A stretch of 64,000 bases of DNA. It comes from Bacteroidales bacterium (GTDB lineage Bacteria > Bacteroidota > Bacteroidia > Bacteroidales > Paludibacteraceae). The stretch covers positions 1-64,000 of the forward strand of contig JALFZG010000045.1 in assembly GCA_022784645.1 (NCBI GenBank), given 5' to 3'. Position 1 is the stretch's first letter. Each line of letters opens with the position of its first letter. Below are positions 1-64,000 of this stretch, in pieces. The position numbers and the translations under genes were made by a program. The notes beneath the pieces were generated by a model, which saw nothing but the letters and a program-made list of their open reading frames with translations, was not told where the DNA came from and searched no databases.

Positions 1-184
1 GAAATAAGCGCTCCGTCATTCTTCCTCTCCCCAAAAATCAGAGATTTCCGGGGTCCCCGAAAAGACGAATAAATTCTGCTGCGGATAAATAAGAAAATCC
101 CATCGCGAAAGCGGTGGGATTTTTCTTTCCAAAAGTTCACACATTTTAGAGTAAGGGTATGGCGCGGCGCGGCGTTTACTAAAT
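1..184. other. Intergenic region downstream of the ABC permease
   Basis: No coding sequence is supported here. The stretch holds one strong hairpin (listed separately as a terminator) and a short GC-only run of ggcgc units near position 160. The left edge of the window cuts whatever lies upstream. Confidence 0.5.
93..127. terminator. Bidirectional rho-independent terminator
   Basis: A stem of about 13 bp with one wobble pair (aatcccatcgc / gcggtgggatt) closes on a GAAA tetraloop. A-rich sequence lies on the left and a T-rich run on the right, so it can end transcripts from both strands. It would terminate the minus-strand ABC permease transcript. Confidence 0.75.
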
Positions 185-1039
185 TTAAATGGTATCGATA
201 AAGCGTTTCTGCTTGTGATTGAAGAGGAGGATGGAGATGATCAGGAGCAGGAGCGTGAAGAGGGTGCTGTAAGCGAGCCAGAGCCATGAGAAAGAGCCCG
301 TGCCAAGGGCGGCATACTTAAAAGCCTCAAACACCGGTGTGAGGGGATTGAGTTGCATCACGGTATGGAGCCTTGGGTTGGTAATCACGCTCAAGGGATA
401 GACCACCGGAGTGGCATACATCCACAGTTGCACAAACACAGTAAAGAAATTTTTCAAATCACGATATTTAGTCGTAAGGCTCGTAAAAAGCAGCCCCATG
501 CCCAAGGCATTGCCTGCTACCAAAAACAGCAGCACCGGGAACAGCAGCAGATACATATTCGGCCTTGCATGCACCCCAACAAACGCATACACGATATATA
601 CCACCACAAAAAGCAGCAGCTGAACCGAAAAGTTCAGCAGTTGCGAAATCGTGATGCTCAATGGTGAAATCAGCCGCGGGAAATACACCTTGCCGAAGAG
701 GTTGGCATTTCGAGCAAAGGTGTCTTGCACCTTCGTGAGGCAGCTGGCATAATAATTCCAAAGGCAGATGCCGGAGAGATAAAATAGGGGTTCGGGAATG
801 CCGTCAGTAGGGATACCTGCAATGCGAGAGAACACGATGAAATAGATCAAGGTGCTCATCAGCGGGCTCAGGAAATGCCAAGCGAAGCCAAAGATCGTCT
901 GCTTAAACTGCACCGTCAAGTCGCGCTTCACAAACAGCCACAGCAGGTAGCGTTTCTGCCAAACCGCTTTCAGCCCCAAATCAAAGAACCTATCCTTAGG
1001 CTCTATGATGGTATCCCATGTGTCGTTTTTTTGTATCAC
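185..1039 (-). CDS. ABC-2 type polysaccharide export permease (Wzm/TagG-like)
   Basis: This 284-aa inner-membrane protein has the length and layout of the permease half of ABC transporters that export O-antigen, teichoic acid or capsule chains. After a short cytoplasmic N-terminus (PKDRFFDLGLKAVW) comes the typical FVKRDLTVQFKQTIFGFAW segment. About six hydrophobic segments follow, with YFPRLISPL in the middle and LNPLTPVFEAFK before the last helices. It is a clear paralogue of the gene just upstream (1148-2005), 108 nt away. No ATP-binding partner (Wzt) is visible; it would have to lie beyond the left edge. Family membership is confident, the exported glycan unknown. Confidence 0.87.
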   Translation of the reverse strand: MIQKNDTWDTIIEPKDRFFDLGLKAVWQKRYLLWLFVKRDLTVQFKQTIFGFAWHFLSPLMSTLIYFIVFSRIAGIPTDGIPEPLFYLSGICLWNYYASCLTKVQDTFARNANLFGKVYFPRLISPLSITISQLLNFSVQLLLFVVVYIVYAFVGVHARPNMYLLLFPVLLFLVAGNALGMGLLFTSLTTKYRDLKNFFTVFVQLWMYATPVVYPLSVITNPRLHTVMQLNPLTPVFEAFKYAALGTGSFSWLWLAYSTLFTLLLLIISILLFNHKQKRFIDTI

Positions 1040-1086
1040 AAAAAAAATATAAACCTAACGTTTTCGATAAGCCAAAGGCGCAGAGT

Positions 1087-1118
1087 CAAACGTATTTGAG
1101 CTATGGCATGGCTTGAAA
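1087..1118 (-). promoter_or_regulatory. Candidate promoter for the downstream ABC permease
   Basis: On the minus strand TACGTTTG (1087-1094) fits the Bacteroidetes -7 consensus TAnnTTTG. The tetramer 20 bp upstream is TTTC (1115-1118), one mismatch from TTTG. The downstream permease may therefore also be transcribed independently of the first. Confidence 0.4.
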
Positions 1119-1147
1119 ATTGACTATTATAGCAAGAACCGATTATC

Positions 1148-2005
1148 CTATACCGTATCAAGAAACGATTTCTGCGTGCGCTGGAAGAAAAGCAGCCCCA
1201 AGAAAAGAAGCAAAAGGGTAATCCCTATGGAATACATCAGCCAGAGCCAGCTGAAATCGCCTACCCCAAGCAGGCAATACTTAATCGTCTCCATGAGCGG
1301 TGTGACCGGATTAAGCGACATGAGCGTATGGAGAGTTGCATTCTTCACCATTGAGAGGGGATATATTACCGGCGTGAGGTACATCCAGAGGCTCACAATT
1401 TGCGTCATCAGCAGCTGCAAATCACGGTATTTGGTTGTGACCGAACTGATAATCATGCCAAATCCCATAGCCATCATAGCAAGCAGTATAATCAGCAGCG
1501 GTAAAGCAAGAGCGCCCCAAGTCATACGAATAGTAGCCGCACCCGACAAGGAATAATAGAGATAAACCACTGCAAACAGCAGCAGCTGTACGCCCAAGTT
1601 CACGAGTTGGGTGGTGACCGAAACGAGCGGCATAATCAGTCGAGGGAAATACACTTTGCCGAAAATCCCGGCATTCTCTACGAACGCATTACTCGTAGCC
1701 GTTACGCAGGCTTGAAAATAGCCCCATACAGCCACACCAAGCAGGTAAAACAACGCCGGAGGAGCGCCATCGGTGGGCAAGCCGGCTATGCCGCCAAACA
1801 CCACCATATATACGATAACTGACAATATCGGATTGATAAGAAACCACAGCGGGCCGAGGATCGTTTGCTTATATTGGGTGGTGATATTGCGCTTTACAAA
1901 CAGCAGGAAAAGGTCGCGATAGCGCCAAAGCTCACGAAAATCCACGGCCAATAATCGGTCGCGGGGAGTGATGGTTGTGGTCCAATATTTTGCGTTATCC
2001 TGCAT
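1148..2005 (-). CDS. ABC-2 type polysaccharide export permease, paralogue
   Basis: A second Wzm/TagG-like permease (285 aa). It shares with its neighbour FVKRNITTQYKQTILGPLW, YFPRLIMPL, TTKYRDL, LWMYLTPVIYPL and LNPVTPL. The reading frame stays open 24 codons further upstream to 2077, but that extension runs through a perfect promoter (2047-2078), and the ATG at 2005 gives an N-terminus (MQDNAKYWTTTITPRDR) that aligns with the paralogue's MIQKNDTWDTIIEPKDR. I therefore chose 2005. Two distinct permeases side by side suggest a heterodimeric exporter or two exporters sharing one ATPase. Confidence 0.87.
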   Translation of the reverse strand: MQDNAKYWTTTITPRDRLLAVDFRELWRYRDLFLLFVKRNITTQYKQTILGPLWFLINPILSVIVYMVVFGGIAGLPTDGAPPALFYLLGVAVWGYFQACVTATSNAFVENAGIFGKVYFPRLIMPLVSVTTQLVNLGVQLLLFAVVYLYYSLSGAATIRMTWGALALPLLIILLAMMAMGFGMIISSVTTKYRDLQLLMTQIVSLWMYLTPVIYPLSMVKNATLHTLMSLNPVTPLMETIKYCLLGVGDFSWLWLMYSIGITLLLLFLGLLFFQRTQKSFLDTV

Positions 2006-2046
2006 AGATGTACGTTTCGAAAAACGGCTTCTGCCGTAACAGTCCG

Positions 2047-2078
2047 CAAAGGTACGAAAAAAAAACGAAATAGCCAAA
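2047..2078 (-). promoter_or_regulatory. Bacteroidetes-type promoter of the ABC permease pair
   Basis: Minus strand: TTTG at 2075-2078, exactly 20 bp, then TACCTTTG at 2047-2054. This matches the -33/-7 consensus TTTG / TAnnTTTG. Transcription would start near 2040 and give a leader of about 35 nt before the ATG at 2005. Confidence 0.8.
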
Positions 2079-2144
2079 CATACCGTATAAAAAACGCCTT
2101 TTACGTAGTAAAAATGGGATTTATCCGCCAGTTCAGCAGCGATA

Positions 2145-2290
2145 GCAAAGGATACCGCGAATATTCGCGGCTAAGTGAACGATACGCGAAAGCAAAGGAT
2201 ACCGCGAATGTATTCGCGGCTAAGTGAACGATACGCGAAAGCAAAGGATACCGCGAATGACATTCGCGGCTAAGTGAACGATACGCGAAA
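2145..2290. repeat. Three tandem copies of a 47-50 bp palindrome-bearing repeat
   Basis: Copies at 2145-2191, 2192-2240 and 2241-2290 have lengths 47, 49 and 50. Each begins gcaaaggata and ends gaacgatacgcgaaa. Each carries a perfect inverted repeat CCGCGAAT / ATTCGCGG. The copies differ only in the loop between the arms: nothing, gt and gac. Both arms are conserved in all three. Confidence 0.9.
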
Positions 2291-2294
2291 GCAT

Positions 2295-2326
2295 AAAAAA
2301 GACCGCTACCCGAGCGGATAGCGGTC
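2295..2326 (-). terminator. Rho-independent terminator of the giant surface-protein gene
   Basis: The perfect 8-bp arms gaccgcta (2301-2308) and tagcggtc (2319-2326) are followed on the minus strand by six T residues (2295-2300). It lies about 75 nt after the stop codon of the giant gene. Confidence 0.85.
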
Positions 2327-2399
2327 TGATTATGTATCAGCCCCAAGGGGCGAGAGAATATCTTAGAAGATTTTTCTTCTGAACAATTCGGTCAAAAGC

Positions 2400-5300
2400 T
2401 TACTTTACAAGGAGCTTAGCCTGGAAGCTCTGTCCATCGGAGGTGAGTCGAACGGTGTAGTAACCGGCTACCGGCAGACCCGGGATGGTGAGCGAAGGCT
2501 CATCCGTAGCGTAAACAAGCTGACCAATTGCATCGAATACCATCAAGCTGAAGTCAGGAGCCATCGATACCTGCGAGAGGATCTCAATAGGTTCGCCAAC
2601 CGATGCCGGATTCGGAGCTACAGAGAGTTGGAGAACCTTCAGGTTATCCACTGCCTGTCCTTCACCCTTGCCATCCGTTACGTGGATGTAGAGCGTTACC
2701 TGACCACAAGTAGCCTGAAGCGGGAACTCGTAATCACCTGCGCCTACGTTCGTACCGAGGATGGTATCTTCTGCATATACATACGGCAGTTCTTCGATGG
2801 TGATGGTGTCGTATGCTACGCCATTGTCAGCTACGAGCATCTTCACCGTTACCGTAGAGTCACAACCATAAGCGGTCTTCACCGTTGCAGTATACGTACC
2901 GGCAGCCGAGATGCCATTCGGGAAGGCAACATCGGTGTAGGTCTCACCTGCGCAGAGGATGCGATGCTGGTTGATGTCATAACCCGCAGTCTCCGAGAAC
3001 TGGATGAACGTACGAACAATGCTATCGCAAGTATTTACACCCGAGAGCGTATCGATTACTACGATATTATTGTAATACGTCTTTCCGCTAACGGTAACCG
3101 GTTGATCCTTGCAAGAGAGGATAGTGGTATCTCTGCGCGACGACGGCTTCACTTCGATATGGATTGAAACAAGGCTGTCGCAACCGTTTACAGAAGTGTA
3201 GAAGTGCGGCTTGATAACCGACGTTCTTGCGATGAACGGATTGATGTCGTTGCGGTCGTAGAGTTCACCCTCGCAGATGGTATCGTGGAGGATGGTCTGC
3301 GTAGCCTCGCTGACGGTGAGGTTCATCGTTACGAGCGTATCCGGATTTTCTTCAATACCCGTAACCATCGTTTGATACTCGGTGGTACCAAGAACGAACG
3401 AATCGAGCGGGATAGAGAAGTACTCGTCCATATAATCTACCCACGAGCATGCATTTGCATCATAGTTCATCTCTTGAACGCGGTGCAGATAGATGTTGTC
3501 GATAGAGAGATAAGCCGAAACAGAAGAATAATCATCCTTGCTTGCATAGAAGCCGAAGCGGATATTCTGACCTGCATAATCCGAAAGATCAACCGTAAAC
3601 TTACCAGAGTTATCCCAAGGAATTTGAGCCAAATTACCGCCTTCCCAAGTCTTCACTGCATTCCATGTACCTTCACCCGTTGAGTCGTAGGTGCAAATAT
3701 CAACGCGAATAACCGTTGACGGATCAAGCTCCGTACCACCATAGTATGCGCTTGCAGCCGTTGCACCCATGAGCCAATCCAGATAGAGCAACTCATTGTC
3801 TCCCAATTCCGGAACAAGAATCTCAGGCGACATCAAGCGTGTCTGTACTGGATAGTAGTAATACAAGTTGCAATAGAATACGGTATCCTTCATCTCACCG
3901 AGGATATAATCAGCAGTCTTGGTAATAGCCCACTTGTAATACGATGCATTTTGACTATACGATACTGTCCAATCCTTCGGAAGCGTAGCATCTTCGAAGT
4001 ATGGCACAGACTCGTAGGTAGCAAAGAGGATCATCTGCGAGCGCTCGCTGCAAAGCTGCGTTACAGTAGCCTGATAGTGCGTACCCTTGGTCAAACCAGT
4101 AAGATTAACCGACTTAGCCGTAGTTACTCGAGTGAGGATATTGCCGCCTAACTCATCCGTAACGACTACGCGAACGCTGTCGTTGCCGATGGTGGTCCAG
4201 TTCAATACAACCGAAGTAACATCCAAATCAGAAACGCTAATAGCATTTACACCACCGCAGGTGAGGTCAAGCGACTTAACAGATACATTGTCGAAGTAGG
4301 TAGCATCGCCATATTCCGAGATACCCTCGATAATGATATTGCCTTCGCCAATCTCCGGCAGCTGGAAGTGATAGGTGCACCAGCGAGCGGTATCCACTGC
4401 GTTAGCGTTGATACCATCAACCGAGTACTGACGCGGGATGAATGCAAGCAGCTGTGCCGATGCATCAACCGTATCCGAAGTGCTGATATAGATGCGCAGA
4501 CCCTCATTGCTCTTAATCGTTGAATTATGCGAACGATATACATCGATTGAGAACTCGAGCGGCTGACCCTCAGCGAAGTACATTCTCGGGAGCGTAAGTT
4601 GCGTTACGTTGCCAGCCTGCTGATCGCGGAGTTCGAGTACCTTAGATGCTACACCACCCAAGCTTTGCGAGGTTACCATGAACAAATAGGTGCTATAGGT
4701 CGATGATGGCGACTCTGTAGCTGTATGTTCATTCACCCAGCACTGGTTGAAGAATTCGCCTACTGCATATGACTCGAAGTCGTCAGACCATGGGAATGCG
4801 GTAACAATATCGCAGTTCGTGAGGAAGAGAACCGGTTCAGAGAATCGACCGGTGTCAGCCTCATTGCAGATAGCGCGAACCGCTACATTGTAATACGTAT
4901 CAGCCGTAAGTCCAGAGAGATGAGCCGAGGTGTCAGTTACATTGATGAGCTGATAGGTAGCCGGATCAAATACGCTGAAGGTAGCAGCCGGACCGTAAAT
5001 CACGTCATACGATGCAGCCGGACCGGATTCACCATAGTTGAAGAATACGTCAGCTTCATGGATTTCGATGCTGTCAACCACTACGTTAACAGGCTGCTGG
5101 CAAGTAGCCTCGGTGACAAAGTGGCAGCTTACCCACGGACCGGAAGCAGAACCGCAAACAGGAGCTACGTAATAGAAGTAGTCGCGACCTACATGGAGAT
5201 CAGTAAGGGTCTGCGAAGCAGTCGTTAGCGTAGTCGTTTGAGCAGCAGCCAATTGTGCTTCGCTGAGCGGAGTGCTGCTCAAGATAGTATTCCAAGAGGT

Positions 5301-8300
5301 TTCGCTTCCACCCGGATACCAGCTTACTACAGCCGACTCCATCGTTACGTTAGTAGCCTTAAGATCTGATACCTTCTGACAACCGCTCATTACGAAGCAG
5401 AATTGAGCAAGCGGGAGGTTGGTCGAACGCGTACCACCATTCGTACCAGGATGCTGACCAAAAGTAGGATCACCATCCGCACGACGATACATCAATGCAC
5501 CATTCTGCTCTACAGAATAGCTGTAAGTAAGATCACTATCATATCCATCATTCAAGCAGGCTACAATTACAGCCAGGTTACCACCTGCATACTCGAACTG
5601 GGTATCGAGAACAATTTCTGACCAACCCTCAGCCGTAGGATGCACGTAATTATCTGCATGGAATACCTGCACAAGGTCTGACATAGGCACCCAATCAGTA
5701 GCAGACTGAGCCGCAGCATTCTCTACGTTAGCCATGTAAACCGTTACACTCTGCTGCGTGAAGGTTGCACCATCTTTGCAGTAGAACGACATACGATTGA
5801 TGGTTCCTTCTTGTCCAATAAGCGTTGCAGGATAAATCATCTGGTTCCATGAGTTCCCATAGTAATGGCCAAACGGAGAATAATTATACGAATCATCATA
5901 CGTAGAAGGTTCATCCGTACCAGAAGGAATACATTCAAGAGCTGCAACTGCCGAAGTCGTAAACGAAACGGTGTTAACGATGCTCGTATCGCCCTCAGCG
6001 CAGACAGCGCGAACGTATGCCGTATATTCGGTATTGCCCATGAGGCCAGCGAATACTGCCATCGTATCAGCCACAAACTGCTTGGTTGCAGGTTGACCTA
6101 CAATACCTACTTCCCAGAGTTGCTCGAATGCAAACGGAGCATGGCTCCAGCTTATACGAGCTGCATTTGCAGAGGTGCGATCAACTACGATATCAACCAC
6201 CGGTTGGCAAGACTGCGGCGTGGTGAAGGATATCGAGTTCCAAGAGCTGATACGCTCTGCACATTCGCCACGAACATAGAGATAATAGGTAGTCTCATGA
6301 TTGAGCTCGTCGAGGTCGAGATACATAGTCGTGCAGCTAAGCAAGGTAGCCTGAGCGAGTGCTGCCGAATCAAGTTCAACAGGAGAAAGCACGTAGCGGA
6401 AGTCCGTTTCCTGCTCTTCGGTGTACTTATTCCAAGTAGCACGAACGTGGTTGGTATTCAAGAACGTTACGGCCATATCTTTCACTGGCATACAGCTCAA
6501 GTTGGTGGTAATGGTCGTCATTGCCCATTGGCTGATACCATCATTATGACCATCGGCATCGCAGTTCGCGCGTACGTAGATATAATATTGAGTACCATCC
6601 GTAAGACCAGTAATCGGCAAACTGAGGCTGTCAACCGTATATTGCGGCGTGATCGTAGCGAGATCAACATCTGCTTGATCGGTGATGAATACATCGTAAT
6701 CAGCCACATAATCGCCCTCTGAAGCCGTCCAGCTAACGAGAATCTCCGATGTACCACGTCCGATATACGAAGCCACAATGGTATCTACAGCCGGACATGC
6801 CTCCAAAGTGAATTGCTGACCGAACTTGGCATTCGGACGAATACTTGAAGCAGAACCATTATTAACCGCTGACAAATTAGTCACATCAATGATTGCTGCA
6901 TCTTTGTAGCGATAAATCGTGCGATTTGCGGTTACGTTTGTACCATTGGTAGACCATCCAGAAGAACCCATATGCGTGCCATCACCATTCGTAAGCACAC
7001 CTACAACGATATTGCTCGAACCATCCCAGATGAAAGGTTGATTAAACGTATAGGTTACCCAACCAGGCACATACGAGCGAAGCGTAGGACCATTTACAAT
7101 CTGAAGATTCGGAATGAAATCCGTTGATTCAGCCCCTGTATATTCTGTCTGCGTGGTCGTACCGATATAGATGGTCTGCGTCTTATCATAGTTAGATGAT
7201 GCACCCGTATAATCAAATGCAACACTCTGAATCGGACCAGCTGCTACGCCTGCTGCAGAAAGTTCTTGAGCCGTATAGATATGCTGCGAATAGGTATTAC
7301 CATAAGAGGTTACAATCAAAGTAGCAGAAGCCGAACCGTTACCTACTGCAGCCTGAATATCGTTTACGAGACCAGTCGTCGTGCCGGAAGCTGAAGCCCA
7401 TCCGCCATATACGCCGTCGCATATGGTGCGAACATACATATAGTACGTTGTTTCACGAACGAGACCGCTGAACGTATATTCCGTAGCGTTGCTTACCTGA
7501 ATCTTATCAGCAGCTTCGAGCTGAGCCGAATCAAGTTCGGTCGTACTGATAACCACTTCTGCATCATGGCAGATGGAGTTATCTACAAGCGTCCAAGAGA
7601 GAGTCATCGTGTTGCGCGTAGCACCACCAAACTCTGCATTGCGGATTGTCTGCGTATTCGTAAATGCGCTCACTACGAAGTCATCCAAATACGTAGATGC
7701 ACCATACTTGCTCTCACCGCGGAGAATAAAATTCTTCTCACCCGAAGCGCGGAAAGTGAAATTGTAGGTGTACCAGCCACTGCCACTTTCAGCAGGAATC
7801 AAGCCTGGAACCTCAACGTTAGGTTCACGCGGAACAAATACAATTTCTTGAGCCGTTGCATCAATAGCTGGGTTTTCGCCCAAATAGATGCGAACACCTT
7901 CATCCGTGTAGCTCGAATATGATGCGCTGCGGTAAACAGAGAACGACAACTCATACAGATAGGTAGAATCGAATGCCATCAAAGGCAACGAGAGCAGCGT
8001 CATTGTACCACTTGACATATCCGGGAGCATCAGTTTCTTCGTGTTATTACCGCCAATAGAGGAAGTAGTAACTTCAAATACGCGAGTACCCGAACCGGTC
8101 AAATGCTCGTTTACCATGCAAGGATCAGTAAGCGGACCGGAAGGATAAGCGCTGAAATCTTCGGTCCACGGATATTCCGCAAAAGCAACACACTTCGTGC
8201 GAATCTCCACAGGCTCCGACCAGCCAGACTCATTGCCTGCGCTGCAAATCTTCTTCACGCGAGCATAATATTCGTCTGCAGATTCGAGGCCGCTAAACGT

Positions 8301-11300
8301 AGCCGTAGAATCCGTAGTAGTCACAGAATCAAGAATCGAAGCAAACGACTCGATCTTAGATAGCTCAACTACATACTGAGCACCCGTTTCGGCATCCCAA
8401 CCTACGGTAGCAGTGGTCTGAGCAGAAGAAACGACATGAGCCACCGGCGTAGCGCAGTTAGGATTAACGTGGCGCAAACGGATATTATCAATATGATGAT
8501 ATACCGAGCTTGACGTAGAAGTAGTATCCGAGCTTGCAAAGAATGCCAAACGAACCGTCTGTCCTGCATACGCAGAGAGATCAACCGTTTGTTGCTCTGC
8601 AATAGCCGGAATCTCAAGCATAGCAGTATCCTTCCACGATTGGAGTACCGTCCAAGCCGTATCGCCTGTAGCCATGATGCACAAATTGAAACTATGTCCT
8701 TTTACGCGAGCGCGTTCAGGAGAAGCCGTGCCACTGGCAGAAGTAGTCATAGCCATATCGTAAGAGAGAATCAGGTCGTAACCTGTTTGCTGCAACAAAT
8801 ATACATCCGGGCTTACGAGAGACAACAGACGCGGAGTAAGCAAGCCCGTGCTGTAGCTCGATTGCGTATTGGTATAGCAGTAAACATGGTTGTCCGTAAG
8901 ACCGCCACCAGGCGTGGTTGTAAGTGACCAAGCGTAGGTAGAAGCAGTCGTAGTACCTGCCAGCAAATCACCCTCGAGACGTTCCCATCCTGCAGGTAGA
9001 TACGAATTGCTTGCATTGAAGGTCTCCGTATACGGTACACCATACTTGGTAGTGAACTTCGTAGTCACCCATTCGTCAGCACATGCCGGTTTAATACGTA
9101 CGTAATACGTAGTGAAATAGCCTAATTCAGAATAATTAACGCTATCGCCAACAAGCGAGTCATGCTTAAGAATCGTAGAGAAATTGCTGTTATCCGAAAG
9201 CTCAACGATTACGCTCACTCCCGGAGTGTTGTTATTCCAAGTTACAGACGCACTGTTAGCCTCAACGTTCGTTCTGATGCGCGAAACAGGCAGACAGCTG
9301 TTGTCGTAAGCTGCAATTGCAACCGAGTCAATATAGAGATAAGCGTCCGGCTGGCTAACCGATGAACCAGAGTAGAAGCCCAGTGAAATGTTCTTACCAG
9401 CATACTTGCTCAAGTCAACATTCACTTTCTCTGCATCCGAGGTACCCAGCGATACATATTCATAATCGCCCGTGCCATCGCAATTCCATTCCGTTACGTC
9501 AGTAGCCTTGAAGTTCTCACCATCTTCGCTTACATATACGCGGAAGCTGCGACCCGAGAAGTTGGTTGACAACTCAGTAGAAGAGGAGTATGCAACCATA
9601 CCTATGCGGAAGCTGAGGTTGACACCCATACCGCTATCCACATTCGACAGGTCGATAATCGGCGACTGGAGGAAGCCGTTGTAAGAAGAAGCGTACACCT
9701 CCGTACGAGCCGCCTTGCCGGCCATATTGGTCAAGCGAGAATCCACATTCTGGATACTCATTTTATAAGAGCTCGTGTTCGGAACAAAGCCGGTGGTATT
9801 GAAATCTTCACCTGCATTGATTGATACAGTGAATACCTTCCATTCATCCTGCGGGTAAGGAGTCATCTGGTCGAAAGTCTCGAGGAACGGCGTTCCGTAA
9901 GAAGTGCTTGCGAGTGTGTAGCTCGACCAATTGGAGGTATCGCCATTTGCGCAAATACCGCGAACAAACGCAAAATACGTTACGCCTGCAGGCAGATTCG
10001 TGAATGAAACCGTAGTATCGGTAAGTCCGGTTTGGCTGTATGCCGGGTTGACAACGGTATCCGGGTTGCACAAGTCTTCCGTAAGTATTACATCATATTC
10101 CGATGCCGTACCTGACCAGGTAAGCGTGACAGAAGTGCAAGACTGAGCAGTCTGCTCCATGTCAAGAATCTGCGGGCAGCTTGTTGCTTCCATAAGACGT
10201 ACGTTGTCGATATACGCTACATTGGAGTGATAAGCATCAGCCGAAACCATGAAGATCACGTTCGTACCAAAGCCACCCTCGTAGTCGCCAAGATAATCTG
10301 CAAACGAAACCGCATATTGCTTCATGTGGAGACTATCAGCAGCATACGAAAGGTTGATTTCCTTAATCAGCTCAAACGTAGAGGGGTCCTCCGGATTCGT
10401 GATTACGCCCACCTGAAGCGAATGCAAGTTAGCCGTATCACCTCTGCTCGTAGCAGCATTAAATACAACCTGATACTTACTAATGGAATCAATCGTAAGG
10501 GCAGGAAGAATAGCATAATAGCCATTACCATAGACATTATCCGCAGAATTTTGTCTCTTTTCAAGTTTGAGCACATTTCCTAAACCATTGATATAGGAAA
10601 CGCTCGGCTCGAAGATATAGGTAGATCCTACGCCAGAAGTATCAAAGACGCCCGAACGCCAACATTCGAAGTTCAGTTCATCGCTGAAGGTTTCCGTAGC
10701 GAAATCTTCTACGCTAATCGGAGCACAATTGGTCTTGAAATAAGTAATGAGCGTATCCTGCGTACCACACGGCTGATAGCCGAGCACCTCATAGAAGGTA
10801 TTCTGCGTCAAGCCGGAGAGATGATGCGGGCTCGAGGTTACTACACCTTCAAACAGAGCCGTGGTATCACCCATTTCGGTAACCTTCAGATAAGCTTCTT
10901 GTACACCACCTACCGTCCACGTGATATCAGCTTCAGTCTCACCAACATTAGTAGCAGTGAGCGTACCCATACCAATGCAGTTCGGATCGATAGCCTTAAT
11001 ACCTACGTTATCCAGATATACATAAGCATCTCCGTTGCCCCAGTTACTCGTAGCGTGGAAATATATCACGATACTGTGACCGATAAACGGCGTGAGGTCG
11101 AAGTTCTTGGTTACATAATCATACTGATTCGTAAGATTTGCGAAGATCTGCGTGCGATTGGTGTCGCCATCGAGTGCATAGAGTACCTCAAAGTCACCAC
11201 CAGCCGGGTTCTTATAATCGAACGACAAGCGCATAGCATCGGCGCCATCAAGCATAATTGACGGCGTAGCCAGATAGTTGTCGGCTCCTGCTGGTGCACT

Positions 11301-13985
11301 ATACGAATTAAAGCGTAAGCACTTATTCGGGTTGCCGCTGTAGTCATAACGCTGGAATGCGTAGGTCGAACTGGCAGTACCCTCGGTGTTATCCCATCCC
11401 ATAGGAAGAATAGCAGAACCTACAAGGCCCTCAAAGGTCTCCTTAAACGGTACACCCAACTTGGTCATGAACGAATACGCATCTTCCGTAATAAGGGTAT
11501 CCGTACCACAAATGGTTTGCACAGTATAATAATAATAGGTGTACGGCGTGAGATTCGTAAGCACAACGCTGTCAGCCGTAGCAGCTGCTGCGGTGGTCTT
11601 CAGAATCATAGTATCCAGTTCGGTGCGGTCTTCGTCGGTATATACCTTAACGAGGAATCCGGTCATGCCACCGGGCGTCCAACGGATGACTGCCGTACGC
11701 GCTTCTGCAGTAGCATTGATATTTTCAGCATCAAAGCATGTGCTGAGCGGCTGCACGATGAGGTTATCGATGCAGTTACGGCTGCCGTAATTGGCATTCG
11801 GAGTAACAGGTGCAAGTGCACGGAGAGCTACATAATGGCCCGTTCCGGTATAAGCAGCCAAATCTACGCGTACCTTCTGATAACTACCGGTAGGACCATC
11901 GTAGCGAGCAATCTCATTGAAGGTAGAGAGATCATACGGGTCGGTCATTACACCTACAGCCACGCGGCTGGATCCTGCGAAGGATTCACTACCTGCTGAC
12001 AAACGGAACGTAACTTCCAAACCGGTCAAATCATTGATATACGGGAGAGCGATGAAGTTATCGATACCATTCAAGAGCAAGTAAGCACCATCGTGAAGCG
12101 GCGCAACAGCGCTCGTAGTAGGATACATACCAAACGATTTCATCGGACTCGTAAATACAGCCGGCGAGTTGGTAGTGTTATTGGCATGACGCTCGTTCAC
12201 GAGGTCCTTCAGTGCGAGGGTCTCAAACGAACCGGCATTAAACGTCAGGTTCAGCGGAACAACGGTAGAGGTAGGAACGCGGAGCGTGAGCGGGAATGCC
12301 CATTCAGAAGTCACACCGTTCTTCACAGCCTGCACGTAAATCAACACAATCTTACCTGCAATCTCGGTCTCCGGAAGCTGAACCAAATAGTTAACAGTTG
12401 TAAGGCCCGTTTGATTCACAAGGCAAACAGAGTCTGCCAGCGAAGCGGGGTCACGCGTATATTCCGTAGCAACCTTCAGATTCCAAGAGTCGGCACCATG
12501 CAACTGAGGCGTTACTGTAAAGCCGGTAGGCAATACTTCGGTAGCGCGAATATTGCAAGGAACAGATATATTTACTTCCTTAACGCTGAAGTTATCCACA
12601 AAGAACACGTTCTCCTTATTCGACTGCGAAACGAGAGCAATATGCTTACCTGCACCCGTATAACCGGCAAAGGAAACGTGGAAATGCTTGAACTGCAGAG
12701 CGTTGTCAATCTTTACGGTCTCGATTACCTCGAGTGTACCAAGATCGTTCGGATCGGTCATGATACCTACAGCGAGCTCAGCAGCATACTGGGTTAAACC
12801 GGAATAATAATAGTTATACACGGTACCCCAGAAGTCCAATTCGCAATTAGCGAGGTTGCCATTAATCTCGGGCGAAACGGCATACTGAACACTATCAGCC
12901 CCTACCGGAACAACATTCGTAGAGAGCGCACCGCCGAATGCGAGATAGTTAGTAGAGTCAACCGAACAATTGTTCTTATCAGAAGTGGAAGAGCCCTTAT
13001 ACACTGCAGGCATATTCACTCCCTTCAGACCTCCGCAAATCCAACCAACGGGACTACCGAAGTTGAGATTGTTGCCAATAGGTTCAGTTGTTTCAAATGT
13101 TTCTACATACGGAAGATCTACCAAGCGAGACGTCTTGAACGTACCGCGTACCCAATTGGTATAACCGGAAAGGTTGTCGTCGCAATCCGTACGTACATAC
13201 ACGTAATAGGTTTGATACGACTCCAGACTGTCAACAATTACATCGTAATCTTCAGTAATAGTATAGAAATCAACGGAGTCAGGATCAAATGCCGTCCAAT
13301 CGTTGATAAGGTTTTCAGATACAACCACTTCAAAGTTGTTGTACGAACCATTGCAGACCAAACTGATGGTCGCAGTAGTTGACGTTACAGCAATGTTCTG
13401 GATGCTCGCATCCTGGCACTGGGTTGCGGGATAGACACTGATATCATCGAGCACAACGCCCAAGCCAGCATGATCCGATGCTTCAAACGCCAACTGATAA
13501 GCAGTACCCTGCTGATAGCCGGGGAGAAGAATCGTCTCCGTCTTCCAAGTAGTAACCGGTGAGGTATATTCCACCAGCGACTGCCACGGAGCAGTAGCAT
13601 TCACACGATAGTAAACACGCAAGGTATCAAAGAAACCGAAGCGTGCTACTTGTGCGTGAGAGAAAACAAGCTGTGGATTATAAGCCTGAGTGAGGTTCAT
13701 AGCAGGAGTGATGAGCTTCGTAACGAAGCCCTCAATCTGACCCGACGTACCGCGGAGCACAGCGCGATAATCTCCACTCTTGGCGCCCTTAGGCAAACCA
13801 AGATTGGCGTTTACGCCACCTTCTACGGTCCAAAGAGCCGTACCATTGACGTTCTCTTGGGTCCATCCTGCAGGAATCACACCTGTCTCAAATCCTTCCG
13901 GCGACAGACAATACTGAATAGCCGAAAAAGAAGGCAGCACACTCATAAGCATCACTGCCAAAATCGAGAGGATAGTTTTTCTCAT
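2400..13985 (-). CDS. Giant mosaic surface protein (cleaved-adhesin/MAM-like and fibronectin III modules, T9SS sorting domain)
   Basis: This 3861-aa protein (roughly 410 kDa) starts with a signal peptide (residues 1-21, cut near PSFSA). It is then built of alternating modules. Cleaved-adhesin/jelly-roll-like modules are recognised by openings such as PYVETFE, PFKETFEG and PWSDDFES; fibronectin III modules by a Cys-led strand, a central SW or TW, and YYxYVRxxC. Two copies of a different module (YSQHIYTA / WNQMIYPA) start near residues 2205 and 2680. Residues 3565-3750 hold Cys repeats ending in GCDS. The last 70 residues form a type A T9SS sorting domain (VAPNPAS, LMVFDAIGQLVY, GYYTVRL, KLLVK end). 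It should be exported through the outer membrane and anchored on the surface. Ligand unknown. It has its own promoter and terminator. Confidence 0.93.
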   Translation of the reverse strand: MRKTILSILAVMLMSVLPSFSAIQYCLSPEGFETGVIPAGWTQENVNGTALWTVEGGVNANLGLPKGAKSGDYRAVLRGTSGQIEGFVTKLITPAMNLTQAYNPQLVFSHAQVARFGFFDTLRVYYRVNATAPWQSLVEYTSPVTTWKTETILLPGYQQGTAYQLAFEASDHAGLGVVLDDISVYPATQCQDASIQNIAVTSTTATISLVCNGSYNNFEVVVSENLINDWTAFDPDSVDFYTITEDYDVIVDSLESYQTYYVYVRTDCDDNLSGYTNWVRGTFKTSRLVDLPYVETFETTEPIGNNLNFGSPVGWICGGLKGVNMPAVYKGSSTSDKNNCSVDSTNYLAFGGALSTNVVPVGADSVQYAVSPEINGNLANCELDFWGTVYNYYYSGLTQYAAELAVGIMTDPNDLGTLEVIETVKIDNALQFKHFHVSFAGYTGAGKHIALVSQSNKENVFFVDNFSVKEVNISVPCNIRATEVLPTGFTVTPQLHGADSWNLKVATEYTRDPASLADSVCLVNQTGLTTVNYLVQLPETEIAGKIVLIYVQAVKNGVTSEWAFPLTLRVPTSTVVPLNLTFNAGSFETLALKDLVNERHANNTTNSPAVFTSPMKSFGMYPTTSAVAPLHDGAYLLLNGIDNFIALPYINDLTGLEVTFRLSAGSESFAGSSRVAVGVMTDPYDLSTFNEIARYDGPTGSYQKVRVDLAAYTGTGHYVALRALAPVTPNANYGSRNCIDNLIVQPLSTCFDAENINATAEARTAVIRWTPGGMTGFLVKVYTDEDRTELDTMILKTTAAAATADSVVLTNLTPYTYYYYTVQTICGTDTLITEDAYSFMTKLGVPFKETFEGLVGSAILPMGWDNTEGTASSTYAFQRYDYSGNPNKCLRFNSYSAPAGADNYLATPSIMLDGADAMRLSFDYKNPAGGDFEVLYALDGDTNRTQIFANLTNQYDYVTKNFDLTPFIGHSIVIYFHATSNWGNGDAYVYLDNVGIKAIDPNCIGMGTLTATNVGETEADITWTVGGVQEAYLKVTEMGDTTALFEGVVTSSPHHLSGLTQNTFYEVLGYQPCGTQDTLITYFKTNCAPISVEDFATETFSDELNFECWRSGVFDTSGVGSTYIFEPSVSYINGLGNVLKLEKRQNSADNVYGNGYYAILPALTIDSISKYQVVFNAATSRGDTANLHSLQVGVITNPEDPSTFELIKEINLSYAADSLHMKQYAVSFADYLGDYEGGFGTNVIFMVSADAYHSNVAYIDNVRLMEATSCPQILDMEQTAQSCTSVTLTWSGTASEYDVILTEDLCNPDTVVNPAYSQTGLTDTTVSFTNLPAGVTYFAFVRGICANGDTSNWSSYTLASTSYGTPFLETFDQMTPYPQDEWKVFTVSINAGEDFNTTGFVPNTSSYKMSIQNVDSRLTNMAGKAARTEVYASSYNGFLQSPIIDLSNVDSGMGVNLSFRIGMVAYSSSTELSTNFSGRSFRVYVSEDGENFKATDVTEWNCDGTGDYEYVSLGTSDAEKVNVDLSKYAGKNISLGFYSGSSVSQPDAYLYIDSVAIAAYDNSCLPVSRIRTNVEANSASVTWNNNTPGVSVIVELSDNSNFSTILKHDSLVGDSVNYSELGYFTTYYVRIKPACADEWVTTKFTTKYGVPYTETFNASNSYLPAGWERLEGDLLAGTTTASTYAWSLTTTPGGGLTDNHVYCYTNTQSSYSTGLLTPRLLSLVSPDVYLLQQTGYDLILSYDMAMTTSASGTASPERARVKGHSFNLCIMATGDTAWTVLQSWKDTAMLEIPAIAEQQTVDLSAYAGQTVRLAFFASSDTTSTSSSVYHHIDNIRLRHVNPNCATPVAHVVSSAQTTATVGWDAETGAQYVVELSKIESFASILDSVTTTDSTATFSGLESADEYYARVKKICSAGNESGWSEPVEIRTKCVAFAEYPWTEDFSAYPSGPLTDPCMVNEHLTGSGTRVFEVTTSSIGGNNTKKLMLPDMSSGTMTLLSLPLMAFDSTYLYELSFSVYRSASYSSYTDEGVRIYLGENPAIDATAQEIVFVPREPNVEVPGLIPAESGSGWYTYNFTFRASGEKNFILRGESKYGASTYLDDFVVSAFTNTQTIRNAEFGGATRNTMTLSWTLVDNSICHDAEVVISTTELDSAQLEAADKIQVSNATEYTFSGLVRETTYYMYVRTICDGVYGGWASASGTTTGLVNDIQAAVGNGSASATLIVTSYGNTYSQHIYTAQELSAAGVAAGPIQSVAFDYTGASSNYDKTQTIYIGTTTQTEYTGAESTDFIPNLQIVNGPTLRSYVPGWVTYTFNQPFIWDGSSNIVVGVLTNGDGTHMGSSGWSTNGTNVTANRTIYRYKDAAIIDVTNLSAVNNGSASSIRPNAKFGQQFTLEACPAVDTIVASYIGRGTSEILVSWTASEGDYVADYDVFITDQADVDLATITPQYTVDSLSLPITGLTDGTQYYIYVRANCDADGHNDGISQWAMTTITTNLSCMPVKDMAVTFLNTNHVRATWNKYTEEQETDFRYVLSPVELDSAALAQATLLSCTTMYLDLDELNHETTYYLYVRGECAERISSWNSISFTTPQSCQPVVDIVVDRTSANAARISWSHAPFAFEQLWEVGIVGQPATKQFVADTMAVFAGLMGNTEYTAYVRAVCAEGDTSIVNTVSFTTSAVAALECIPSGTDEPSTYDDSYNYSPFGHYYGNSWNQMIYPATLIGQEGTINRMSFYCKDGATFTQQSVTVYMANVENAAAQSATDWVPMSDLVQVFHADNYVHPTAEGWSEIVLDTQFEYAGGNLAVIVACLNDGYDSDLTYSYSVEQNGALMYRRADGDPTFGQHPGTNGGTRSTNLPLAQFCFVMSGCQKVSDLKATNVTMESAVVSWYPGGSETSWNTILSSTPLSEAQLAAAQTTTLTTASQTLTDLHVGRDYFYYVAPVCGSASGPWVSCHFVTEATCQQPVNVVVDSIEIHEADVFFNYGESGPAASYDVIYGPAATFSVFDPATYQLINVTDTSAHLSGLTADTYYNVAVRAICNEADTGRFSEPVLFLTNCDIVTAFPWSDDFESYAVGEFFNQCWVNEHTATESPSSTYSTYLFMVTSQSLGGVASKVLELRDQQAGNVTQLTLPRMYFAEGQPLEFSIDVYRSHNSTIKSNEGLRIYISTSDTVDASAQLLAFIPRQYSVDGINANAVDTARWCTYHFQLPEIGEGNIIIEGISEYGDATYFDNVSVKSLDLTCGGVNAISVSDLDVTSVVLNWTTIGNDSVRVVVTDELGGNILTRVTTAKSVNLTGLTKGTHYQATVTQLCSERSQMILFATYESVPYFEDATLPKDWTVSYSQNASYYKWAITKTADYILGEMKDTVFYCNLYYYYPVQTRLMSPEILVPELGDNELLYLDWLMGATAASAYYGGTELDPSTVIRVDICTYDSTGEGTWNAVKTWEGGNLAQIPWDNSGKFTVDLSDYAGQNIRFGFYASKDDYSSVSAYLSIDNIYLHRVQEMNYDANACSWVDYMDEYFSIPLDSFVLGTTEYQTMVTGIEENPDTLVTMNLTVSEATQTILHDTICEGELYDRNDINPFIARTSVIKPHFYTSVNGCDSLVSIHIEVKPSSRRDTTILSCKDQPVTVSGKTYYNNIVVIDTLSGVNTCDSIVRTFIQFSETAGYDINQHRILCAGETYTDVAFPNGISAAGTYTATVKTAYGCDSTVTVKMLVADNGVAYDTITIEELPYVYAEDTILGTNVGAGDYEFPLQATCGQVTLYIHVTDGKGEGQAVDNLKVLQLSVAPNPASVGEPIEILSQVSMAPDFSLMVFDAIGQLVYATDEPSLTIPGLPVAGYYTVRLTSDGQSFQAKLLVK

Positions 13986-14094
13986 GTCAGTAAAAATTAG
14001 TTAATAAATATGGTTATTTGCGTTTGTCTTCCTTTAATAATATCACGTGCACGCGAGTACGCGCACGAGATGTTGCGGTATATGATACGACTCG

Positions 14095-14126
14095 CAAAAG
14101 TACAAAAAAAAAATCAATCTCACAAA
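14095..14126 (-). promoter_or_regulatory. Bacteroidetes-type promoter of the giant surface-protein gene
   Basis: Minus strand: TTTG (14123-14126), exactly 20 bp containing a run of ten T, then TACTTTTG (14095-14102). This is a full match to TTTG-N20-TAnnTTTG. It gives a leader of about 105 nt that includes a CACGTG motif (14044-14049). Confidence 0.8.
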
Positions 14127-14228
14127 CTTTTTTAGCAAAAAGTTACAAAAACAGGCTTTTTTCTTACGTTTTGCTAACTAAAACGCCATTTTATAAGTCT
14201 TTTTTATAAATATTCATAAGCTAAAACA

Positions 14229-14260
14229 CAAAAAAAGCTCCCTCAATACTATGAGAGAGC
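14229..14260 (-). terminator. Terminator of the seven-gene cargo/barrel operon
   Basis: The arms gctctctca and tgagggagc (14252-14260 and 14237-14245, one wobble pair) are followed by eight T residues on the minus strand. It sits about 40 nt after the stop of the last barrel gene and separates that operon from the giant gene. Confidence 0.82.
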
Positions 14261-14299
14261 CCTCAAAATGGGTTCAATAGGCAATGTATCGGATAGTAT

Positions 14300-15343
14300 C
14301 TATAAGCAGTTGCAATCTTTCTTCCTGCTGGCAGATCGATATCGATTACCATCGCCGGCATTCAGCACGAAAGCAAGTTTGATTCCTACTGACAGCTCCG
14401 TAATGGAAAGCAGCGTACGATGGCTTATATAGCGGCTATTGAGTACAGAATTGAAGCGGAGCAAATCAGCGAGTTGTGGCTGATTATCAGGAATAAGAAT
14501 CAACCCATCGGCATTTCTCCTGTTCTCTAATTGGGAATAATCCACAAGATTTAAACTATGCTCATTGGTAGAAACCAGCGGGAAGCTCCATTCGGCATAC
14601 GCACCAATGCGCATCTCAACAGGCATCTCTTTAATAGGGAGAGCTTGTTTCCACCCTATCTCTATTTCGGGTGCAAGCCTGAGCCGCATCGGATGATTAT
14701 TATTCGGAGTAGAATTTCCCCATGTAAATTGTTCGCAAGGAACACGCGTGATGGTATAGGTGGGATAATTGCCATCGGCCGCCCAAGATTCAATCACATC
14801 TACCCATTCGCCTTCCGAACCATAAATATCGCTATATTGCTTGCACGTAGAGAACGACACGTGGGTAAGGAAATCAGCGCTGATCATCGTAGATAGTTTC
14901 AGACCGCCCAGCATATACCAATTGGCGGTCAGTTCGCCACCCATATACAGCATTGCCCCTACGCTCCATTGGCGCTGCGTCTCCACGAAATAGTCATACC
15001 AATAATGATAGCGCACCTCTGCTGGATCGGGAAGTTTATCTACATAACCCACGCGCACTTCATCATAGTCTTTTACCTGCTGACGCATCAACGAATAATC
15101 AGTATGCACCATTATACCACCAAAGATTGGTCCTCGCGCCATCTCATAGCCTATCCCAATCAGGCCGCCTATCCCTGCCATATCCTTTACCAGTAAATCG
15201 GCAGATGCAGAAGAGGTCAACGTGTTGCACTCCCCTACTCCAATTTCCAATACTCCCCGATGGGATAAGCGTTCCCCATAACCTCCGGCCAGTGCATTGG
15301 CAGCACAAAGCAAGATTCCCCAAACGACACTAATCTGCTTCAT
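14300..15343 (-). CDS. Outer-membrane beta-barrel protein (type I barrel), last gene of the operon
   Basis: This 347-aa protein has a signal peptide (MKQISVVWGILLCAANALA) and alternating amphipathic strands with Gly/aromatic turns, as in small outer-membrane barrels. It is paralogous to the 362-aa barrel at 23231-24319: both contain IGYEM, YDYF/YDYV-E-Q, AYAEWSFPL/FAEWGIPL, a L-x-DYS segment, NSVLN and SITxLxxGIK near the end. The C-terminus KKDCNCL extends past the last strand and carries a Cys pair. It begins 4 nt after the stop of the cargo gene upstream, so the two are translationally linked. A role as partner or anchor of that cargo is inference; no named family is recognised. Confidence 0.8.
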   Translation of the reverse strand: MKQISVVWGILLCAANALAGGYGERLSHRGVLEIGVGECNTLTSSASADLLVKDMAGIGGLIGIGYEMARGPIFGGIMVHTDYSLMRQQVKDYDEVRVGYVDKLPDPAEVRYHYWYDYFVETQRQWSVGAMLYMGGELTANWYMLGGLKLSTMISADFLTHVSFSTCKQYSDIYGSEGEWVDVIESWAADGNYPTYTITRVPCEQFTWGNSTPNNNHPMRLRLAPEIEIGWKQALPIKEMPVEMRIGAYAEWSFPLVSTNEHSLNLVDYSQLENRRNADGLILIPDNQPQLADLLRFNSVLNSRYISHRTLLSITELSVGIKLAFVLNAGDGNRYRSASRKKDCNCL

Positions 15344-15347
15344 GCTG

Positions 15348-17102
15348 CTATTTGACTATTACACGCGTAACGTAAGTATCCGCTTTTAAAATATATACGC
15401 CTGCTTGGGGCGCTGCTATTTGCAAGTTACCAGCCGTATCGTAAGCCGACAATATCAGCCTGCCAGCCGCATCATACAAGTATGCGGACTGCGTATCCGC
15501 CAATCGAATTGTTTGGCCTTGCTGAAGCAAAAAGCCACAGCGAGAAGGGTTGCCATTAGTGCTGCTCTCTTGGTCTGCCACACCAGTAAATACAGGCTGT
15601 TGCCATACCTTTGGACAGGTAGCCGCCACATTGCCCCATGTGTCAGTAATCACGCAGTAGAACTCCGAGCCCTCAGGGGCATCGCCTACGCACAACTGAC
15701 TGCTCGTCGCACCTTGGACTGGCTCACCATTCTGATACCACTGAAACGTACATCCTGCAAATTCATATCCGCCATTATTGGCCGCATTCTTAAGGAAAAT
15801 ATACGACCCACGCTGCACCGTGGTGAACGATGGATAGCGCAACTGCAATACGATTTCCTGCTGTGCTGGTTCGCCGCAAACCACCTCCGAACTGTAGGGC
15901 TTCAGTATAAAGGGATAACTACCCACCCTAAGCATCGCATTATTATCGGTAAGGTCCGGCAGGTCGATAGTCCAGGGCTGGGGATCGCCATCGCGCCACA
16001 CATAGCGCGCATGGAATCCGGCTTGTATAGCCTTATGTTGTGCTATCAAAACGACTGAATCGCAACTGCCTTTAGCTATCGTAAACGGTACCATCCAATC
16101 GCCATCTGCACACGCAGCAAACAAACTATCTATAGCCAGTTCAAGTTGTGGTGTCAGGTCCGGCTGCGGGTCTGCCTCAAGAGTTATGGAGCAACCTGTT
16201 TTAGAGAGAATATCTACGCAATACACAGCCGTATCGCCTGCTTGTAAATCCAAAATATGCTCCGTGCCTATTGTAGCTTCCGGCGCAAATTTCTTATACC
16301 AGCGATAGTCAAAACCTACGGGGGCCTCAAAATGCGTAGAGGGCATGCCGCAATCCAGCCCATAGAAGGCTGCACGTTCGCAATGAATGGTAAAATAAGC
16401 ATACGCAAAATGCTCTTTCAGCGAGCAGTTTTGGACCAGCAAACGAATACGAAGCGGTTCGCCTACATAATCGCGAAGTGAAAAGAACACCGTAGTCCAT
16501 TCTTTCCATACAATCATCACCGGCTTATGCGTATCGGGATCCATATATGGATGGGTATGCCATCCATCTGTCAGCGCATTGAGCGATACGGACTGCGGAC
16601 GAAAATCAGCAAAGAAACACGGCTCTGTTCCCAAGGGATTACCTGCATCATCCAAAACCTGAAGCATGAAATGCGGCAACTCATTCTCCTCATGGCCGCT
16701 GCGCGGGGTATCAAACACTACTGCATAGCGCAAAATCAGCATATCGCCATCTTCCAAGGTGGGCGTATAAGCATACTCGATAGCCCCACCCCAATCACCA
16801 TCAATCCAAGATCCCAATCTAACTGATGACGGTTCGCCAGCAGGCACAGTATGCAAGTTGCTGCCCGTACGAGGGTCGGTCTCACTGCTACTGGTATGCA
16901 CCGTATGGCGCGACTCTTCGTTTGAAGAGCCACGATCCACAACCCCCATCTGAGCCATTGGATTATCTACCGTACCGCTGTAGCAAGTACAAGTAGCACT
17001 ATTCGTAAGATTAGCAAAATCAATGCAATCCAGCCACCTCTCACCCTCTTCAGCAGCAAGAATCAACGGCCGCCATGCCAATAGCATAGCAGCCGTCAAC
17101 AA
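15348..17102 (-). CDS. T9SS cargo protein, short form (cargo C)
   Basis: 584 aa. It opens almost at once with the module shared by three cargos here: WLDCIDFANL near residue 22, then HTV, DPRTGSNLHTVPAG, VRLGSW, RYAVVF, and FAYAYFTIHC near residue 234. Ig-like segments follow. The C-terminal T9SS sorting domain (residues 515-584: AYLYDAAGRLIL, AGVYILKADTY, RVIVK end) ends in the usual basic residue. Compared with the two larger cargos it lacks the N-terminal adhesin and fibronectin modules. The only standard start is TTG at 17102, giving a signal peptide without its basic n-region. The frame continues upstream as KTIRKIVLL behind ATT/ATC codons (17124-17132) after a stop, so the real start may be non-canonical. 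Confidence 0.85.
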   Translation of the reverse strand: MLTAAMLLAWRPLILAAEEGERWLDCIDFANLTNSATCTCYSGTVDNPMAQMGVVDRGSSNEESRHTVHTSSSETDPRTGSNLHTVPAGEPSSVRLGSWIDGDWGGAIEYAYTPTLEDGDMLILRYAVVFDTPRSGHEENELPHFMLQVLDDAGNPLGTEPCFFADFRPQSVSLNALTDGWHTHPYMDPDTHKPVMIVWKEWTTVFFSLRDYVGEPLRIRLLVQNCSLKEHFAYAYFTIHCERAAFYGLDCGMPSTHFEAPVGFDYRWYKKFAPEATIGTEHILDLQAGDTAVYCVDILSKTGCSITLEADPQPDLTPQLELAIDSLFAACADGDWMVPFTIAKGSCDSVVLIAQHKAIQAGFHARYVWRDGDPQPWTIDLPDLTDNNAMLRVGSYPFILKPYSSEVVCGEPAQQEIVLQLRYPSFTTVQRGSYIFLKNAANNGGYEFAGCTFQWYQNGEPVQGATSSQLCVGDAPEGSEFYCVITDTWGNVAATCPKVWQQPVFTGVADQESSTNGNPSRCGFLLQQGQTIRLADTQSAYLYDAAGRLILSAYDTAGNLQIAAPQAGVYILKADTYVTRVIVK

Positions 17103-17147
17103 TACTATTTTTCTAATCGTTTTGATAATAATAAACTATACGTTTAT

Positions 17148-19115
17148 TTAGAAGATATCTTCTTCTGCCTCTTCTTCGTTCAATACGGTTACCTCTACGC
17201 GGCGGTTGTTCTGACGGCCAGCATCGGTAGCATTCGTATCAATCGGTTCGAGTTCGCCCTTACCATCCGTTTCCATACGGTCAGCAGCGATACCACGCTT
17301 GATCATCTCGTTCTTCAAGCTTTCGCTTCGGCCTTCAGAGAGCTTCTGGTTGTGCTCTTCAGAGCCCTGCGAGTCGGTATGACCGGTAATCAATACGCGA
17401 ATCTTCGGGTTGTCTTTCAAGAAATTATAGAGCGTAAGAATATCATCTTCTGACATCGGCAGAATATCCGTCTTATCCGTAGCGAAGTACATGTGCTTAA
17501 GAATCAACTTATGACGTACACGGATGATCGGACGCAAGTAATAATTCACGTTCTGGTCGTAGAGGTCAGAGAGCGCAAGGGTATCAGAGTGATAACCCGG
17601 AGCACTAACCACAACGTCATAGGTATTGCCATACTTGAGGCTCATCTCCAAGCTCGTTTGCTCTGCTGTGGTGCTGCCAGAGCGCTTATCCTCTGACTCA
17701 TGCGATATCAGCGTAATCGATGCCGGAATCAATGCCTCGGTATTGGCATCGTGGATATAGAATACATTCTTCGGTACCGGAATAAGAGCGAAGTGGATAG
17801 TATCCTTCAAGTCTTGCTGGTGATCAAACTGAATGGTATCACTATCCAGATAGCCCGGAGCGGTAGCTGAGAATTTATACATACCTCTATACAAACGCGG
17901 AGCCAACTTACCATCACGCTTCATAGCCTTCTGCTGCGGACGTTTGCGACCTTGCTGATGAACAGCCACACGAGCAATCGACTTAGTAGGTTGATTATCC
18001 GTAAAGGCATCCGTAACCCAGAAGAGAAGACGTGGATTCGGAATCTTCGGCTTATTGAGCTGAAGCAAAGCCGTAAACTTCACGCCAACAAGTAAGCTGT
18101 TGACGCGTGCGTTAAACGCACCTGCGCCGCGAGCAATCTGCGATTTATGCACAGATGTAGTGAAGAACTTTTCTACAGCATAGCCGCCATCATCTACACC
18201 GGGCACGAACGTAAGCATGTCGGTGTTCGTTTGATTGGCTTTTGCGAGCGACATGGCATACATATTGGGGATACCATAATCTATGAACGCGGCCGCACGC
18301 ATGTGTAAGGGGTATTTCTTCTTCATGTTCTCCTTCTGCCAAGTAGCCGACATAAATTCGTTGATGTTCACACCAAACTCTGCGCTTACAGTAGCATCCA
18401 GACCGAAGTTGTTTTTACCCTTAAACGTAGGCTTAATACCATCTACCTGCTGATAGAGAGGGTGCTTACCGAGCTGCTCCTTCTGCAGAAAATGCGAATA
18501 AATCTCATACCAGTCATCTACTGCCATTTCGTCGGTTACGGAGCTCGTAATTTTGGCGCGCTGATGGTAATGACCAAAAATCGAATAGCCCACCTTACCA
18601 CCTGCAAGGAAATAGAACTTCTCGAAGTTCGCACCAAACATAATCGGCAACATAATCTGACCTACCACGTTCGTCTCGTGATATCTTTGAATATCGAAGT
18701 GCTGAACCATGGAGGAATATTCGGGATGAGTATAGTCAATCATGCTAAACTTCTCGCCGTTTGCATCGAGCATATGGAAATTATCACGAGAAGACAGCAC
18801 GCGGAACTCCGGACCAACGGAGAAAATGAACTTCTTATGATGCAGTTCATACCCTACTCCAATCATACCGCCGCCTCCACCAAGGAACTGGGGCTTATAC
18901 GTACCACTCGTAAGATCATACGTAAAACCGAGGTTATCGCTCTTGCTGTAGTTGTTTACAAGTCCGGAATAACCCGCGCCTCCCCAGAAGCTAACCAAAT
19001 GGATGTCTTGGCTGTACTTACGGCGATCGGACATTTTTTTCTTGGCAGCCATTGCGCTCATGCTACCACTTACCAAGATTGCAACCAAAATACTATAATA
19101 GAGATATTTTTTCAT
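17148..19115 (-). CDS. Outer-membrane barrel (type II) fused to an OmpA peptidoglycan-binding domain
   Basis: 655 aa. The signal peptide is about residues 1-23. An N-terminal barrel (25-330) is paralogous to the protein at 22358-23209: GGGGGMIGVGYELHHKKFIFSVGP, ILPxMxGA and YFLAGxKxGY. Two carboxypeptidase-regulatory/PEGA-like beta modules follow (about 380-515), each with APGYxxDT. The OmpA C-terminal domain (about 538-645) has FATDKTDILP, ITGHTDSQGS and NQKLSEGRSESLKN, including the Asp and Arg that bind diaminopimelate in OmpA proteins. It would tie an outer-membrane complex to the cell wall. The regulatory-module plus OmpA tail recalls PorE of the T9SS, but the N-terminus differs. It lies mid-operon, 22 nt after a cargo gene. 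Confidence 0.87.
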   Translation of the reverse strand: MKKYLYYSILVAILVSGSMSAMAAKKKMSDRRKYSQDIHLVSFWGGAGYSGLVNNYSKSDNLGFTYDLTSGTYKPQFLGGGGGMIGVGYELHHKKFIFSVGPEFRVLSSRDNFHMLDANGEKFSMIDYTHPEYSSMVQHFDIQRYHETNVVGQIMLPIMFGANFEKFYFLAGGKVGYSIFGHYHQRAKITSSVTDEMAVDDWYEIYSHFLQKEQLGKHPLYQQVDGIKPTFKGKNNFGLDATVSAEFGVNINEFMSATWQKENMKKKYPLHMRAAAFIDYGIPNMYAMSLAKANQTNTDMLTFVPGVDDGGYAVEKFFTTSVHKSQIARGAGAFNARVNSLLVGVKFTALLQLNKPKIPNPRLLFWVTDAFTDNQPTKSIARVAVHQQGRKRPQQKAMKRDGKLAPRLYRGMYKFSATAPGYLDSDTIQFDHQQDLKDTIHFALIPVPKNVFYIHDANTEALIPASITLISHESEDKRSGSTTAEQTSLEMSLKYGNTYDVVVSAPGYHSDTLALSDLYDQNVNYYLRPIIRVRHKLILKHMYFATDKTDILPMSEDDILTLYNFLKDNPKIRVLITGHTDSQGSEEHNQKLSEGRSESLKNEMIKRGIAADRMETDGKGELEPIDTNATDAGRQNNRRVEVTVLNEEEAEEDIF

Positions 19116-19137
19116 AATCTAATCGTATTTGCGTGGA

Positions 19138-22100
19138 TTATTCAGAAACTGAGATTCTTACTTGCTGTGCATATTCAGCAAACTGGAAGTTCAGAATATA
19201 AACGCCAGCGCTGTAAGGTGACATTACATAATTATCACCTGCTTCAATCGCAACGGTGCCCATCAGCACACCCATCGTATTATATACAAAGAGCGTACAA
19301 GCCTCAGGAGCGTCAACGTGAATCATCTGACCGGTTGCAGTACGAGTGGGGCTTACACTTACACCACGAGCCGCATTTTCCGGGATAAACGGACAGGTCT
19401 CATCGATTGTGCTGTCTTCAAGCATCACTACGCAAGTATAATGAGCACCAATGGTGAGGCCACCTTCTTCGTAGTAATATGACTTCGTAGCATTCTCGAT
19501 ATCCACACCGTTTTTCTTCCACTGATAAGAGAGGAACTTCAAGGTTCGTCCACTATTCATTTGAGGATCTTGACTTTCAGGGTTCTTGATAGAGAGCACG
19601 TCGTTCCAACGCTGGAAAATCAAATCACGCAAACAGGGAGCCAATAAATCAAAAGTTGTAGTAGAATCACAACCTATTTCATTATAGAACGTTACCTCAT
19701 AAGATCCTGCATCCAAACCTCTAAAAATAATACTATCGTATTTTTGTTCTCCTCCATTAATGGTGTAATATGACCAACCACTACCTTTGAACTCAACCGT
19801 TGAGTTCATTACTGTTTCTGACATTTGAGTCAAAACGATAGAAGGAGCAACCTCTGGCATTACTGTTACTGGCAGAATTACCAACGAATCGCATCCCAAT
19901 GCCGTACGAAGCGGATGATACAGATTACCACTTACAAGCTGATCGAAACAATCCCCTTCAAGGCAAATTGTATCACCATAGCAGATGGTCGTATCGCTTA
20001 ACGTGTATCGAGCCGTATCGTGGAATAGTACGTTTGTGATGGATAAAGCATCACAACCATACTGATTTAGGCCAAATACGGTATCCGTGAAGTTCTCAGT
20101 AATTTCAATATTCCCTGATGGATGATGATAAGTGAACTTTTCACCCTTACACAACTCCACGTTCGTAACAACAGTCTGTTGAGTTAGATCAGGCAAGTTG
20201 AGCGTATCAGTCCATACCGAATCGCAAACGCCTCCACTCATTGAAGCACGAGCAGTTACTATATATTGTCCACCTTCTGCTGGGAATTCAAACGAAACGA
20301 TACTATCCAAGGTCTCCAATTCTCCTAAACCACCGAAGTCCCAAATTACGTTATCGATGGTATCTTTATCGGAAACTATAGGCTCTTTGGTTACACGATT
20401 AATAACTGCCACATACGACGTATTCTTATATTGCACAATATTCTTGCAACCTTCATGCGTAATGGATTCGCGCGTAACTTGCGCAATCGGGAAACGTGGG
20501 TTGGGGTCAGCCACCAACTCATACGAGCAATACTGGCCATCCACCTTCTCCTTATTGATTACCTCAAGTACATACACCGTATCGCTATTGATAGAGATGT
20601 TGAACACACTATCCTCACTCAGCACATTGGTGCGGAGCGTATCCGTTTGATAATACCAGCGGTAGTTAAAGTCACCCGAAGGTGCTTTGAAATGGTCAGT
20701 AGAGAAATCACCACATGAGATACCTTGCATACCACCATCGCGGCAGTTGAGCGTAAAGTACGCATAGCCAAAGTGTGTATCAAAGATACAACGCGAAGCG
20801 GTAAGACGAATAGTAAGCATCTGGCCGCCGTACTTATTCAGCGAGAACGTTACTTTTTTCCAATCGCACCAGAAGATGTCGCCCTCTTGATGCCATCCCG
20901 ATCCAGCCGTTCCACTCTGGTCTGCTACGAAATATGCATGTGTACAACCAGGGATCTGACGGCCTTTCGCATCAAGAATCTCCAGTTGGAAGAACGGGTT
21001 CTCCTCGCCATGGCCACCGGAGTTAAGCACACAAGCATACTGCAAATCCACAAGCGACACCTGTCCGGGCGGAACGCGGTATTTATATTCTATTCGGGCA
21101 TCCTCACCCGAGTTAGTATATGCTCCTAAACGAATGGAGGCTATTTCTCCATCCGGTACTGTTTTTAAACCACCATTTACCGTAGTATTGGGGTCAATCT
21201 CACCCAAGTCCGTATGCAAAGTATGCATACTCTGCGGCGAACCACTGCCCAAATCCACTACTTGAGGCGTATTCGAGAACGTCAGCGAAGTATGAGACGT
21301 ACTATTGGTATGAGTACCGACGTAGCAGATACCAGTATTCATCAAACTGGCGCCAAAATCGAAGAAGTCAATACAGCGCAATCCTGGAATCCAAGCGAAA
21401 TGCGACATCTGTACCCACTGCGAATGGGAGCCATCCGGGCAAACCGAACGCACATACAGGTCATAATGACCTTCGTCGGTAAACTGCATAGCAGCATTGG
21501 TGGTATTGACCGTAGTGATTGGTGTAAGCTGATCCTTCGTTTGGTTATAGCTGCACACCTCATATTGGGCAGCGCTACCCGACCAAGAGAACAATTTCAT
21601 ACGGTCATTATAGGCAAGGCTGGTAGGAGCCGGTGTACAGCCTTCCCCTTGAAACAATTCGATATTATCTATGCAGGCAGAGGGCGGGTTGGCAGCGCCA
21701 GCCGAGCTTATCCATACAAACACTAAACGTCCGGGAGCCGTCATTGTAGTTCCTGGCGTAAATACATAGTTGAAGCACTTCCAAGTAGCAGAGCCATATA
21801 AGGACGATGCCAATTTTACACCATTTTTAGATCCGCCATAGTTCGGTGCGGGCGAGTTATTCGACACCGGATTCACGGTTTGCGGCACCCACCACACATC
21901 CAACTTAGCCGTTACGCTACCAGCCAATCGATAATCGAATCGAATGGTGTGAGGTGTGGCGGTAAGTGCAGGTAGATCCACATATGCCGTAACGAACATA
22001 TTGCCCGTTCCTTGATATATGGGTTTACCCGTTGTAGTATCACTACAAATATACAAGCCGTATTGACCCGCTGTACCAAACTGACCTGGAGCACCGAAAT

Positions 22101-22275
22101 ACCAATTATTTTCGAGCGCCAAGTTCGGACGGTTAACTGGTTTGGAATTGAGTGTCCAAGCAGCTCGGTCTGTAGCATTCTCAAAATCGCACGAATAAAT
22201 CATTTGCGATTTTAAATCTTGAGCAACAACCAAAAAGACAGTCAAAATCAAACAAAAATTTTGAATTCTTTTCAT
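19138..22275 (-). CDS. T9SS cargo protein (cargo B) with adhesin, fibronectin, PKD-like and GCDS modules
   Basis: 1045 aa. The order is: signal peptide (to about residue 24); jelly-roll/cleaved-adhesin-like module (SCDFENATDRAAW); fibronectin III (from CTPAPTSLAY); the shared cargo module from CIDFFDFG (about 302) to FGYAYFTLNC (about 503); Ig-like segment; PKD-like segment (VIWDFGG, about 640); and Cys repeats (about 708-830) with GDCFD and GCDSL. The C-terminal sorting domain (from about 968: VSPTRTATGQ, LFVYNTMGVL, AGVYILNF) ends VSE rather than in a basic residue. Paralogous over its whole length to cargo A (24329-27565). Exported and surface-anchored by T9SS; ligand unknown. Confidence 0.88.
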   Translation of the reverse strand: MKRIQNFCLILTVFLVVAQDLKSQMIYSCDFENATDRAAWTLNSKPVNRPNLALENNWYFGAPGQFGTAGQYGLYICSDTTTGKPIYQGTGNMFVTAYVDLPALTATPHTIRFDYRLAGSVTAKLDVWWVPQTVNPVSNNSPAPNYGGSKNGVKLASSLYGSATWKCFNYVFTPGTTMTAPGRLVFVWISSAGAANPPSACIDNIELFQGEGCTPAPTSLAYNDRMKLFSWSGSAAQYEVCSYNQTKDQLTPITTVNTTNAAMQFTDEGHYDLYVRSVCPDGSHSQWVQMSHFAWIPGLRCIDFFDFGASLMNTGICYVGTHTNSTSHTSLTFSNTPQVVDLGSGSPQSMHTLHTDLGEIDPNTTVNGGLKTVPDGEIASIRLGAYTNSGEDARIEYKYRVPPGQVSLVDLQYACVLNSGGHGEENPFFQLEILDAKGRQIPGCTHAYFVADQSGTAGSGWHQEGDIFWCDWKKVTFSLNKYGGQMLTIRLTASRCIFDTHFGYAYFTLNCRDGGMQGISCGDFSTDHFKAPSGDFNYRWYYQTDTLRTNVLSEDSVFNISINSDTVYVLEVINKEKVDGQYCSYELVADPNPRFPIAQVTRESITHEGCKNIVQYKNTSYVAVINRVTKEPIVSDKDTIDNVIWDFGGLGELETLDSIVSFEFPAEGGQYIVTARASMSGGVCDSVWTDTLNLPDLTQQTVVTNVELCKGEKFTYHHPSGNIEITENFTDTVFGLNQYGCDALSITNVLFHDTARYTLSDTTICYGDTICLEGDCFDQLVSGNLYHPLRTALGCDSLVILPVTVMPEVAPSIVLTQMSETVMNSTVEFKGSGWSYYTINGGEQKYDSIIFRGLDAGSYEVTFYNEIGCDSTTTFDLLAPCLRDLIFQRWNDVLSIKNPESQDPQMNSGRTLKFLSYQWKKNGVDIENATKSYYYEEGGLTIGAHYTCVVMLEDSTIDETCPFIPENAARGVSVSPTRTATGQMIHVDAPEACTLFVYNTMGVLMGTVAIEAGDNYVMSPYSAGVYILNFQFAEYAQQVRISVSE

Positions 22276-22357
22276 ACTTATCTAAATTTATATTTTTGAA
22301 TATTTTCTGATGAACGAAATAAGAAACACATAAAGGGAAAGTATAAACCTCTCAGTA

Positions 22358-23209
22358 CTACCAATCAAACTTTTCTCTCTTATGTTCTTTACATATTACA
22401 CAGGCCCCATCGTTGGCCACCTCAAATAAAACCGTAAATTTGATACCTACCGAGAAATTTCCATACATGCGCTCAATGTAGTCTTTCGTTGACATTACAG
22501 GATTCAGTACGGTAGTAGTTCCCCCCTGACTTTCAATCATGTCACAAGGAGGATAAAAGGTATTTTTCCGAATGACGCCACCATCTGCAAACAGCGCAAG
22601 ATAATATCGATTCATAGAATACGGCACATCCGCACCTTTTTCTTTATACACATCACCCAAACGGAAGCCAATTTCAATTGCTCCCATAAAATTCCAATCA
22701 TAACGGAAGTCTTGTTTAGCACTCACAAGGTTTATTGGTAATCCAACGACATCTGCTTTCGGCAAAGCGCTACCATAAAACCTATAACCAATCTTAGGAC
22801 CCGCCAAGAAATATACGCGATATCCTTCAGCTCCTAACATAAATGGTAAGATTATCTCACCTGAATGAAGTACATCCATTCGATTAACAATAGAGAAGCC
22901 TACTCCCGATTGAACATCCGGTAACTTCATTGTATATGAGCCATAATGAGCCGATAATCCCGTTTGAAAAATGAACTTATCCTGATAATAGCGATAACCC
23001 ACTCCAATTTCACAACCACCACCCATATATTTATTCATATATTGGTTATTCAATTGTTTATCGTCCAACAAACTTTGGAACCCAAAATTGGTAGTCAAAT
23101 AGATAAAATCATGTCGCTCCGAATTATACGTACGTGGGGCAGCATGGAAAGAAACCGTGCTCATCAAGAGGAGCATTATCAGACATATTTTGATAGAGAC
23201 TTTCATCAC
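22358..23209 (-). CDS. Outer-membrane beta-barrel protein (type II barrel)
   Basis: 283 aa with a signal peptide (about 1-23). Strand motifs GGGCEIGVGYRYYQDKFIFQTGL, EIILPFMLGAE, YFLAGPKIGYRFYG and FSVGIKFTVLFEV make it a paralogue of the N-terminal barrel of the OmpA fusion at 17148-19115. After the last strand the chain continues as NDGACVICKEHKREKFDW, so it carries a CxxC motif beyond the barrel. It follows the type I barrel gene by 21 nt and precedes cargo B by 82 nt. PorP/SprF-like function is possible by analogy with cargo/barrel pairs elsewhere, but I do not recognise the family signature. Confidence 0.78.
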   Translation of the reverse strand: MMKVSIKICLIMLLLMSTVSFHAAPRTYNSERHDFIYLTTNFGFQSLLDDKQLNNQYMNKYMGGGCEIGVGYRYYQDKFIFQTGLSAHYGSYTMKLPDVQSGVGFSIVNRMDVLHSGEIILPFMLGAEGYRVYFLAGPKIGYRFYGSALPKADVVGLPINLVSAKQDFRYDWNFMGAIEIGFRLGDVYKEKGADVPYSMNRYYLALFADGGVIRKNTFYPPCDMIESQGGTTTVLNPVMSTKDYIERMYGNFSVGIKFTVLFEVANDGACVICKEHKREKFDW

Positions 23210-23230
23210 ATTTATGTTTAGTGCATATTA

Positions 23231-24319
23231 TTAATCTTCACATATTACGCAATAATGACGCGGAGCAGTCACATTGAATAAAATTGTCCACTTGATACCA
23301 ATCGTCAACTGAGTAATTGACAAAGCCCCTGCATGATTAATCAGGTTCGTATTGAGAACAGAATTGACTATCAAGCCTGATTCAAGTTGTTGTTTATCCG
23401 GAACTTCGACACCGGTAACATTCACCCAATCATTGGGGAGATTTTGAAGATATTGTTTTGTTACCACATTACTATGAATAATAGAATAGTCTATTAAGTC
23501 CAACATATTTTTGTTTACTTCCAAGGGGATTCCCCACTCTGCGAACACGCCTAATCTCATTCCTACTCGACCCGAATTAGATGGTATTCGCAAACGAGCA
23601 CCAAACTCAACGGAAGGAGACAGCATATATTTGTAAATATTTCCCGAACCATTGGGATTTGTAATTTCATAACGGATATTTGATTGATTACCATATTGCG
23701 ATTGAGGAGTATTCGTATTGGGATACACTTTAATCGTACTCAAATTAAAACCCGCTTTACAAGTGGACTTCAAGGGTAAAGAAAAACGTACTCCTACAAG
23801 TGCGTAGCAATACTGCCCAATATTCGCTCCAGAATATAAATGAGCAGAAACGTGCATCGTTTGCTGCGACTCAACGTAGTCATAATAGTCATAAGTATAT
23901 GACAATGGACTATAACCACGATCAATATACTGCATGGTTTGACCATTCCAATTAGTAGATATCGACGGTACGTTATCCACATAGTTATCAAACGTTTGCG
24001 AAAAATGCGCAATACTATGACGAGACAATGTATAATCAATATTGGCATTTAGACCTAAAATCCAACGACGATAGCGCATCTCATAACCAATGCTCCCTAT
24101 AGTAGCTGCACCGGGCAATTTTGTTAACGAGATGCCATTATTACTAGCAACAGGACTCTCTATATCAATAAACGACGAATAGCCTCCTGCAACAGACATC
24201 GTTATAAAATGGTTCGGACGAGTACTATACGTATAATGCTTCTTGGCTTCTGCAGATAAGGAAACTACAAAAGTTAGATACAATAAAATATATAGGATAT
24301 TTACGCGATTTTTCAACAT
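23231..24319 (-). CDS. Outer-membrane beta-barrel protein (type I barrel)
   Basis: 362 aa with a signal peptide (to about residue 25, VVSLSAEA). It is barrel-like throughout: SIGYEMRYRRWILGLNANIDY, YSGANIGQYCYALVGVRFSLPL, FGARLRIP, RLGVFAEWGIPLEV. The end SITQLTIGIKWTILFNV is a typical last-strand pattern but is followed by a tail with CVICED. Paralogue of the barrel at 14300-15343. Its start lies only 9 nt after the stop of cargo A, implying coupled translation and perhaps a dedicated partner role. Confidence 0.78.
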   Translation of the reverse strand: MLKNRVNILYILLYLTFVVSLSAEAKKHYTYSTRPNHFITMSVAGGYSSFIDIESPVASNNGISLTKLPGAATIGSIGYEMRYRRWILGLNANIDYTLSRHSIAHFSQTFDNYVDNVPSISTNWNGQTMQYIDRGYSPLSYTYDYYDYVESQQTMHVSAHLYSGANIGQYCYALVGVRFSLPLKSTCKAGFNLSTIKVYPNTNTPQSQYGNQSNIRYEITNPNGSGNIYKYMLSPSVEFGARLRIPSNSGRVGMRLGVFAEWGIPLEVNKNMLDLIDYSIIHSNVVTKQYLQNLPNDWVNVTGVEVPDKQQLESGLIVNSVLNTNLINHAGALSITQLTIGIKWTILFNVTAPRHYCVICED

Positions 24320-24328
24320 GGCTGAGAT

Positions 24329-27300
24329 TTATTTCACTATGAAACGAACAGTATTATCATTCACATTAAGAAGATAAACACCAGAGATAGAAGGAGCTTG
24401 CAACACTACAGGAGCAGGCACTCCTGTCATATTGTAATAGGCCAACAATCGACCTAAGCTGTCATATAAACGTATTTCACCTGATTGGTTAAGCAATATT
24501 TCTTCACCTGGTTCAACGCAAGTAGAACCAATCTGCAAGTTTGACTCTACGTCCTGCCATCCCACTGGGTCAAGAGAGGGATCAGATACATAAAACTTAC
24601 ACGTAAACAAACTTATATTGCTTATGGTATCCGTTATCAAACATTCATAATATCCGCGTTTACCTTCTTCGGGTAAATAATTCAAATCCACTTGATCTTT
24701 GGTATAACCATCCATCATCTCACCATTGTGATACCATTGGAAGGTACAATTTGAAAAATCATACCCACCATTGGACTCTTTATTCAAAATATAAATTACC
24801 GATTCACGCATAATCATAATGGAAATTGGATAACGCACTTCCAGAATCACTTCTACTTCATCAGCACAATTACCCTCCTGTAAATGCGGTACCATCGTAA
24901 ACATATATCGCCCTGCACGCAAAATCTTAGCAGGATCGTCTTTTAATGGTACCTCAAGAACAGTTGTATTTTGTGTATAATTCTCGAGCCATGTACCAGC
25001 AAATGTATAGTTCGGTTCAAAAACACCCGTTGCGAGAGCTTCTGGTCCAGAAATCCAATCTAATGATGCCACATCACCAGATAGAATATCCATGGGAATA
25101 TACCACGAATCTTCATTTGCACATAACACTGGGTAACGATTCATATCCACATCGAAGCGTGGCAACAAGCGTACATTTATGCTAACAATAGAATCACAAC
25201 CACCCTTTATTGTGCGCAACCTGCGAGTAAATACGGAACCTTGTTTGTCAAAGCAATCACCATTAATACAAAGATCTTCATCCTCACAAATGGCGGTATC
25301 GTTGGGTAATGTGATATTATAGGACCTATTAAACTTCAAATCCAAAGTAATAATACTATCACAACCCGCACGAGAAGAATGCACGTACTGCTTTACCTCC
25401 GGTTCTGTTAATCGTTCTCCTTCAAACTCCAAATATTCACCTTCACAAAGAGTAGTATCTATCAATAAATTTGCATCACCAATTGCAGGAATCTTTATTG
25501 TAAGCGTTGTATCCTGGCGGCATGCACCTTCACCTTCCGCAATCCAACCGGTAAGCGACACCGTAAACGTACCACCTGCCTGTGGATAAATATGCACATT
25601 GTTTTTTTGAGACGACATCTCGCCATCACCGAATGACCACGAGTAGCCAGCAAGTTCATCATAGTGCTTTTCTACGTTACCATTATAGCGCGTCTCAATA
25701 TAGCTCTTATTGGTAAATACCACACGGTTCTTACAATCCTGCGGGTCGTATTTGTAAGTAAAATCAGCCACCGGGAACTGCGGGAGAGCCTTTACGGAAA
25801 GTTCAAACCAGCAAGTAGGTTCCTCCTTGTTCGTAAGACGGCAAGTATATTCAATCGTATCAGATGTGACGACGTTCAACGTCTTTGACGTACCCAAAGT
25901 TGTGCCATTTTCATCTGTCCACAAGTAATTGAAGCCATCGGGGGCTTCTGCTGTAAGCGAGGTGTTGTCGCCGCAAGACGTAGTTTGAAGTGTTGCACCT
26001 GCGCAGTCCAACGTGAAATACGCATAGCCGAAGTGACCGGAATAGGAGCAGTCGTAAGTAGTCAAACGAATCGTAATCTGCTGACCTACATAGTTTTCAA
26101 GGTTAAGACCGATGGTTGACCAATCTTTGAACGTCACCTGGCTATAACCCGCACCAACCGTCTGCCAACCGGCAGCACCTGCGTGTGCAGCGAAGTTGAT
26201 ATGACCGCAGGTAGGGTCAATCAGGTCGCCGTTTTGATCCAAAATTTCCAATACGAAACGCGGCTGTGCATCGACCTCATGATCGGGGTCCTCCAGCACA
26301 ATCGCATAGCGGAGAAGGAGAATCGACAATGCTGAATCTACCGTGTACTTATACGAAACGGCTTCTGCTTCTGCGTTCACCTGCCAGTTACCCAAGCGAA
26401 CGGCAGCAATAGCGCCTTGAGGCACGATATTTAGCAGGCCATTGGTATTCGGATCTTTAGCCGTTTTGTCCCAGCAAACGGTATGACGGCTCATCTCCGA
26501 TTCATAACCATAATCAATCACGCCCTGATTCTGATAAGCCACATTCTTAGAGGTTTGATAGCCGTTGTAACCACGACCATAATAGCAAGTAGTGGCCGAG
26601 TCGTGCAAGTCAAAGTAAGTGATACAGTGAAGTTCCTTGCAGTAAATAAGAAACTCCTCGTCGTAATTCGCCCAAGAGCTCTTCATCTCATTGCCCTGAT
26701 CATCGTGGCAGATACCGCGAACGCGGAAATCGTAGCTGCCCTCCGTCAAGCCCTCCAAAAGAGCTAAGGTAGGATTAGCCGGATCAGAATAGCCGGCCGA
26801 CCAGGAGTTTTGTCCCTGCTTACGATATGCAACTTCATAGGAGTCAGCGGCTCCGCTCCAAGTAAGAATCACCGTGTCGCAACCAATTAACTCGGCCTGA
26901 ATATTGGTAGGCGCTTGGCAACGTGCATCGGTAATCTGGATATTATCAATACACCCTGAAAGCACAGCCGTATCCACCAAGCAACTATTGGCCCACGCCA
27001 CATAAAAGCGATAGGTGGTACCAGCTTTGGAAGTCAGCGGTGCAGGAAAAGTATATGACTGCCAGGTAGATTGACCAAATAAGGCACCTGAGTTATTGGC
27101 GCTCGTAAGTGCACTCGGCATAGAGCCGGAGGTGCTGTTCGCTGTTACCTGATTGGCCGTAGAGCTCGGGTTATTCTTAAATGCTACATACCCTACGTAC
27201 ATCGCAGCATTTTGCGGACCGGCATTCAGCCAGTCAAACGAGATATTAAACGTACCTGCCGGCAATACGAAATCGCGATATGCAAACTGCAGGTTGGGAT

Positions 27301-27565
27301 GATTCCAAAACGTTGGGTTGTCCGTAGAGTCTTTGATGTGCACGTAAAGCGAACGCTTACCATCGCTCTTTACTGCACTACCTACCATCCACTCGTCGTT
27401 GCAGTTAGCTGCAGCCGTACCTGGATTTAGATGCCAGTTTGCCAGCTCGGCAGAATCTACAGAATCTTCCTCAAAACTCATCACATAGGGAACACTGACT
27501 GCTTGAGAATAAGCAGCCAAAGCAAAAAATTCCAAAATCACCAGACCAAAAAAACGCTTAGTCAT
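24329..27565 (-). CDS. T9SS cargo protein (cargo A), first gene of the operon
   Basis: 1078 aa. The order is: signal peptide (about 1-20); adhesin-like jelly roll (YVMSFEEDSVDSAELANW); fibronectin III (from CQAPTNIQAEL, about 217); the shared module from HCITYFDL (about 312) through HTV, DPNTNGLLNIVPQGAIAAVR, RYAIVLEDP to FGYAYFTLDC (about 518); PKD domain (YSWSFGDGEMSS, about 643); and two Cys repeats (about 708 and 765) ending GCDSI. A T9SS sorting domain closes it (about 1006-1078: IRLYDSLGRLLAYY, SGVYLLNVND, RFIVK end). Preceded by a perfect promoter at 27707-27738. Function beyond surface display is not visible. Confidence 0.88.
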   Translation of the reverse strand: MTKRFFGLVILEFFALAAYSQAVSVPYVMSFEEDSVDSAELANWHLNPGTAAANCNDEWMVGSAVKSDGKRSLYVHIKDSTDNPTFWNHPNLQFAYRDFVLPAGTFNISFDWLNAGPQNAAMYVGYVAFKNNPSSTANQVTANSTSGSMPSALTSANNSGALFGQSTWQSYTFPAPLTSKAGTTYRFYVAWANSCLVDTAVLSGCIDNIQITDARCQAPTNIQAELIGCDTVILTWSGAADSYEVAYRKQGQNSWSAGYSDPANPTLALLEGLTEGSYDFRVRGICHDDQGNEMKSSWANYDEEFLIYCKELHCITYFDLHDSATTCYYGRGYNGYQTSKNVAYQNQGVIDYGYESEMSRHTVCWDKTAKDPNTNGLLNIVPQGAIAAVRLGNWQVNAEAEAVSYKYTVDSALSILLLRYAIVLEDPDHEVDAQPRFVLEILDQNGDLIDPTCGHINFAAHAGAAGWQTVGAGYSQVTFKDWSTIGLNLENYVGQQITIRLTTYDCSYSGHFGYAYFTLDCAGATLQTTSCGDNTSLTAEAPDGFNYLWTDENGTTLGTSKTLNVVTSDTIEYTCRLTNKEEPTCWFELSVKALPQFPVADFTYKYDPQDCKNRVVFTNKSYIETRYNGNVEKHYDELAGYSWSFGDGEMSSQKNNVHIYPQAGGTFTVSLTGWIAEGEGACRQDTTLTIKIPAIGDANLLIDTTLCEGEYLEFEGERLTEPEVKQYVHSSRAGCDSIITLDLKFNRSYNITLPNDTAICEDEDLCINGDCFDKQGSVFTRRLRTIKGGCDSIVSINVRLLPRFDVDMNRYPVLCANEDSWYIPMDILSGDVASLDWISGPEALATGVFEPNYTFAGTWLENYTQNTTVLEVPLKDDPAKILRAGRYMFTMVPHLQEGNCADEVEVILEVRYPISIMIMRESVIYILNKESNGGYDFSNCTFQWYHNGEMMDGYTKDQVDLNYLPEEGKRGYYECLITDTISNISLFTCKFYVSDPSLDPVGWQDVESNLQIGSTCVEPGEEILLNQSGEIRLYDSLGRLLAYYNMTGVPAPVVLQAPSISGVYLLNVNDNTVRFIVK

Positions 27566-27706
27566 CTTCCTATCTTTTTACTGGTTAATAATCAAGTTTG
27601 CCTCCTGCAGAACATTCCGCCCTAGAGCGCTGAGATCTGCACTTTTATGCGTAAGCGCATCTCTCTCACAACACGTGCGCGAGAAACTGCACACATAAAG
27701 TCGCTA

Positions 27707-27738
27707 CAAAATTACTACAAAATCTTCATATTTCCAAA
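27707..27738 (-). promoter_or_regulatory. Bacteroidetes-type promoter of the seven-gene cargo/barrel operon
   Basis: Minus strand: TTTG (27735-27738), 20 bp, TAATTTTG (27707-27714). It is a full consensus match about 140 nt upstream of the first ATG. The resulting leader contains CACGTGCGCGAG on the plus-strand reading, a motif also present in the leader of the giant gene. Confidence 0.8.
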
Positions 27739-27874
27739 TATTTTCCCAAAATTTCCTACAAAATCTATCCTTTTATACGTTTTGCCAATCTTTTTGCAAC
27801 AAAATTAGCCATATTTCTTACTTTTTGAATATTTATGCACGGTCCGAAGAACGAAAAAGGTTAAGGTACGTTCC

Positions 27875-27951
27875 TTAGTTCTGTATTAGTTGTTTATTCG
27901 TTCAGCATTAGTTAATTAACTAAGGATTGACTAAGGATGAACTAAGGATGA
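27875..27951. repeat. Seven 11-bp phased units with a strand switch
   Basis: Consecutive 11-mers: TTAGTTCTGTA, TTAGTTGTTTA, TTCGTTCAGCA, TTAGTTAATTA, ACTAAGGATTG, ACTAAGGATGA, ACTAAGGATGA. The unit changes from TTAGT to its complement ACTAA at a perfect 16-bp palindrome (27908-27923). Confidence 0.85.
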
Positions 27952-28020
27952 CTTATACGTACGTGTAGCAGACACCACATGGTTCAAAACCAAAGCAACC
28001 TTAAGCTGCATAAACCTCAC

Positions 28021-28134
28021 TAATCGTCATTATCCGTTATTATCCGTCAACATCCGTTATTATCCGTCATTATCCGTTATTATCTGGCAATATCCGGCAT
28101 TATCTGTTACTATCCGGCATTATCCGGCATTAAG
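28021..28134. repeat. Decanucleotide tandem array (about 11 units)
   Basis: Eleven 10-bp units of consensus TATCCGKYAT follow each other without a single insertion or deletion, while bases inside the units vary (for example tatccgttat, catccgttat, tatctggcaa, tatccggcat). Confidence 0.9.
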
Positions 28135-28159
28135 TGGTAACCGGTATTCAAAAAAGCAG

Positions 28160-28167
28160 TAACTTTG
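28160..28167 (+). promoter_or_regulatory. Possible promoter -7 element pointing into the 11-bp array
   Basis: TAACTTTG followed by caccc looks like the -7 box and start region of other promoters in this window (compare 44298-44305). However, no TTTG lies 20 bp upstream (ggta instead), so it is weaker. It would transcribe the repeat array at 28246-28591 as a noncoding RNA. Confidence 0.35.
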
Positions 28168-28245
28168 CACCCGCAACCGAGCAAGAACGCTCACCGATAA
28201 ACAGAACTGGACAAGCTGTTCGTCATGGGCCAAACACGGTTTCTC

Positions 28246-28591
28246 CGCACGTGCACCGCACGTTCACCGCACGTTCACCGCACGTTCACCGCACGTTCAC
28301 CGCTCGTCATCGCTCGTTCACCGCTCGTTCTCCGTTCGACCTCCGTTCGATCTCCGTTCGTTCTCCGTTCAATATCCGTTCTACTCTCGTTCGATATTCG
28401 TTCTACATTCGTTTGTTCTCCGTTATTTCTCCGTTCCACAACGGAAAACAACGGAAAATAACGGAAAACAAACGGAGAACAAACGACTCCGAAGCGAAGA
28501 AGAAGCGAAGAAGCAGCGAATTAGCAGCAGAATGCGGCGAATTTACAGCGAATTAGCGGCAATATTACAGCTAATCTACAGCAAATAATGA
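28246..28591. repeat. Long drifting 11-bp array (about 31 units, with an inversion)
   Basis: Units at 28246-28431 are 11 bp long, except one of 10. They drift from CGCACGTTCAC through CGTTCGTTCTC to CGTTATTTCTC. After nine bases the theme returns on the other strand (ACGGAAAACA, ACGGAGAACAA) and drifts on through GCGAAGAAGAA and GCGAATTAGCA to GCAAATAATGA, still in 10/11-bp steps. The two halves form a long imperfect inverted repeat centred near 28436. Confidence 0.88.
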
Positions 28592-28651
28592 ATCATAAAT
28601 CACAATCCCCAAAATGCTTTTCTTCATGGGCAATGCTCATGCCGAGAGCAC

Positions 28652-28688
28652 AAAAAATCACCCGCATAGACCATTCAATACGGGTGAT
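28652..28688 (-). terminator. Rho-independent terminator of htpG
   Basis: The perfect 8-bp arms atcacccg (28657-28664) and cgggtgat (28681-28688) are followed on the minus strand by six T residues. It lies about 22 nt after the htpG stop codon. Confidence 0.85.
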
Positions 28689-28710
28689 AACCGATTATGT
28701 ATTACGTTTC

Positions 28711-30681
28711 TTACTTCAGCAACTCGAGCGAACGTGCAACGAATTTGCTCAGTGCCTCGCCTTTGAGTTTGCCACTTGCCAAGAAGGCAATATCTACCAA
28801 TTCGGCCAAGCGGTCGTCTTTGCCCGTGAGGGTATAGACCGTCTTCTCCACCGCCTCCTTCGGTTCTTCGCCCTCTTTGGTTTCTGGCGTCTCCAATACC
28901 GTTTCAGAAGTCATGGCTTCCGTAAGCTGCTGAATAAGCGGATGGTTGGTATTGATTACGAGATTGTACTGCTCGGGCAGTTCGCCATAGAACGACATCC
29001 CTTGCTGATGAGCCGACATCTCGCGCATACGACGCATGAACTCGTTTTGCACCAAGAAGACTGGCAGTGCATCGGCCGATGCGGCTTCAAAGGATACGTA
29101 ATAATTGAGCTTCTGCTCCTTCGGGAGCTGTGCTTCAAAGGCCTTACGAAGTCCCTCTTGCTGTTCCTCCGAGAGCGTCATCTTAGGCGCTTCCTCCTTG
29201 CGAATCAGGTTCTCGAGCAAGTCGCTGTCAACACGTGCAAAGCGCAACATACCTTTCTTCTCATCGCCTTCAGGAGCCTGGTACTTCTGCTCAGCTTGCG
29301 AGATATAGTGCACATCCAATTCGCCATCCATCACAAGCACATCATAGCCCTTCTGCTTAGCATGGTTGATATGCGTATAGTTGGCATCCGGATCCTGCGT
29401 ATAGAGCACCACGATATTGCCATCCTTATCCGTCTGCTGCTCCTTCACCTTAGCGATATACTCATCCATCGTAAAGTACTCGCCGGCAATGTTCTTCACG
29501 AGCGCAAACTTGGTAGCGCGCTCATAGAACTTCTCATCGGACAACATACCAAACTGAATAAACAGCTTGATATCTTCCCATTTATTTTGGAAATCCTCCT
29601 TGCTGTCGCGATAAATCTCAAACAGCTTATCAGCCACCTTCTTGGTGATATGCGACGAGATCTTCTTCACGTTCTGATCGCTCTGCAAATAAGAGCGACT
29701 TACATTGAGCGGGATATCCGGCGAGTCAATCACACCATGGAGCAGGGTCAGATACTGCGGTACGATATTCTCCACTTCATCGGTTACGAACACCTGATTG
29801 CAGTAGAGCTGAATCTTATTCCTATGAATATCAAGATTGTTCTTAATCTTCGGGAAATACAGAATACCGGTGAGATTAAACGGATAATCCACATTCAGAT
29901 GGATATGGAAGAGCGGTTCCTCCATCTGATCGGGATAGAGCTGATGGTAAAACTCCTTGTAGTCCTCTTCGGTGAGGTCTTGCGGTTTGCGGGTCCAAGC
30001 CGGGTTAACATAGTTAACCACATTATCTTCCTCCAGCTCCACCTGCTTACCATCTTTCCACTCTTTCTTCTTACCGAAAGCAATCTCAATCGGCAAGAAA
30101 CGGCAGTATTTCTTCAGGAGACCTTCAATCTTGGAATCTTCCAGATACTCATCGAAGTCAGCGCCCAAATGCAATACGATATCCGTACCGCGATCAGCCT
30201 TGATGGTATCTTCCATATCATATACCGGACTGCCATCGCAGCTCCAGTGAACAGCTTTCTCATCTGCCTTCCAGGATTGGGTGAAGATCTCCACCTTGTC
30301 GGCTACCATGAACGCACTGTAGAAACCCAAACCGAAATGGCCGATGATAGCTGCAGCATTATCTTTGTATTTATTTACGAACTCCTCAGCTCCGGAGAAA
30401 GCAATCTCATTGATATACTTATTCACCTCCTCGGCTGTCATACCAATACCACGGTCGGTAACAGTAAGCGTACGCTTCTGCTTATCAATCGAGATGCGCA
30501 CTTTCAAGTCGCCCAATTCGTCTTTAAATTCACCTACGGAAGCCAACGTCTTCAGCTTCTGCGTGGCATCTACTGCGTTGCTCACAAGTTCACGAAGGAA
30601 AATCTCGTGGTCGCTATACAAAAATTTCTTGATTACCGGAAAAATGTTGGTGCTCGTAACACCGATATTACCTTGTGCCAT
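28711..30681 (-). CDS. htpG: Molecular chaperone HtpG (Hsp90 family)
   Basis: 656 aa, cytoplasmic ATP-dependent chaperone. The N-terminal GHKL ATPase domain shows the full set of nucleotide-binding motifs: ELVSNAVDAT (Glu31, Asn35, Asp38), DRGIGMT (76-82) and IGHFGLGFYSAFMVAD. The middle domain carries NVSRSYLQ, with the catalytic-loop arginine. The C-terminal dimerisation domain ends near FVARSLELLK; there is no MEEVD tail, as expected for bacteria. The start at MAQGNIGVTSTNIFP agrees with the family. It stands alone between its own terminator and that of the C10 protease gene. A candidate heat-shock-type control region lies upstream (30751-30791). Confidence 0.98.
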   Translation of the reverse strand: MAQGNIGVTSTNIFPVIKKFLYSDHEIFLRELVSNAVDATQKLKTLASVGEFKDELGDLKVRISIDKQKRTLTVTDRGIGMTAEEVNKYINEIAFSGAEEFVNKYKDNAAAIIGHFGLGFYSAFMVADKVEIFTQSWKADEKAVHWSCDGSPVYDMEDTIKADRGTDIVLHLGADFDEYLEDSKIEGLLKKYCRFLPIEIAFGKKKEWKDGKQVELEEDNVVNYVNPAWTRKPQDLTEEDYKEFYHQLYPDQMEEPLFHIHLNVDYPFNLTGILYFPKIKNNLDIHRNKIQLYCNQVFVTDEVENIVPQYLTLLHGVIDSPDIPLNVSRSYLQSDQNVKKISSHITKKVADKLFEIYRDSKEDFQNKWEDIKLFIQFGMLSDEKFYERATKFALVKNIAGEYFTMDEYIAKVKEQQTDKDGNIVVLYTQDPDANYTHINHAKQKGYDVLVMDGELDVHYISQAEQKYQAPEGDEKKGMLRFARVDSDLLENLIRKEEAPKMTLSEEQQEGLRKAFEAQLPKEQKLNYYVSFEAASADALPVFLVQNEFMRRMREMSAHQQGMSFYGELPEQYNLVINTNHPLIQQLTEAMTSETVLETPETKEGEEPKEAVEKTVYTLTGKDDRLAELVDIAFLASGKLKGEALSKFVARSLELLK

Positions 30682-30750
30682 ATTATTATTTATTATGATT
30701 AATCAATATACGGCTATATTTTTATGATTCATACAGCCATTTTGCCTGTT

Positions 30751-30791
30751 ACCATTTTTATGCCAAAAAACCAACATATGACAAAATGGCA
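30751..30791 (-). promoter_or_regulatory. Candidate regulatory region of htpG
   Basis: On the minus strand an imperfect palindrome TGCCATTTTGTCA (30791-30779, form TGNCA-N3-TGNCA) is followed by TTGGCATAAAAATGGT (30766-30751). The latter resembles a -24/-12 sigma-54 promoter (GG-N10-GC) except for GT at the -12 site. No TAnnTTTG promoter is seen upstream of htpG. This is pattern matching only. Confidence 0.3.
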
Positions 30792-30813
30792 GAAAAGCCG
30801 ACATTTTTGGCGC

Positions 30814-30848
30814 AAAAAAAAAGGAACAACCATGAGGATGCTCCTTTT
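30814..30848 (-). terminator. Terminator of the M6/C10 protease genes
   Basis: An A-run, the arms aaggaaca and tgctcctt (one wobble) around a short loop, and a T-run on the plus side. On the minus strand the hairpin is followed by nine T residues. It lies about 45 nt after the C10 protease stop and may act in both directions. Confidence 0.8.
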
Positions 30849-30893
30849 TATGATTAGGTTTTTGCGAAAAATTCACTTCACGTTTGCTCGTTT

Positions 30894-32060
30894 TCACCAA
30901 ACGAACTTACGCCCCTTTTGGATATAAATCATACCTCGCTGCAACTGATTGACGTTCACCTGCTGACCAAGGATATTATATACCGGCATCGTCAGATCCA
31001 ATTTATTGCTGCTGGTATTATCCACGCCCGTTCCAGTTGGAGGATAGATGTCATACACCATCGAGTTGCGATAATAGGAGTAGTTGGTCTCATCGGGCGT
31101 AGGTTGGAAAGCAGTAATCAAGAACCAGCCATCGTTAGCACCAGACCATCCCCAATTAATATGGAAATACGTATTTCCAGCCGCATCGAACTTATAGCCA
31201 TCTACTACAAAGCAATGACCGGTAATAGCATTGCCGCTTGAGCCTGCATAAATAACCGGATGACCAGCATCAATATTCATGCGGAGCGCTTCGCCCCATA
31301 CCTCTACGAGAATATTTTGGCGGATATCCTCGTTAGAAACATAAAGTTCCAGATTGGCTGCCGTAGGATAATCGAAAATATTCTTCAATGCAAGAGCGGC
31401 TTTATCCGCATTGGAGCCACTGCCATCAGCAGAGTACTTCATATTTACGGAAGCACCGCAAGCCAACATCAGTTCGGCTACAGCCTCAGCTTGCGCATTC
31501 GTATAAGACTGACTCGAGTAGTCCTCAAGAATCAAACTCCAATTAAAAGGGTGCTGCGAGAAGTTATACGTAACGGCTCCCGAACTGCCAGTATAGCTGC
31601 TTGTACCCGTACCGCACGATGGATGCTGATAATAGCGCATCACCTGCGCCATAGCTGTAGCTACACACCCCGTTACCGAACGACCTTCGTTGTTGAGCAC
31701 AGGGCACTTGCGGTTATATGGTTCGCCTTGATCGTATTTGATATTACCCAAAAGCGGACCTACAGAGTCAGCCGTGGCGGCTGCGCGATTGATACGAATG
31801 AACACATCATCCATCTCTTCGCCTGCTTCTACTCGGCGCACAGCCTCATCGTAAAAGCGGAGGAAAGAGGCCATCTCGCTGGTTTGCTCCGCACTACAGC
31901 CATTGTCAAAAGTACCTAACACCGGCATATTAGAGCGCTTTGCTTCCAGCACTTGCTTGCCATTACGTACTACGGTCAATACCCGCTGCTTCTGAGCCGG
32001 TTCGGCTGCCATTTGCATCGCTGCAAGCAGCACTACAGATAAAAAGAAATATCGTTTCAT
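30894..32060 (-). CDS. C10 family cysteine protease (streptopain-like), secreted
   Basis: 388 aa with signal peptide MKRYFFLSVVLLAAMQMAAE. A propeptide of about 100 residues precedes the catalytic domain. The nucleophile is in VTGCVATAMAQVMRYYQHP (Cys132) and the catalytic His in TGHCFVVDGY (His282), followed by FHINWGWSGANDGWF. This is the C10 signature of SpeB and of Porphyromonas/Bacteroides relatives. The C-terminus (PVYNILGQQV, RGMIYIQKGRKF) resembles a shortened T9SS sorting domain. It lies 52 nt after the M6 protease gene with no terminator between, so the two are probably co-transcribed and act on extracellular proteins. Confidence 0.92.
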   Translation of the reverse strand: MKRYFFLSVVLLAAMQMAAEPAQKQRVLTVVRNGKQVLEAKRSNMPVLGTFDNGCSAEQTSEMASFLRFYDEAVRRVEAGEEMDDVFIRINRAAATADSVGPLLGNIKYDQGEPYNRKCPVLNNEGRSVTGCVATAMAQVMRYYQHPSCGTGTSSYTGSSGAVTYNFSQHPFNWSLILEDYSSQSYTNAQAEAVAELMLACGASVNMKYSADGSGSNADKAALALKNIFDYPTAANLELYVSNEDIRQNILVEVWGEALRMNIDAGHPVIYAGSSGNAITGHCFVVDGYKFDAAGNTYFHINWGWSGANDGWFLITAFQPTPDETNYSYYRNSMVYDIYPPTGTGVDNTSSNKLDLTMPVYNILGQQVNVNQLQRGMIYIQKGRKFVW

Positions 32061-32112
32061 ACGCGTAAATAATATCTAGGGGTTGAGTATAGGGAAGTCA
32101 ATATCCCAATTA

Positions 32113-35031
32113 TTAATAATAAAGGAACTTAGCATAATCAGCCTTGCGCTTCATCTTATCGCCAACGAGCTTCACGTAATATACCGTATTGGCCATCAGT
32201 CCCTCACTTGGTAATAAAACTTGTACGGCACCCGATTCCGGCAATACAGAGCCAACCAATCGGCCATCCGCCGTATAGATATTCACCTTCGTTGCACCAT
32301 CAGCCGGAACTGCCATTACGAGCACATAATCACCTTCGTCAGAGCGTCTCACTTGCAACTCTTTACGCTTATTGGCACTTGAACCACCTGTCAGCGTAAT
32401 GGAGCGCGGAGCAGATAATTTCGAATAATTCGGCTTGCAGCCCTTTTCTTCCGAAGCTTGCACTTGCCAATAATAAGTCTGTCCTTCTGTCAGATTTCTG
32501 AAAATAGCACTATTGGTAGGCGCATTCAGTTCGTAATCATTCGCTTTATATACATATTGATAACGCTTAGACATGCCTACCGTAAAATCATCAATAATCG
32601 TGCCACCCGTGCCGCTGGTATGCGTATAGGTGAGGCGGAAACGGGTAATGCCTGCGGCTTCATCCAAGTCAAAGTGCTTCACTACGCCTTTGTTCGTACG
32701 CGTTACCTTAAACGAGCCCACTTGGCTCCATGTATCGCCATCAGCGCTGCCTTCAATCAGCACCTCGCCCCCGGGAGCAGCGCCCGTAGCATCCGAAACG
32801 TAATTATTACTTACCCACAGAGATACATACTTGGCTGCGGAAGGATAGGTTTCGGAGAGGAGATAGGCTCCATTCTCTGCCAACTGAATGGCATACTTGC
32901 CAGACGATACAGTAGCCGTAAACATCTTTATGCCATCGGCTGTCCAACCGATCATCTCGCGGTCAGAAGCAGTAGCGAACGCCTCAAAATCTTGCACCAT
33001 CTCAGATTCCGTTTCATCAATAGTATATAAAGTAAGATAGTAATACTCCGCATCTTCCTGCTCTTCCCATACGGCCGTAAAGGATGTAGCAGATTGCTGC
33101 GTTTCGCTCAACGCAGTGGGCACGTCGATATACGTAGGACGCGGAGCTGTTGTATATACCATCAACTGATTGATATCCATCTCATCCGACGTCATCACCA
33201 CCAAATTTCCCCTGAGGGTATCGCAATTCTGGCGCTGAGGCGTACCGATCACCAGAAAATCGCGGCTGTAAGTACTATCAACTGCCACAGCATCGGAGAA
33301 TATCTGATAATTATTGGCAGAACCCTGATACCATGTTTGGCCCGCATCCGGCGAGAAACTAAAGTTCGACGAAGCAATATAAACCTTTACAGAATCAGAC
33401 CGAAGCTTCTTGCCACTAACATGTACGTTAAGCGTATCAATCGCTGTCTTTACACCCTTGTCAACAGTCGTAGTAAGCACAGAAGAACTAACGGGCGTAA
33501 AGAGGAATCCCTCATCAGTCTGCTCTCCAAAACGGAAAGATATACGACCATCCGACATCTGCATGATATTCTGAATCTGACTGCCGTAGAGCAGTTCACC
33601 ATCATTCATCTCAGGTACGTAAGAGGTGATTTTTCCAGGTCCGGGGAAAAGGTCTGACTCTTTGGTTTCTGACGGATTCTTCTGCACGGCCTCAACCACA
33701 TCAAAACCGAGCGGAGTAGCATTGTTGAATGTATTTCTCGTCCATTTGGTATCGTTCCATGTAATATGCGAAATCATCAAACCCGTACCCGCAAGGGCAT
33801 CGCTTGCCTTGGCATCCCAACCTACACGTTGGCGGTTCTCCAAAAGGAAATATTCTGAAGGTGACGGCTGCGTTCCCTGCAGATTATGCTCTGTGCGAGC
33901 AATCAAATAAGCCTTATTGGAGGTTTCAATCGGCTCGAGCTGATAGGAGCGCGACTCTTGCAATTGCTCCGGCACCAACCACCCCATAGCGAAACGCTCA
34001 AAAGCCGTATAGGTAGGAGGCGTACAGCCATTGTTGTTATACGAGCCAGAGCACATGATTGCCCATGAACCAATCGTATACGTATCGCTACTTGCCGTAT
34101 TATAGAAATCCGGCAATCCAAGCGCATGACCAAACTCATGGCAGTACGTGCCAATACCTGCTTGTGTAGTGCCGGTTTTACCTTTATATTCAGAAATAAT
34201 CAAATAGGCAGATACTTTCACCGAACCTACGTTCACAGGAGAAATCATGCTGTAATGCGGCCAAATACTGTTATCCGGACCACCCTCTGCCTCGTTGTAA
34301 CCGGCCGTAACAACTGAGAGATTATCTACATAACCATCATTGTTATTGTCATATACCGACATATCTATGCCCGCATTATAGGCTAATTGAGCAGCCTCCT
34401 TAACAAGGTAATCCGGACGAACATCCGAGTAGCTGCCACTATGACCACCATAATATGCCATCTCGCGCGAGAGCGTAAACGGACCTAAGACATCAAAATC
34501 AAGAAACAACGTACTATCAGAGGATGCTACGTAATAGGTATGCACCGAACCGGTGGTGTTCGGATTGGCTCCACCATTGCTGTTATAAAACGAATCAAAC
34601 TTACCGACCGGATCATCCATCGTAAACGCACAATCGGTATAGTTAACCAACACTACAGGAATACGCACATGCCCAGTAGAAGGCACATGCGACGCACGAG
34701 CAGCTGCTTGCGCTTTGCTCATACCCGATGGGGCTAGGCTTGAAGTGGTAGAAACAATACTCGCAGCGCGAGCGATATTCGCCTCACGAACAGCCTTGGT
34801 CTGCTCCATAAAGTCAGCACTCGCCGGCACAAGATAACCATGCTCATCTTTCATAAGCGCACCCCCATTCAAGTCTGAATACCACGATCCAAACTCATCG
34901 CCACACAGACGAACTTCTATTTGACTGCCGTCTGGTAAAGTATATGTAATGGGAGAAGGAGTAGCAGGTACTGCCCATGCAGCTAAGCTGCAAATGAAAA
35001 GGGCAAAAACCAAACAAGAAAGTTGTTTCAT
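32113..35031 (-). CDS. M6 family (immune inhibitor A-like) metalloprotease with C-terminal domains
   Basis: 972 aa, signal peptide 1-20. The propeptide-like N-terminus includes FGSWYSDLNG. The M6 domain (about 110-440) carries the zinc site HEFGHALGLPDFY at residues 298-310, followed by SWAIMCSGSYNNNG, and FLLENRQRVGWD further on. Behind it come a beta-sandwich region, fibronectin III segments (YIDVPTALSETQQSATSFTAVWEE) split by a jelly-roll-like insert, and a C-terminal T9SS-tail-like domain (KVNIYTADGRLVGSV, VYYVKLVGDK). It has its own promoter and begins the protease transcript. Predicted to be a secreted endopeptidase; substrate unknown. Confidence 0.92.
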   Translation of the reverse strand: MKQLSCLVFALFICSLAAWAVPATPSPITYTLPDGSQIEVRLCGDEFGSWYSDLNGGALMKDEHGYLVPASADFMEQTKAVREANIARAASIVSTTSSLAPSGMSKAQAAARASHVPSTGHVRIPVVLVNYTDCAFTMDDPVGKFDSFYNSNGGANPNTTGSVHTYYVASSDSTLFLDFDVLGPFTLSREMAYYGGHSGSYSDVRPDYLVKEAAQLAYNAGIDMSVYDNNNDGYVDNLSVVTAGYNEAEGGPDNSIWPHYSMISPVNVGSVKVSAYLIISEYKGKTGTTQAGIGTYCHEFGHALGLPDFYNTASSDTYTIGSWAIMCSGSYNNNGCTPPTYTAFERFAMGWLVPEQLQESRSYQLEPIETSNKAYLIARTEHNLQGTQPSPSEYFLLENRQRVGWDAKASDALAGTGLMISHITWNDTKWTRNTFNNATPLGFDVVEAVQKNPSETKESDLFPGPGKITSYVPEMNDGELLYGSQIQNIMQMSDGRISFRFGEQTDEGFLFTPVSSSVLTTTVDKGVKTAIDTLNVHVSGKKLRSDSVKVYIASSNFSFSPDAGQTWYQGSANNYQIFSDAVAVDSTYSRDFLVIGTPQRQNCDTLRGNLVVMTSDEMDINQLMVYTTAPRPTYIDVPTALSETQQSATSFTAVWEEQEDAEYYYLTLYTIDETESEMVQDFEAFATASDREMIGWTADGIKMFTATVSSGKYAIQLAENGAYLLSETYPSAAKYVSLWVSNNYVSDATGAAPGGEVLIEGSADGDTWSQVGSFKVTRTNKGVVKHFDLDEAAGITRFRLTYTHTSGTGGTIIDDFTVGMSKRYQYVYKANDYELNAPTNSAIFRNLTEGQTYYWQVQASEEKGCKPNYSKLSAPRSITLTGGSSANKRKELQVRRSDEGDYVLVMAVPADGATKVNIYTADGRLVGSVLPESGAVQVLLPSEGLMANTVYYVKLVGDKMKRKADYAKFLYY

Positions 35032-35078
35032 ACCAATAGCGTTGCGGAAAGTTAGTACAGTTTTATGATATTAGGGCG

Positions 35079-35110
35079 CAAAGATACGAAAAAAAAAACA
35101 ATCTACCAAA
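35079..35110 (-). promoter_or_regulatory. Bacteroidetes-type promoter of the M6/C10 protease genes
   Basis: Minus strand: TTTG (35107-35110), exactly 20 bp with a ten-T run, then TATCTTTG (35079-35086). Transcription would start close to 35072, about 40 nt before the ATG. Confidence 0.8.
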
Positions 35111-35117
35111 TTTTTAG

Positions 35118-35156
35118 TAAAAAAAAGTGCCATTTTCACGAAGAAAACGGCACTTT
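35118..35156 (-). terminator. Terminator of the SusC/SusD/lipoprotein operon
   Basis: The arms aagtgcc (35125-35131) and ggcactt (35149-35155), extended by an inner ttttc / gaaaa stem closing on a CTTCG-type loop, are followed by eight T residues on the minus strand. It lies about 60 nt beyond the lipoprotein stop. Confidence 0.85.
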
Positions 35157-35215
35157 TATCAGTTATTCAAGTCTGTTGACGCCATTATTTGTAATAATGC
35201 GAAAACAAATTCATC

Positions 35216-36418
35216 TTATTTGCGAATAAGCACTTTTCTATCCTTAAGCTGCGATTTAATACGCTCTGCTACTTCAGGATAATCGATGGTCATAACCGGC
35301 ATGTTGAGAGGTTTGTACTTCATAGCCTCAGTAGGAATCTCACCATAAGCGTAATCAATCGGATTAGCCCAAAGGATCTCGTCTTCGATACCAGCGTAAT
35401 ATTCTTGGCCGTCCTTCTCCTCAATAATCAGTTTAGCACCGAACCAAGAAGGATCAAGTACTTCTGCATGAGCGAAGCAATATTCTACTTCGTACATGTA
35501 GTTATAGGTAGCACTACCACCGGGGAAGCTGAGCTGAGCACTGGTAACGATACCTGCCGGGAGGGCACCACCATAATAACCACCTTCACCAGACTCGTCA
35601 ACGTCATAGCTGTAGGTTTCAATATACGCACCTGAGAAATCAGCCTGAGCGGCTTCACGACCAGCCTTGAATGCTTCTAAATCATCTGAAAAATAGCCAT
35701 CAAGCATTGCGCGGAGATTCTTTATATAAGAAGTCTCATTAAGCTTACCAGGAATACCTACGTGATGACGATTCTGAAGCGAATCAACATCAGAAATAAT
35801 CCAATCGCCCAGAGAGAATACGGTACCTCTGTCAGAACCTGACAAATAAGCGGTAGCATAATACATAGGAGCTTTGAACTTAATAACAGCACCTTCCTCT
35901 GCACCATCCAATTCAAGAGAGTTGTTTACATAGAAGCCGGCAGAGAACAACCAAATCTCAGCCATAGCCTTATAAACACGATACTGAGTACCGTCAGAAG
36001 CTTCAATCGTATCTACCTTACCCTGAGCATACGTAGAATCAACGTCATACAAGAAACCCTGTGTAAACTGAAGGGTCTCGAGGAAAGACTTAACAATCAC
36101 CTTGCATTCTGCTTTAAGTTCACCAGAAGTTACGGTAATCGTGCACTCACCAGCATAACGAGAGGTTACAAGACCACGCTCATTAACCACAGCTACGAGC
36201 GTATCGCTTGATTCCCATACATATGGGTCAATAGTAGCGTCAGACGGAGTTTTCGTTACGGTCAATTTGCTCTCATCACCACCCTCAGAAAGAACGAGCT
36301 CTGTAGGAGAAAGAGCAATTGTCACATCTTTAGAACCACCGGGTTTATTGGGGTCTTCACAACCTACAAAAACAGCTGCTACTGCGAGCATTGCTGCAAA
36401 AAATAAACTTTTCTTCAT
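35216..36418 (-). CDS. Surface lipoprotein with BIG2-type Ig-like domain, third gene of the SusCD operon
   Basis: 400 aa. The lipoprotein signal ends at the lipobox VFVGC (Cys20), followed by EDPNKPGGSKD, a flexible acidic start typical of surface-exposed Bacteroidetes lipoproteins. Residues 30-110 form a bacterial Ig-like group 2 domain (VWESSDTLVAVVNERGLVTSRYAGECTITV). The rest is a beta-rich domain I cannot name. It follows susD by 63 nt and precedes the operon terminator. By analogy with other Sus-like loci it would be an accessory surface ligand-binding protein; the ligand is not evident. Confidence 0.83.
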   Translation of the reverse strand: MKKSLFFAAMLAVAAVFVGCEDPNKPGGSKDVTIALSPTELVLSEGGDESKLTVTKTPSDATIDPYVWESSDTLVAVVNERGLVTSRYAGECTITVTSGELKAECKVIVKSFLETLQFTQGFLYDVDSTYAQGKVDTIEASDGTQYRVYKAMAEIWLFSAGFYVNNSLELDGAEEGAVIKFKAPMYYATAYLSGSDRGTVFSLGDWIISDVDSLQNRHHVGIPGKLNETSYIKNLRAMLDGYFSDDLEAFKAGREAAQADFSGAYIETYSYDVDESGEGGYYGGALPAGIVTSAQLSFPGGSATYNYMYEVEYCFAHAEVLDPSWFGAKLIIEEKDGQEYYAGIEDEILWANPIDYAYGEIPTEAMKYKPLNMPVMTIDYPEVAERIKSQLKDRKVLIRK

Positions 36419-36481
36419 AATTACTATAATTTTGTTATAAAATGTTTGTTACAGAACAAAATCCGTGCCAAAAATGGCTTA

Positions 36482-38146
36482 TCACTCGACATTCGGGTTA
36501 TAAGTTGATTCACTCGACGGAACTTGGAAGGTATATTTCGGATCAGTTGGCTGCACCTTAGAACCCGCATCGCTGGCGTGATTACCACCACGAGTTTTCT
36601 CAACACCAAGACGACGGAAAGTCTGCAATGCATAGCCCTCGCCCCACATCTCAATACGCCAGTTATCGTAGATAGTTTCAAGGAGATTGTTGTGGTTCAA
36701 GCCCGACTTAAAGGAAGCATACGCAGCAGTAGCCGCAGCATCATTCGGCTTCACGCGCTCATCGGTAATAGCCGTCAGGTAATTGATGGCTAGAGCATCA
36801 TTGCCCAAGCGATACTGTGCTTCAGCAGCAATCAGGTACATAGCTTCAATACGCATGAACACGTTGTCTGACAGCCATTCGCGGTCGATATCGTCTTGCT
36901 TGGTAGAAGTAGGACATTTCGCCGAGAAGAACTTACCATCAGGGCAAAGCGGGAAATTCTTATCTTCCTTTGAGCGGAACCAATTCACGCGGTTGTCCCA
37001 AGGATATTTGCCTACGATAACTTCGTTGTATAGAATCTCATCAATCACCTTGGTGTCGCCAGCCCAAGCGTAAGAATAGGAGTGGATATCCACCTGACCA
37101 AACCAGCTTCCTAAGCCACTGGCCGTCTCAACAGTTACATCCTGCCCCCACATCCATGACGAATGTGAGAGATCGTTGAATCCGGTGGTGAGCAACTCGC
37201 GGCTCTGGAGCATCTGATATTGTCCACTGGTGATTACCTCATCTGCGAGCTGAGCAGCGCGCGTATAGGCGTTCTTATTCACCTCGCTGTCAATACGATC
37301 AGAATTAGCGCTATTCAAATATGAATAAGCCAAGATTCCACGAGCAACACTGCCATCAATACGCAGTTTTGTCTCGCGCATCAGATATTCATCGAACGCA
37401 TCAAAATATGCAATAGCAGTCTCAAGATCAGAATGCGCTTGTGTGCTTACTTCTACGCAGGTAGCCAGCGGCTGAGGACTATCGAGATTGTCTTCCGTAT
37501 AGATTGGTACAAACTTAATCTCCGATGCGGTCTCACCCATCTGCTTAGGTGTAGGGAAATAAAGCTGAGCGAGGTTTGCATAGAGGTAACCACGAAGTGC
37601 CATCAACTGAGCATAATAGCCCAAAACATCCACTTCATTCTGCGTTAGAGCAATGGTATCACCGTCTTCTGCCTTATAGGTAAAGTCGCCATTCTTGTCC
37701 TCCTTAAGACTACCATCTTGCGGGAGTCCGTGCTCAGCAACACGTGCAACAATATCCGACTGCGTCTTAACAAGCGCAACCGTCTTGTTGATATTGCGGA
37801 GCATCAGATAATATTGACTCCATACATATCCCGTACGACCGGTAGAGGTCATACCCTGCTCATCGGAATAGAACCAACCATACGAATAACTCGTAAGCGC
37901 CATATCGCCTGAGAGAAGGTCAGTATAGAGATCGATGGAGCGCTTTCCGAACTGATCATGGTCACTAAACTCGTAGAGAAGCGAATAGATACCGCGAACC
38001 GAACCCTCTACGGTATTATCAAGCTGCTCATATTGGTTCTGAAGAATCGTATTGCCCTGCGGGTCACGATCCAAGAAGCTGGAAGCACAAGAACTCAAAG
38101 CAATGGCAGCTGCTGAGAGAACCAAAATATTCAATTTATTCTTCAT
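36482..38146 (-). CDS. SusD/RagB family nutrient-binding outer-membrane lipoprotein
   Basis: 554 aa. The lipobox is LSSC (Cys19), followed by ASSFLDRDPQGN, the usual SusD opening. The tetratricopeptide-like helical body includes YDNWRIEMWGEGYALQTFRRLGVEK, matching the conserved C-terminal SusD segment (RxxELxxEGxRxxDLxR). RMEAMYLIAAEAQYRLGN (here with I after R) is the standard LIxAEAxxR motif. It caps the SusC barrel and holds ligand on the surface. It starts 18 nt downstream of susC. Confidence 0.95.
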   Translation of the reverse strand: MKNKLNILVLSAAAIALSSCASSFLDRDPQGNTILQNQYEQLDNTVEGSVRGIYSLLYEFSDHDQFGKRSIDLYTDLLSGDMALTSYSYGWFYSDEQGMTSTGRTGYVWSQYYLMLRNINKTVALVKTQSDIVARVAEHGLPQDGSLKEDKNGDFTYKAEDGDTIALTQNEVDVLGYYAQLMALRGYLYANLAQLYFPTPKQMGETASEIKFVPIYTEDNLDSPQPLATCVEVSTQAHSDLETAIAYFDAFDEYLMRETKLRIDGSVARGILAYSYLNSANSDRIDSEVNKNAYTRAAQLADEVITSGQYQMLQSRELLTTGFNDLSHSSWMWGQDVTVETASGLGSWFGQVDIHSYSYAWAGDTKVIDEILYNEVIVGKYPWDNRVNWFRSKEDKNFPLCPDGKFFSAKCPTSTKQDDIDREWLSDNVFMRIEAMYLIAAEAQYRLGNDALAINYLTAITDERVKPNDAAATAAYASFKSGLNHNNLLETIYDNWRIEMWGEGYALQTFRRLGVEKTRGGNHASDAGSKVQPTDPKYTFQVPSSESTYNPNVE

Positions 38147-38164
38147 AATACTTGTCTCCTTGTT

Positions 38165-41100
38165 TTAGAATTGGAACTTAATACCGCCCATGATGGTAGA
38201 GAGCGGGGTATATTGATACGAATCCGACGAACCGGTGTAGCTCGACATCGGGTTGTAGCCCTTACGAGCCGAAGCAACAGCGAGGTTGTCAGCCGACAAA
38301 TAGAGGCTGAGAGACTTCATCTTGATCTTCTCAATAAGCTTCTTGGGGAAGCTGTATCCAAGGCGGATATTATTGAGAGAGAGGAACGTGTTAGAGGTCA
38401 AGAAGCGGGTAGAACCCATATTGGCATAGAGATCAGCACCATTCGACAGACGTGGCACGGTAGCACTGGCCTTCTGCTCAGGCGTCATCAACTCATTCCA
38501 TGCACCACGCATATCCACGTGCCAGTTAGATTTACCAATCTTATCCGAGCTCATGAGCGATGCATAGGTATTGTCGTAACCATAACCGCCAAATCCATAC
38601 GAGCAGGTTACATCGAGCGTTACACCATATACGTTCAGGTTGAAGCCAAAACCACCTGCGAAATCAGGAATAGCCGATTTGCCAATATAGTCAGCACCTG
38701 CGTAAGCCGATTCACGACCACTTACAATCTGTGTTTTGATATCAGCCGTCTCTTTGAAGCGCTCGCGATATTCATATACGTTGCTGATGTAGTTATCACC
38801 CGTGCGACCATTGAGCTGAAGCACGTTAGCCGAACTGGAGGTACCGAAGTTTCCGAGGTTAGCATCATAATATGCTACATACTGAGCCTGACCCGTTTCT
38901 GGATCAACGCCTGCATACTCGGTCATCAGATACTCATATGGGCTATGACCTACTGCAAGGCTACCGCTCATAATCATCTCCGTTTCCGTTTCGATAAAAT
39001 TCGGCAAACTGAGCACTTTGTTAGCATAGTGGCTACCATTGAGGCGGATATCGAGCTGTACGTTGCGTTCGTTGACTGCATGGATATTCAGCTGAATCTC
39101 AACACCTTGGTTCGACATCGATCCACCATTTATATAGTAGTAACTATAGCCGAGCGATGGATTAACGAAGCGTGGCATCAACATATCATCGGTATATTTA
39201 TAGAAATAGTCGAGCTCCATATCCACGTATTTATCAAACGTGAGTTCAAGACCGAGGTCCACTTGCTGCGAGCGCTCCCAAGTCAAGTCAGGATTGCCCT
39301 TACCAGCCCAAATATAACCTACGTTACCATCAACGTTGTCGATTGCATAGCGGTCAGCATAAAGGTACGAAGAAATACCTTGGTTACCAAGTACACCCCA
39401 TGAGAGGCGGAGCTTACCATTCTTGAGCCAATCAACGTTGTTCTTAATGAAACCTTCATCGGTAAACATCCACATGGCACCAACCGAGCCAAAATGACCC
39501 CAACGATGACCCTTGGCAAAACGCGATGAACCGTCTGCACGATAGTTAGCAGAGATACCATACTTCTCGTTGTAGATATACGAAGCAGTAGCCAAATACG
39601 ACTCAATAGCATATGAGTTGGTGTAAGAGGTTACACCCGACATCTGAACGGCATTACCAAGTTCCAATACGGCATCACCTTTGGTGTCAGCAATGTAGTT
39701 CTTAGCGCCATACATCACGCTGCTCTTGGTCAGCAAGGTCTCGTGACCGGCAAGTATGCGGATGGAGTGATCACCGATGAGCTTGTTGTATTCAAGGAGC
39801 TCATTTGCCATGAAGCTCAGATAATTCTGCTGCGTCTTGTTGATACGTCCAATACCAGCAGCATCACCATAGAAGGAGTTGGTAAACTCAGAGTTAAGCA
39901 AGCTTACGTATTGTACACCGGCATTTACGGTGAGCTTCAGGTCCTTATAGAATTTCACCTCAAGCATACCGCTCGACGTCAACTGATGCTGAACGGTATT
40001 ATCGCGGTCGTAACGGAGCGAACCAGCGGGGTTAATACCTGCACCAAACGCACGGCCACCACCCTCATGCATACCATAGTCATACATATACGCACCCGTT
40101 TTGGGATCCATCTTGATTGAACCATCTTCGTTGTATTCATATACTGGGAAGATTGCAGGAATGGAGTTCACGTAATTGAAACCATTGTTCATATTATCCC
40201 CCTGACCTACAGCATTCATAGTAGAATACGAGTACGCCATATTCAGGTTACCCTTAAGCCATTTTTTAGCCTGATGATCCACGTTTGCACGAACGGTGAA
40301 GCGGTCGTAGTCAGACCCAATATAATAACCTTCGTCGCGCAAGTAACCAAACGAAGTAAAGTAGGTTGTCTTCTCCGAACCACCGGAAATACGAGCCGTA
40401 GCATCCACCTTCTGACCCACCTTAAAGATAGCGTGAGACCACGATTCCATATTCTCCATACCGGGCTTAAAGTTAATAGTGTTATCGAACTTACCATCAT
40501 TGCCTATAAGCTCAGCACCGGATGCCTGCCAAAGATTATAGATTTCTGGCAGACCTTTGCTGGAATAAAGCGTATTGTTAACAGCTTTAAGAAGCTGTGC
40601 CTGCATGTTATCAGGATACGAACCCTTCATGCTGTTGTAGATACCCATCCAACCCATTTCAAGGTATTCTCTCGGATCGGTAACGACATCGTAGAGCGGG
40701 AGCAAACGCATGTTTGCACCATACTTCACGTCAATATCAATCTTGCCCTCTTCACCAGAGGTACCTTTCTTCGTAGTAATGAGGATGACGCCATTTGCAC
40801 CACGCGAACCGTAAAGCGAAGTAGCGGTTGCGTCTTTAAGAATGGTCGTTGAAGCGATGTCACCCGGATCAATAGCCGAGATATCACCATCATAGGGGAT
40901 ACCATCCACTACATAAAGCGGACTCGTACTGGAATAAATTGAACCGATACCACGAACACGAATAGAAGCGTTGGTACCCGGCTGACCAGAGGTCGTAACA
41001 ACCTGTACACCTGCTACCTCACCAGCAAGCGCCTTAGAAATTTCCGACGGACTTTTCTTTTCGATGGTTTCCGAATCAACTGCAGTAGCACTACCTACAT

Positions 41101-41437
41101 ACGAGCCTTTGGACACATTACCGTAACCGGTAACCACCACATCTTGAAGCACCTCTGTGTTCTCATGGAGCACCACGCGAACATTCGCCTTAACGGGTAC
41201 TTCCTCAGGCTTCTTACCAATGTAGGTAACGATAATCGTTTTTTGATTATCCGGGACGGAAATCGTAAAGAGGCCATCGTAGTCAGTAATTGTACCCTTG
41301 TCAGTACCGGGAACTTGAACGGTAGCACCAACCACTGGCTCACCGCTCTCATCCACTACAACGCCGTTAACCTGCTTGTCTGCCATAGCAAATAAGGCTA
41401 TGGTACAGAATGCGAGCAATGTAAAAAGCTTTTTCAT
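38165..41437 (-). CDS. SusC/RagA family TonB-linked outer-membrane transporter
   Basis: 1090 aa with a signal peptide (1-19). An N-terminal carboxypeptidase-like regulatory domain (VNGVVVDESGEPVVGATVQV, then ITDYDGLFTISV) precedes the TonB box and the plug domain, which has VRGIGSIYSSTSPLYVVDGIPY and TILKDATATSLYGSRGANGVILITTKKG, the hallmark SusC sequence. A long 22-strand barrel ends MGGIKFQF with the terminal Phe needed for barrel assembly. With SusD it imports oligomers across the outer membrane. The nearness of two secreted proteases makes peptides (as for RagAB) a plausible substrate, but no glycoside hydrolase or protease lies inside the operon itself. Confidence 0.97.
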   Translation of the reverse strand: MKKLFTLLAFCTIALFAMADKQVNGVVVDESGEPVVGATVQVPGTDKGTITDYDGLFTISVPDNQKTIIVTYIGKKPEEVPVKANVRVVLHENTEVLQDVVVTGYGNVSKGSYVGSATAVDSETIEKKSPSEISKALAGEVAGVQVVTTSGQPGTNASIRVRGIGSIYSSTSPLYVVDGIPYDGDISAIDPGDIASTTILKDATATSLYGSRGANGVILITTKKGTSGEEGKIDIDVKYGANMRLLPLYDVVTDPREYLEMGWMGIYNSMKGSYPDNMQAQLLKAVNNTLYSSKGLPEIYNLWQASGAELIGNDGKFDNTINFKPGMENMESWSHAIFKVGQKVDATARISGGSEKTTYFTSFGYLRDEGYYIGSDYDRFTVRANVDHQAKKWLKGNLNMAYSYSTMNAVGQGDNMNNGFNYVNSIPAIFPVYEYNEDGSIKMDPKTGAYMYDYGMHEGGGRAFGAGINPAGSLRYDRDNTVQHQLTSSGMLEVKFYKDLKLTVNAGVQYVSLLNSEFTNSFYGDAAGIGRINKTQQNYLSFMANELLEYNKLIGDHSIRILAGHETLLTKSSVMYGAKNYIADTKGDAVLELGNAVQMSGVTSYTNSYAIESYLATASYIYNEKYGISANYRADGSSRFAKGHRWGHFGSVGAMWMFTDEGFIKNNVDWLKNGKLRLSWGVLGNQGISSYLYADRYAIDNVDGNVGYIWAGKGNPDLTWERSQQVDLGLELTFDKYVDMELDYFYKYTDDMLMPRFVNPSLGYSYYYINGGSMSNQGVEIQLNIHAVNERNVQLDIRLNGSHYANKVLSLPNFIETETEMIMSGSLAVGHSPYEYLMTEYAGVDPETGQAQYVAYYDANLGNFGTSSSANVLQLNGRTGDNYISNVYEYRERFKETADIKTQIVSGRESAYAGADYIGKSAIPDFAGGFGFNLNVYGVTLDVTCSYGFGGYGYDNTYASLMSSDKIGKSNWHVDMRGAWNELMTPEQKASATVPRLSNGADLYANMGSTRFLTSNTFLSLNNIRLGYSFPKKLIEKIKMKSLSLYLSADNLAVASARKGYNPMSSYTGSSDSYQYTPLSTIMGGIKFQF

Positions 41438-41694
41438 AAATGAATAGTTATTTGTGTTTATTAATTAATACATTTTTGTATATCCCCGAGCAAGGAAACG
41501 GCGCATAAGAGGCCCGGGTTATACGTTGTTTCTTGGCATTAGTTTTATGGCGTCAGTATATCGCGCATCGTACGCGTGTGCGCTTTTTTTTAACGTCACA
41601 CACGGCTGCCTCACCTTGTGTTTTATGGGGTCAGACAGTCGGAGCGCGCACCTCAAATATGCACAAAAAGAGCAACAATGAGGCATTTTCGCTG

Positions 41695-41726
41695 CAAAGT
41701 TATAAAAAAATTCTTATACGCGCAAG
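41695..41726 (-). promoter_or_regulatory. Promoter of the SusC/SusD operon
   Basis: Minus strand: CTTG (41723-41726), 20 bp, TAACTTTG (41695-41702). The -7 box is a full match and the -33 box matches in three of four bases. The transcript would have an unusually long leader of about 250 nt before the susC ATG, with a twice-repeated GTTTTATGGSGTCA motif (plus-strand reading, near 41543 and 41620). Confidence 0.7.
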
Positions 41727-41830
41727 CATTTTGCTATAAAATTACGCAAAAAAGTAACTTTTTGTAAATTTTATTGCATAATTGCATAATTAATCATAAT
41801 ATTTTCTGAATTATTCACCCAGATTGCATA

Positions 41831-41870
41831 AAAGCAGATTATTAGTGTCTACTTTATTTAGGAAAGACAT
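41831..41870. repeat. Direct repeat copy A (aagcagatt...tctacttt)
   Basis: This 40-bp segment matches 42404-42443 at roughly 33 positions. Shared blocks are AAGCAGATT, TTAG, TCTACTTT and AGGA followed by AAGACA. Each copy folds into a short hairpin (AGCAGAT / TCTACT) followed on the plus strand by T-rich sequence. Confidence 0.7.
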
Positions 41871-41950
41871 ATTACAGCTAAATTAACGTTAACAAGTTAA
41901 CATTGGATTATCCTATCCTATGGGTGGGAATAGAGTGGAAGCTTTTGAGG

Positions 41951-42008
41951 GAAATTTGCGTTTCCTCGAGGAGGCAGCAATTGTTACCTCCTCGTGGTAG
42001 CAAATTTC
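41951..42008. repeat. 58-nt two-part hairpin
   Basis: The outer arms gaaatttgc (41951-41959) and gcaaatttc (42000-42008) are perfectly complementary. Inside them cgaggagg and cctcctcg form a second perfect 8-bp stem around caatt. No T-run follows on either strand, so this is not a simple terminator. Confidence 0.8.
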
Positions 42009-42102
42009 GGGTTGTGATGGCTCGTTGTCAAAATCTATAGTAAAAGCCAGCAGAAAGTGTTAACTGTTAACGCGTAACTGCGTTTGTTTTTGCATTTTTT
42101 CT

Positions 42103-42163
42103 GGCTTTACTTACGATAGGCTTTGGTCAAAGGTTACGACTCGGGCGAATCGTAAGTTAAGCC
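42103..42163. repeat. 15-bp inverted repeat (long hairpin)
   Basis: ggctttacttacgat (42103-42117) and atcgtaagttaagcc (42149-42163) are complementary in 14 of 15 positions. Flanking T6 on the left and A7 on the right can extend the stem. Confidence 0.8.
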
Positions 42164-42241
42164 TAAAAAAAGGATAAGTGTATCTTAGCAAATCATCCAA
42201 AGAGCAGAACCCTCAGCGTATCGTACAAGAGTGGCCGATGG

Positions 42242-42271
42242 GCGTAACGTAACGCGATGTTACGCAAAAAA
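42242..42271 (+). repeat. 30-bp inverted repeat, left arm
   Basis: It begins GCGTAACGTAACGCGATG and ends in TTACGC plus six A. It is the exact reverse complement of 42749-42778. The core is itself partly palindromic (GCGTAAC / GTTACGC). Confidence 0.9.
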
Positions 42272-42403
42272 CGCAATACCCTACACATAATAGTCGCTAT
42301 CACGGGCTTGGGGAGCCACTTGTGCGGCACTCATCGAGCTTGTTTCGTACTCCTTAATAATCATTAATCACTCTTGCGTAAGTAAAGTAGCCTCTTTCTT
42401 ATA

Positions 42404-42443
42404 TAAGCAGATTTTTAGAATCTACTTTTTTCAGGATAAGACA
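42404..42443. repeat. Direct repeat copy B
   Basis: Second copy of the repeat at 41831-41870, 573 bp away in the same orientation. Here the hairpin (AGCAGATT / AATCTACT) is followed on the plus strand by six T, so this copy could terminate plus-strand transcription. Confidence 0.7.
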
Positions 42444-42480
42444 AAAAAAATGGGTACTATTATTGCGATGCTTTGTACTT

Positions 42481-42535
42481 CCCATAGAGCCCAATGCCTC
42501 CTCAATGCCTCCTCAATGAGTCCTCATCGCGTTTG
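42481..42535. repeat. 11-bp tandem array (caatgcctcct)
   Basis: Consecutive 11-mers: cccatagagcc, CAATGCCTCCT, CAATGCCTCCT, CAATGAGTCCT, CATCGCGTTTG. Two units are identical and one nearly so; flanking units keep the phase. Confidence 0.8.
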
Positions 42536-42681
42536 TGTGTCCATCGCTGACGAATGTGAGTGCAAAGGTACTGCTTTTTAACCCTTTCTTAGAGGCCCTG
42601 AAAACGGAAAATTTTGGACGTTACGGGGTAACTGTTAACACCTACAAGGCAAATCGCTTGTATTACACGAGTATTTGTGTA

Positions 42682-42736
42682 CGATGGTAATGCGATGGTA
42701 ATGCGATGGTAATGCGATAGTAGTACGCTAAATGTT
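42682..42736. repeat. 11-bp tandem array (cgatggtaatg)
   Basis: Three identical 11-mers CGATGGTAATG, then CGATAGTAGTA and CGCTAAATGTT in the same phase. It ends 12 bp before the right arm of the 30-bp inverted repeat. Confidence 0.87.
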
Positions 42737-42748
42737 TGGACTATTATA

Positions 42749-42778
42749 TTTTTTGCGTAACATCGCGTTACGTTACGC
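42749..42778 (-). repeat. 30-bp inverted repeat, right arm
   Basis: Exact reverse complement of 42242-42271. Both arms are followed on the plus strand by the same tail (TTACGC, six or seven A, CGCAAT), so the two sites also share a direct component. Confidence 0.9.
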
Positions 42779-42896
42779 AAAAAAACGCAATTGTCTTTTC
42801 CTGAAAACATAGACATTAAAATTTTGCTCTAACCCAAAACTACCGATTTGTAGTGAAATTTGCATTTTCTTCCTTAAGGTGGGTAACAAGCAATGA

Positions 42897-44150
42897 TTAG
42901 CAATATTGCAAGCAGTATCGATTGGCAGGAGCAAACACCTCAGCAGCCACTTTTTGGAGGTCAGCAGGATTGAGTTTGGCAATATGCGTCATCGTCTCTT
43001 CCCACTGAGCCGCCTTATTGCAATAGAGCATCATCTTCGCCATCGACAAGGCATTGTTTTCTCTATTTTCGGCTGATATGGCAAGTTGCCCACGCAGTTG
43101 TCTTTTGGCTCTACGCAGAAAGGCCTCCGAAAAAGGCTTCTCCATCAGTTGGTCGAGTTGTCTATTCACGAGCGAAAGGCATCGTTCTCTATCAGCAGGA
43201 TCGCAAGCAAAATAGACCGACCAATAACCTGTATCCGATAAGGGTGTATAAATCGACTCAACCGTATAGACGAGTCCTTTTTGCTCGCGCAACTCCATAT
43301 TCAGGAGCGAATTCATCGCTCCTCCACCTAGTATATTATTAAGGAGATAAAGTCCTAACTGCCGCTCATGCGCAATTGGATAAGCGCGACCACCGAGCAT
43401 CACATGAGCCTGATGCGTATGTTTGCGGAAACAGCGTGGTATCGTTGCATCCGGGAAGGTATCGGGAAACGTTCTGGAGGTAGGTACAGCAGCAGAGTCC
43501 GTTCTGGAGAGCGCTTGTTTTTCTACGTATTTTTCCGTTTCCGCAACAAATTTGTCAAACGATTGAGACGATTCCGCAAATACCACCATTCTATCAGGCC
43601 TATACGTACGGCTCATAAAGCGTTTGGCCCTATCTGCCGAAAAATATCGGAGGGTCTTTTTCGTTCCCAAAATCGGATTTGCAAGCGGGTGGCCATCAAA
43701 TACCATCGCCTCAAAATCATCATAGATAAGCTCGGATGGCGAGTCGTTGTAACTCTCTATCTCGTCGTAGATAACCTGACGTTCCTTATGAATCTCCTCT
43801 TTAGGAAAAACCGGACAGAAAAGCATATCGGCCAGCAGTTCAAGCACCCGAGAAGAATAAGCCACAGGTGCTGCCGCATAATAGGTTGTCTCCTCCTTGG
43901 TGGTATAAGCATTAATCTCGCCACCTATCGTCTCAATCCTATTGATGATTTGGCGTGAACTGCGATGCTCCGTGCCTTTAAACACACAATGCTCCACGAA
44001 ATGGGCCATTCCCAACTCATCTGCGTATTCATCGCGCGTACCCGCACCCACCATGATGCCCCAATAGGCTACAGGCGATACTACCTTACGATATACCAAT
44101 CGGAGACCGGAGGGGAAGGTATGATAATTTGTATTTTCAGCTTGTTTCAT
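42897..44150 (-). CDS. M16 family zinc metalloprotease (insulinase/processing-peptidase-like)
   Basis: 417 aa. The inverted zinc motif HxxEH is HFVEH at residues 50-54. The third ligand Glu lies exactly 76 residues after His54, in VIYDEIESYNDSP (Glu130), the normal spacing of active M16 subunits. The second half (LLNNILGGGAMNSLLNMELREQKGLVYTVES) is the structural M16 domain with the R/Y region that binds substrate. There is no signal peptide, so it is probably cytoplasmic. It is monocistronic, divergent from tRNA-Leu. Close to YmxG/PqqL-type peptidases of Bacteroidetes; substrate unknown. Confidence 0.93.
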   Translation of the reverse strand: MKQAENTNYHTFPSGLRLVYRKVVSPVAYWGIMVGAGTRDEYADELGMAHFVEHCVFKGTEHRSSRQIINRIETIGGEINAYTTKEETTYYAAAPVAYSSRVLELLADMLFCPVFPKEEIHKERQVIYDEIESYNDSPSELIYDDFEAMVFDGHPLANPILGTKKTLRYFSADRAKRFMSRTYRPDRMVVFAESSQSFDKFVAETEKYVEKQALSRTDSAAVPTSRTFPDTFPDATIPRCFRKHTHQAHVMLGGRAYPIAHERQLGLYLLNNILGGGAMNSLLNMELREQKGLVYTVESIYTPLSDTGYWSVYFACDPADRERCLSLVNRQLDQLMEKPFSEAFLRRAKRQLRGQLAISAENRENNALSMAKMMLYCNKAAQWEETMTHIAKLNPADLQKVAAEVFAPANRYCLQYC

Positions 44151-44273
44151 ATTCTTAACGAAGCTTTATTTCGTTACTTTCACCATTTTCTGAAAAAGAA
44201 CACAAGGTAGAGAGTAGAAATAACCTAATATTTTGTAATAAAACTAAAAAAACGTACATTTAGCGGAATAAAA

Positions 44274-44305
44274 TTTGGCTATATCAAAGAAATTTCGTAA
44301 CTTTG
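44274..44305 (+). promoter_or_regulatory. Promoter of tRNA-Leu and the small lipoprotein
   Basis: TTTG (44274-44277), exactly 20 bp, TAACTTTG (44298-44305), then cagcc. It is a full consensus match 22 bp upstream of the mature tRNA. Confidence 0.85.
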
Positions 44306-44327
44306 CAGCCGTTTTTAGAGAACGACT

Positions 44328-44409
44328 GCGGCATTGGCGTAATTGGTAGCCGCGCCAGACTTAGGATCTGGTGAAGTAATTCGTGTAGGTTCGAGTCCTA
44401 TATGCCGCA
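44328..44409 (+). tRNA. tRNA-Leu (anticodon UAG)
   Basis: The acceptor arms gcggcat (44328-44334) and atgccgc (44402-44408) pair perfectly; the discriminator base is A44409. The anticodon stem ccaga / tctgg encloses the loop C-U-UAG-G-A, reading CUA leucine codons. A long variable region (type II tRNA) and T arm gtagg-ttcgagt-cctat follow. CCA is not encoded. Confidence 0.93.
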
Positions 44410-44429
44410 CAAAACAAAGAATTTCCTTG

Positions 44430-44930
44430 ATGAAAAAGTTCACCTTAATATTTTGCGCGCTCGCATGCGTGTGCATGACGAGTTGCTTGAATTGGACTAG
44501 CCAATACACTCCTCAAGTCAACGTAACTGCTTTCATTACTGCCAGTGGTGACACCCTTTGGGGACATTACAACGAAGATACCAAACATTACACGCTTGAC
44601 ACCATCTGCAAAGGCGATACCGCCTTTTTCTTGGTTTATAATCAGAGTTTTGCCAACAATTTGGTTTCCTCCAGCATCACATGGGACACTACCCGACTGA
44701 AAATGTGGACGCAACTAAGCGACTCATTTAAGGTGGCGCTCAGCCCCAGCTCGAACGTGGAAGCACTCCAATTCTATTACAACGAAGGCTATAATCAAAC
44801 GATTATCCCCGTAAATATGGTGCCGCTCAAAGAAGGTAATACGACCATCCGATTCTACGTTTCGTCAGATTCGGAATACAAAGAATCCGATGGCGTAATC
44901 GAAGTCATCGTTAGCGACCAAACGAAGTAA
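44430..44930 (+). CDS. Small lipoprotein of unknown function
   Basis: 166 aa. The open frame extends back into the tRNA, but the ATG at 44430 yields a clean lipoprotein signal MKKFTLIFCALACVCMTSC, with Cys19 in the lipobox. The mature part is beta-rich (QVNVTAFITASGDTLWGHY, then INVxxLKEGNTTIRFYV-like segments), Ig-like in character but not assignable to a family. It starts 20 nt behind tRNA-Leu with no terminator between and probably shares its promoter. It converges on mazG, 46 nt away. Confidence 0.8.
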   Translation: MKKFTLIFCALACVCMTSCLNWTSQYTPQVNVTAFITASGDTLWGHYNEDTKHYTLDTICKGDTAFFLVYNQSFANNLVSSSITWDTTRLKMWTQLSDSFKVALSPSSNVEALQFYYNEGYNQTIIPVNMVPLKEGNTTIRFYVSSDSEYKESDGVIEVIVSDQTK

Positions 44931-44976
44931 ACAGCCTCTTCGTAGTTAATGCTGTCTTCATTTTTGTTAGCAATAA

Positions 44977-45843
44977 TCAGCGATAATACTGCTTACTTTC
45001 TTGCCAAATAGATTCCATCTCATCCAGGGTCATTTCCGAAAGGGAACGACCCTGTTTTTTGGCTTCTTGCTCCAAATAGGTAAAGCGCGAAATAAACTTC
45101 CGATTGGTGCGTTCGAGTGCATTATCCGGATGAATATGATATAGTCGAGCGGCATTTACAAGCGAGAACAGCAAGTCACCAAACTCGCCTTCCATATCGG
45201 CTCGCGCCTGCTTCTTCTCTTCGGGGTCATCGGATTCAAGGGCTTGCGCATTTCGCCGAATCTCAGCCTCAAACTCCGCTAATTCTTCCTTCACCTTATC
45301 CCACACATCGGCAGGTTGACTCCAATCAAAGCCACTGTTTGCCGCCTTCTCCCCTACCCGATATGCTTTTATCAACGAAGGAAGTGATTCCGGTACACCG
45401 GATAGGATGCTGGTATTACCATCCTTCTCCTTCTGCTTCACCTGTTCCCAAAGTTTTTTCACTTCCTCAGGACTCATATTGGCCGCATCAGGGATGGAGA
45501 TATTGCCATACTTGGCTGCCTCAGTAGCGCCATAAACGTGCGGATGGCGAAAAATCAACTTATCGCATAATGCGTTGCAAACGTCCGCAATATCGAAATT
45601 TCCCATTTCGCTGCCCATCTTTGCGTAAAACACAATATGCAGCAATACGTCACCGAGCTCTTTCTTTATCTCGTTCATTTCATGACGCGTAATAGCAGAG
45701 CAGAGTTCGTAGGTTTCCTCTATCGTATTCTCTCTCAGAGAATCAAACGTCTGCTTCCTATCCCAAGGGCATCGCTCTCGGAGATCATCCATCACGGTCA
45801 AAAGGCGGTCAAACGCCTCCAATTGTTGTTGACGAGTAGCCAT
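44977..45843 (-). CDS. mazG: Nucleoside triphosphate pyrophosphohydrolase MazG
   Basis: 288 aa. It hydrolyses NTPs to NMP and pyrophosphate, limiting aberrant nucleotides. Two MazG modules are visible. The first has CPWDRKQTFDSLRENTIEETYEL and KKELGDVLLHIVFYAK, with the EExxE and ExxD metal ligands; the second is centred on KEELAEFEAEI and EGEFGDLLFSLVNAARL. The frame stays open 21 codons upstream, but MATRQQQLEAFDRLL is the family-like start. Last gene of the cupin-sufT-lpxH-mazG unit, 63 nt after lpxH. Confidence 0.95.
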   Translation of the reverse strand: MATRQQQLEAFDRLLTVMDDLRERCPWDRKQTFDSLRENTIEETYELCSAITRHEMNEIKKELGDVLLHIVFYAKMGSEMGNFDIADVCNALCDKLIFRHPHVYGATEAAKYGNISIPDAANMSPEEVKKLWEQVKQKEKDGNTSILSGVPESLPSLIKAYRVGEKAANSGFDWSQPADVWDKVKEELAEFEAEIRRNAQALESDDPEEKKQARADMEGEFGDLLFSLVNAARLYHIHPDNALERTNRKFISRFTYLEQEAKKQGRSLSEMTLDEMESIWQESKQYYR

Positions 45844-45906
45844 GTTATTGTCTTTCTTATTCTTCTTTCCTAATTTTATATTCCTTATTGGAGCTAATGG
45901 GTGCAA

Positions 45907-46719
45907 TCACATAAATGCGACAGATACTCCCTGCCGATTGCAATCATCCATTGCTGCCAATTCTTCTTCCGTAAGATCCTGCTCCAAGCTGAAAACACCA
46001 TTTTCAGAGAGCATACCATACGTGAACTGACGAAAGAAATCACCTAATATATATACGCATGCGCGAGGACCAATCATCATCGAGAGTTCCAAATGACGGT
46101 GTCCAAACACAAACAGCAGGTTATCATCGCCATGTTCCTCCACATATTGCTTGGCAAACTGCACCAATTCTTCCTTCCCTTCGCCTTTATACTCCTCTGG
46201 CGAACGCAATTCTTTTCGCCTCGATGATGCGGCCCAACTATAACCCATCCAATCGCCCAATGCTGGTGGGAGCAATCGGAAAAGGAATTGTGGAATAGCC
46301 GAATGGAAGAAACGCCTGAGCGCCAAGAACTTTCGGTCGTTCGACCCTAACCCATCGCCATGCGCCAAATAGCATTTCCTACCATTGAGCACCATCACTT
46401 CCGGCTGCTTATGAATAATCATCCCTGTCTCCTGAGCGAGCCAACCAAACGTCCATAAATCATGATTGCCAATAAAGAAATGTACGGGGATTCTTTCGGC
46501 AATTTCTTTGAGCGCCTGAAGCACAGGCTGAAACTGCCTAAAATGCCTTCTGTTAGGCCAGTAATACTCCATCCAGAAATCAAATACATCGCCTAACAGA
46601 TATATAGCGGTAGCATCTCGCTCCATCTTCTTGAGGAGAGAGATGAATCGCTGCTGATGCTGCTCAGAATCAGCCATTACGAGCGACCCAAGATGGATAT
46701 CACTAATGAAATATATCAT
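45907..46719 (-). CDS. lpxH: UDP-2,3-diacylglucosamine diphosphatase (LpxH-type metallophosphoesterase)
   Basis: 270 aa. Calcineurin-like phosphoesterase motifs occur in order: SDIHLG (Asp7, His9), LLGDVFDFW (Asp44), FIGNHDLW (84-89), YLAHGDG, and FGHRHLE near the end. This set with DFW and the Arg/Lys-rich insert is typical of LpxH-family enzymes of Bacteroidetes, which cleave UDP-2,3-diacyl-GlcN to lipid X in lipid A synthesis. It acts at the inner-membrane surface. 18 nt separate it from the gene upstream. Assignment to LpxH rather than another phosphoesterase rests on motif pattern and length. Confidence 0.85.
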   Translation of the reverse strand: MIYFISDIHLGSLVMADSEQHQQRFISLLKKMERDATAIYLLGDVFDFWMEYYWPNRRHFRQFQPVLQALKEIAERIPVHFFIGNHDLWTFGWLAQETGMIIHKQPEVMVLNGRKCYLAHGDGLGSNDRKFLALRRFFHSAIPQFLFRLLPPALGDWMGYSWAASSRRKELRSPEEYKGEGKEELVQFAKQYVEEHGDDNLLFVFGHRHLELSMMIGPRACVYILGDFFRQFTYGMLSENGVFSLEQDLTEEELAAMDDCNRQGVSVAFM

Positions 46720-46737
46720 GCCTACAATGCCATCTGC

Positions 46738-47049
46738 TCAGAGCATTCCAAGCTCCAATTTCGCTTCTTCTGACATCATGTCCTTTGACCACTCCGGCTC
46801 AAACACCAAGTTGACTTTCACATCGGAGACGCCCTCAATAGAGCGCATTTTCTGCGTTACGTCTTCAATAATAAAATCGGCAGCCGGACAATTGGGAGCA
46901 GTAAGGGTCATGTCAATCGAAAGCAGACCATCGTCTTGCAGATCTACCTTGTAGATCAGTCCAAGGTCGTAGATATTTACAGGAATCTCAGGATCATACA
47001 CGGTCTTGAGATACTGCACAATCTTCTCTTCTATAGCTAAAAATTCCAT
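46738..47049 (-). CDS. DUF59 / SufT-like iron-sulfur cluster assembly factor
   Basis: 103 aa, a single MIP18/DUF59 domain. DPEIPVNIYDLGLIYKVDL, then MTLTAPNCPAADFI with the conserved Cys, then VKVNLVFEPEWSKDMMSEEAKLELGM, all match the stand-alone proteins often found with the suf operon of Bacteroidetes. It probably helps deliver or mature Fe-S clusters. Its ATG overlaps the stop codon of the cupin gene (TAATG), so the two are translationally coupled. Confidence 0.9.
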   Translation of the reverse strand: MEFLAIEEKIVQYLKTVYDPEIPVNIYDLGLIYKVDLQDDGLLSIDMTLTAPNCPAADFIIEDVTQKMRSIEGVSDVKVNLVFEPEWSKDMMSEEAKLELGML

Positions 47050-47381
47050 TATTGCTGGGGCACTACGGCATAAAATTCCAAATCTTGCTCCTCAGAGCTA
47101 TTAATAAGCGAATGCGTATGTCCCTTTGGGCAATACACACATTGGCCCAGATGTACGGGCGAAGAAACGCCATCTTCAATGATGGTACCATGACCTGCAA
47201 CAATAAACAGCACCTCGCAGTCGGTTACATGTTGATGCATGCCGATAGATGCACCCGGCACAAGAATGCCGTGAAGAATACGGTTCACACCATCGAAATA
47301 CATTTGCGCTGAGAGTTCTTTTTCCCCGCCTTTAAATTTAGGGAACGACTCCATCGGTAAGTTTGGGAAATCAAGTATCAT
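47049..47381 (-). CDS. Small cupin-domain protein
   Basis: 110 aa, one cupin 2 barrel. The first motif GASIGMHQHVTDCEVLFIVAGHGTII contains the His-x-His and Glu metal ligands. The second motif, CVYCPKGHTHSLINSSEEQDLEFYAVV, supplies the further His. Such proteins are metal-binding sensors or small-molecule enzymes; the actual role cannot be deduced. First gene of its operon, with a perfect promoter immediately upstream. Confidence 0.88.
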   Translation of the reverse strand: MILDFPNLPMESFPKFKGGEKELSAQMYFDGVNRILHGILVPGASIGMHQHVTDCEVLFIVAGHGTIIEDGVSSPVHLGQCVYCPKGHTHSLINSSEEQDLEFYAVVPQQ

Positions 47382-47413
47382 ATCTATATGTATGCTGATT
47401 CAGAAAAACGGTG

Positions 47414-47445
47414 CAAAGATACTACTTTTTTTTGAAATCTGCAAA
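47414..47445 (-). promoter_or_regulatory. Promoter of the cupin-sufT-lpxH-mazG operon
   Basis: Minus strand: TTTG (47442-47445), 20 bp, TATCTTTG (47414-47421). Full consensus match, about 35 nt upstream of the cupin ATG. Confidence 0.82.
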
Positions 47446-47455
47446 CGGAATTTTT

Positions 47456-47470
47456 CCCCACTTTTCTCCA
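47456..47470 (-). promoter_or_regulatory. Candidate MraZ-type box pair on the divergent side
   Basis: On the minus strand TGGAG-AAAAG-TGGGG: two pentamers with the 5-nt spacing known for MraZ operators (TGGGN repeats, 10-bp period). It sits 10 bp upstream of the -33 box of the divergent cupin promoter. Confidence 0.5.
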
Positions 47471-47568
47471 CTTTGTTAATAAAGTTTGTATCTTATTGAT
47501 TCACTGCACTTTACAAGAAAATATTTTTTGTTGAAAATTCGTTAATTTCTGTGTTGAAAAATTTTTTG

Positions 47569-47583
47569 TGGGGAAAAGTGGGG
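47569..47583 (+). promoter_or_regulatory. Candidate MraZ operator of the dcw cluster
   Basis: TGGGG-AAAAG-TGGGG: two identical pentamers 10 bp apart, as in the repeats bound by MraZ upstream of mraZ in other bacteria. The second box (47579-47583) occupies the place where the -33 element of the dcw promoter should be, so binding would block transcription. Confidence 0.6.
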
Positions 47584-47602
47584 AAATATCAATTTTTTTT
47601 TG

Positions 47603-47610
47603 TACCTTTG
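47603..47610 (+). promoter_or_regulatory. dcw cluster promoter (-7 box)
   Basis: TACCTTTG followed by cagcc matches TAnnTTTG and the start region of the tRNA-Leu promoter. At the -33 position lies TGGG instead of TTTG. The leader to the mraZ ATG is about 55 nt. Confidence 0.7.
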
Positions 47611-47672
47611 CAGCCGAAAACGAAATTATACAACAATTTCAATTCTTTCATTCGCATATCTAACACGCACAA

Positions 47673-48128
47673 ATGACCACTTTCATCGGAAATATTGAAG
47701 CCAGGTTAGACGATAAAGGACGTATTTTTATCCCTGCCGCCTATCGCAAGATTCTCGCAGAGTATGCCTCGCGTAAGGTAGTGCTGCATCGTGAGCCTGA
47801 AAACGAATGCTTGGTTTTCTATCCGGAGCAAGTATGGAATCAGCGCGTGAGTGAGCTTCAAGAGAAACTTGACGAATGGGATCCAGACGACCAAATGCTC
47901 TTGATGCAATTCATGAGTGAAGCCCAGTTATTGGAGCCTGACAACCAAGGCCGGGTGCTTATTCAGAAACGCGATCTTGAGCAGATTGGTGCAGAAGGAG
48001 ATGTTGTCTTCGTAGGCATGCTCAATCGATTTGCATTATGGTCTCCGCAGCGATTTGAAGAGCGCAAACTTGAGAAGAAAGATTTCGCAGCGGCTCTTCG
48101 AAAAAAAATGCAGCGTTCGAAAGAGTAA
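47673..48128 (+). CDS. mraZ: Transcriptional regulator MraZ
   Basis: 151 aa. The two AbrB-like halves each carry the DxxGR signature: LDDKGRIFIPAAYR (residues 12-25) and EPDNQGRVLIQKRDL (about 88-102). MraZ forms a ring and represses its own dcw operon by binding TGGG repeats, which are present upstream here. First gene of the cluster, 97 nt before rsmH. Confidence 0.97.
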   Translation: MTTFIGNIEARLDDKGRIFIPAAYRKILAEYASRKVVLHREPENECLVFYPEQVWNQRVSELQEKLDEWDPDDQMLLMQFMSEAQLLEPDNQGRVLIQKRDLEQIGAEGDVVFVGMLNRFALWSPQRFEERKLEKKDFAAALRKKMQRSKE

Positions 48129-48225
48129 CGGCAGATTAAGGTCTTCTTACTAACAGCACCATCTGCCTGCTTGTTGCCATTAAACCCTAACCAACCAACC
48201 TGGGGGCACACCCCAACCTCGTATC

Positions 48226-49239
48226 ATGGAAGAGATTGTGTATCACATTCCTGCACTACTTGAGGAAACGATAGCGGGCCTCAGCATCCTACCTCAAGGT
48301 ACTTATGTGGACGTCACCTTTGGCGGTGGCGGCCACAGTCGCGCTATCTGCCAGCGGCTCAGCAATGGCGGCAAACTCTATTCTTTCGATCAAGACATGG
48401 ATGCGTATCAAAACGCCATGAAGCAACAGAATGCTGTTTTTTGGGCACAAGCGGAGTCAGAAGGGAAATGGCAGTTCGTGCACAGTAACTTCCGATACCT
48501 GAAAAACTTCATGGACTACTACGGCCATCCCGCGTATAATCCGGAGACTCCGGATAGCGGAGTGGATGGTATATTAGCTGACTTGGGTGTCAGTTTTCAT
48601 CATTTCGATGAAGCCGAACGCGGTTTTTCGTTTCGATTTACCGGTCCGCTTGATATGCGCATGAATCAATCGGGCGGCAAGACGGCAGCCGATATCATCA
48701 ACACCTACGATGAAGAGGCATTAGCGCGCATCTTATACATATACGGAGAACTCAAAAATTCACGACCAATAGCACGGCAGATTGTACGCCAACGAGCTAC
48801 CGAGCCCATTCTTCGAACCGAACAACTAGTAGGACTTCTTACCGGAGGCAAACTGGTGATTCGTCAATCTGAAATCGAAGTTGACACTTATATAAAGAAG
48901 GATTTAGCTCGAATTTTCCAAGCGCTCCGAATAGCAGTCAACGACGAGATGAAAGCCTTGGAGGAGATGCTTCTCGCTGGCAAAGAGATGCTTCGGCCGG
49001 GCGGACGATTCGCCATTCTCACGTATCACTCGCTCGAAGACCGAATGGTGAAGAACTTCTTCAAAACCGGTAATCTTGAAGGTAAGGTAGAGAAAGACTT
49101 TTACGGTAATTTGATTTGTCCGTTTGGCGGCAAAAACGGCAAGGTTACAGTAGCCTCCGACGAAGAAATAGCTCGCAACCCTCGCAGCCGCAGCGCCAAA
49201 TTGCGCATTGCCACCAAAAACGAATCCATCCAAAAATAA
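48226..49239 (+). CDS. rsmH: 16S rRNA (cytosine(1402)-N4)-methyltransferase RsmH
   Basis: 337 aa. It methylates C1402 in the decoding centre of 16S rRNA. Family hallmarks: YHIPALLEETI near the start, the SAM loop VDVTFGGGGHSRAI (28-41), DGILADLGVSFHHFDEAERGFSFR, PLDMRMNQS, and RFAILTYHSLEDRMVKNFF. The C-terminal NPRSRSAKLRIA is also typical. It follows mraZ as in nearly all dcw clusters. The mraZ-rsmH gap contains a cctgggggcacacccc hairpin. Confidence 0.98.
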   Translation: MEEIVYHIPALLEETIAGLSILPQGTYVDVTFGGGGHSRAICQRLSNGGKLYSFDQDMDAYQNAMKQQNAVFWAQAESEGKWQFVHSNFRYLKNFMDYYGHPAYNPETPDSGVDGILADLGVSFHHFDEAERGFSFRFTGPLDMRMNQSGGKTAADIINTYDEEALARILYIYGELKNSRPIARQIVRQRATEPILRTEQLVGLLTGGKLVIRQSEIEVDTYIKKDLARIFQALRIAVNDEMKALEEMLLAGKEMLRPGGRFAILTYHSLEDRMVKNFFKTGNLEGKVEKDFYGNLICPFGGKNGKVTVASDEEIARNPRSRSAKLRIATKNESIQK

Positions 49240-49312
49240 ATTCAACATATATAGAAGTTTTACTTCGTAAACTAAAAAATTATCACACATACATATTCAA
49301 TTCAACCTCGCT

Positions 49313-49669
49313 ATGAAACCATTTTTTGAAAATCTGAAACAGTCGTTCACGTCAGAGAACTTCAAGAAAACGTTCCAAGAGACGATGAGCGGTGACGTAC
49401 TTCTCAGGGAGCGCGTTCGCGCACAGATGCCATTCGTTATTATGATTTGCGCAATGTTTGTAATCTACATGTTTTGCAACTACCGCGCGCAGACGCAGCA
49501 GCGACAGATTTCGCAACTCAACAAACAGCTCGAAGATGCTCATTTTGAGTACCTTACGCTCCAAGCAGAATTGGTAGAGCAGAGTCGCCAATCGTATATT
49601 CTCCAACGGCTACAAGAAAATGGAAGTAACGTAAAAATCAGTAACCAACCAGCCATCGCGATAGACTAA
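49313..49669 (+). CDS. ftsL: Cell division protein FtsL-like
   Basis: 118 aa, a bitopic inner-membrane protein. A cytoplasmic N-terminus of about 40 residues precedes one transmembrane helix (PFVIMICAMFVIYMF, about 41-56) and a coiled coil (QTQQRQISQLNKQLEDAHFEYLTLQAELVEQ). Sequence identity in this family is low, but size, topology and position between rsmH and ftsI identify it. It would link FtsB-like proteins to FtsI/FtsW at the septum. The stop overlaps the ftsI start by one base (TAATG). Confidence 0.88.
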   Translation: MKPFFENLKQSFTSENFKKTFQETMSGDVLLRERVRAQMPFVIMICAMFVIYMFCNYRAQTQQRQISQLNKQLEDAHFEYLTLQAELVEQSRQSYILQRLQENGSNVKISNQPAIAID

Positions 49670-51774
49670 TGGAAAAGAAACGACATATCATATTTCGGTT
49701 CGTGTTGATTTTTGGAGTCATCATGATGGGTTTCACGGCCGTAATCATACAAATCCTCGTTGTGCAATACAAAGAGGGTGATCAATGGCGTCAGGTTGCA
49801 CAAAAGCAAATTCCATCGAAGCGCCCCATTCCGCCCCTCAGAGGCAATATTTACGACTGCCAAGGTCGCCTGCTCGTAGGCAGTCTGCCTCGCTATACCC
49901 TCATAATGGACACGCGTGTGGATGCGCTGCACCAAAACGGAGACACGGCGTTTTTTAACAATGTAGACAGCATATCGGCAGGCTTATCGCGCATTTTCAA
50001 AGACAAATCAGCACAAGAATATCGCACGCTTCTCGTTCGTGCTTTTCGCAATAGAGACGGACGTTTTAAGTTGCAACCAAACCCAGTGAGTTATACTGAC
50101 AAGCGGGCCGTTGAATCCATGCCTTTCTTCAAGAGAGGACGCTATAAGAGTGGTTTGATAATTGAAGACAGCCATAAGCGTGTGATGCCTTTCGGCAGTT
50201 TGGCAAAACGAACGCTCGGCAGTATTTACGGAGAAACCGGACAGGGCATAGCCGGTCTCGAAAAGCAATTCAACGATGAGCTCCAAGGCGAGCCCGGAAT
50301 AAAACAACGCCAACGAATAGGTGCAGGCAATACCGATGTTGTACTCAAGAATGCGGTAAACGGATGCGATCTTCATACAACTATTGATGCCGATATACAG
50401 GATCAGGTGGAGAGCATATTGCGACAACGCTTGGAGATGATAGAAGGCGAATGGGGATGCTGCATATTGATGGAAGTGAAAACGGGCAAAATCCGTGCTA
50501 TCAGCAACCTCGATCGCACCAAGGATGGCGAATACGTAGAAACCATGAACCATGCAGTCACACGCGTGGAGCCGGGTTCCACCTTTAAAACCATCAGTTT
50601 GATGGCAGCATTGGATGATGGCAAGATAGATTACCACAAAGACTCTATCGAAGTCTATCGAGCCGGCTGGCAGTATTCTGACACGCGTATCTACGATGCG
50701 CACCCGCGCGATACCATATATTGTATTCGCGACGCGATGGCAGCATCATCGAATATCGCATTGGCAAAAATCGTTACACAAGCCTACGAAAAGAAAGGCA
50801 GCAAATTCGCTGACCGACTGGAGCGAATGGGGATTGCCGACAGCCTGCCTTGCGAAATTCCCGGAGCACAAAAGCCGCTAATCAGTCGCCCCAACGACAA
50901 CACCACATTGGCCAAGATGTCATACGGTTATTCGGTAGAATTATCGCCCTTGCAGATGCTTACGATTTATAATGGCATTGCCAACAACGGCAAAATGATT
51001 AGTCCGATCATCGTAGAAAGCATCAGCAAAGAGGGTAAGACAGTAGAGCAATTTGAGAGCAAGGTGCTAAACTCCAGCTTGTGCAAAAGCAGCACCTTAG
51101 CAGCTATTCAAGAGTGCTTACACGCAGTCGTTTGGGACAACAAATTAGGTACCGCATCGCAAGACCCTTGGAAGCAGAAGAAAGCGCAAAGCAATTACGT
51201 AAAGATTGCCGGCAAAACGGGTACGGCTCAGATTTTCGAGAATGGACGCTATTCGAATCGGCACCACCGTATTGCTTTCGTTGGTTATTTTCCGGAAGAT
51301 AATCCGCAATACAGCTGCATCTGCGTAATGCATCATCCGCATAAATATGGTTGTTATGATGCAGGTGGCGACTGCGGCCGTGTGGTTCGCCAAATAGCCG
51401 AGCGCACGATGGCCAGCATGAGCACAACTGACTCAGAAGAAATTGAGCAGCCTTACGACTCCATCACCAAGCCGCAAATCAAAGGCGGGCAGCAAAGCCG
51501 CATCAAAGATGCAGCCAAAGGCACCAAGGTGCAAGTGAGCAAAGTGGATTCGGAATGGGCGAAAGTCGATAACACGATGCAGAGCATAGCCGTAAAAGTA
51601 AATCGCGATCAAGTGCCCAACGTGATAGGCATGGGAGCACGCGATGCAGTCTATGCTATCGAGCAGACGGGCATGAAAGTGCAGCTTACCGGTAAAGGCC
51701 GTGTGGTATCACAAAGTGTAGCAGCTGGCGCCAACGCTCAAAAAGGCAAAATGGTTTATTTGGAATTACGATAA
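49669..51774 (+). CDS. ftsI: Penicillin-binding protein FtsI (septal transpeptidase) with PASTA domain
   Basis: 701 aa. A transmembrane helix (about 10-32) is followed by a dimerisation/pedestal domain with RPIPPLRGNIYD and the transpeptidase domain. The catalytic motifs are STFK (Ser304, Lys307), the SSN triad in AMAASSNIALAKI, and KTGTAQIF. A single PASTA domain (VPNVIGMGARDAVYAIEQTG to the end) follows, as in many Bacteroidetes FtsI proteins. It cross-links septal peptidoglycan together with FtsW, encoded three genes downstream. murE starts 6 nt after it. Confidence 0.97.
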   Translation: MEKKRHIIFRFVLIFGVIMMGFTAVIIQILVVQYKEGDQWRQVAQKQIPSKRPIPPLRGNIYDCQGRLLVGSLPRYTLIMDTRVDALHQNGDTAFFNNVDSISAGLSRIFKDKSAQEYRTLLVRAFRNRDGRFKLQPNPVSYTDKRAVESMPFFKRGRYKSGLIIEDSHKRVMPFGSLAKRTLGSIYGETGQGIAGLEKQFNDELQGEPGIKQRQRIGAGNTDVVLKNAVNGCDLHTTIDADIQDQVESILRQRLEMIEGEWGCCILMEVKTGKIRAISNLDRTKDGEYVETMNHAVTRVEPGSTFKTISLMAALDDGKIDYHKDSIEVYRAGWQYSDTRIYDAHPRDTIYCIRDAMAASSNIALAKIVTQAYEKKGSKFADRLERMGIADSLPCEIPGAQKPLISRPNDNTTLAKMSYGYSVELSPLQMLTIYNGIANNGKMISPIIVESISKEGKTVEQFESKVLNSSLCKSSTLAAIQECLHAVVWDNKLGTASQDPWKQKKAQSNYVKIAGKTGTAQIFENGRYSNRHHRIAFVGYFPEDNPQYSCICVMHHPHKYGCYDAGGDCGRVVRQIAERTMASMSTTDSEEIEQPYDSITKPQIKGGQQSRIKDAAKGTKVQVSKVDSEWAKVDNTMQSIAVKVNRDQVPNVIGMGARDAVYAIEQTGMKVQLTGKGRVVSQSVAAGANAQKGKMVYLELR

Positions 51775-51780
51775 CATATT

Positions 51781-53229
51781 ATGATACTCAACGAATTACT
51801 CAGCGCTACGAAGGTGCTGAACACCGTAGGCAATACGGATATTGACATTGCTGCCATTGCATTTGACTCTCGCAAGGTAACGCAGAATACGCTGTTTGTT
51901 GCGCAAGCAGGGACAGCAGTAGATGGTCATGATTATATCGGCAAAGCGCTTGATTCAGGCGCTACAGCCATCGTTTGCGAACGTATTCCGGAGGAGGTCG
52001 CAGAGCGAGATGCTTGCTTCATCGTAGTAGAAAACTCATCCAAAGCCTTGGGCGAATTAGCCTGCCAATGGTATGGCCAACCGAGTAAGCACCTGACACT
52101 GGTGGGCGTGACGGGAACCAACGGAAAAACCACGATTGCCACGTTGCTTTATAAGTTGGTACGCGGGTTGGGACATAAAGCCGGCTTGCTCTCTACCGTG
52201 GTGAACTACATTGAAGACGAGTCGGTGGCTTCTACACACACAACCCCTGATGCCCTTGAACTCAACAGCCTGCTCAAGCGGATGGTTGATGCCGGATGCA
52301 CCTATGCTTTTATGGAAGTGAGCAGCCATTCCATTGCGCAAGAGCGTATTGCCGGATTGGATTTTGATGGCGCTATTTTCACCAATCTCACGCGCGACCA
52401 TATCGATTTTCATAAGACGTTTGACAATTACCGCGATACGAAAAAGCGACTATTTGACGAGCTCAAGAAAAACGCATTTGCCATCACCAATAAAGACGAC
52501 AAAAACGGCTTGATCATGACGCAGAATTGCCAAGCTTCTGTTTACACCTACTCCACTCGAGCATTGGCCGATTATCGTGCGCAAATCTTAGAAGAAGGGT
52601 TTGACGGCATGCTGCTGCAAGTCAATAATCAGGAAGTGTTTGTGCCGCTGGTAGGACGATTCAACGTATCGAACATCTTAGCCATCTACGGAGCAGCCGT
52701 AAGCCTTGGATTCGAGCCGACTGAAGTATTGCGTGTACTCTCTACCTTAAAGCCGGTAAACGGCCGATTTGAGTCAATCGCCTCGCCCAAAGGATGGACG
52801 GCCATTATCGACTATGCCCACACGCCCGATGCGGTAGAAAACGTGATCAATACCATCAACGAGATTCGCAAACCGGGCAGCCGCTTGATTACGATAGTCG
52901 GCTGCGGAGGCAATCGAGATAAAGGCAAACGACCGATGATGGCATCGCTTGCCAAACATGGCTCCGACCGCCTCATCCTCACCTCGGATAACCCCCGCGA
53001 TGAAGAGCCGGCGGATATCCTCAAAGACATGATAGCCGGACTGACCGAAGCAGAACAACGCGATACGCTCATCATTGAAGACCGCGAAATGGCAATCCGT
53101 ACGGCTTGCATGATGGCCGAAGCAGGCGACGTCATTCTCGTTGCCGGCAAAGGACATGAAGACTATCAAATCATCAAAGGCGTAAAGCATCACTTCGATG
53201 ATCACGAAGTTGTCAGAAAGTATATATAG
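51781..53229 (+). CDS. murE: UDP-MurNAc-L-Ala-D-Glu:meso-diaminopimelate ligase MurE
   Basis: 482 aa, cytoplasmic. The ATP loop is GVTGTNGKTT (109-118). The substrate-specificity motif is DNPR (403-406), which selects meso-diaminopimelate rather than lysine. HTTPDALELNSLL, EVSSHSIAQERIAGLDFDGAIFTNLTRDHIDFHKT and IIDYAHTPDAVENV are further mur-ligase signatures. The DNPR motif tells us the cell wall contains meso-diaminopimelate, fitting the OmpA-type proteins here. Confidence 0.98.
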   Translation: MILNELLSATKVLNTVGNTDIDIAAIAFDSRKVTQNTLFVAQAGTAVDGHDYIGKALDSGATAIVCERIPEEVAERDACFIVVENSSKALGELACQWYGQPSKHLTLVGVTGTNGKTTIATLLYKLVRGLGHKAGLLSTVVNYIEDESVASTHTTPDALELNSLLKRMVDAGCTYAFMEVSSHSIAQERIAGLDFDGAIFTNLTRDHIDFHKTFDNYRDTKKRLFDELKKNAFAITNKDDKNGLIMTQNCQASVYTYSTRALADYRAQILEEGFDGMLLQVNNQEVFVPLVGRFNVSNILAIYGAAVSLGFEPTEVLRVLSTLKPVNGRFESIASPKGWTAIIDYAHTPDAVENVINTINEIRKPGSRLITIVGCGGNRDKGKRPMMASLAKHGSDRLILTSDNPRDEEPADILKDMIAGLTEAEQRDTLIIEDREMAIRTACMMAEAGDVILVAGKGHEDYQIIKGVKHHFDDHEVVRKYI

Positions 53230-53249
53230 AAACTGCAATTCACGAAATT

Positions 53250-54521
53250 ATGCTATACTATCTTTTCATTTTTTTCAATCAGATTCCGGGCGCACGACTC
53301 TTCCAATACATCTCCTTCCGCGCTATCGTAGCGGGCGTGATGGCGCTCATTATCAGCATCTTCATAGGCGAATGGTTTATCCATTTCCTCCGGCGGAAAC
53401 ATATCTCTGAACAGCAGCGTGATGAGAAGACCGACCCGTTTGGCGTACAGAAAAAGGGCGTTCCTACCATGGGCGGACTCGTAATCATCTTGAGCATTCT
53501 GCTGCCTTGTCTGCTCATGGGAAAACTCAGCAATGTGTATATGTTTTTGATGCTGCTGACCACCATTATTCTTGGCACACTCGGCTTTGCCGACGATTAT
53601 ATCAAGACGTTTAAGCACAACAAAGATGGCTTAAACGGGTGGGTAAAAATCTTCGGTCAGGTAGCTGTTGGTTTGCTTGTTGGCCTTACGCTCCGCTACA
53701 GTCCGGCAGCTGTAATGAACGAATCGGTATATACACGAATTGAAAACAATGTATCGGTAGTGTATAAATCGCCGGAAGTAAAATCCACGCAGACTACCAT
53801 CCCATTCGTTAAGCATCACAACTGCAATTATGCCGATATATTCAGTTGGCTTGGCCCTGAGTGGAAATACCGCGCGGGGTGGATTTTTTTCGTGCTGCTG
53901 ACCGTGTTAGTTGTGGCAGCAGTATCGAATGGAGCCAACCTCAACGATGGTATGGACGGTATGTGTGCTGGCAATTCTGCCATCATAGGAGTAGCACTCA
54001 TTGTATTGGCATATATCTCCGGAAATACCGTATTTGCCGACTATTTTGACGTGATGTATATCCCTGGAAGTGAGGAACTTACGGTATTCTTAGCCGCCTT
54101 CGTAGGAGCCTTGGTAGGTTTCCTATGGTGGAATGGATTCCCTGCGCAGATTTTTATGGGCGACACCGGCAGTCTCACTATTGGCGGCATTATTGGTGTA
54201 TCGGCTGTAATGATTCATAAGGAATTGCTATTGCCGATTCTTTGCGGCATTTTCCTAATGGAGAGCCTGAGCGTTATTCTGCAAACGCAAGTATATAAGC
54301 TCACAAAGAAAAGCGGCCATCCGGTGCGCATTTGGAAGCGCACACCTATTCACGACCATTTCCGCACCTCGGTTGACCAAGTGCTCAGTCGTGATCCGAA
54401 TTGCATCATCAAGATTAAGGGACAGAAAGATTTGCACCACGAAACGAAGATTGTGCTCCGCTTCTGCATCGTGACACTCATTTTGGCGGCATTCACTATT
54501 CTAACCCTCAAGATTCGATAA
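53250..54521 (+). CDS. mraY: Phospho-MurNAc-pentapeptide transferase MraY
   Basis: 423 aa, polytopic inner-membrane enzyme that makes lipid I. Signatures: KKGVPTMGGLVII, the aspartate pair GFADDYIK (Asp115, Asp116), LNDGMDGM, FMGDTGSL, and the cytoplasmic WKRTPIHDHFR loop with the HxH-type active-site histidines. The 50-residue periplasmic insert between helices (VYTRIENNVSVVYKSPEVKS) is a length feature of Bacteroidetes MraY. In most dcw clusters murD follows; here ftsW does, after only 58 nt. Confidence 0.98.
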   Translation: MLYYLFIFFNQIPGARLFQYISFRAIVAGVMALIISIFIGEWFIHFLRRKHISEQQRDEKTDPFGVQKKGVPTMGGLVIILSILLPCLLMGKLSNVYMFLMLLTTIILGTLGFADDYIKTFKHNKDGLNGWVKIFGQVAVGLLVGLTLRYSPAAVMNESVYTRIENNVSVVYKSPEVKSTQTTIPFVKHHNCNYADIFSWLGPEWKYRAGWIFFVLLTVLVVAAVSNGANLNDGMDGMCAGNSAIIGVALIVLAYISGNTVFADYFDVMYIPGSEELTVFLAAFVGALVGFLWWNGFPAQIFMGDTGSLTIGGIIGVSAVMIHKELLLPILCGIFLMESLSVILQTQVYKLTKKSGHPVRIWKRTPIHDHFRTSVDQVLSRDPNCIIKIKGQKDLHHETKIVLRFCIVTLILAAFTILTLKIR

Positions 54522-54579
54522 TTTTTCGCTCAGCCAATCTTTGGCAAACATATCTACCTAACCTTTTATACCGACGAAT

Positions 54580-55866
54580 ATGGAATTAATAAACAAACTG
54601 CTTGGCTCAACAGCCAACAACCCGCGCTTTGACAGACGCTACATTGACAAAACCTTTTGGGCTTTGTTTTTAGTGTTGATTGTCGTTTCCCTCATAGCAC
54701 TTTCGAGCGCTACGAGCACCTTGGTATTTACAGACGACTCCATCTTAGGGCCAATCGGCCATCAGTTCATTTTTATCCTGATTGGTGTGGTTTGCGCATG
54801 GTTTATGCAGTTTATGCCAAGTTGGCTGATTCGCATGATTGCGTATGGCGCTTGGGGCATAATGGTGCTTATTTTGCTCTCCATGCTCATTCCGCATAAT
54901 CCGTTTGTAGTAACATTAAATGGGGCAGGCCGTTGGTTTAAGTTGGGTATTGCATTTCAACCCTCCGAATTTGCCAAATTAGGCATGGTTATTGTGGTAG
55001 CAGACTTGTTATCGCGCGCCAAAACGCCCGAGCAGATGCGCAAAGCGTTCTATTACAGTTTGGGAGCAGCCGCCATCACTATCCTTCCGATTATGGTAGG
55101 CAACCTCTCTACAGCCGTTTTGATGGGTGGTGTTGTCTTGCTGATATGGATAATCGCCGGCGTAGATTGGAGGCAATGGGGGGCAGCTCTCTTGATAGCC
55201 ATCACCGTATTGGTTAGCGGCTATTTCATCGTTGAATACGCCTTCATCAAGCCCGGACGAAAGCTTCCCGGTCTCCTATCACGCGCAACCACATGGGTGA
55301 GCCGTATAGACGATATGATTGAAGAGAAACGCTCGAAAAAAGAAGGCGATCCGTATGTAATAAACGACGATAATTACCAGCGTTCTTTGGCAAAAGTGGC
55401 AGTAGCTCGTGGCGGTCTTTCGCCCGTTGGTGTACTGCCCGGAAACAGCCAGGAGCGCGACTATCTGCCACTGCCGTATGCTGACTATATTTTCGCCATC
55501 ATCGTAGAAGAAACGGGCATTGTAGGGGCCGTGTTTTTGATCTTCGTTTATTTGGCTATCCTCTTTAGAGCCTGCTACGTGAGTGCGCGCTATGAAGACC
55601 ATGGGGCAATGGTCATGATGATGGGTATGGCGCTGATGATTGTCTGTCAGGCGCTTATCAGTATGGCTGTATCCGTAGGCTTAGGCCCTGTGACCGGCCA
55701 GCAACTGCCGATGATTTCCAAAGGCGGTACATCTACCGTAGCTACAGCCTTATATTTCGGCGTGATGATGGCTGTGAGCCGCGAGCAGAATCAGATAACC
55801 GGCATGCAGGAAAATGCCAAAAGCGAGTCGCTCGACGAAATACCTATTATTGATCTCAACCAATAA
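54580..55866 (+). CDS. ftsW: SEDS peptidoglycan polymerase FtsW
   Basis: 428 aa, ten predicted transmembrane segments. SEDS motifs: NGAGRWFKLGIAFQPSEFAKLGMV, GNSQERDYLPLPYADYIFAIIVEETG (the long periplasmic loop with its catalytic-region residues) and GPVTGQQLPMISKGGTS. It polymerises septal glycan with FtsI as transpeptidase partner. The position directly before murG makes FtsW preferable to RodA. murG starts 8 nt downstream. Confidence 0.96.
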   Translation: MELINKLLGSTANNPRFDRRYIDKTFWALFLVLIVVSLIALSSATSTLVFTDDSILGPIGHQFIFILIGVVCAWFMQFMPSWLIRMIAYGAWGIMVLILLSMLIPHNPFVVTLNGAGRWFKLGIAFQPSEFAKLGMVIVVADLLSRAKTPEQMRKAFYYSLGAAAITILPIMVGNLSTAVLMGGVVLLIWIIAGVDWRQWGAALLIAITVLVSGYFIVEYAFIKPGRKLPGLLSRATTWVSRIDDMIEEKRSKKEGDPYVINDDNYQRSLAKVAVARGGLSPVGVLPGNSQERDYLPLPYADYIFAIIVEETGIVGAVFLIFVYLAILFRACYVSARYEDHGAMVMMMGMALMIVCQALISMAVSVGLGPVTGQQLPMISKGGTSTVATALYFGVMMAVSREQNQITGMQENAKSESLDEIPIIDLNQ

Positions 55867-55874
55867 AAACGCAT

Positions 55875-56993
55875 ATGAAGTATCTCATTTCAGGCGGTGG
55901 AACAGGTGGTCATATCTTCCCCGCAGTAAGTATTGCCAATGCTCTTTGCGAGCTGGATAAGGAAGCCGACATTCTCTTTGTAGGCGCACTCGGACGTATG
56001 GAAATGGAGCGTGTGCCACAAGCAGGTTATAAGATTGTAGGATTGCCTGTGAGAGGGCTCGACCGGCAGCATCCGCTCAAGAATATCAGCGTGATGATAG
56101 ATATGCTTCGCTCGATGCGTATGGTTAGGAAAATCATCCGCGACTTCAAGCCTCAAGTTGGGGTTGGCGTAGGCGGTTATGCCAGCGGAGCGGCAATGAA
56201 AGTGGCAGCCAACATGGGAGTGCCCATTCTCTTGCAGGAGCAAAACGGCTTTGCGGGCGTCACCAATAAACTGCTGAAAAATGATGCACAAAAAATATGT
56301 GTGGCTTACGAAGGGATGGAGCGCTTTTTCCCTGCCGAGAAGATTGTGCTGACCGGCAATCCTGTTCGGCAAAATCTCCTTTCCGGAACGCGTGAAGAAG
56401 CTTTCGAATACTTCAAAAATGAGTATGGCATTACGCTCGATCCGAGCAAGAAAACACTCGTGGTAATTGGCGGAAGTTTAGGTGCTCGCACCATCAACGA
56501 AGCGATGCAAGCCGGCATTCCCGAATTGCAAAAAGCGGGCATCAACGTGATTTGGCAAACGGGTAAAACGTATTTTGAGAAATGCAACGAGTCATACCAT
56601 CAAGCAACTGATAATCAATCAGATAACCGCATTATTTGCACGGCCTTCTTGAGCCGTATGGATTTGGCTTATGCAGCTGCTGATTTGGTAGTTTCAAGAG
56701 CCGGTGCTTCGTCTATTTCGGAGATTTGTTTGCTCGGCAAACCGAGTATTTTGATTCCTTCGCCCAACGTGGCAGAAGACCATCAAACGCACAACGCGAT
56801 GGCCCTCGTAAGGAAAGATGCAGCCATCATGGTTAAAGACGTAGATGCGGCTAACGCATTAGTCAGCACACTCTTGCAAACCATTCAAGACGATACCCGT
56901 TTGAGCCAACTGCACACCAACGTGCTCACCCTCGCTCAGACGGATTCGGCTCGCAGAATCGCCGAAATCGTGATGCAGATTGCGAAAAAATAG
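55875..56993 (+). CDS. murG: UDP-GlcNAc transferase MurG (lipid II synthase)
   Basis: 372 aa, membrane-associated GT28 glycosyltransferase. ISGGGTGGHIFPAVSIAN at the start (diphosphate-binding loop), GVGGYASGAAM, LQEQNGFAGVTNKLL, VIGGSLGARTINEA and VSRAGASSISEICLLGKPSILIPSPNVAEDHQTHNA are diagnostic of both Rossmann domains. It converts lipid I to lipid II. It is the last gene of this cluster: murC, ftsQ, ftsA and ftsZ do not follow within the window. Confidence 0.98.
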   Translation: MKYLISGGGTGGHIFPAVSIANALCELDKEADILFVGALGRMEMERVPQAGYKIVGLPVRGLDRQHPLKNISVMIDMLRSMRMVRKIIRDFKPQVGVGVGGYASGAAMKVAANMGVPILLQEQNGFAGVTNKLLKNDAQKICVAYEGMERFFPAEKIVLTGNPVRQNLLSGTREEAFEYFKNEYGITLDPSKKTLVVIGGSLGARTINEAMQAGIPELQKAGINVIWQTGKTYFEKCNESYHQATDNQSDNRIICTAFLSRMDLAYAAADLVVSRAGASSISEICLLGKPSILIPSPNVAEDHQTHNAMALVRKDAAIMVKDVDAANALVSTLLQTIQDDTRLSQLHTNVLTLAQTDSARRIAEIVMQIAKK

Positions 56994-57010
56994 TGTCTTC
57001 TTTGTACTAC

Positions 57011-57096
57011 CATCGCACTTGCATCGCACGACCATCGCACGACCATCGCACGTACAGCTACGTAGATTACACGTGGTTCGAACGTATTTGTACGTG
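57011..57096. repeat. 11-bp array passing into helically spaced ACGT sites
   Basis: CATCGCAC starts at 57011, 57022, 57033 and 57044 (11-bp steps). The array continues with ACGT at 57050, 57060, 57071, 57082 and 57092 (steps 10, 11, 11, 10; mean 10.5 bp). Confidence 0.85.
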
Positions 57097-57217
57097 TTAA
57101 TGCTGTGTTTTCCTCGTCAAAAATAGGATGCAAAACCCATCCTTCAGTATAAAATTTACCCAATAACGTAAATAAATGCGGATTTTTGCAAATAATTTGT
57201 AAATTTCCGCATTTTCA

Positions 57218-57249
57218 TTTGGTCAATCCAAAAAAAAGTTGTAATTTTG
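57218..57249 (+). promoter_or_regulatory. Promoter of the 57.3-62.5 kb envelope genes
   Basis: TTTG (57218-57221), exactly 20 bp, TAATTTTG (57242-57249), then cagcg. Full consensus match with a leader of about 70 nt. Confidence 0.83.
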
Positions 57250-57325
57250 CAGCGAATTTGACTTTCAAACGAACAATTGTCTGTAAGCAAGCGTTTCTTT
57301 AACGTTTACAACAAGCCTATTGCAC

Positions 57326-58555
57326 ATGAAACCGAAACTGACAGAAAAAGGTATTACTTATAAAACAATTAGCAGAGTAGGAACTATCTTACTCACTATT
57401 TTTGTTTTTTTTGACGCGTGCGCTTACGCATACGCGCAAGAGCCAGCAGCGGTAGCAGCGGTAGCAGCGGTAGCGGCGGATGATGCAATGGAAGCACCCG
57501 CAGCGGTAGCAGCGGATGATGCATTAGAAGCACCCACAGCCGATGATGAGCTGACGATGACAGCAGTAAAGGAAGCGAAAGCGGCCAAAGCGGCTTCCTC
57601 CGATATCACCACGCTGTTTTATTCACTTCCCAAACAGCAGAACAATACTGAATTGCTGACGGATGCTTCTAATAAACTGCTCTTCAACCACCTTGCCATC
57701 GGTATTGGAATTGGTACAGAAGGCGCCAGTTTGGATTTGGCCCTCCCAATCGGCCATTACGTGCAGCTTAGAGCAGGAATGAGTTATCTGCCGAGCATTA
57801 AACTGACCAAACATTTCGATGCAAGCCAGACAGGCAGTGCTGGGGTTTCGAATTTTGACAGTATCACCAGTATCCTGCACGACATCACGGGACTTCAGTT
57901 CGATGAACAAATCGACATGAAAGCCACCACGCAGCTTTGGAACGGCAAAATCCTCGTGGATGTATTCCCGTTCAAAAAGAAAAATTGGTTCTTCAGCGCT
58001 GGTCTGTATTTCGGTCCGAAGCAGGTGCTGCATATTGAAAACGCAGCAGAGGATATGGGTACGCTCATTGCACTCTCAACGTTCAACAACATTTACAACA
58101 AAGTGGAAGACGCTATTGCAAACGATAATCCGGCACAGATTTTTGGCGACATCAGCCTTACTCCTCAGATGATGGATCAGATTATGAGCATCGGTCGCTT
58201 GGGTATAGCCGTTGGCACCTACAAGCAAACGACCGAAAGCCATCAGGCAGGCGACATATATAACATGGTTCCTGACGAAAACGGCATGATTAAGCTTGAC
58301 ATCCGCAGCAATGTCGTTCGGCCGTATGTAGGTTTCGGTTACCGCACAGCCATCTCGAGAGATAAGCGCTCGTTCTTCTCCGTTGATGCCGGCATCCTCT
58401 GCTGGGGAACGCTCAAGATGATTACCCACGACGGCACCAACCTCATCAAAGAGGTGGACGTCACCAATCCGATGCTCAAGCAATACACCGATGTGGTCAA
58501 CCACATGAAAGTGTATCCCGCAATTAACATCCGTTTCACGCGACAAATTTTTTAA
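57326..58555 (+). CDS. Outer-membrane barrel protein with Ala-rich repeat linker
   Basis: 409 aa. A TTG two codons upstream is in frame, but the ATG gives the better signal peptide (MKPKLTEKGITYKTISRVG, then a hydrophobic stretch to AYAYA). Behind it lies a low-complexity linker of AAV repeats and two copies of AAVAADDAxEAP, encoded by 9-bp agcagcggt units (57445-57471) that could vary in number. The rest is barrel-like (NHLAIGIGIGTEGASLDLALPIGHYVQLRAGMS, VRPYVGFGYR, SVDAGILCWG, INIRFTRQIF with terminal Phe). Family not recognised. It begins a run of envelope genes. Confidence 0.78.
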   Translation: MKPKLTEKGITYKTISRVGTILLTIFVFFDACAYAYAQEPAAVAAVAAVAADDAMEAPAAVAADDALEAPTADDELTMTAVKEAKAAKAASSDITTLFYSLPKQQNNTELLTDASNKLLFNHLAIGIGIGTEGASLDLALPIGHYVQLRAGMSYLPSIKLTKHFDASQTGSAGVSNFDSITSILHDITGLQFDEQIDMKATTQLWNGKILVDVFPFKKKNWFFSAGLYFGPKQVLHIENAAEDMGTLIALSTFNNIYNKVEDAIANDNPAQIFGDISLTPQMMDQIMSIGRLGIAVGTYKQTTESHQAGDIYNMVPDENGMIKLDIRSNVVRPYVGFGYRTAISRDKRSFFSVDAGILCWGTLKMITHDGTNLIKEVDVTNPMLKQYTDVVNHMKVYPAINIRFTRQIF

Positions 58556-58658
58556 TCTTTAACATTCAGTTTTACGAAACAGACAGAAATTCATTAAAAA
58601 AAACAAAAAACAAAATAAATTAATTAACAAATTCACAAAATTATTAATTCATTACAAC

Positions 58659-61223
58659 ATGAAACTTTTAAACAAAATCAGCACACTCATGTTGGCTGTC
58701 GTATTGGCAGTAAGCTTTACAGCTTGCGACGACAGAGTCAATGACAACATGAATGACGTAAAGACTTCCCTTGAACAGGAAATCTCAGATCTTCAAAACA
58801 AGGTTAATCAGTTGGAGTCTGATCTCGCAGCCATCAACTCTTGCACCTGCACGCCTCACCCCAATGTAGATTCGATTGTAGCTGCAGAGCTCTTGAATTT
58901 CTACACAAACACCATCAGGGTTAAGATTGACTCGCTCGGCTCTGAGATTAACGATGTTAAGTCTGATGTTGCACAAAACAAACTGGACATCGCAGCTCTT
59001 GCTACCCGAGTTGGAACGCTCGAAACCTCAGTAGCTACCAACACGGCAGCGATTCTCACGCTTACCAATCAAATGACCACTCTGATTGCTGACACCGCTG
59101 TTGTACACACGCAAATCCGTACGCTCCAGACCGATGTTCAGGACCTTCAGAACCGCATGACGATTGTAGAACAAACAGCCACACAGGCACTCGCCAATGC
59201 TTCTGCTGCACTCACGCTTGCTAAAGCTGACTCTGCTGAGATTGAAGCACTCAAGCTCCACATGCAGCAGCATTGCGATTCGCTCACTCTGCTTGCAGCT
59301 CAGATTGCCACCATTGACTCTTTGGCACAAGCATACTTGGATTCTGCCCTCCAGTACACCGACGAAGCTATTAGTGCTGCCGTTGATACGCTTCAAATCC
59401 AAATTGACAACAACACGGCATCCATTCTCACTCTTCAATCTGACTTGGCCAATGAAATCCTGGCTCGCCAAGACGACTTCAATCTTCTCAACAGCCGTAT
59501 CGATACGCTCACGAACCGTATTGATACCATCGAGACGAAGCTCGACGAACTCACTGGTCGCGTAGATGTATTGGAAGACCGTTTCAACCGCGCTATCTAC
59601 AGCATCGAGCTCAATGGTACTACCAACCCGGTATTCGGCTACATGGCTCTTCCGTTTGATGTAACGAGCAACATGCTCCTTGCATACTACGGCACCAACA
59701 GCCTGCCTATCGAGTTCCCGACCGCTAACAACTCGCTGCTCGTTAACGGTTCTGCACAGCTCAGCGCTGCTGAAGCAGCTCGCCTCAATATCGGTCAGTT
59801 CACCAAGGCTGGTGGTTCTGTACTCGTAGGCGAGAACGCAGGCGCTGGTAAGATTTACTTCTTTATTAACCCGGGCGAAGTTGACATCAACGAAACCTAT
59901 CAATTCTCTCTCGTTAACTCCATCGGCGAGGCTTGCCCGATTGAACTTGACACCGTTGTACCGAGCGAAGAAGTACTCTACGCTGGTGTGAACCGTGCTC
60001 CTGGTAAGGAGAAGTCTCCGTATTCGTTCTACGAGGCTCCTGCTCTTCTTCCGGAAGATAACTGCGAAGAAGCTAACTTCAACCTCAATACCGAGGCGAT
60101 CAAGCAGAACGCTAAGGAGTTCTATCACCTGCTCAAGCGCGAGCCCAACAACGCAAGCTTCACCAGCTTGGCTGCAAGCCTTCTCGGTGTACTCAGCCGT
60201 CCGGCTCAGCTCTATGCACTCAAGGTTGAATGGCCTGACACCCTCGGAGAAATGCACTCTTGCAAGTCGGCTGCTAAGATCACGGCTAACTCTATCAAGC
60301 CGCTTTCGTATGCAGCACTTCAGGATGTAAACTTCCCGAACTTCCCGCTTCTCCGTCCGTTCGATGAGTTGCCTAACTATCAGATCAACGTTGGTGACCT
60401 CGACTTCAGCTTGAACGTAGGTTCTGCTAACATCACCCTCGCTGCTATTGACTTCAGCACCCTTTCTTCCGTTAACATCTCGGTTAACGTACCAAAATTT
60501 GATCCTGCTACCGGTCTTACTACCGATACCGTTGTGACCGTACCTCTCGACAACCTCGAGGATTGGCTCAACACCAACTTCAATGCTGGCATTGCTGAGT
60601 GGGAAGCAAGTGTAAACAACGAAGTTAACAGCCTTATCTCGCAGATTAACAACCAGGTTTCTAATCAGGTTAATGGTATGCTCTCTCCGATCCAGGGCGT
60701 TATCGACCAAGCTAACGGCATGATTACTAACCTCATCGGTAAGGGTAACACCGCTATCAGCTACTACAACCGCTTCGTAACCAAGGCTAATGCTGCTATC
60801 ACCCGCATCAACAACAAGCTCACCAGCCCGAACCAGTTCCTCCAGGTTACGATGCTCTATGAAGGCAATGGCGAATTCCACTTCCTCTCTAACAGCCGAG
60901 TTGCTCCGTCTGTATTCAACTGCTCAGGTTCTACCGGTGCTATCGTGCTCTACCCGACTTCTTTCAATGCTGAGATTCTCGTTCCTGCTTACAAGAAGTT
61001 CGTAGCTGTTACCAACGTATGGGACAACAACACCGGCGCAGAGGTTGCAAGCAAAGTTGCTACTACCAACAACAACAACGCAAACTTCAACACCGTTCTT
61101 GAAGGCAACCGCTACGGCGTTGCATTCCAGGCTGAAAAGGGCTACACCTACGAGATCTTCTACTCGGCTCTTGACTTCTCTGGCAAGATCTCTCAGCGTA
61201 AGTATTACGTAACTGTTAAGTAA
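58659..61223 (+). CDS. Large coiled-coil lipoprotein
   Basis: 854 aa. The lipobox is FTAC (Cys23), followed by DDRVNDNMND. A coiled coil of about 270 residues (30-305) shows heptads rich in Leu/Ile and Asp/Thr (LQNKVNQLESDLAAI, VGTLETSVATNTAAILTL, LDELTGRVDVLEDRFN) and two CxC segments (SCTCTPHP, about 62-64). The C-terminal part starts with AIYSIELNGTTNPVFGYMALP and contains a second amphipathic helical stretch (VNSLISQINNQVSNQVNGMLSP). Codon choice (GCT, AAC, CTC, CGC) is far more biased than in neighbours, suggesting very high expression. It could be a stalk or spacer on the outer membrane; no known function assigned. Confidence 0.82.
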   Translation: MKLLNKISTLMLAVVLAVSFTACDDRVNDNMNDVKTSLEQEISDLQNKVNQLESDLAAINSCTCTPHPNVDSIVAAELLNFYTNTIRVKIDSLGSEINDVKSDVAQNKLDIAALATRVGTLETSVATNTAAILTLTNQMTTLIADTAVVHTQIRTLQTDVQDLQNRMTIVEQTATQALANASAALTLAKADSAEIEALKLHMQQHCDSLTLLAAQIATIDSLAQAYLDSALQYTDEAISAAVDTLQIQIDNNTASILTLQSDLANEILARQDDFNLLNSRIDTLTNRIDTIETKLDELTGRVDVLEDRFNRAIYSIELNGTTNPVFGYMALPFDVTSNMLLAYYGTNSLPIEFPTANNSLLVNGSAQLSAAEAARLNIGQFTKAGGSVLVGENAGAGKIYFFINPGEVDINETYQFSLVNSIGEACPIELDTVVPSEEVLYAGVNRAPGKEKSPYSFYEAPALLPEDNCEEANFNLNTEAIKQNAKEFYHLLKREPNNASFTSLAASLLGVLSRPAQLYALKVEWPDTLGEMHSCKSAAKITANSIKPLSYAALQDVNFPNFPLLRPFDELPNYQINVGDLDFSLNVGSANITLAAIDFSTLSSVNISVNVPKFDPATGLTTDTVVTVPLDNLEDWLNTNFNAGIAEWEASVNNEVNSLISQINNQVSNQVNGMLSPIQGVIDQANGMITNLIGKGNTAISYYNRFVTKANAAITRINNKLTSPNQFLQVTMLYEGNGEFHFLSNSRVAPSVFNCSGSTGAIVLYPTSFNAEILVPAYKKFVAVTNVWDNNTGAEVASKVATTNNNNANFNTVLEGNRYGVAFQAEKGYTYEIFYSALDFSGKISQRKYYVTVK

Positions 61224-61263
61224 TATTGACCCTATCGTATAACCAAAAAAAAGATAAATCAAT

Positions 61264-62469
61264 ATGAAACTTAAGAGATTATTCATTTTGTCGGCTGTTC
61301 TCTGCTTCGCCTTCATGGGGGCAAAAGCAGAAGAGGTGCAAGGTACAACCTCTACAGCGCAAGACTCTACAATATATGAGTTTAACCCTCATTGGTACAT
61401 TCAGGCTGCATTTGGCTACCAATACACCATTGGTGAGGTAGATGCTGCCACCCTCTCTTCTCCGAATGCTCAGCTTGGCTTCGGCTATAACTTCACTCCG
61501 GTTTGGGGCTTGCGCTTCAATATCAACGCATGGCAGAGCCGCGACGGCTATCTCCCCAGCGCTAACCTCTCCGAGGCTGCTAAGGCTGCTTATCTTGCAG
61601 CCAACGGCAATAAGGAACTTTTGGATTGGAAATGGTATTATGTTGCACCCGCACTCGATGTTACCATGGACCTTACCAACTTGATTGGCGGTTACAAGCC
61701 CAAACGTATCTGCAACGTAGGTATCTTCCTCGGTATTGGTGCAAACATCTTCTTCAAGAACGACGAAGCTGTTGCTGCTAACCAAGTGCTCACCAATGCG
61801 TTTGGTCCTTCGGCTGACGGTAACGAGCGTCTGATCTACCTTTGGGAAGGTTGTAAAGCAAGCGTTCTCGGTCAAGCTGGTGCAACGGTAGATTTCCGCG
61901 TTACGGAACATTTCCGCCTCGGCTTGGAACTCCAAGGTAACATCCTCTCTGACAAGTACAACTCCAAGCAAGCATTCAACCCCGACTGGTATATCAACGC
62001 TCTCGTAACCGCTCGCTACAACTTCGGCGCTCTCTACAACGAGAAGAAAGTGAAGAAAGAAAAATGCGAACCTGAAATCGTTGAGAAGATTGTTGAGAAG
62101 CCCGTTGAAAAGATTATTGAGAAGACTGACACCGTATTCGTTAAAGATCCGCTCAAGGTTGAAATCTTCTTCGCTATCTCTTCTGACCGCGTTTCAACTT
62201 CTGAATATCTTAAAATTAAGCAGATTGTCAACTACTTGAAGAGCCATCCTGAAGCAAAGTGCATGATCACTGGCTATGCTGATAAGGCTACTGGTAGCGC
62301 AACTGTTAACCAGCGCATCTCTGAGAAGCGTGCTGCTGTTGTGAAGAACGAGCTCATCAAGAAGCATGGTATTGCTGCGGACCGCATCATTACCAAAGCT
62401 ATGGGTGATACCGAGCAACCGTATGATGATGCTATTCTTAACCGCGTTGCTATTTGCGTAGTAGAATAA
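61264..62469 (+). CDS. OmpA-family outer-membrane protein
   Basis: 401 aa with a signal peptide ending GAKA (about residue 22). The N-terminal eight-strand-type barrel (about 30-258: WYIQAAFGYQYTIGEVD, GFGYNFTPVWGLRFNINAW, LGLELQGNIL, VTARYNFG) is followed by a charged linker of EKIVEKPVEK repeats (about 268-283). The OmpA peptidoglycan-binding domain (about 290-401) has MITGYADKATGSATVNQRISEKRAAVVKNEL, with the Asp and Arg of the diaminopimelate site. Strongly biased codons, as in the upstream gene, point to an abundant major porin-like protein. Ends before a perfect hairpin terminator. Confidence 0.93.
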   Translation: MKLKRLFILSAVLCFAFMGAKAEEVQGTTSTAQDSTIYEFNPHWYIQAAFGYQYTIGEVDAATLSSPNAQLGFGYNFTPVWGLRFNINAWQSRDGYLPSANLSEAAKAAYLAANGNKELLDWKWYYVAPALDVTMDLTNLIGGYKPKRICNVGIFLGIGANIFFKNDEAVAANQVLTNAFGPSADGNERLIYLWEGCKASVLGQAGATVDFRVTEHFRLGLELQGNILSDKYNSKQAFNPDWYINALVTARYNFGALYNEKKVKKEKCEPEIVEKIVEKPVEKIIEKTDTVFVKDPLKVEIFFAISSDRVSTSEYLKIKQIVNYLKSHPEAKCMITGYADKATGSATVNQRISEKRAAVVKNELIKKHGIAADRIITKAMGDTEQPYDDAILNRVAICVVE

Positions 62470-62500
62470 GTAATTGCTCTTTTACACAATGAAACATTTG

Positions 62501-62532
62501 AAAGTCAATCCCTGAAACATGGGATTGACTTT
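62501..62532 (+). terminator. Hairpin terminator after the OmpA-family gene
   Basis: The arms aaagtcaatccc and gggattgacttt (12 bp, perfect) enclose an 8-nt loop. The downstream tract cttatcct is only weakly T-rich, so termination may be partial. Confidence 0.7.
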
Positions 62533-62545
62533 CTTATCCTAAAAA

Positions 62546-64000
62546 ATGAAACGATTCAACCCAATATTACTCCTCCTTTCTATCAGCTGCGCTACACTTG
62601 CGCAGTCTCCATTTGAAGGCTATCCAAGCAATGGTTTTTACCGTGTACAAAACTATCGTACAGGACGTTATGCCTATGTATTAGATAACACCGGCAGCCT
62701 TGATTATGCGACCATGGATGCTGAGATGGGCGCCATCGAATTGCATCGTGATACAGCTCGCCTGCATTATGATCCGGCAAGTGTGATTTTTGTTCGCGAA
62801 ATTGATGCCGCTACCCATAAATATAATATTGAAGCGCAAGGCACAGGCGTTTTTCAGCTCATTCAGCATTATGTAGAAACCAGCCGCCGCCCTAACGGTA
62901 CATTTTGGGTATATGCATCTTCTAATGGCGTAACCAAATATTTGGGTGAACTCGACAATCAAAACAACCTCAATCAGGAGGGCAGCTACCTCAGCACAAA
63001 TCGACAAGGAGCCTACATCCAATGGAACGTCATTCCGTTTGGCTATAATGGCGACTATTTTGGTATTCTGCCTACCGTTCAGGTGGGCACCACATACTAT
63101 AGGCCATTTTATGCATCGTTTGCTATTGACTTGCAAAATAGCGGACTACGCGCGCATTATATAAATAAGGTGTATCGGAGTGCAGCCATTTTCAGCGAGA
63201 TTACCGGCAAGGTGCCCCCATATACGCCTGTGTATATCGAATGCGCAGGCCCGAATCATTACAATAACCGCGTAAACATCGAAGAAGGTACCAACATCCC
63301 GGCCATAACGGGCAACAAACTGAAGGGTAACTTCTTCTGCAACCCCAACCGCAAAGCGTATTCTCGCGATGCGCAAGTGGCATACAACCCAGTTACGATG
63401 CGCGTGCTCGCCACTACTGCCGACGGGCAACTCTGTTTTGCGAAAGTGACAGGATTGAGCTATCTTCCTGCCAACGAAGCATATCTTGAGGTGCCTTCTA
63501 CTGCCGACGACACGCTTCGCGTCATGACGGAAGAAGAATATGCCGTCTATTCACTTGCTACTGCCATCAATATTGAAGAAGACTCCATTCTTCTCTACCC
63601 TGGTGGAAAAACTACGCTGCACGCCACCATCACCCCGAGCAGTGCAGCCATTCGTACGCCTATCTGGCAGAGTACGAACACTCAAATCGCAGAAATTGAC
63701 AGCCTCGGCCAATGTACAGCAAAGGCCGTAGGTACAACATATATCATTGCTTCTACGCAAGACGGTACGAATCTTACGGATACCTGTTTGATTCACGTTC
63801 GCCCGATATTGGCTACCAATATCATGCTCAACAAAACATATGTGAGCGCACAATTGGGCGACAGTATTCAGCTCAGCGCCACCATTTTCCCGGCTAATAC
63901 AACAAATCCAAATGTGGAGTGGCATTCCACCAATCATGGTGTAACTACTCTGGTTGACGGCCTTGTTCGAGTGATTGGTCACGGTACAGACACCATACGC
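62546..64000 (+). CDS. Secreted protein with BIG2 Ig-like domains (partial, runs off the window)
   Basis: 485 codons are open from the ATG to the right edge. The signal peptide is MKRFNPILLLLSISCATLAQ. The N-terminal region (FYRVQNYRTGRYAYVLDNTG) resembles openings of other Bacteroidetes surface proteins but has no clear name. Two BIG2-type domains follow. The first (about 350-420) has IWQSTNTQIAEIDSLGQCTAKAVGTTYI; the second starts with TNIMLNKTYVSAQLGDSIQLSATIFP and is cut by the window end. A C-terminal sorting domain would be expected beyond it. It starts 13 nt after a hairpin that may act as terminator. Confidence 0.85.
   Translation, partial: MKRFNPILLLLSISCATLAQSPFEGYPSNGFYRVQNYRTGRYAYVLDNTGSLDYATMDAEMGAIELHRDTARLHYDPASVIFVREIDAATHKYNIEAQGTGVFQLIQHYVETSRRPNGTFWVYASSNGVTKYLGELDNQNNLNQEGSYLSTNRQGAYIQWNVIPFGYNGDYFGILPTVQVGTTYYRPFYASFAIDLQNSGLRAHYINKVYRSAAIFSEITGKVPPYTPVYIECAGPNHYNNRVNIEEGTNIPAITGNKLKGNFFCNPNRKAYSRDAQVAYNPVTMRVLATTADGQLCFAKVTGLSYLPANEAYLEVPSTADDTLRVMTEEEYAVYSLATAINIEEDSILLYPGGKTTLHATITPSSAAIRTPIWQSTNTQIAEIDSLGQCTAKAVGTTYIIASTQDGTNLTDTCLIHVRPILATNIMLNKTYVSAQLGDSIQLSATIFPANTTNPNVEWHSTNHGVTTLVDGLVRVIGHGTDTIR

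Follow-up and report, generated by a model that had tools for sequence, protein, structure and literature searches.

The window analysed here, a stretch of 64,000 nucleotides at the start of contig JALFZG010000045.1 from a Paludibacteraceae bacterium, carries seven open reading frames on the minus strand between positions 14300 and 27565. Their order of transcription is cargo A, barrel I, barrel II, cargo B, a barrel fused to OmpA, cargo C, and a second copy of barrel I, and the gaps between them are, in turn, 9, 21, 82, 22, about 45, and 4 nt—the gap of about 45 nt before cargo C shrinks with an upstream start for that gene. About 150 nt 5' of cargo A is a promoter of the Bacteroidota type, TTTG-20 nt-TAATTTTG (27707..27738, minus strand), and a terminator-like intrinsic hairpin with a T-run stands 3' of the last gene (14264-14233, minus strand). 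A first-pass annotation had read these genes as one operon framed by a single promoter and terminator; reading frames, order, gaps, homologies, and both framing signals bear this out, and a related species with about 77% identical DNA has the same order and gaps. The host genome is 2.29 Mb in size, and its close named relatives are assemblies of Paludibacteraceae and Bacteroidales from the rumen, the horse gut, and other gut sources.

Downstream of the operon, and on a separate transcript with its own promoter (14095-14126), is the gene for a giant fn3/MAM-repeat protein of 3861 aa with a type A C-terminal domain (CTD; 2400..13985, minus strand). Cargo-barrel sets have the giant as a neighbour at 28 of 37 loci, which makes it a conserved member of the neighbourhood, and it is probably a co-displayed adhesin. 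Two paralogues with near-identical C-terminal ends lie elsewhere in the host genome (L140:3-11186; L141:2167-13818). GC-rich GCGCACGTG/GTGCACGTG stretches occur soon after the promoter in the minus-strand leaders of cargo A (27565-27700) and the giant (13985-14100), and are absent from the leader of the L141 paralogue. Positions 28000-28480 (minus strand), 5' of the operon promoter, are AT-rich with short repeats of the GAACGGAG/GCGGTGAACGT type. Also in the window, outside the operon, is a protein of 401 aa (61264-62469, plus strand) whose C-terminal domain is of the OmpA type.

Cargo A (24329..27565, 1078 aa) consists of a signal peptide, a jelly-roll/fn3-like N-terminal part, a conserved core (HFGYAYFTLDC), PKD and Ig-like domains, and a type A-like CTD (24332-24496). 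Cargo B (19138..22275, 1045 aa) is its homologue, with a type A-like CTD (19153-19338) that scores below the cut-off, and cargo C (15348..17102, about 584-593 aa) is a short form of both, reduced to the core and the CTD (15351-15506). Cargos B and C match cargo A at 30-33%, and the core of all three holds invariant cysteines and the motif HxxYAYF. No ATG gives cargo C a good signal peptide; the readable signal peptide begins 5' of the first ATG or TTG. The start is either the TTG at 17102 or a non-standard codon upstream. Scores against TIGR04183 are weak in a protein scan of the cargos (21.3, 16.7, and 18.1 bits; cut-off 23), and in a genome scan cargo A reaches 26.1 with cargos B and C below the cut-off. 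A search of the core profile against PDB sequences returned nothing useful. About ten orthologous cargos (L051:6701-9949, L056, L061, L063, L085, L087, and others) have a short tail, for example IIIRDGERYDVLGQKVQTK, from which the last CTD motif is missing. The host genome also holds a second set of two cargos and a barrel-OmpA (L040:4258-11052), which no twin-cysteine barrel adjoins.

The four barrels belong to one family: barrel I copy 1 (23231..24319, 362 aa), a predicted 8-stranded outer-membrane protein, barrel II (22358..23209, 283 aa), barrel I copy 2 (14300..15343, 347 aa), and the fusion (17148..19115, 655 aa), in which a predicted 8-stranded barrel is followed by two Ig/CarboxypepD_reg-like linker domains and an OmpA peptidoglycan-binding domain (17202..17489; PF00691, E 1e-18). 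Profile comparison with hhalign links barrel I, barrel II, and the OmpA-fused barrel at 99.9-100%, and structure models place eight long strands in both barrel I (pLDDT 74.5) and the fused barrel (pLDDT 70.1). Two barrel subtypes and growth by duplication, both proposed earlier, are supported; subtypes were typed with seed HMMs because iterated HMMs mixed them. The suggestion that one barrel is wired to peptidoglycan is likewise supported in that an OmpA peptidoglycan-binding domain is fused to it, with the binding residues (D581, N589, L592, S593, R596) invariant in 12 orthologues. Foldseek matches the fusion to the PorE C-terminal domain (6top), and barrel I to OmpA, NspA, Ail, and OmpX at low TM-scores that indicate the small-barrel class only; barrel profiles run against PDB sequences gave nothing useful. 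The full-length barrel-OmpA protein is found only in the genus, and other families match its OmpA end alone. A second arrangement—giant, a protein of about 800 aa missed by the cargo profile, and barrel-OmpA—is present at L038:7688-10096, L074-L076, and L089-L094.

The first-pass annotation had recognised no signature in the barrels and so missed one, a periplasmic twin-cysteine tail at the C-terminus of the unfused barrels, like in kind to those of PorG and SprF. It reads C357-V-I-C360 in barrel I copy 1 (23240..23251, eight residues past the last predicted strand), C270-V-I-C273 in barrel II (22391..22402), and C344-N-C346 in barrel I copy 2 (14306..14314), all on the minus strand. Across the window and 55 related loci, C-x-C or C-x-x-C follows the last strand in 45/45 unfused barrels and 0/55 OmpA-fused ones, against a background in the same loci of 6/408 other ORFs, or 1/178 with a signal-like N-terminus. 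PorG proteins of the genus carry such tails too (CRxC and similar); the host's own ends in CTTC, the tail being its only readable part because the gene is split over contigs C22 and C70. Free-standing twin-cysteine barrels with no adjoining cargo occur at L049, L058, L059, L069, L077, L084, and L096, and at all of these except L058 (6/7) they adjoin cdaA, folP, and a GldJ-like gene. Liu et al. 2025 (PMC12635249) report that the Cys-x-Cys tails of PorG, an 8-stranded T9SS protein, and SprF, a carrier, form disulfide bonds with GldK Cys343 and so join the motor-driven track.

Known families of T9SS barrel were considered and rejected as the identity of these proteins. For PorP/SprF there was no TIGR03519 match at E up to 1, hhalign gave 2-12% to 28 PorP proteins, and the strand number of 14 disagrees with the eight long strands of both barrel models; the claim that the barrels are not PorP/SprF is thus upheld by both profile tests. 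For PorG there was no NF052316 match, and hhalign gave 35-68% to genus PorG over short local stretches.

Pairing of cargo and barrel is conserved well beyond this operon. Among same-genus loci a barrel directly follows the cargo for 53 of 63 cargos, with a median gap of -1 nt, and the genes most often run cargo, barrel-OmpA, cargo, twin-cysteine barrel, giant. A sample of 390 genomes from outside the genus held distant relatives of the barrels in 36; a same-strand gene lies no more than 150 nt upstream at 35 of 40 such loci, and across Bacteroidales a type A CTD is present on 35 of the 39 genes directly upstream. At most 4/62 control neighbours (downstream neighbours and upstream neighbours of PorG) carry one, a bound set by the absence of TIGR04183 among the families listed, which reach down to 4 members. 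Of the 40 distant barrels about 23 have a bare end, 16 are fused to OmpA, and 1 has twin cysteines, the OmpA-fused and bare forms pairing equally well with cargos, and the pairing is kept across about 25 genera. The idea of T9SS cargos paired with their own barrels is therefore supported within the genus and, by a gene-order survey, order-wide; such co-occurrence is not that of an ordinary porin family unconnected with the cargo genes. We found no earlier report of type A cargo-barrel pairing in the open-access literature, and, to our knowledge, the dedicated carriers described so far are all PorP/SprF proteins serving type B cargos.

Of 40 other Bacteroidales families that were sampled, only 5 have the cargo core. 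Two of these five share the domain with type B systems: there the core comes with a type B tail, and a true PorP/SprF follows after 9-10 nt. PorP occurs once per genome in nearly all genus members, and 5-18 PorP/SprF are present in several other families. The most economical reading is that different lineages have equipped a single type of cargo with different carriers.

Several known systems resemble the operon in part. As in the SprB-SprF and PG1035-PorP pairs, the cargo gene is followed by a gene for its own outer-membrane barrel, and the twin-cysteine tail of the unfused barrels has a counterpart in the periplasmic Cys-x-Cys tail through which SprF is bonded to GldK. PorP/SprF proteins are 14-stranded (PMC9143113), whereas the operon barrels are predicted to be 8-stranded and are unrelated by profile. 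The cargo tails also differ—type A-like in the operon, type B (TIGR04131) in the SprB and PG1035 kind. PorG, predicted to be 8-stranded in F. johnsoniae, resembles the operon barrels (as predicted) in form, sharing the small barrel and conserved C-tail cysteines, CxxC in genus PorG; however, it is a single core gene that precedes uppS-bamA, and the operon barrels are multicopy and cargo-linked. The fusion shares its CarboxypepD_reg-like and OmpA peptidoglycan-binding module with PorE and PorP-PorE pairs, where the module likewise lies in the periplasm beneath the barrel that binds the cargo; it differs in joining barrel and OmpA anchor in a single polypeptide, with no TPR or propeller, and in not being a lipoprotein. 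The sprC-sprD-sprB-sprF gliding operon likewise groups a carrier barrel with a giant adhesin and other spr genes; the operon studied here, in contrast, is without SprF, uses another barrel family, and adjoins a type A-tailed giant, and we know of no motility, including gliding, in these uncultured bacteria.

Parts of the T9SS and its track are present in the host genome: SprA, one PorP (away from the operon), PorK-L-M-N, PorG, and a GldJ-like lipoprotein. A DUF6089 (PF19573) search for PorG gave no match, and PorG was found with NF052316 instead; in other Bacteroidales families tandem PorG-like paralogues adjoin PorG (G093:C55, G086:C31, G078:C12). PorK has cysteines at 289 and 341, near positions 285 and 343 of GldK, and because position and motif agree, the two pairs probably correspond. 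The GldJ-like lipoprotein (L138:5250-6917) scores 345 bits against TIGR03524, below the cut-off of 458, and lower, 234, against GldK. In four relatives (L049, L059, L077, and L084) the GldJ-like gene, with gcvH, lies directly upstream of the cargo-barrel set, and at L069 it shares a locus with the set.

Taken with these comparisons, the operon suggests a cargo-barrel display parallel to the type B/PorP-SprF one, with two alternative tethers, a reading to which we give about an even chance. Cargos A, B, and C would use their C-terminal signals to cross the outer membrane via the SprA translocon, and the dedicated 8-stranded barrel encoded right after each cargo would hold that cargo on the cell; this step is proposed because of the analogy with SprF-SprB and PorP-PorE-PG1035 (PMC9143113, PMC12618676). 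The periplasmic tails of the unfused barrels would form a disulfide with the conserved PorK/GldK cysteine, as SprF and PorG do, and the cargos of these barrels would therefore ride on, or be fixed to, a motor-driven PorKN ring or a track containing the GldJ-like protein. In the fused barrel an OmpA domain would take the place of the twin-cysteine tail and act as a static anchor of the cargo to peptidoglycan. Similarly, in the postulate of the authors of PMC9143113, mobile type B proteins have an SprF-like carrier as their sole support and non-mobile ones are tied to the wall via PorE-like proteins; the operon would combine the two modes. Cargo-barrel contact, the disulfide to PorK, and movement of the cargos would each follow by analogy, and cargos A, B, and C may, as had been suggested before, be parts of a single structure.

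Several observations count against this display model: the profile link to PorG is weak and short (as above), some orthologous cargos are without a full CTD, outside the genus most paired barrels are without the cysteines (1/40 has them), the GldJ-like protein falls under the GldJ cut-off, and these bacteria are not known to be motile. In addition, the type A cargos described in the literature depend on PorV and A-LPS, with no private barrel.

Alternatively, the barrels may hold the cargos as static anchors, with the tail cysteines linking barrels to one another or to some other periplasmic protein in a fixed coat that involves no motor. Disulfide-linked OmpA oligomers in P. gingivalis (PMC12635249) and the cargo-barrel repeats, with several barrels per operon, speak for such a coat; however, the position of the tail and its CxC/CxxC spacing match PorG and SprF, and genus PorG has the same tail, so we consider it unlikely. 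We find it somewhat harder still to credit that the barrels are export accessories, PorG-like paralogues that would use motor force for cargo exit before PorU/PorV process the cargos as ordinary type A proteins; the PorG-like 8-stranded fold with its cysteine tail and the type A-like CTDs fit this, but profiles do not place the barrels in the PorG family, and OmpA-fused and bare barrels are paired with cargos to the same degree. That ordinary surface proteins and an ordinary small outer-membrane protein are merely co-transcribed is very improbable—operon membership alone is no proof of contact, yet the pairing recurs over those many genera with tiny gaps and is absent from control neighbours.

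The display model has a wider, more tentative extension, which we think doubtful at present: gut Bacteroidales that are not known to glide may have a second, PorP/SprF-independent class of surface proteins, set covalently by twin-cysteine barrels on a motor-driven PorK/GldJ-like track and moving, beside paired copies anchored to the wall. The pair appears, by analogy, to act like a cargo-carrier pair, yet it falls outside the definitions of PorP/SprF and PorG that were tested. That type A-tailed cargos are paired throughout the order with a barrel of another kind suggests that T9SS substrates have a third fate, and the twin-cysteine and OmpA tethers make the disulfide-to-track model directly testable outside gliding bacteria. 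Together, the pairing points to a second, previously unrecognised way to hold secreted proteins on the cell surface.
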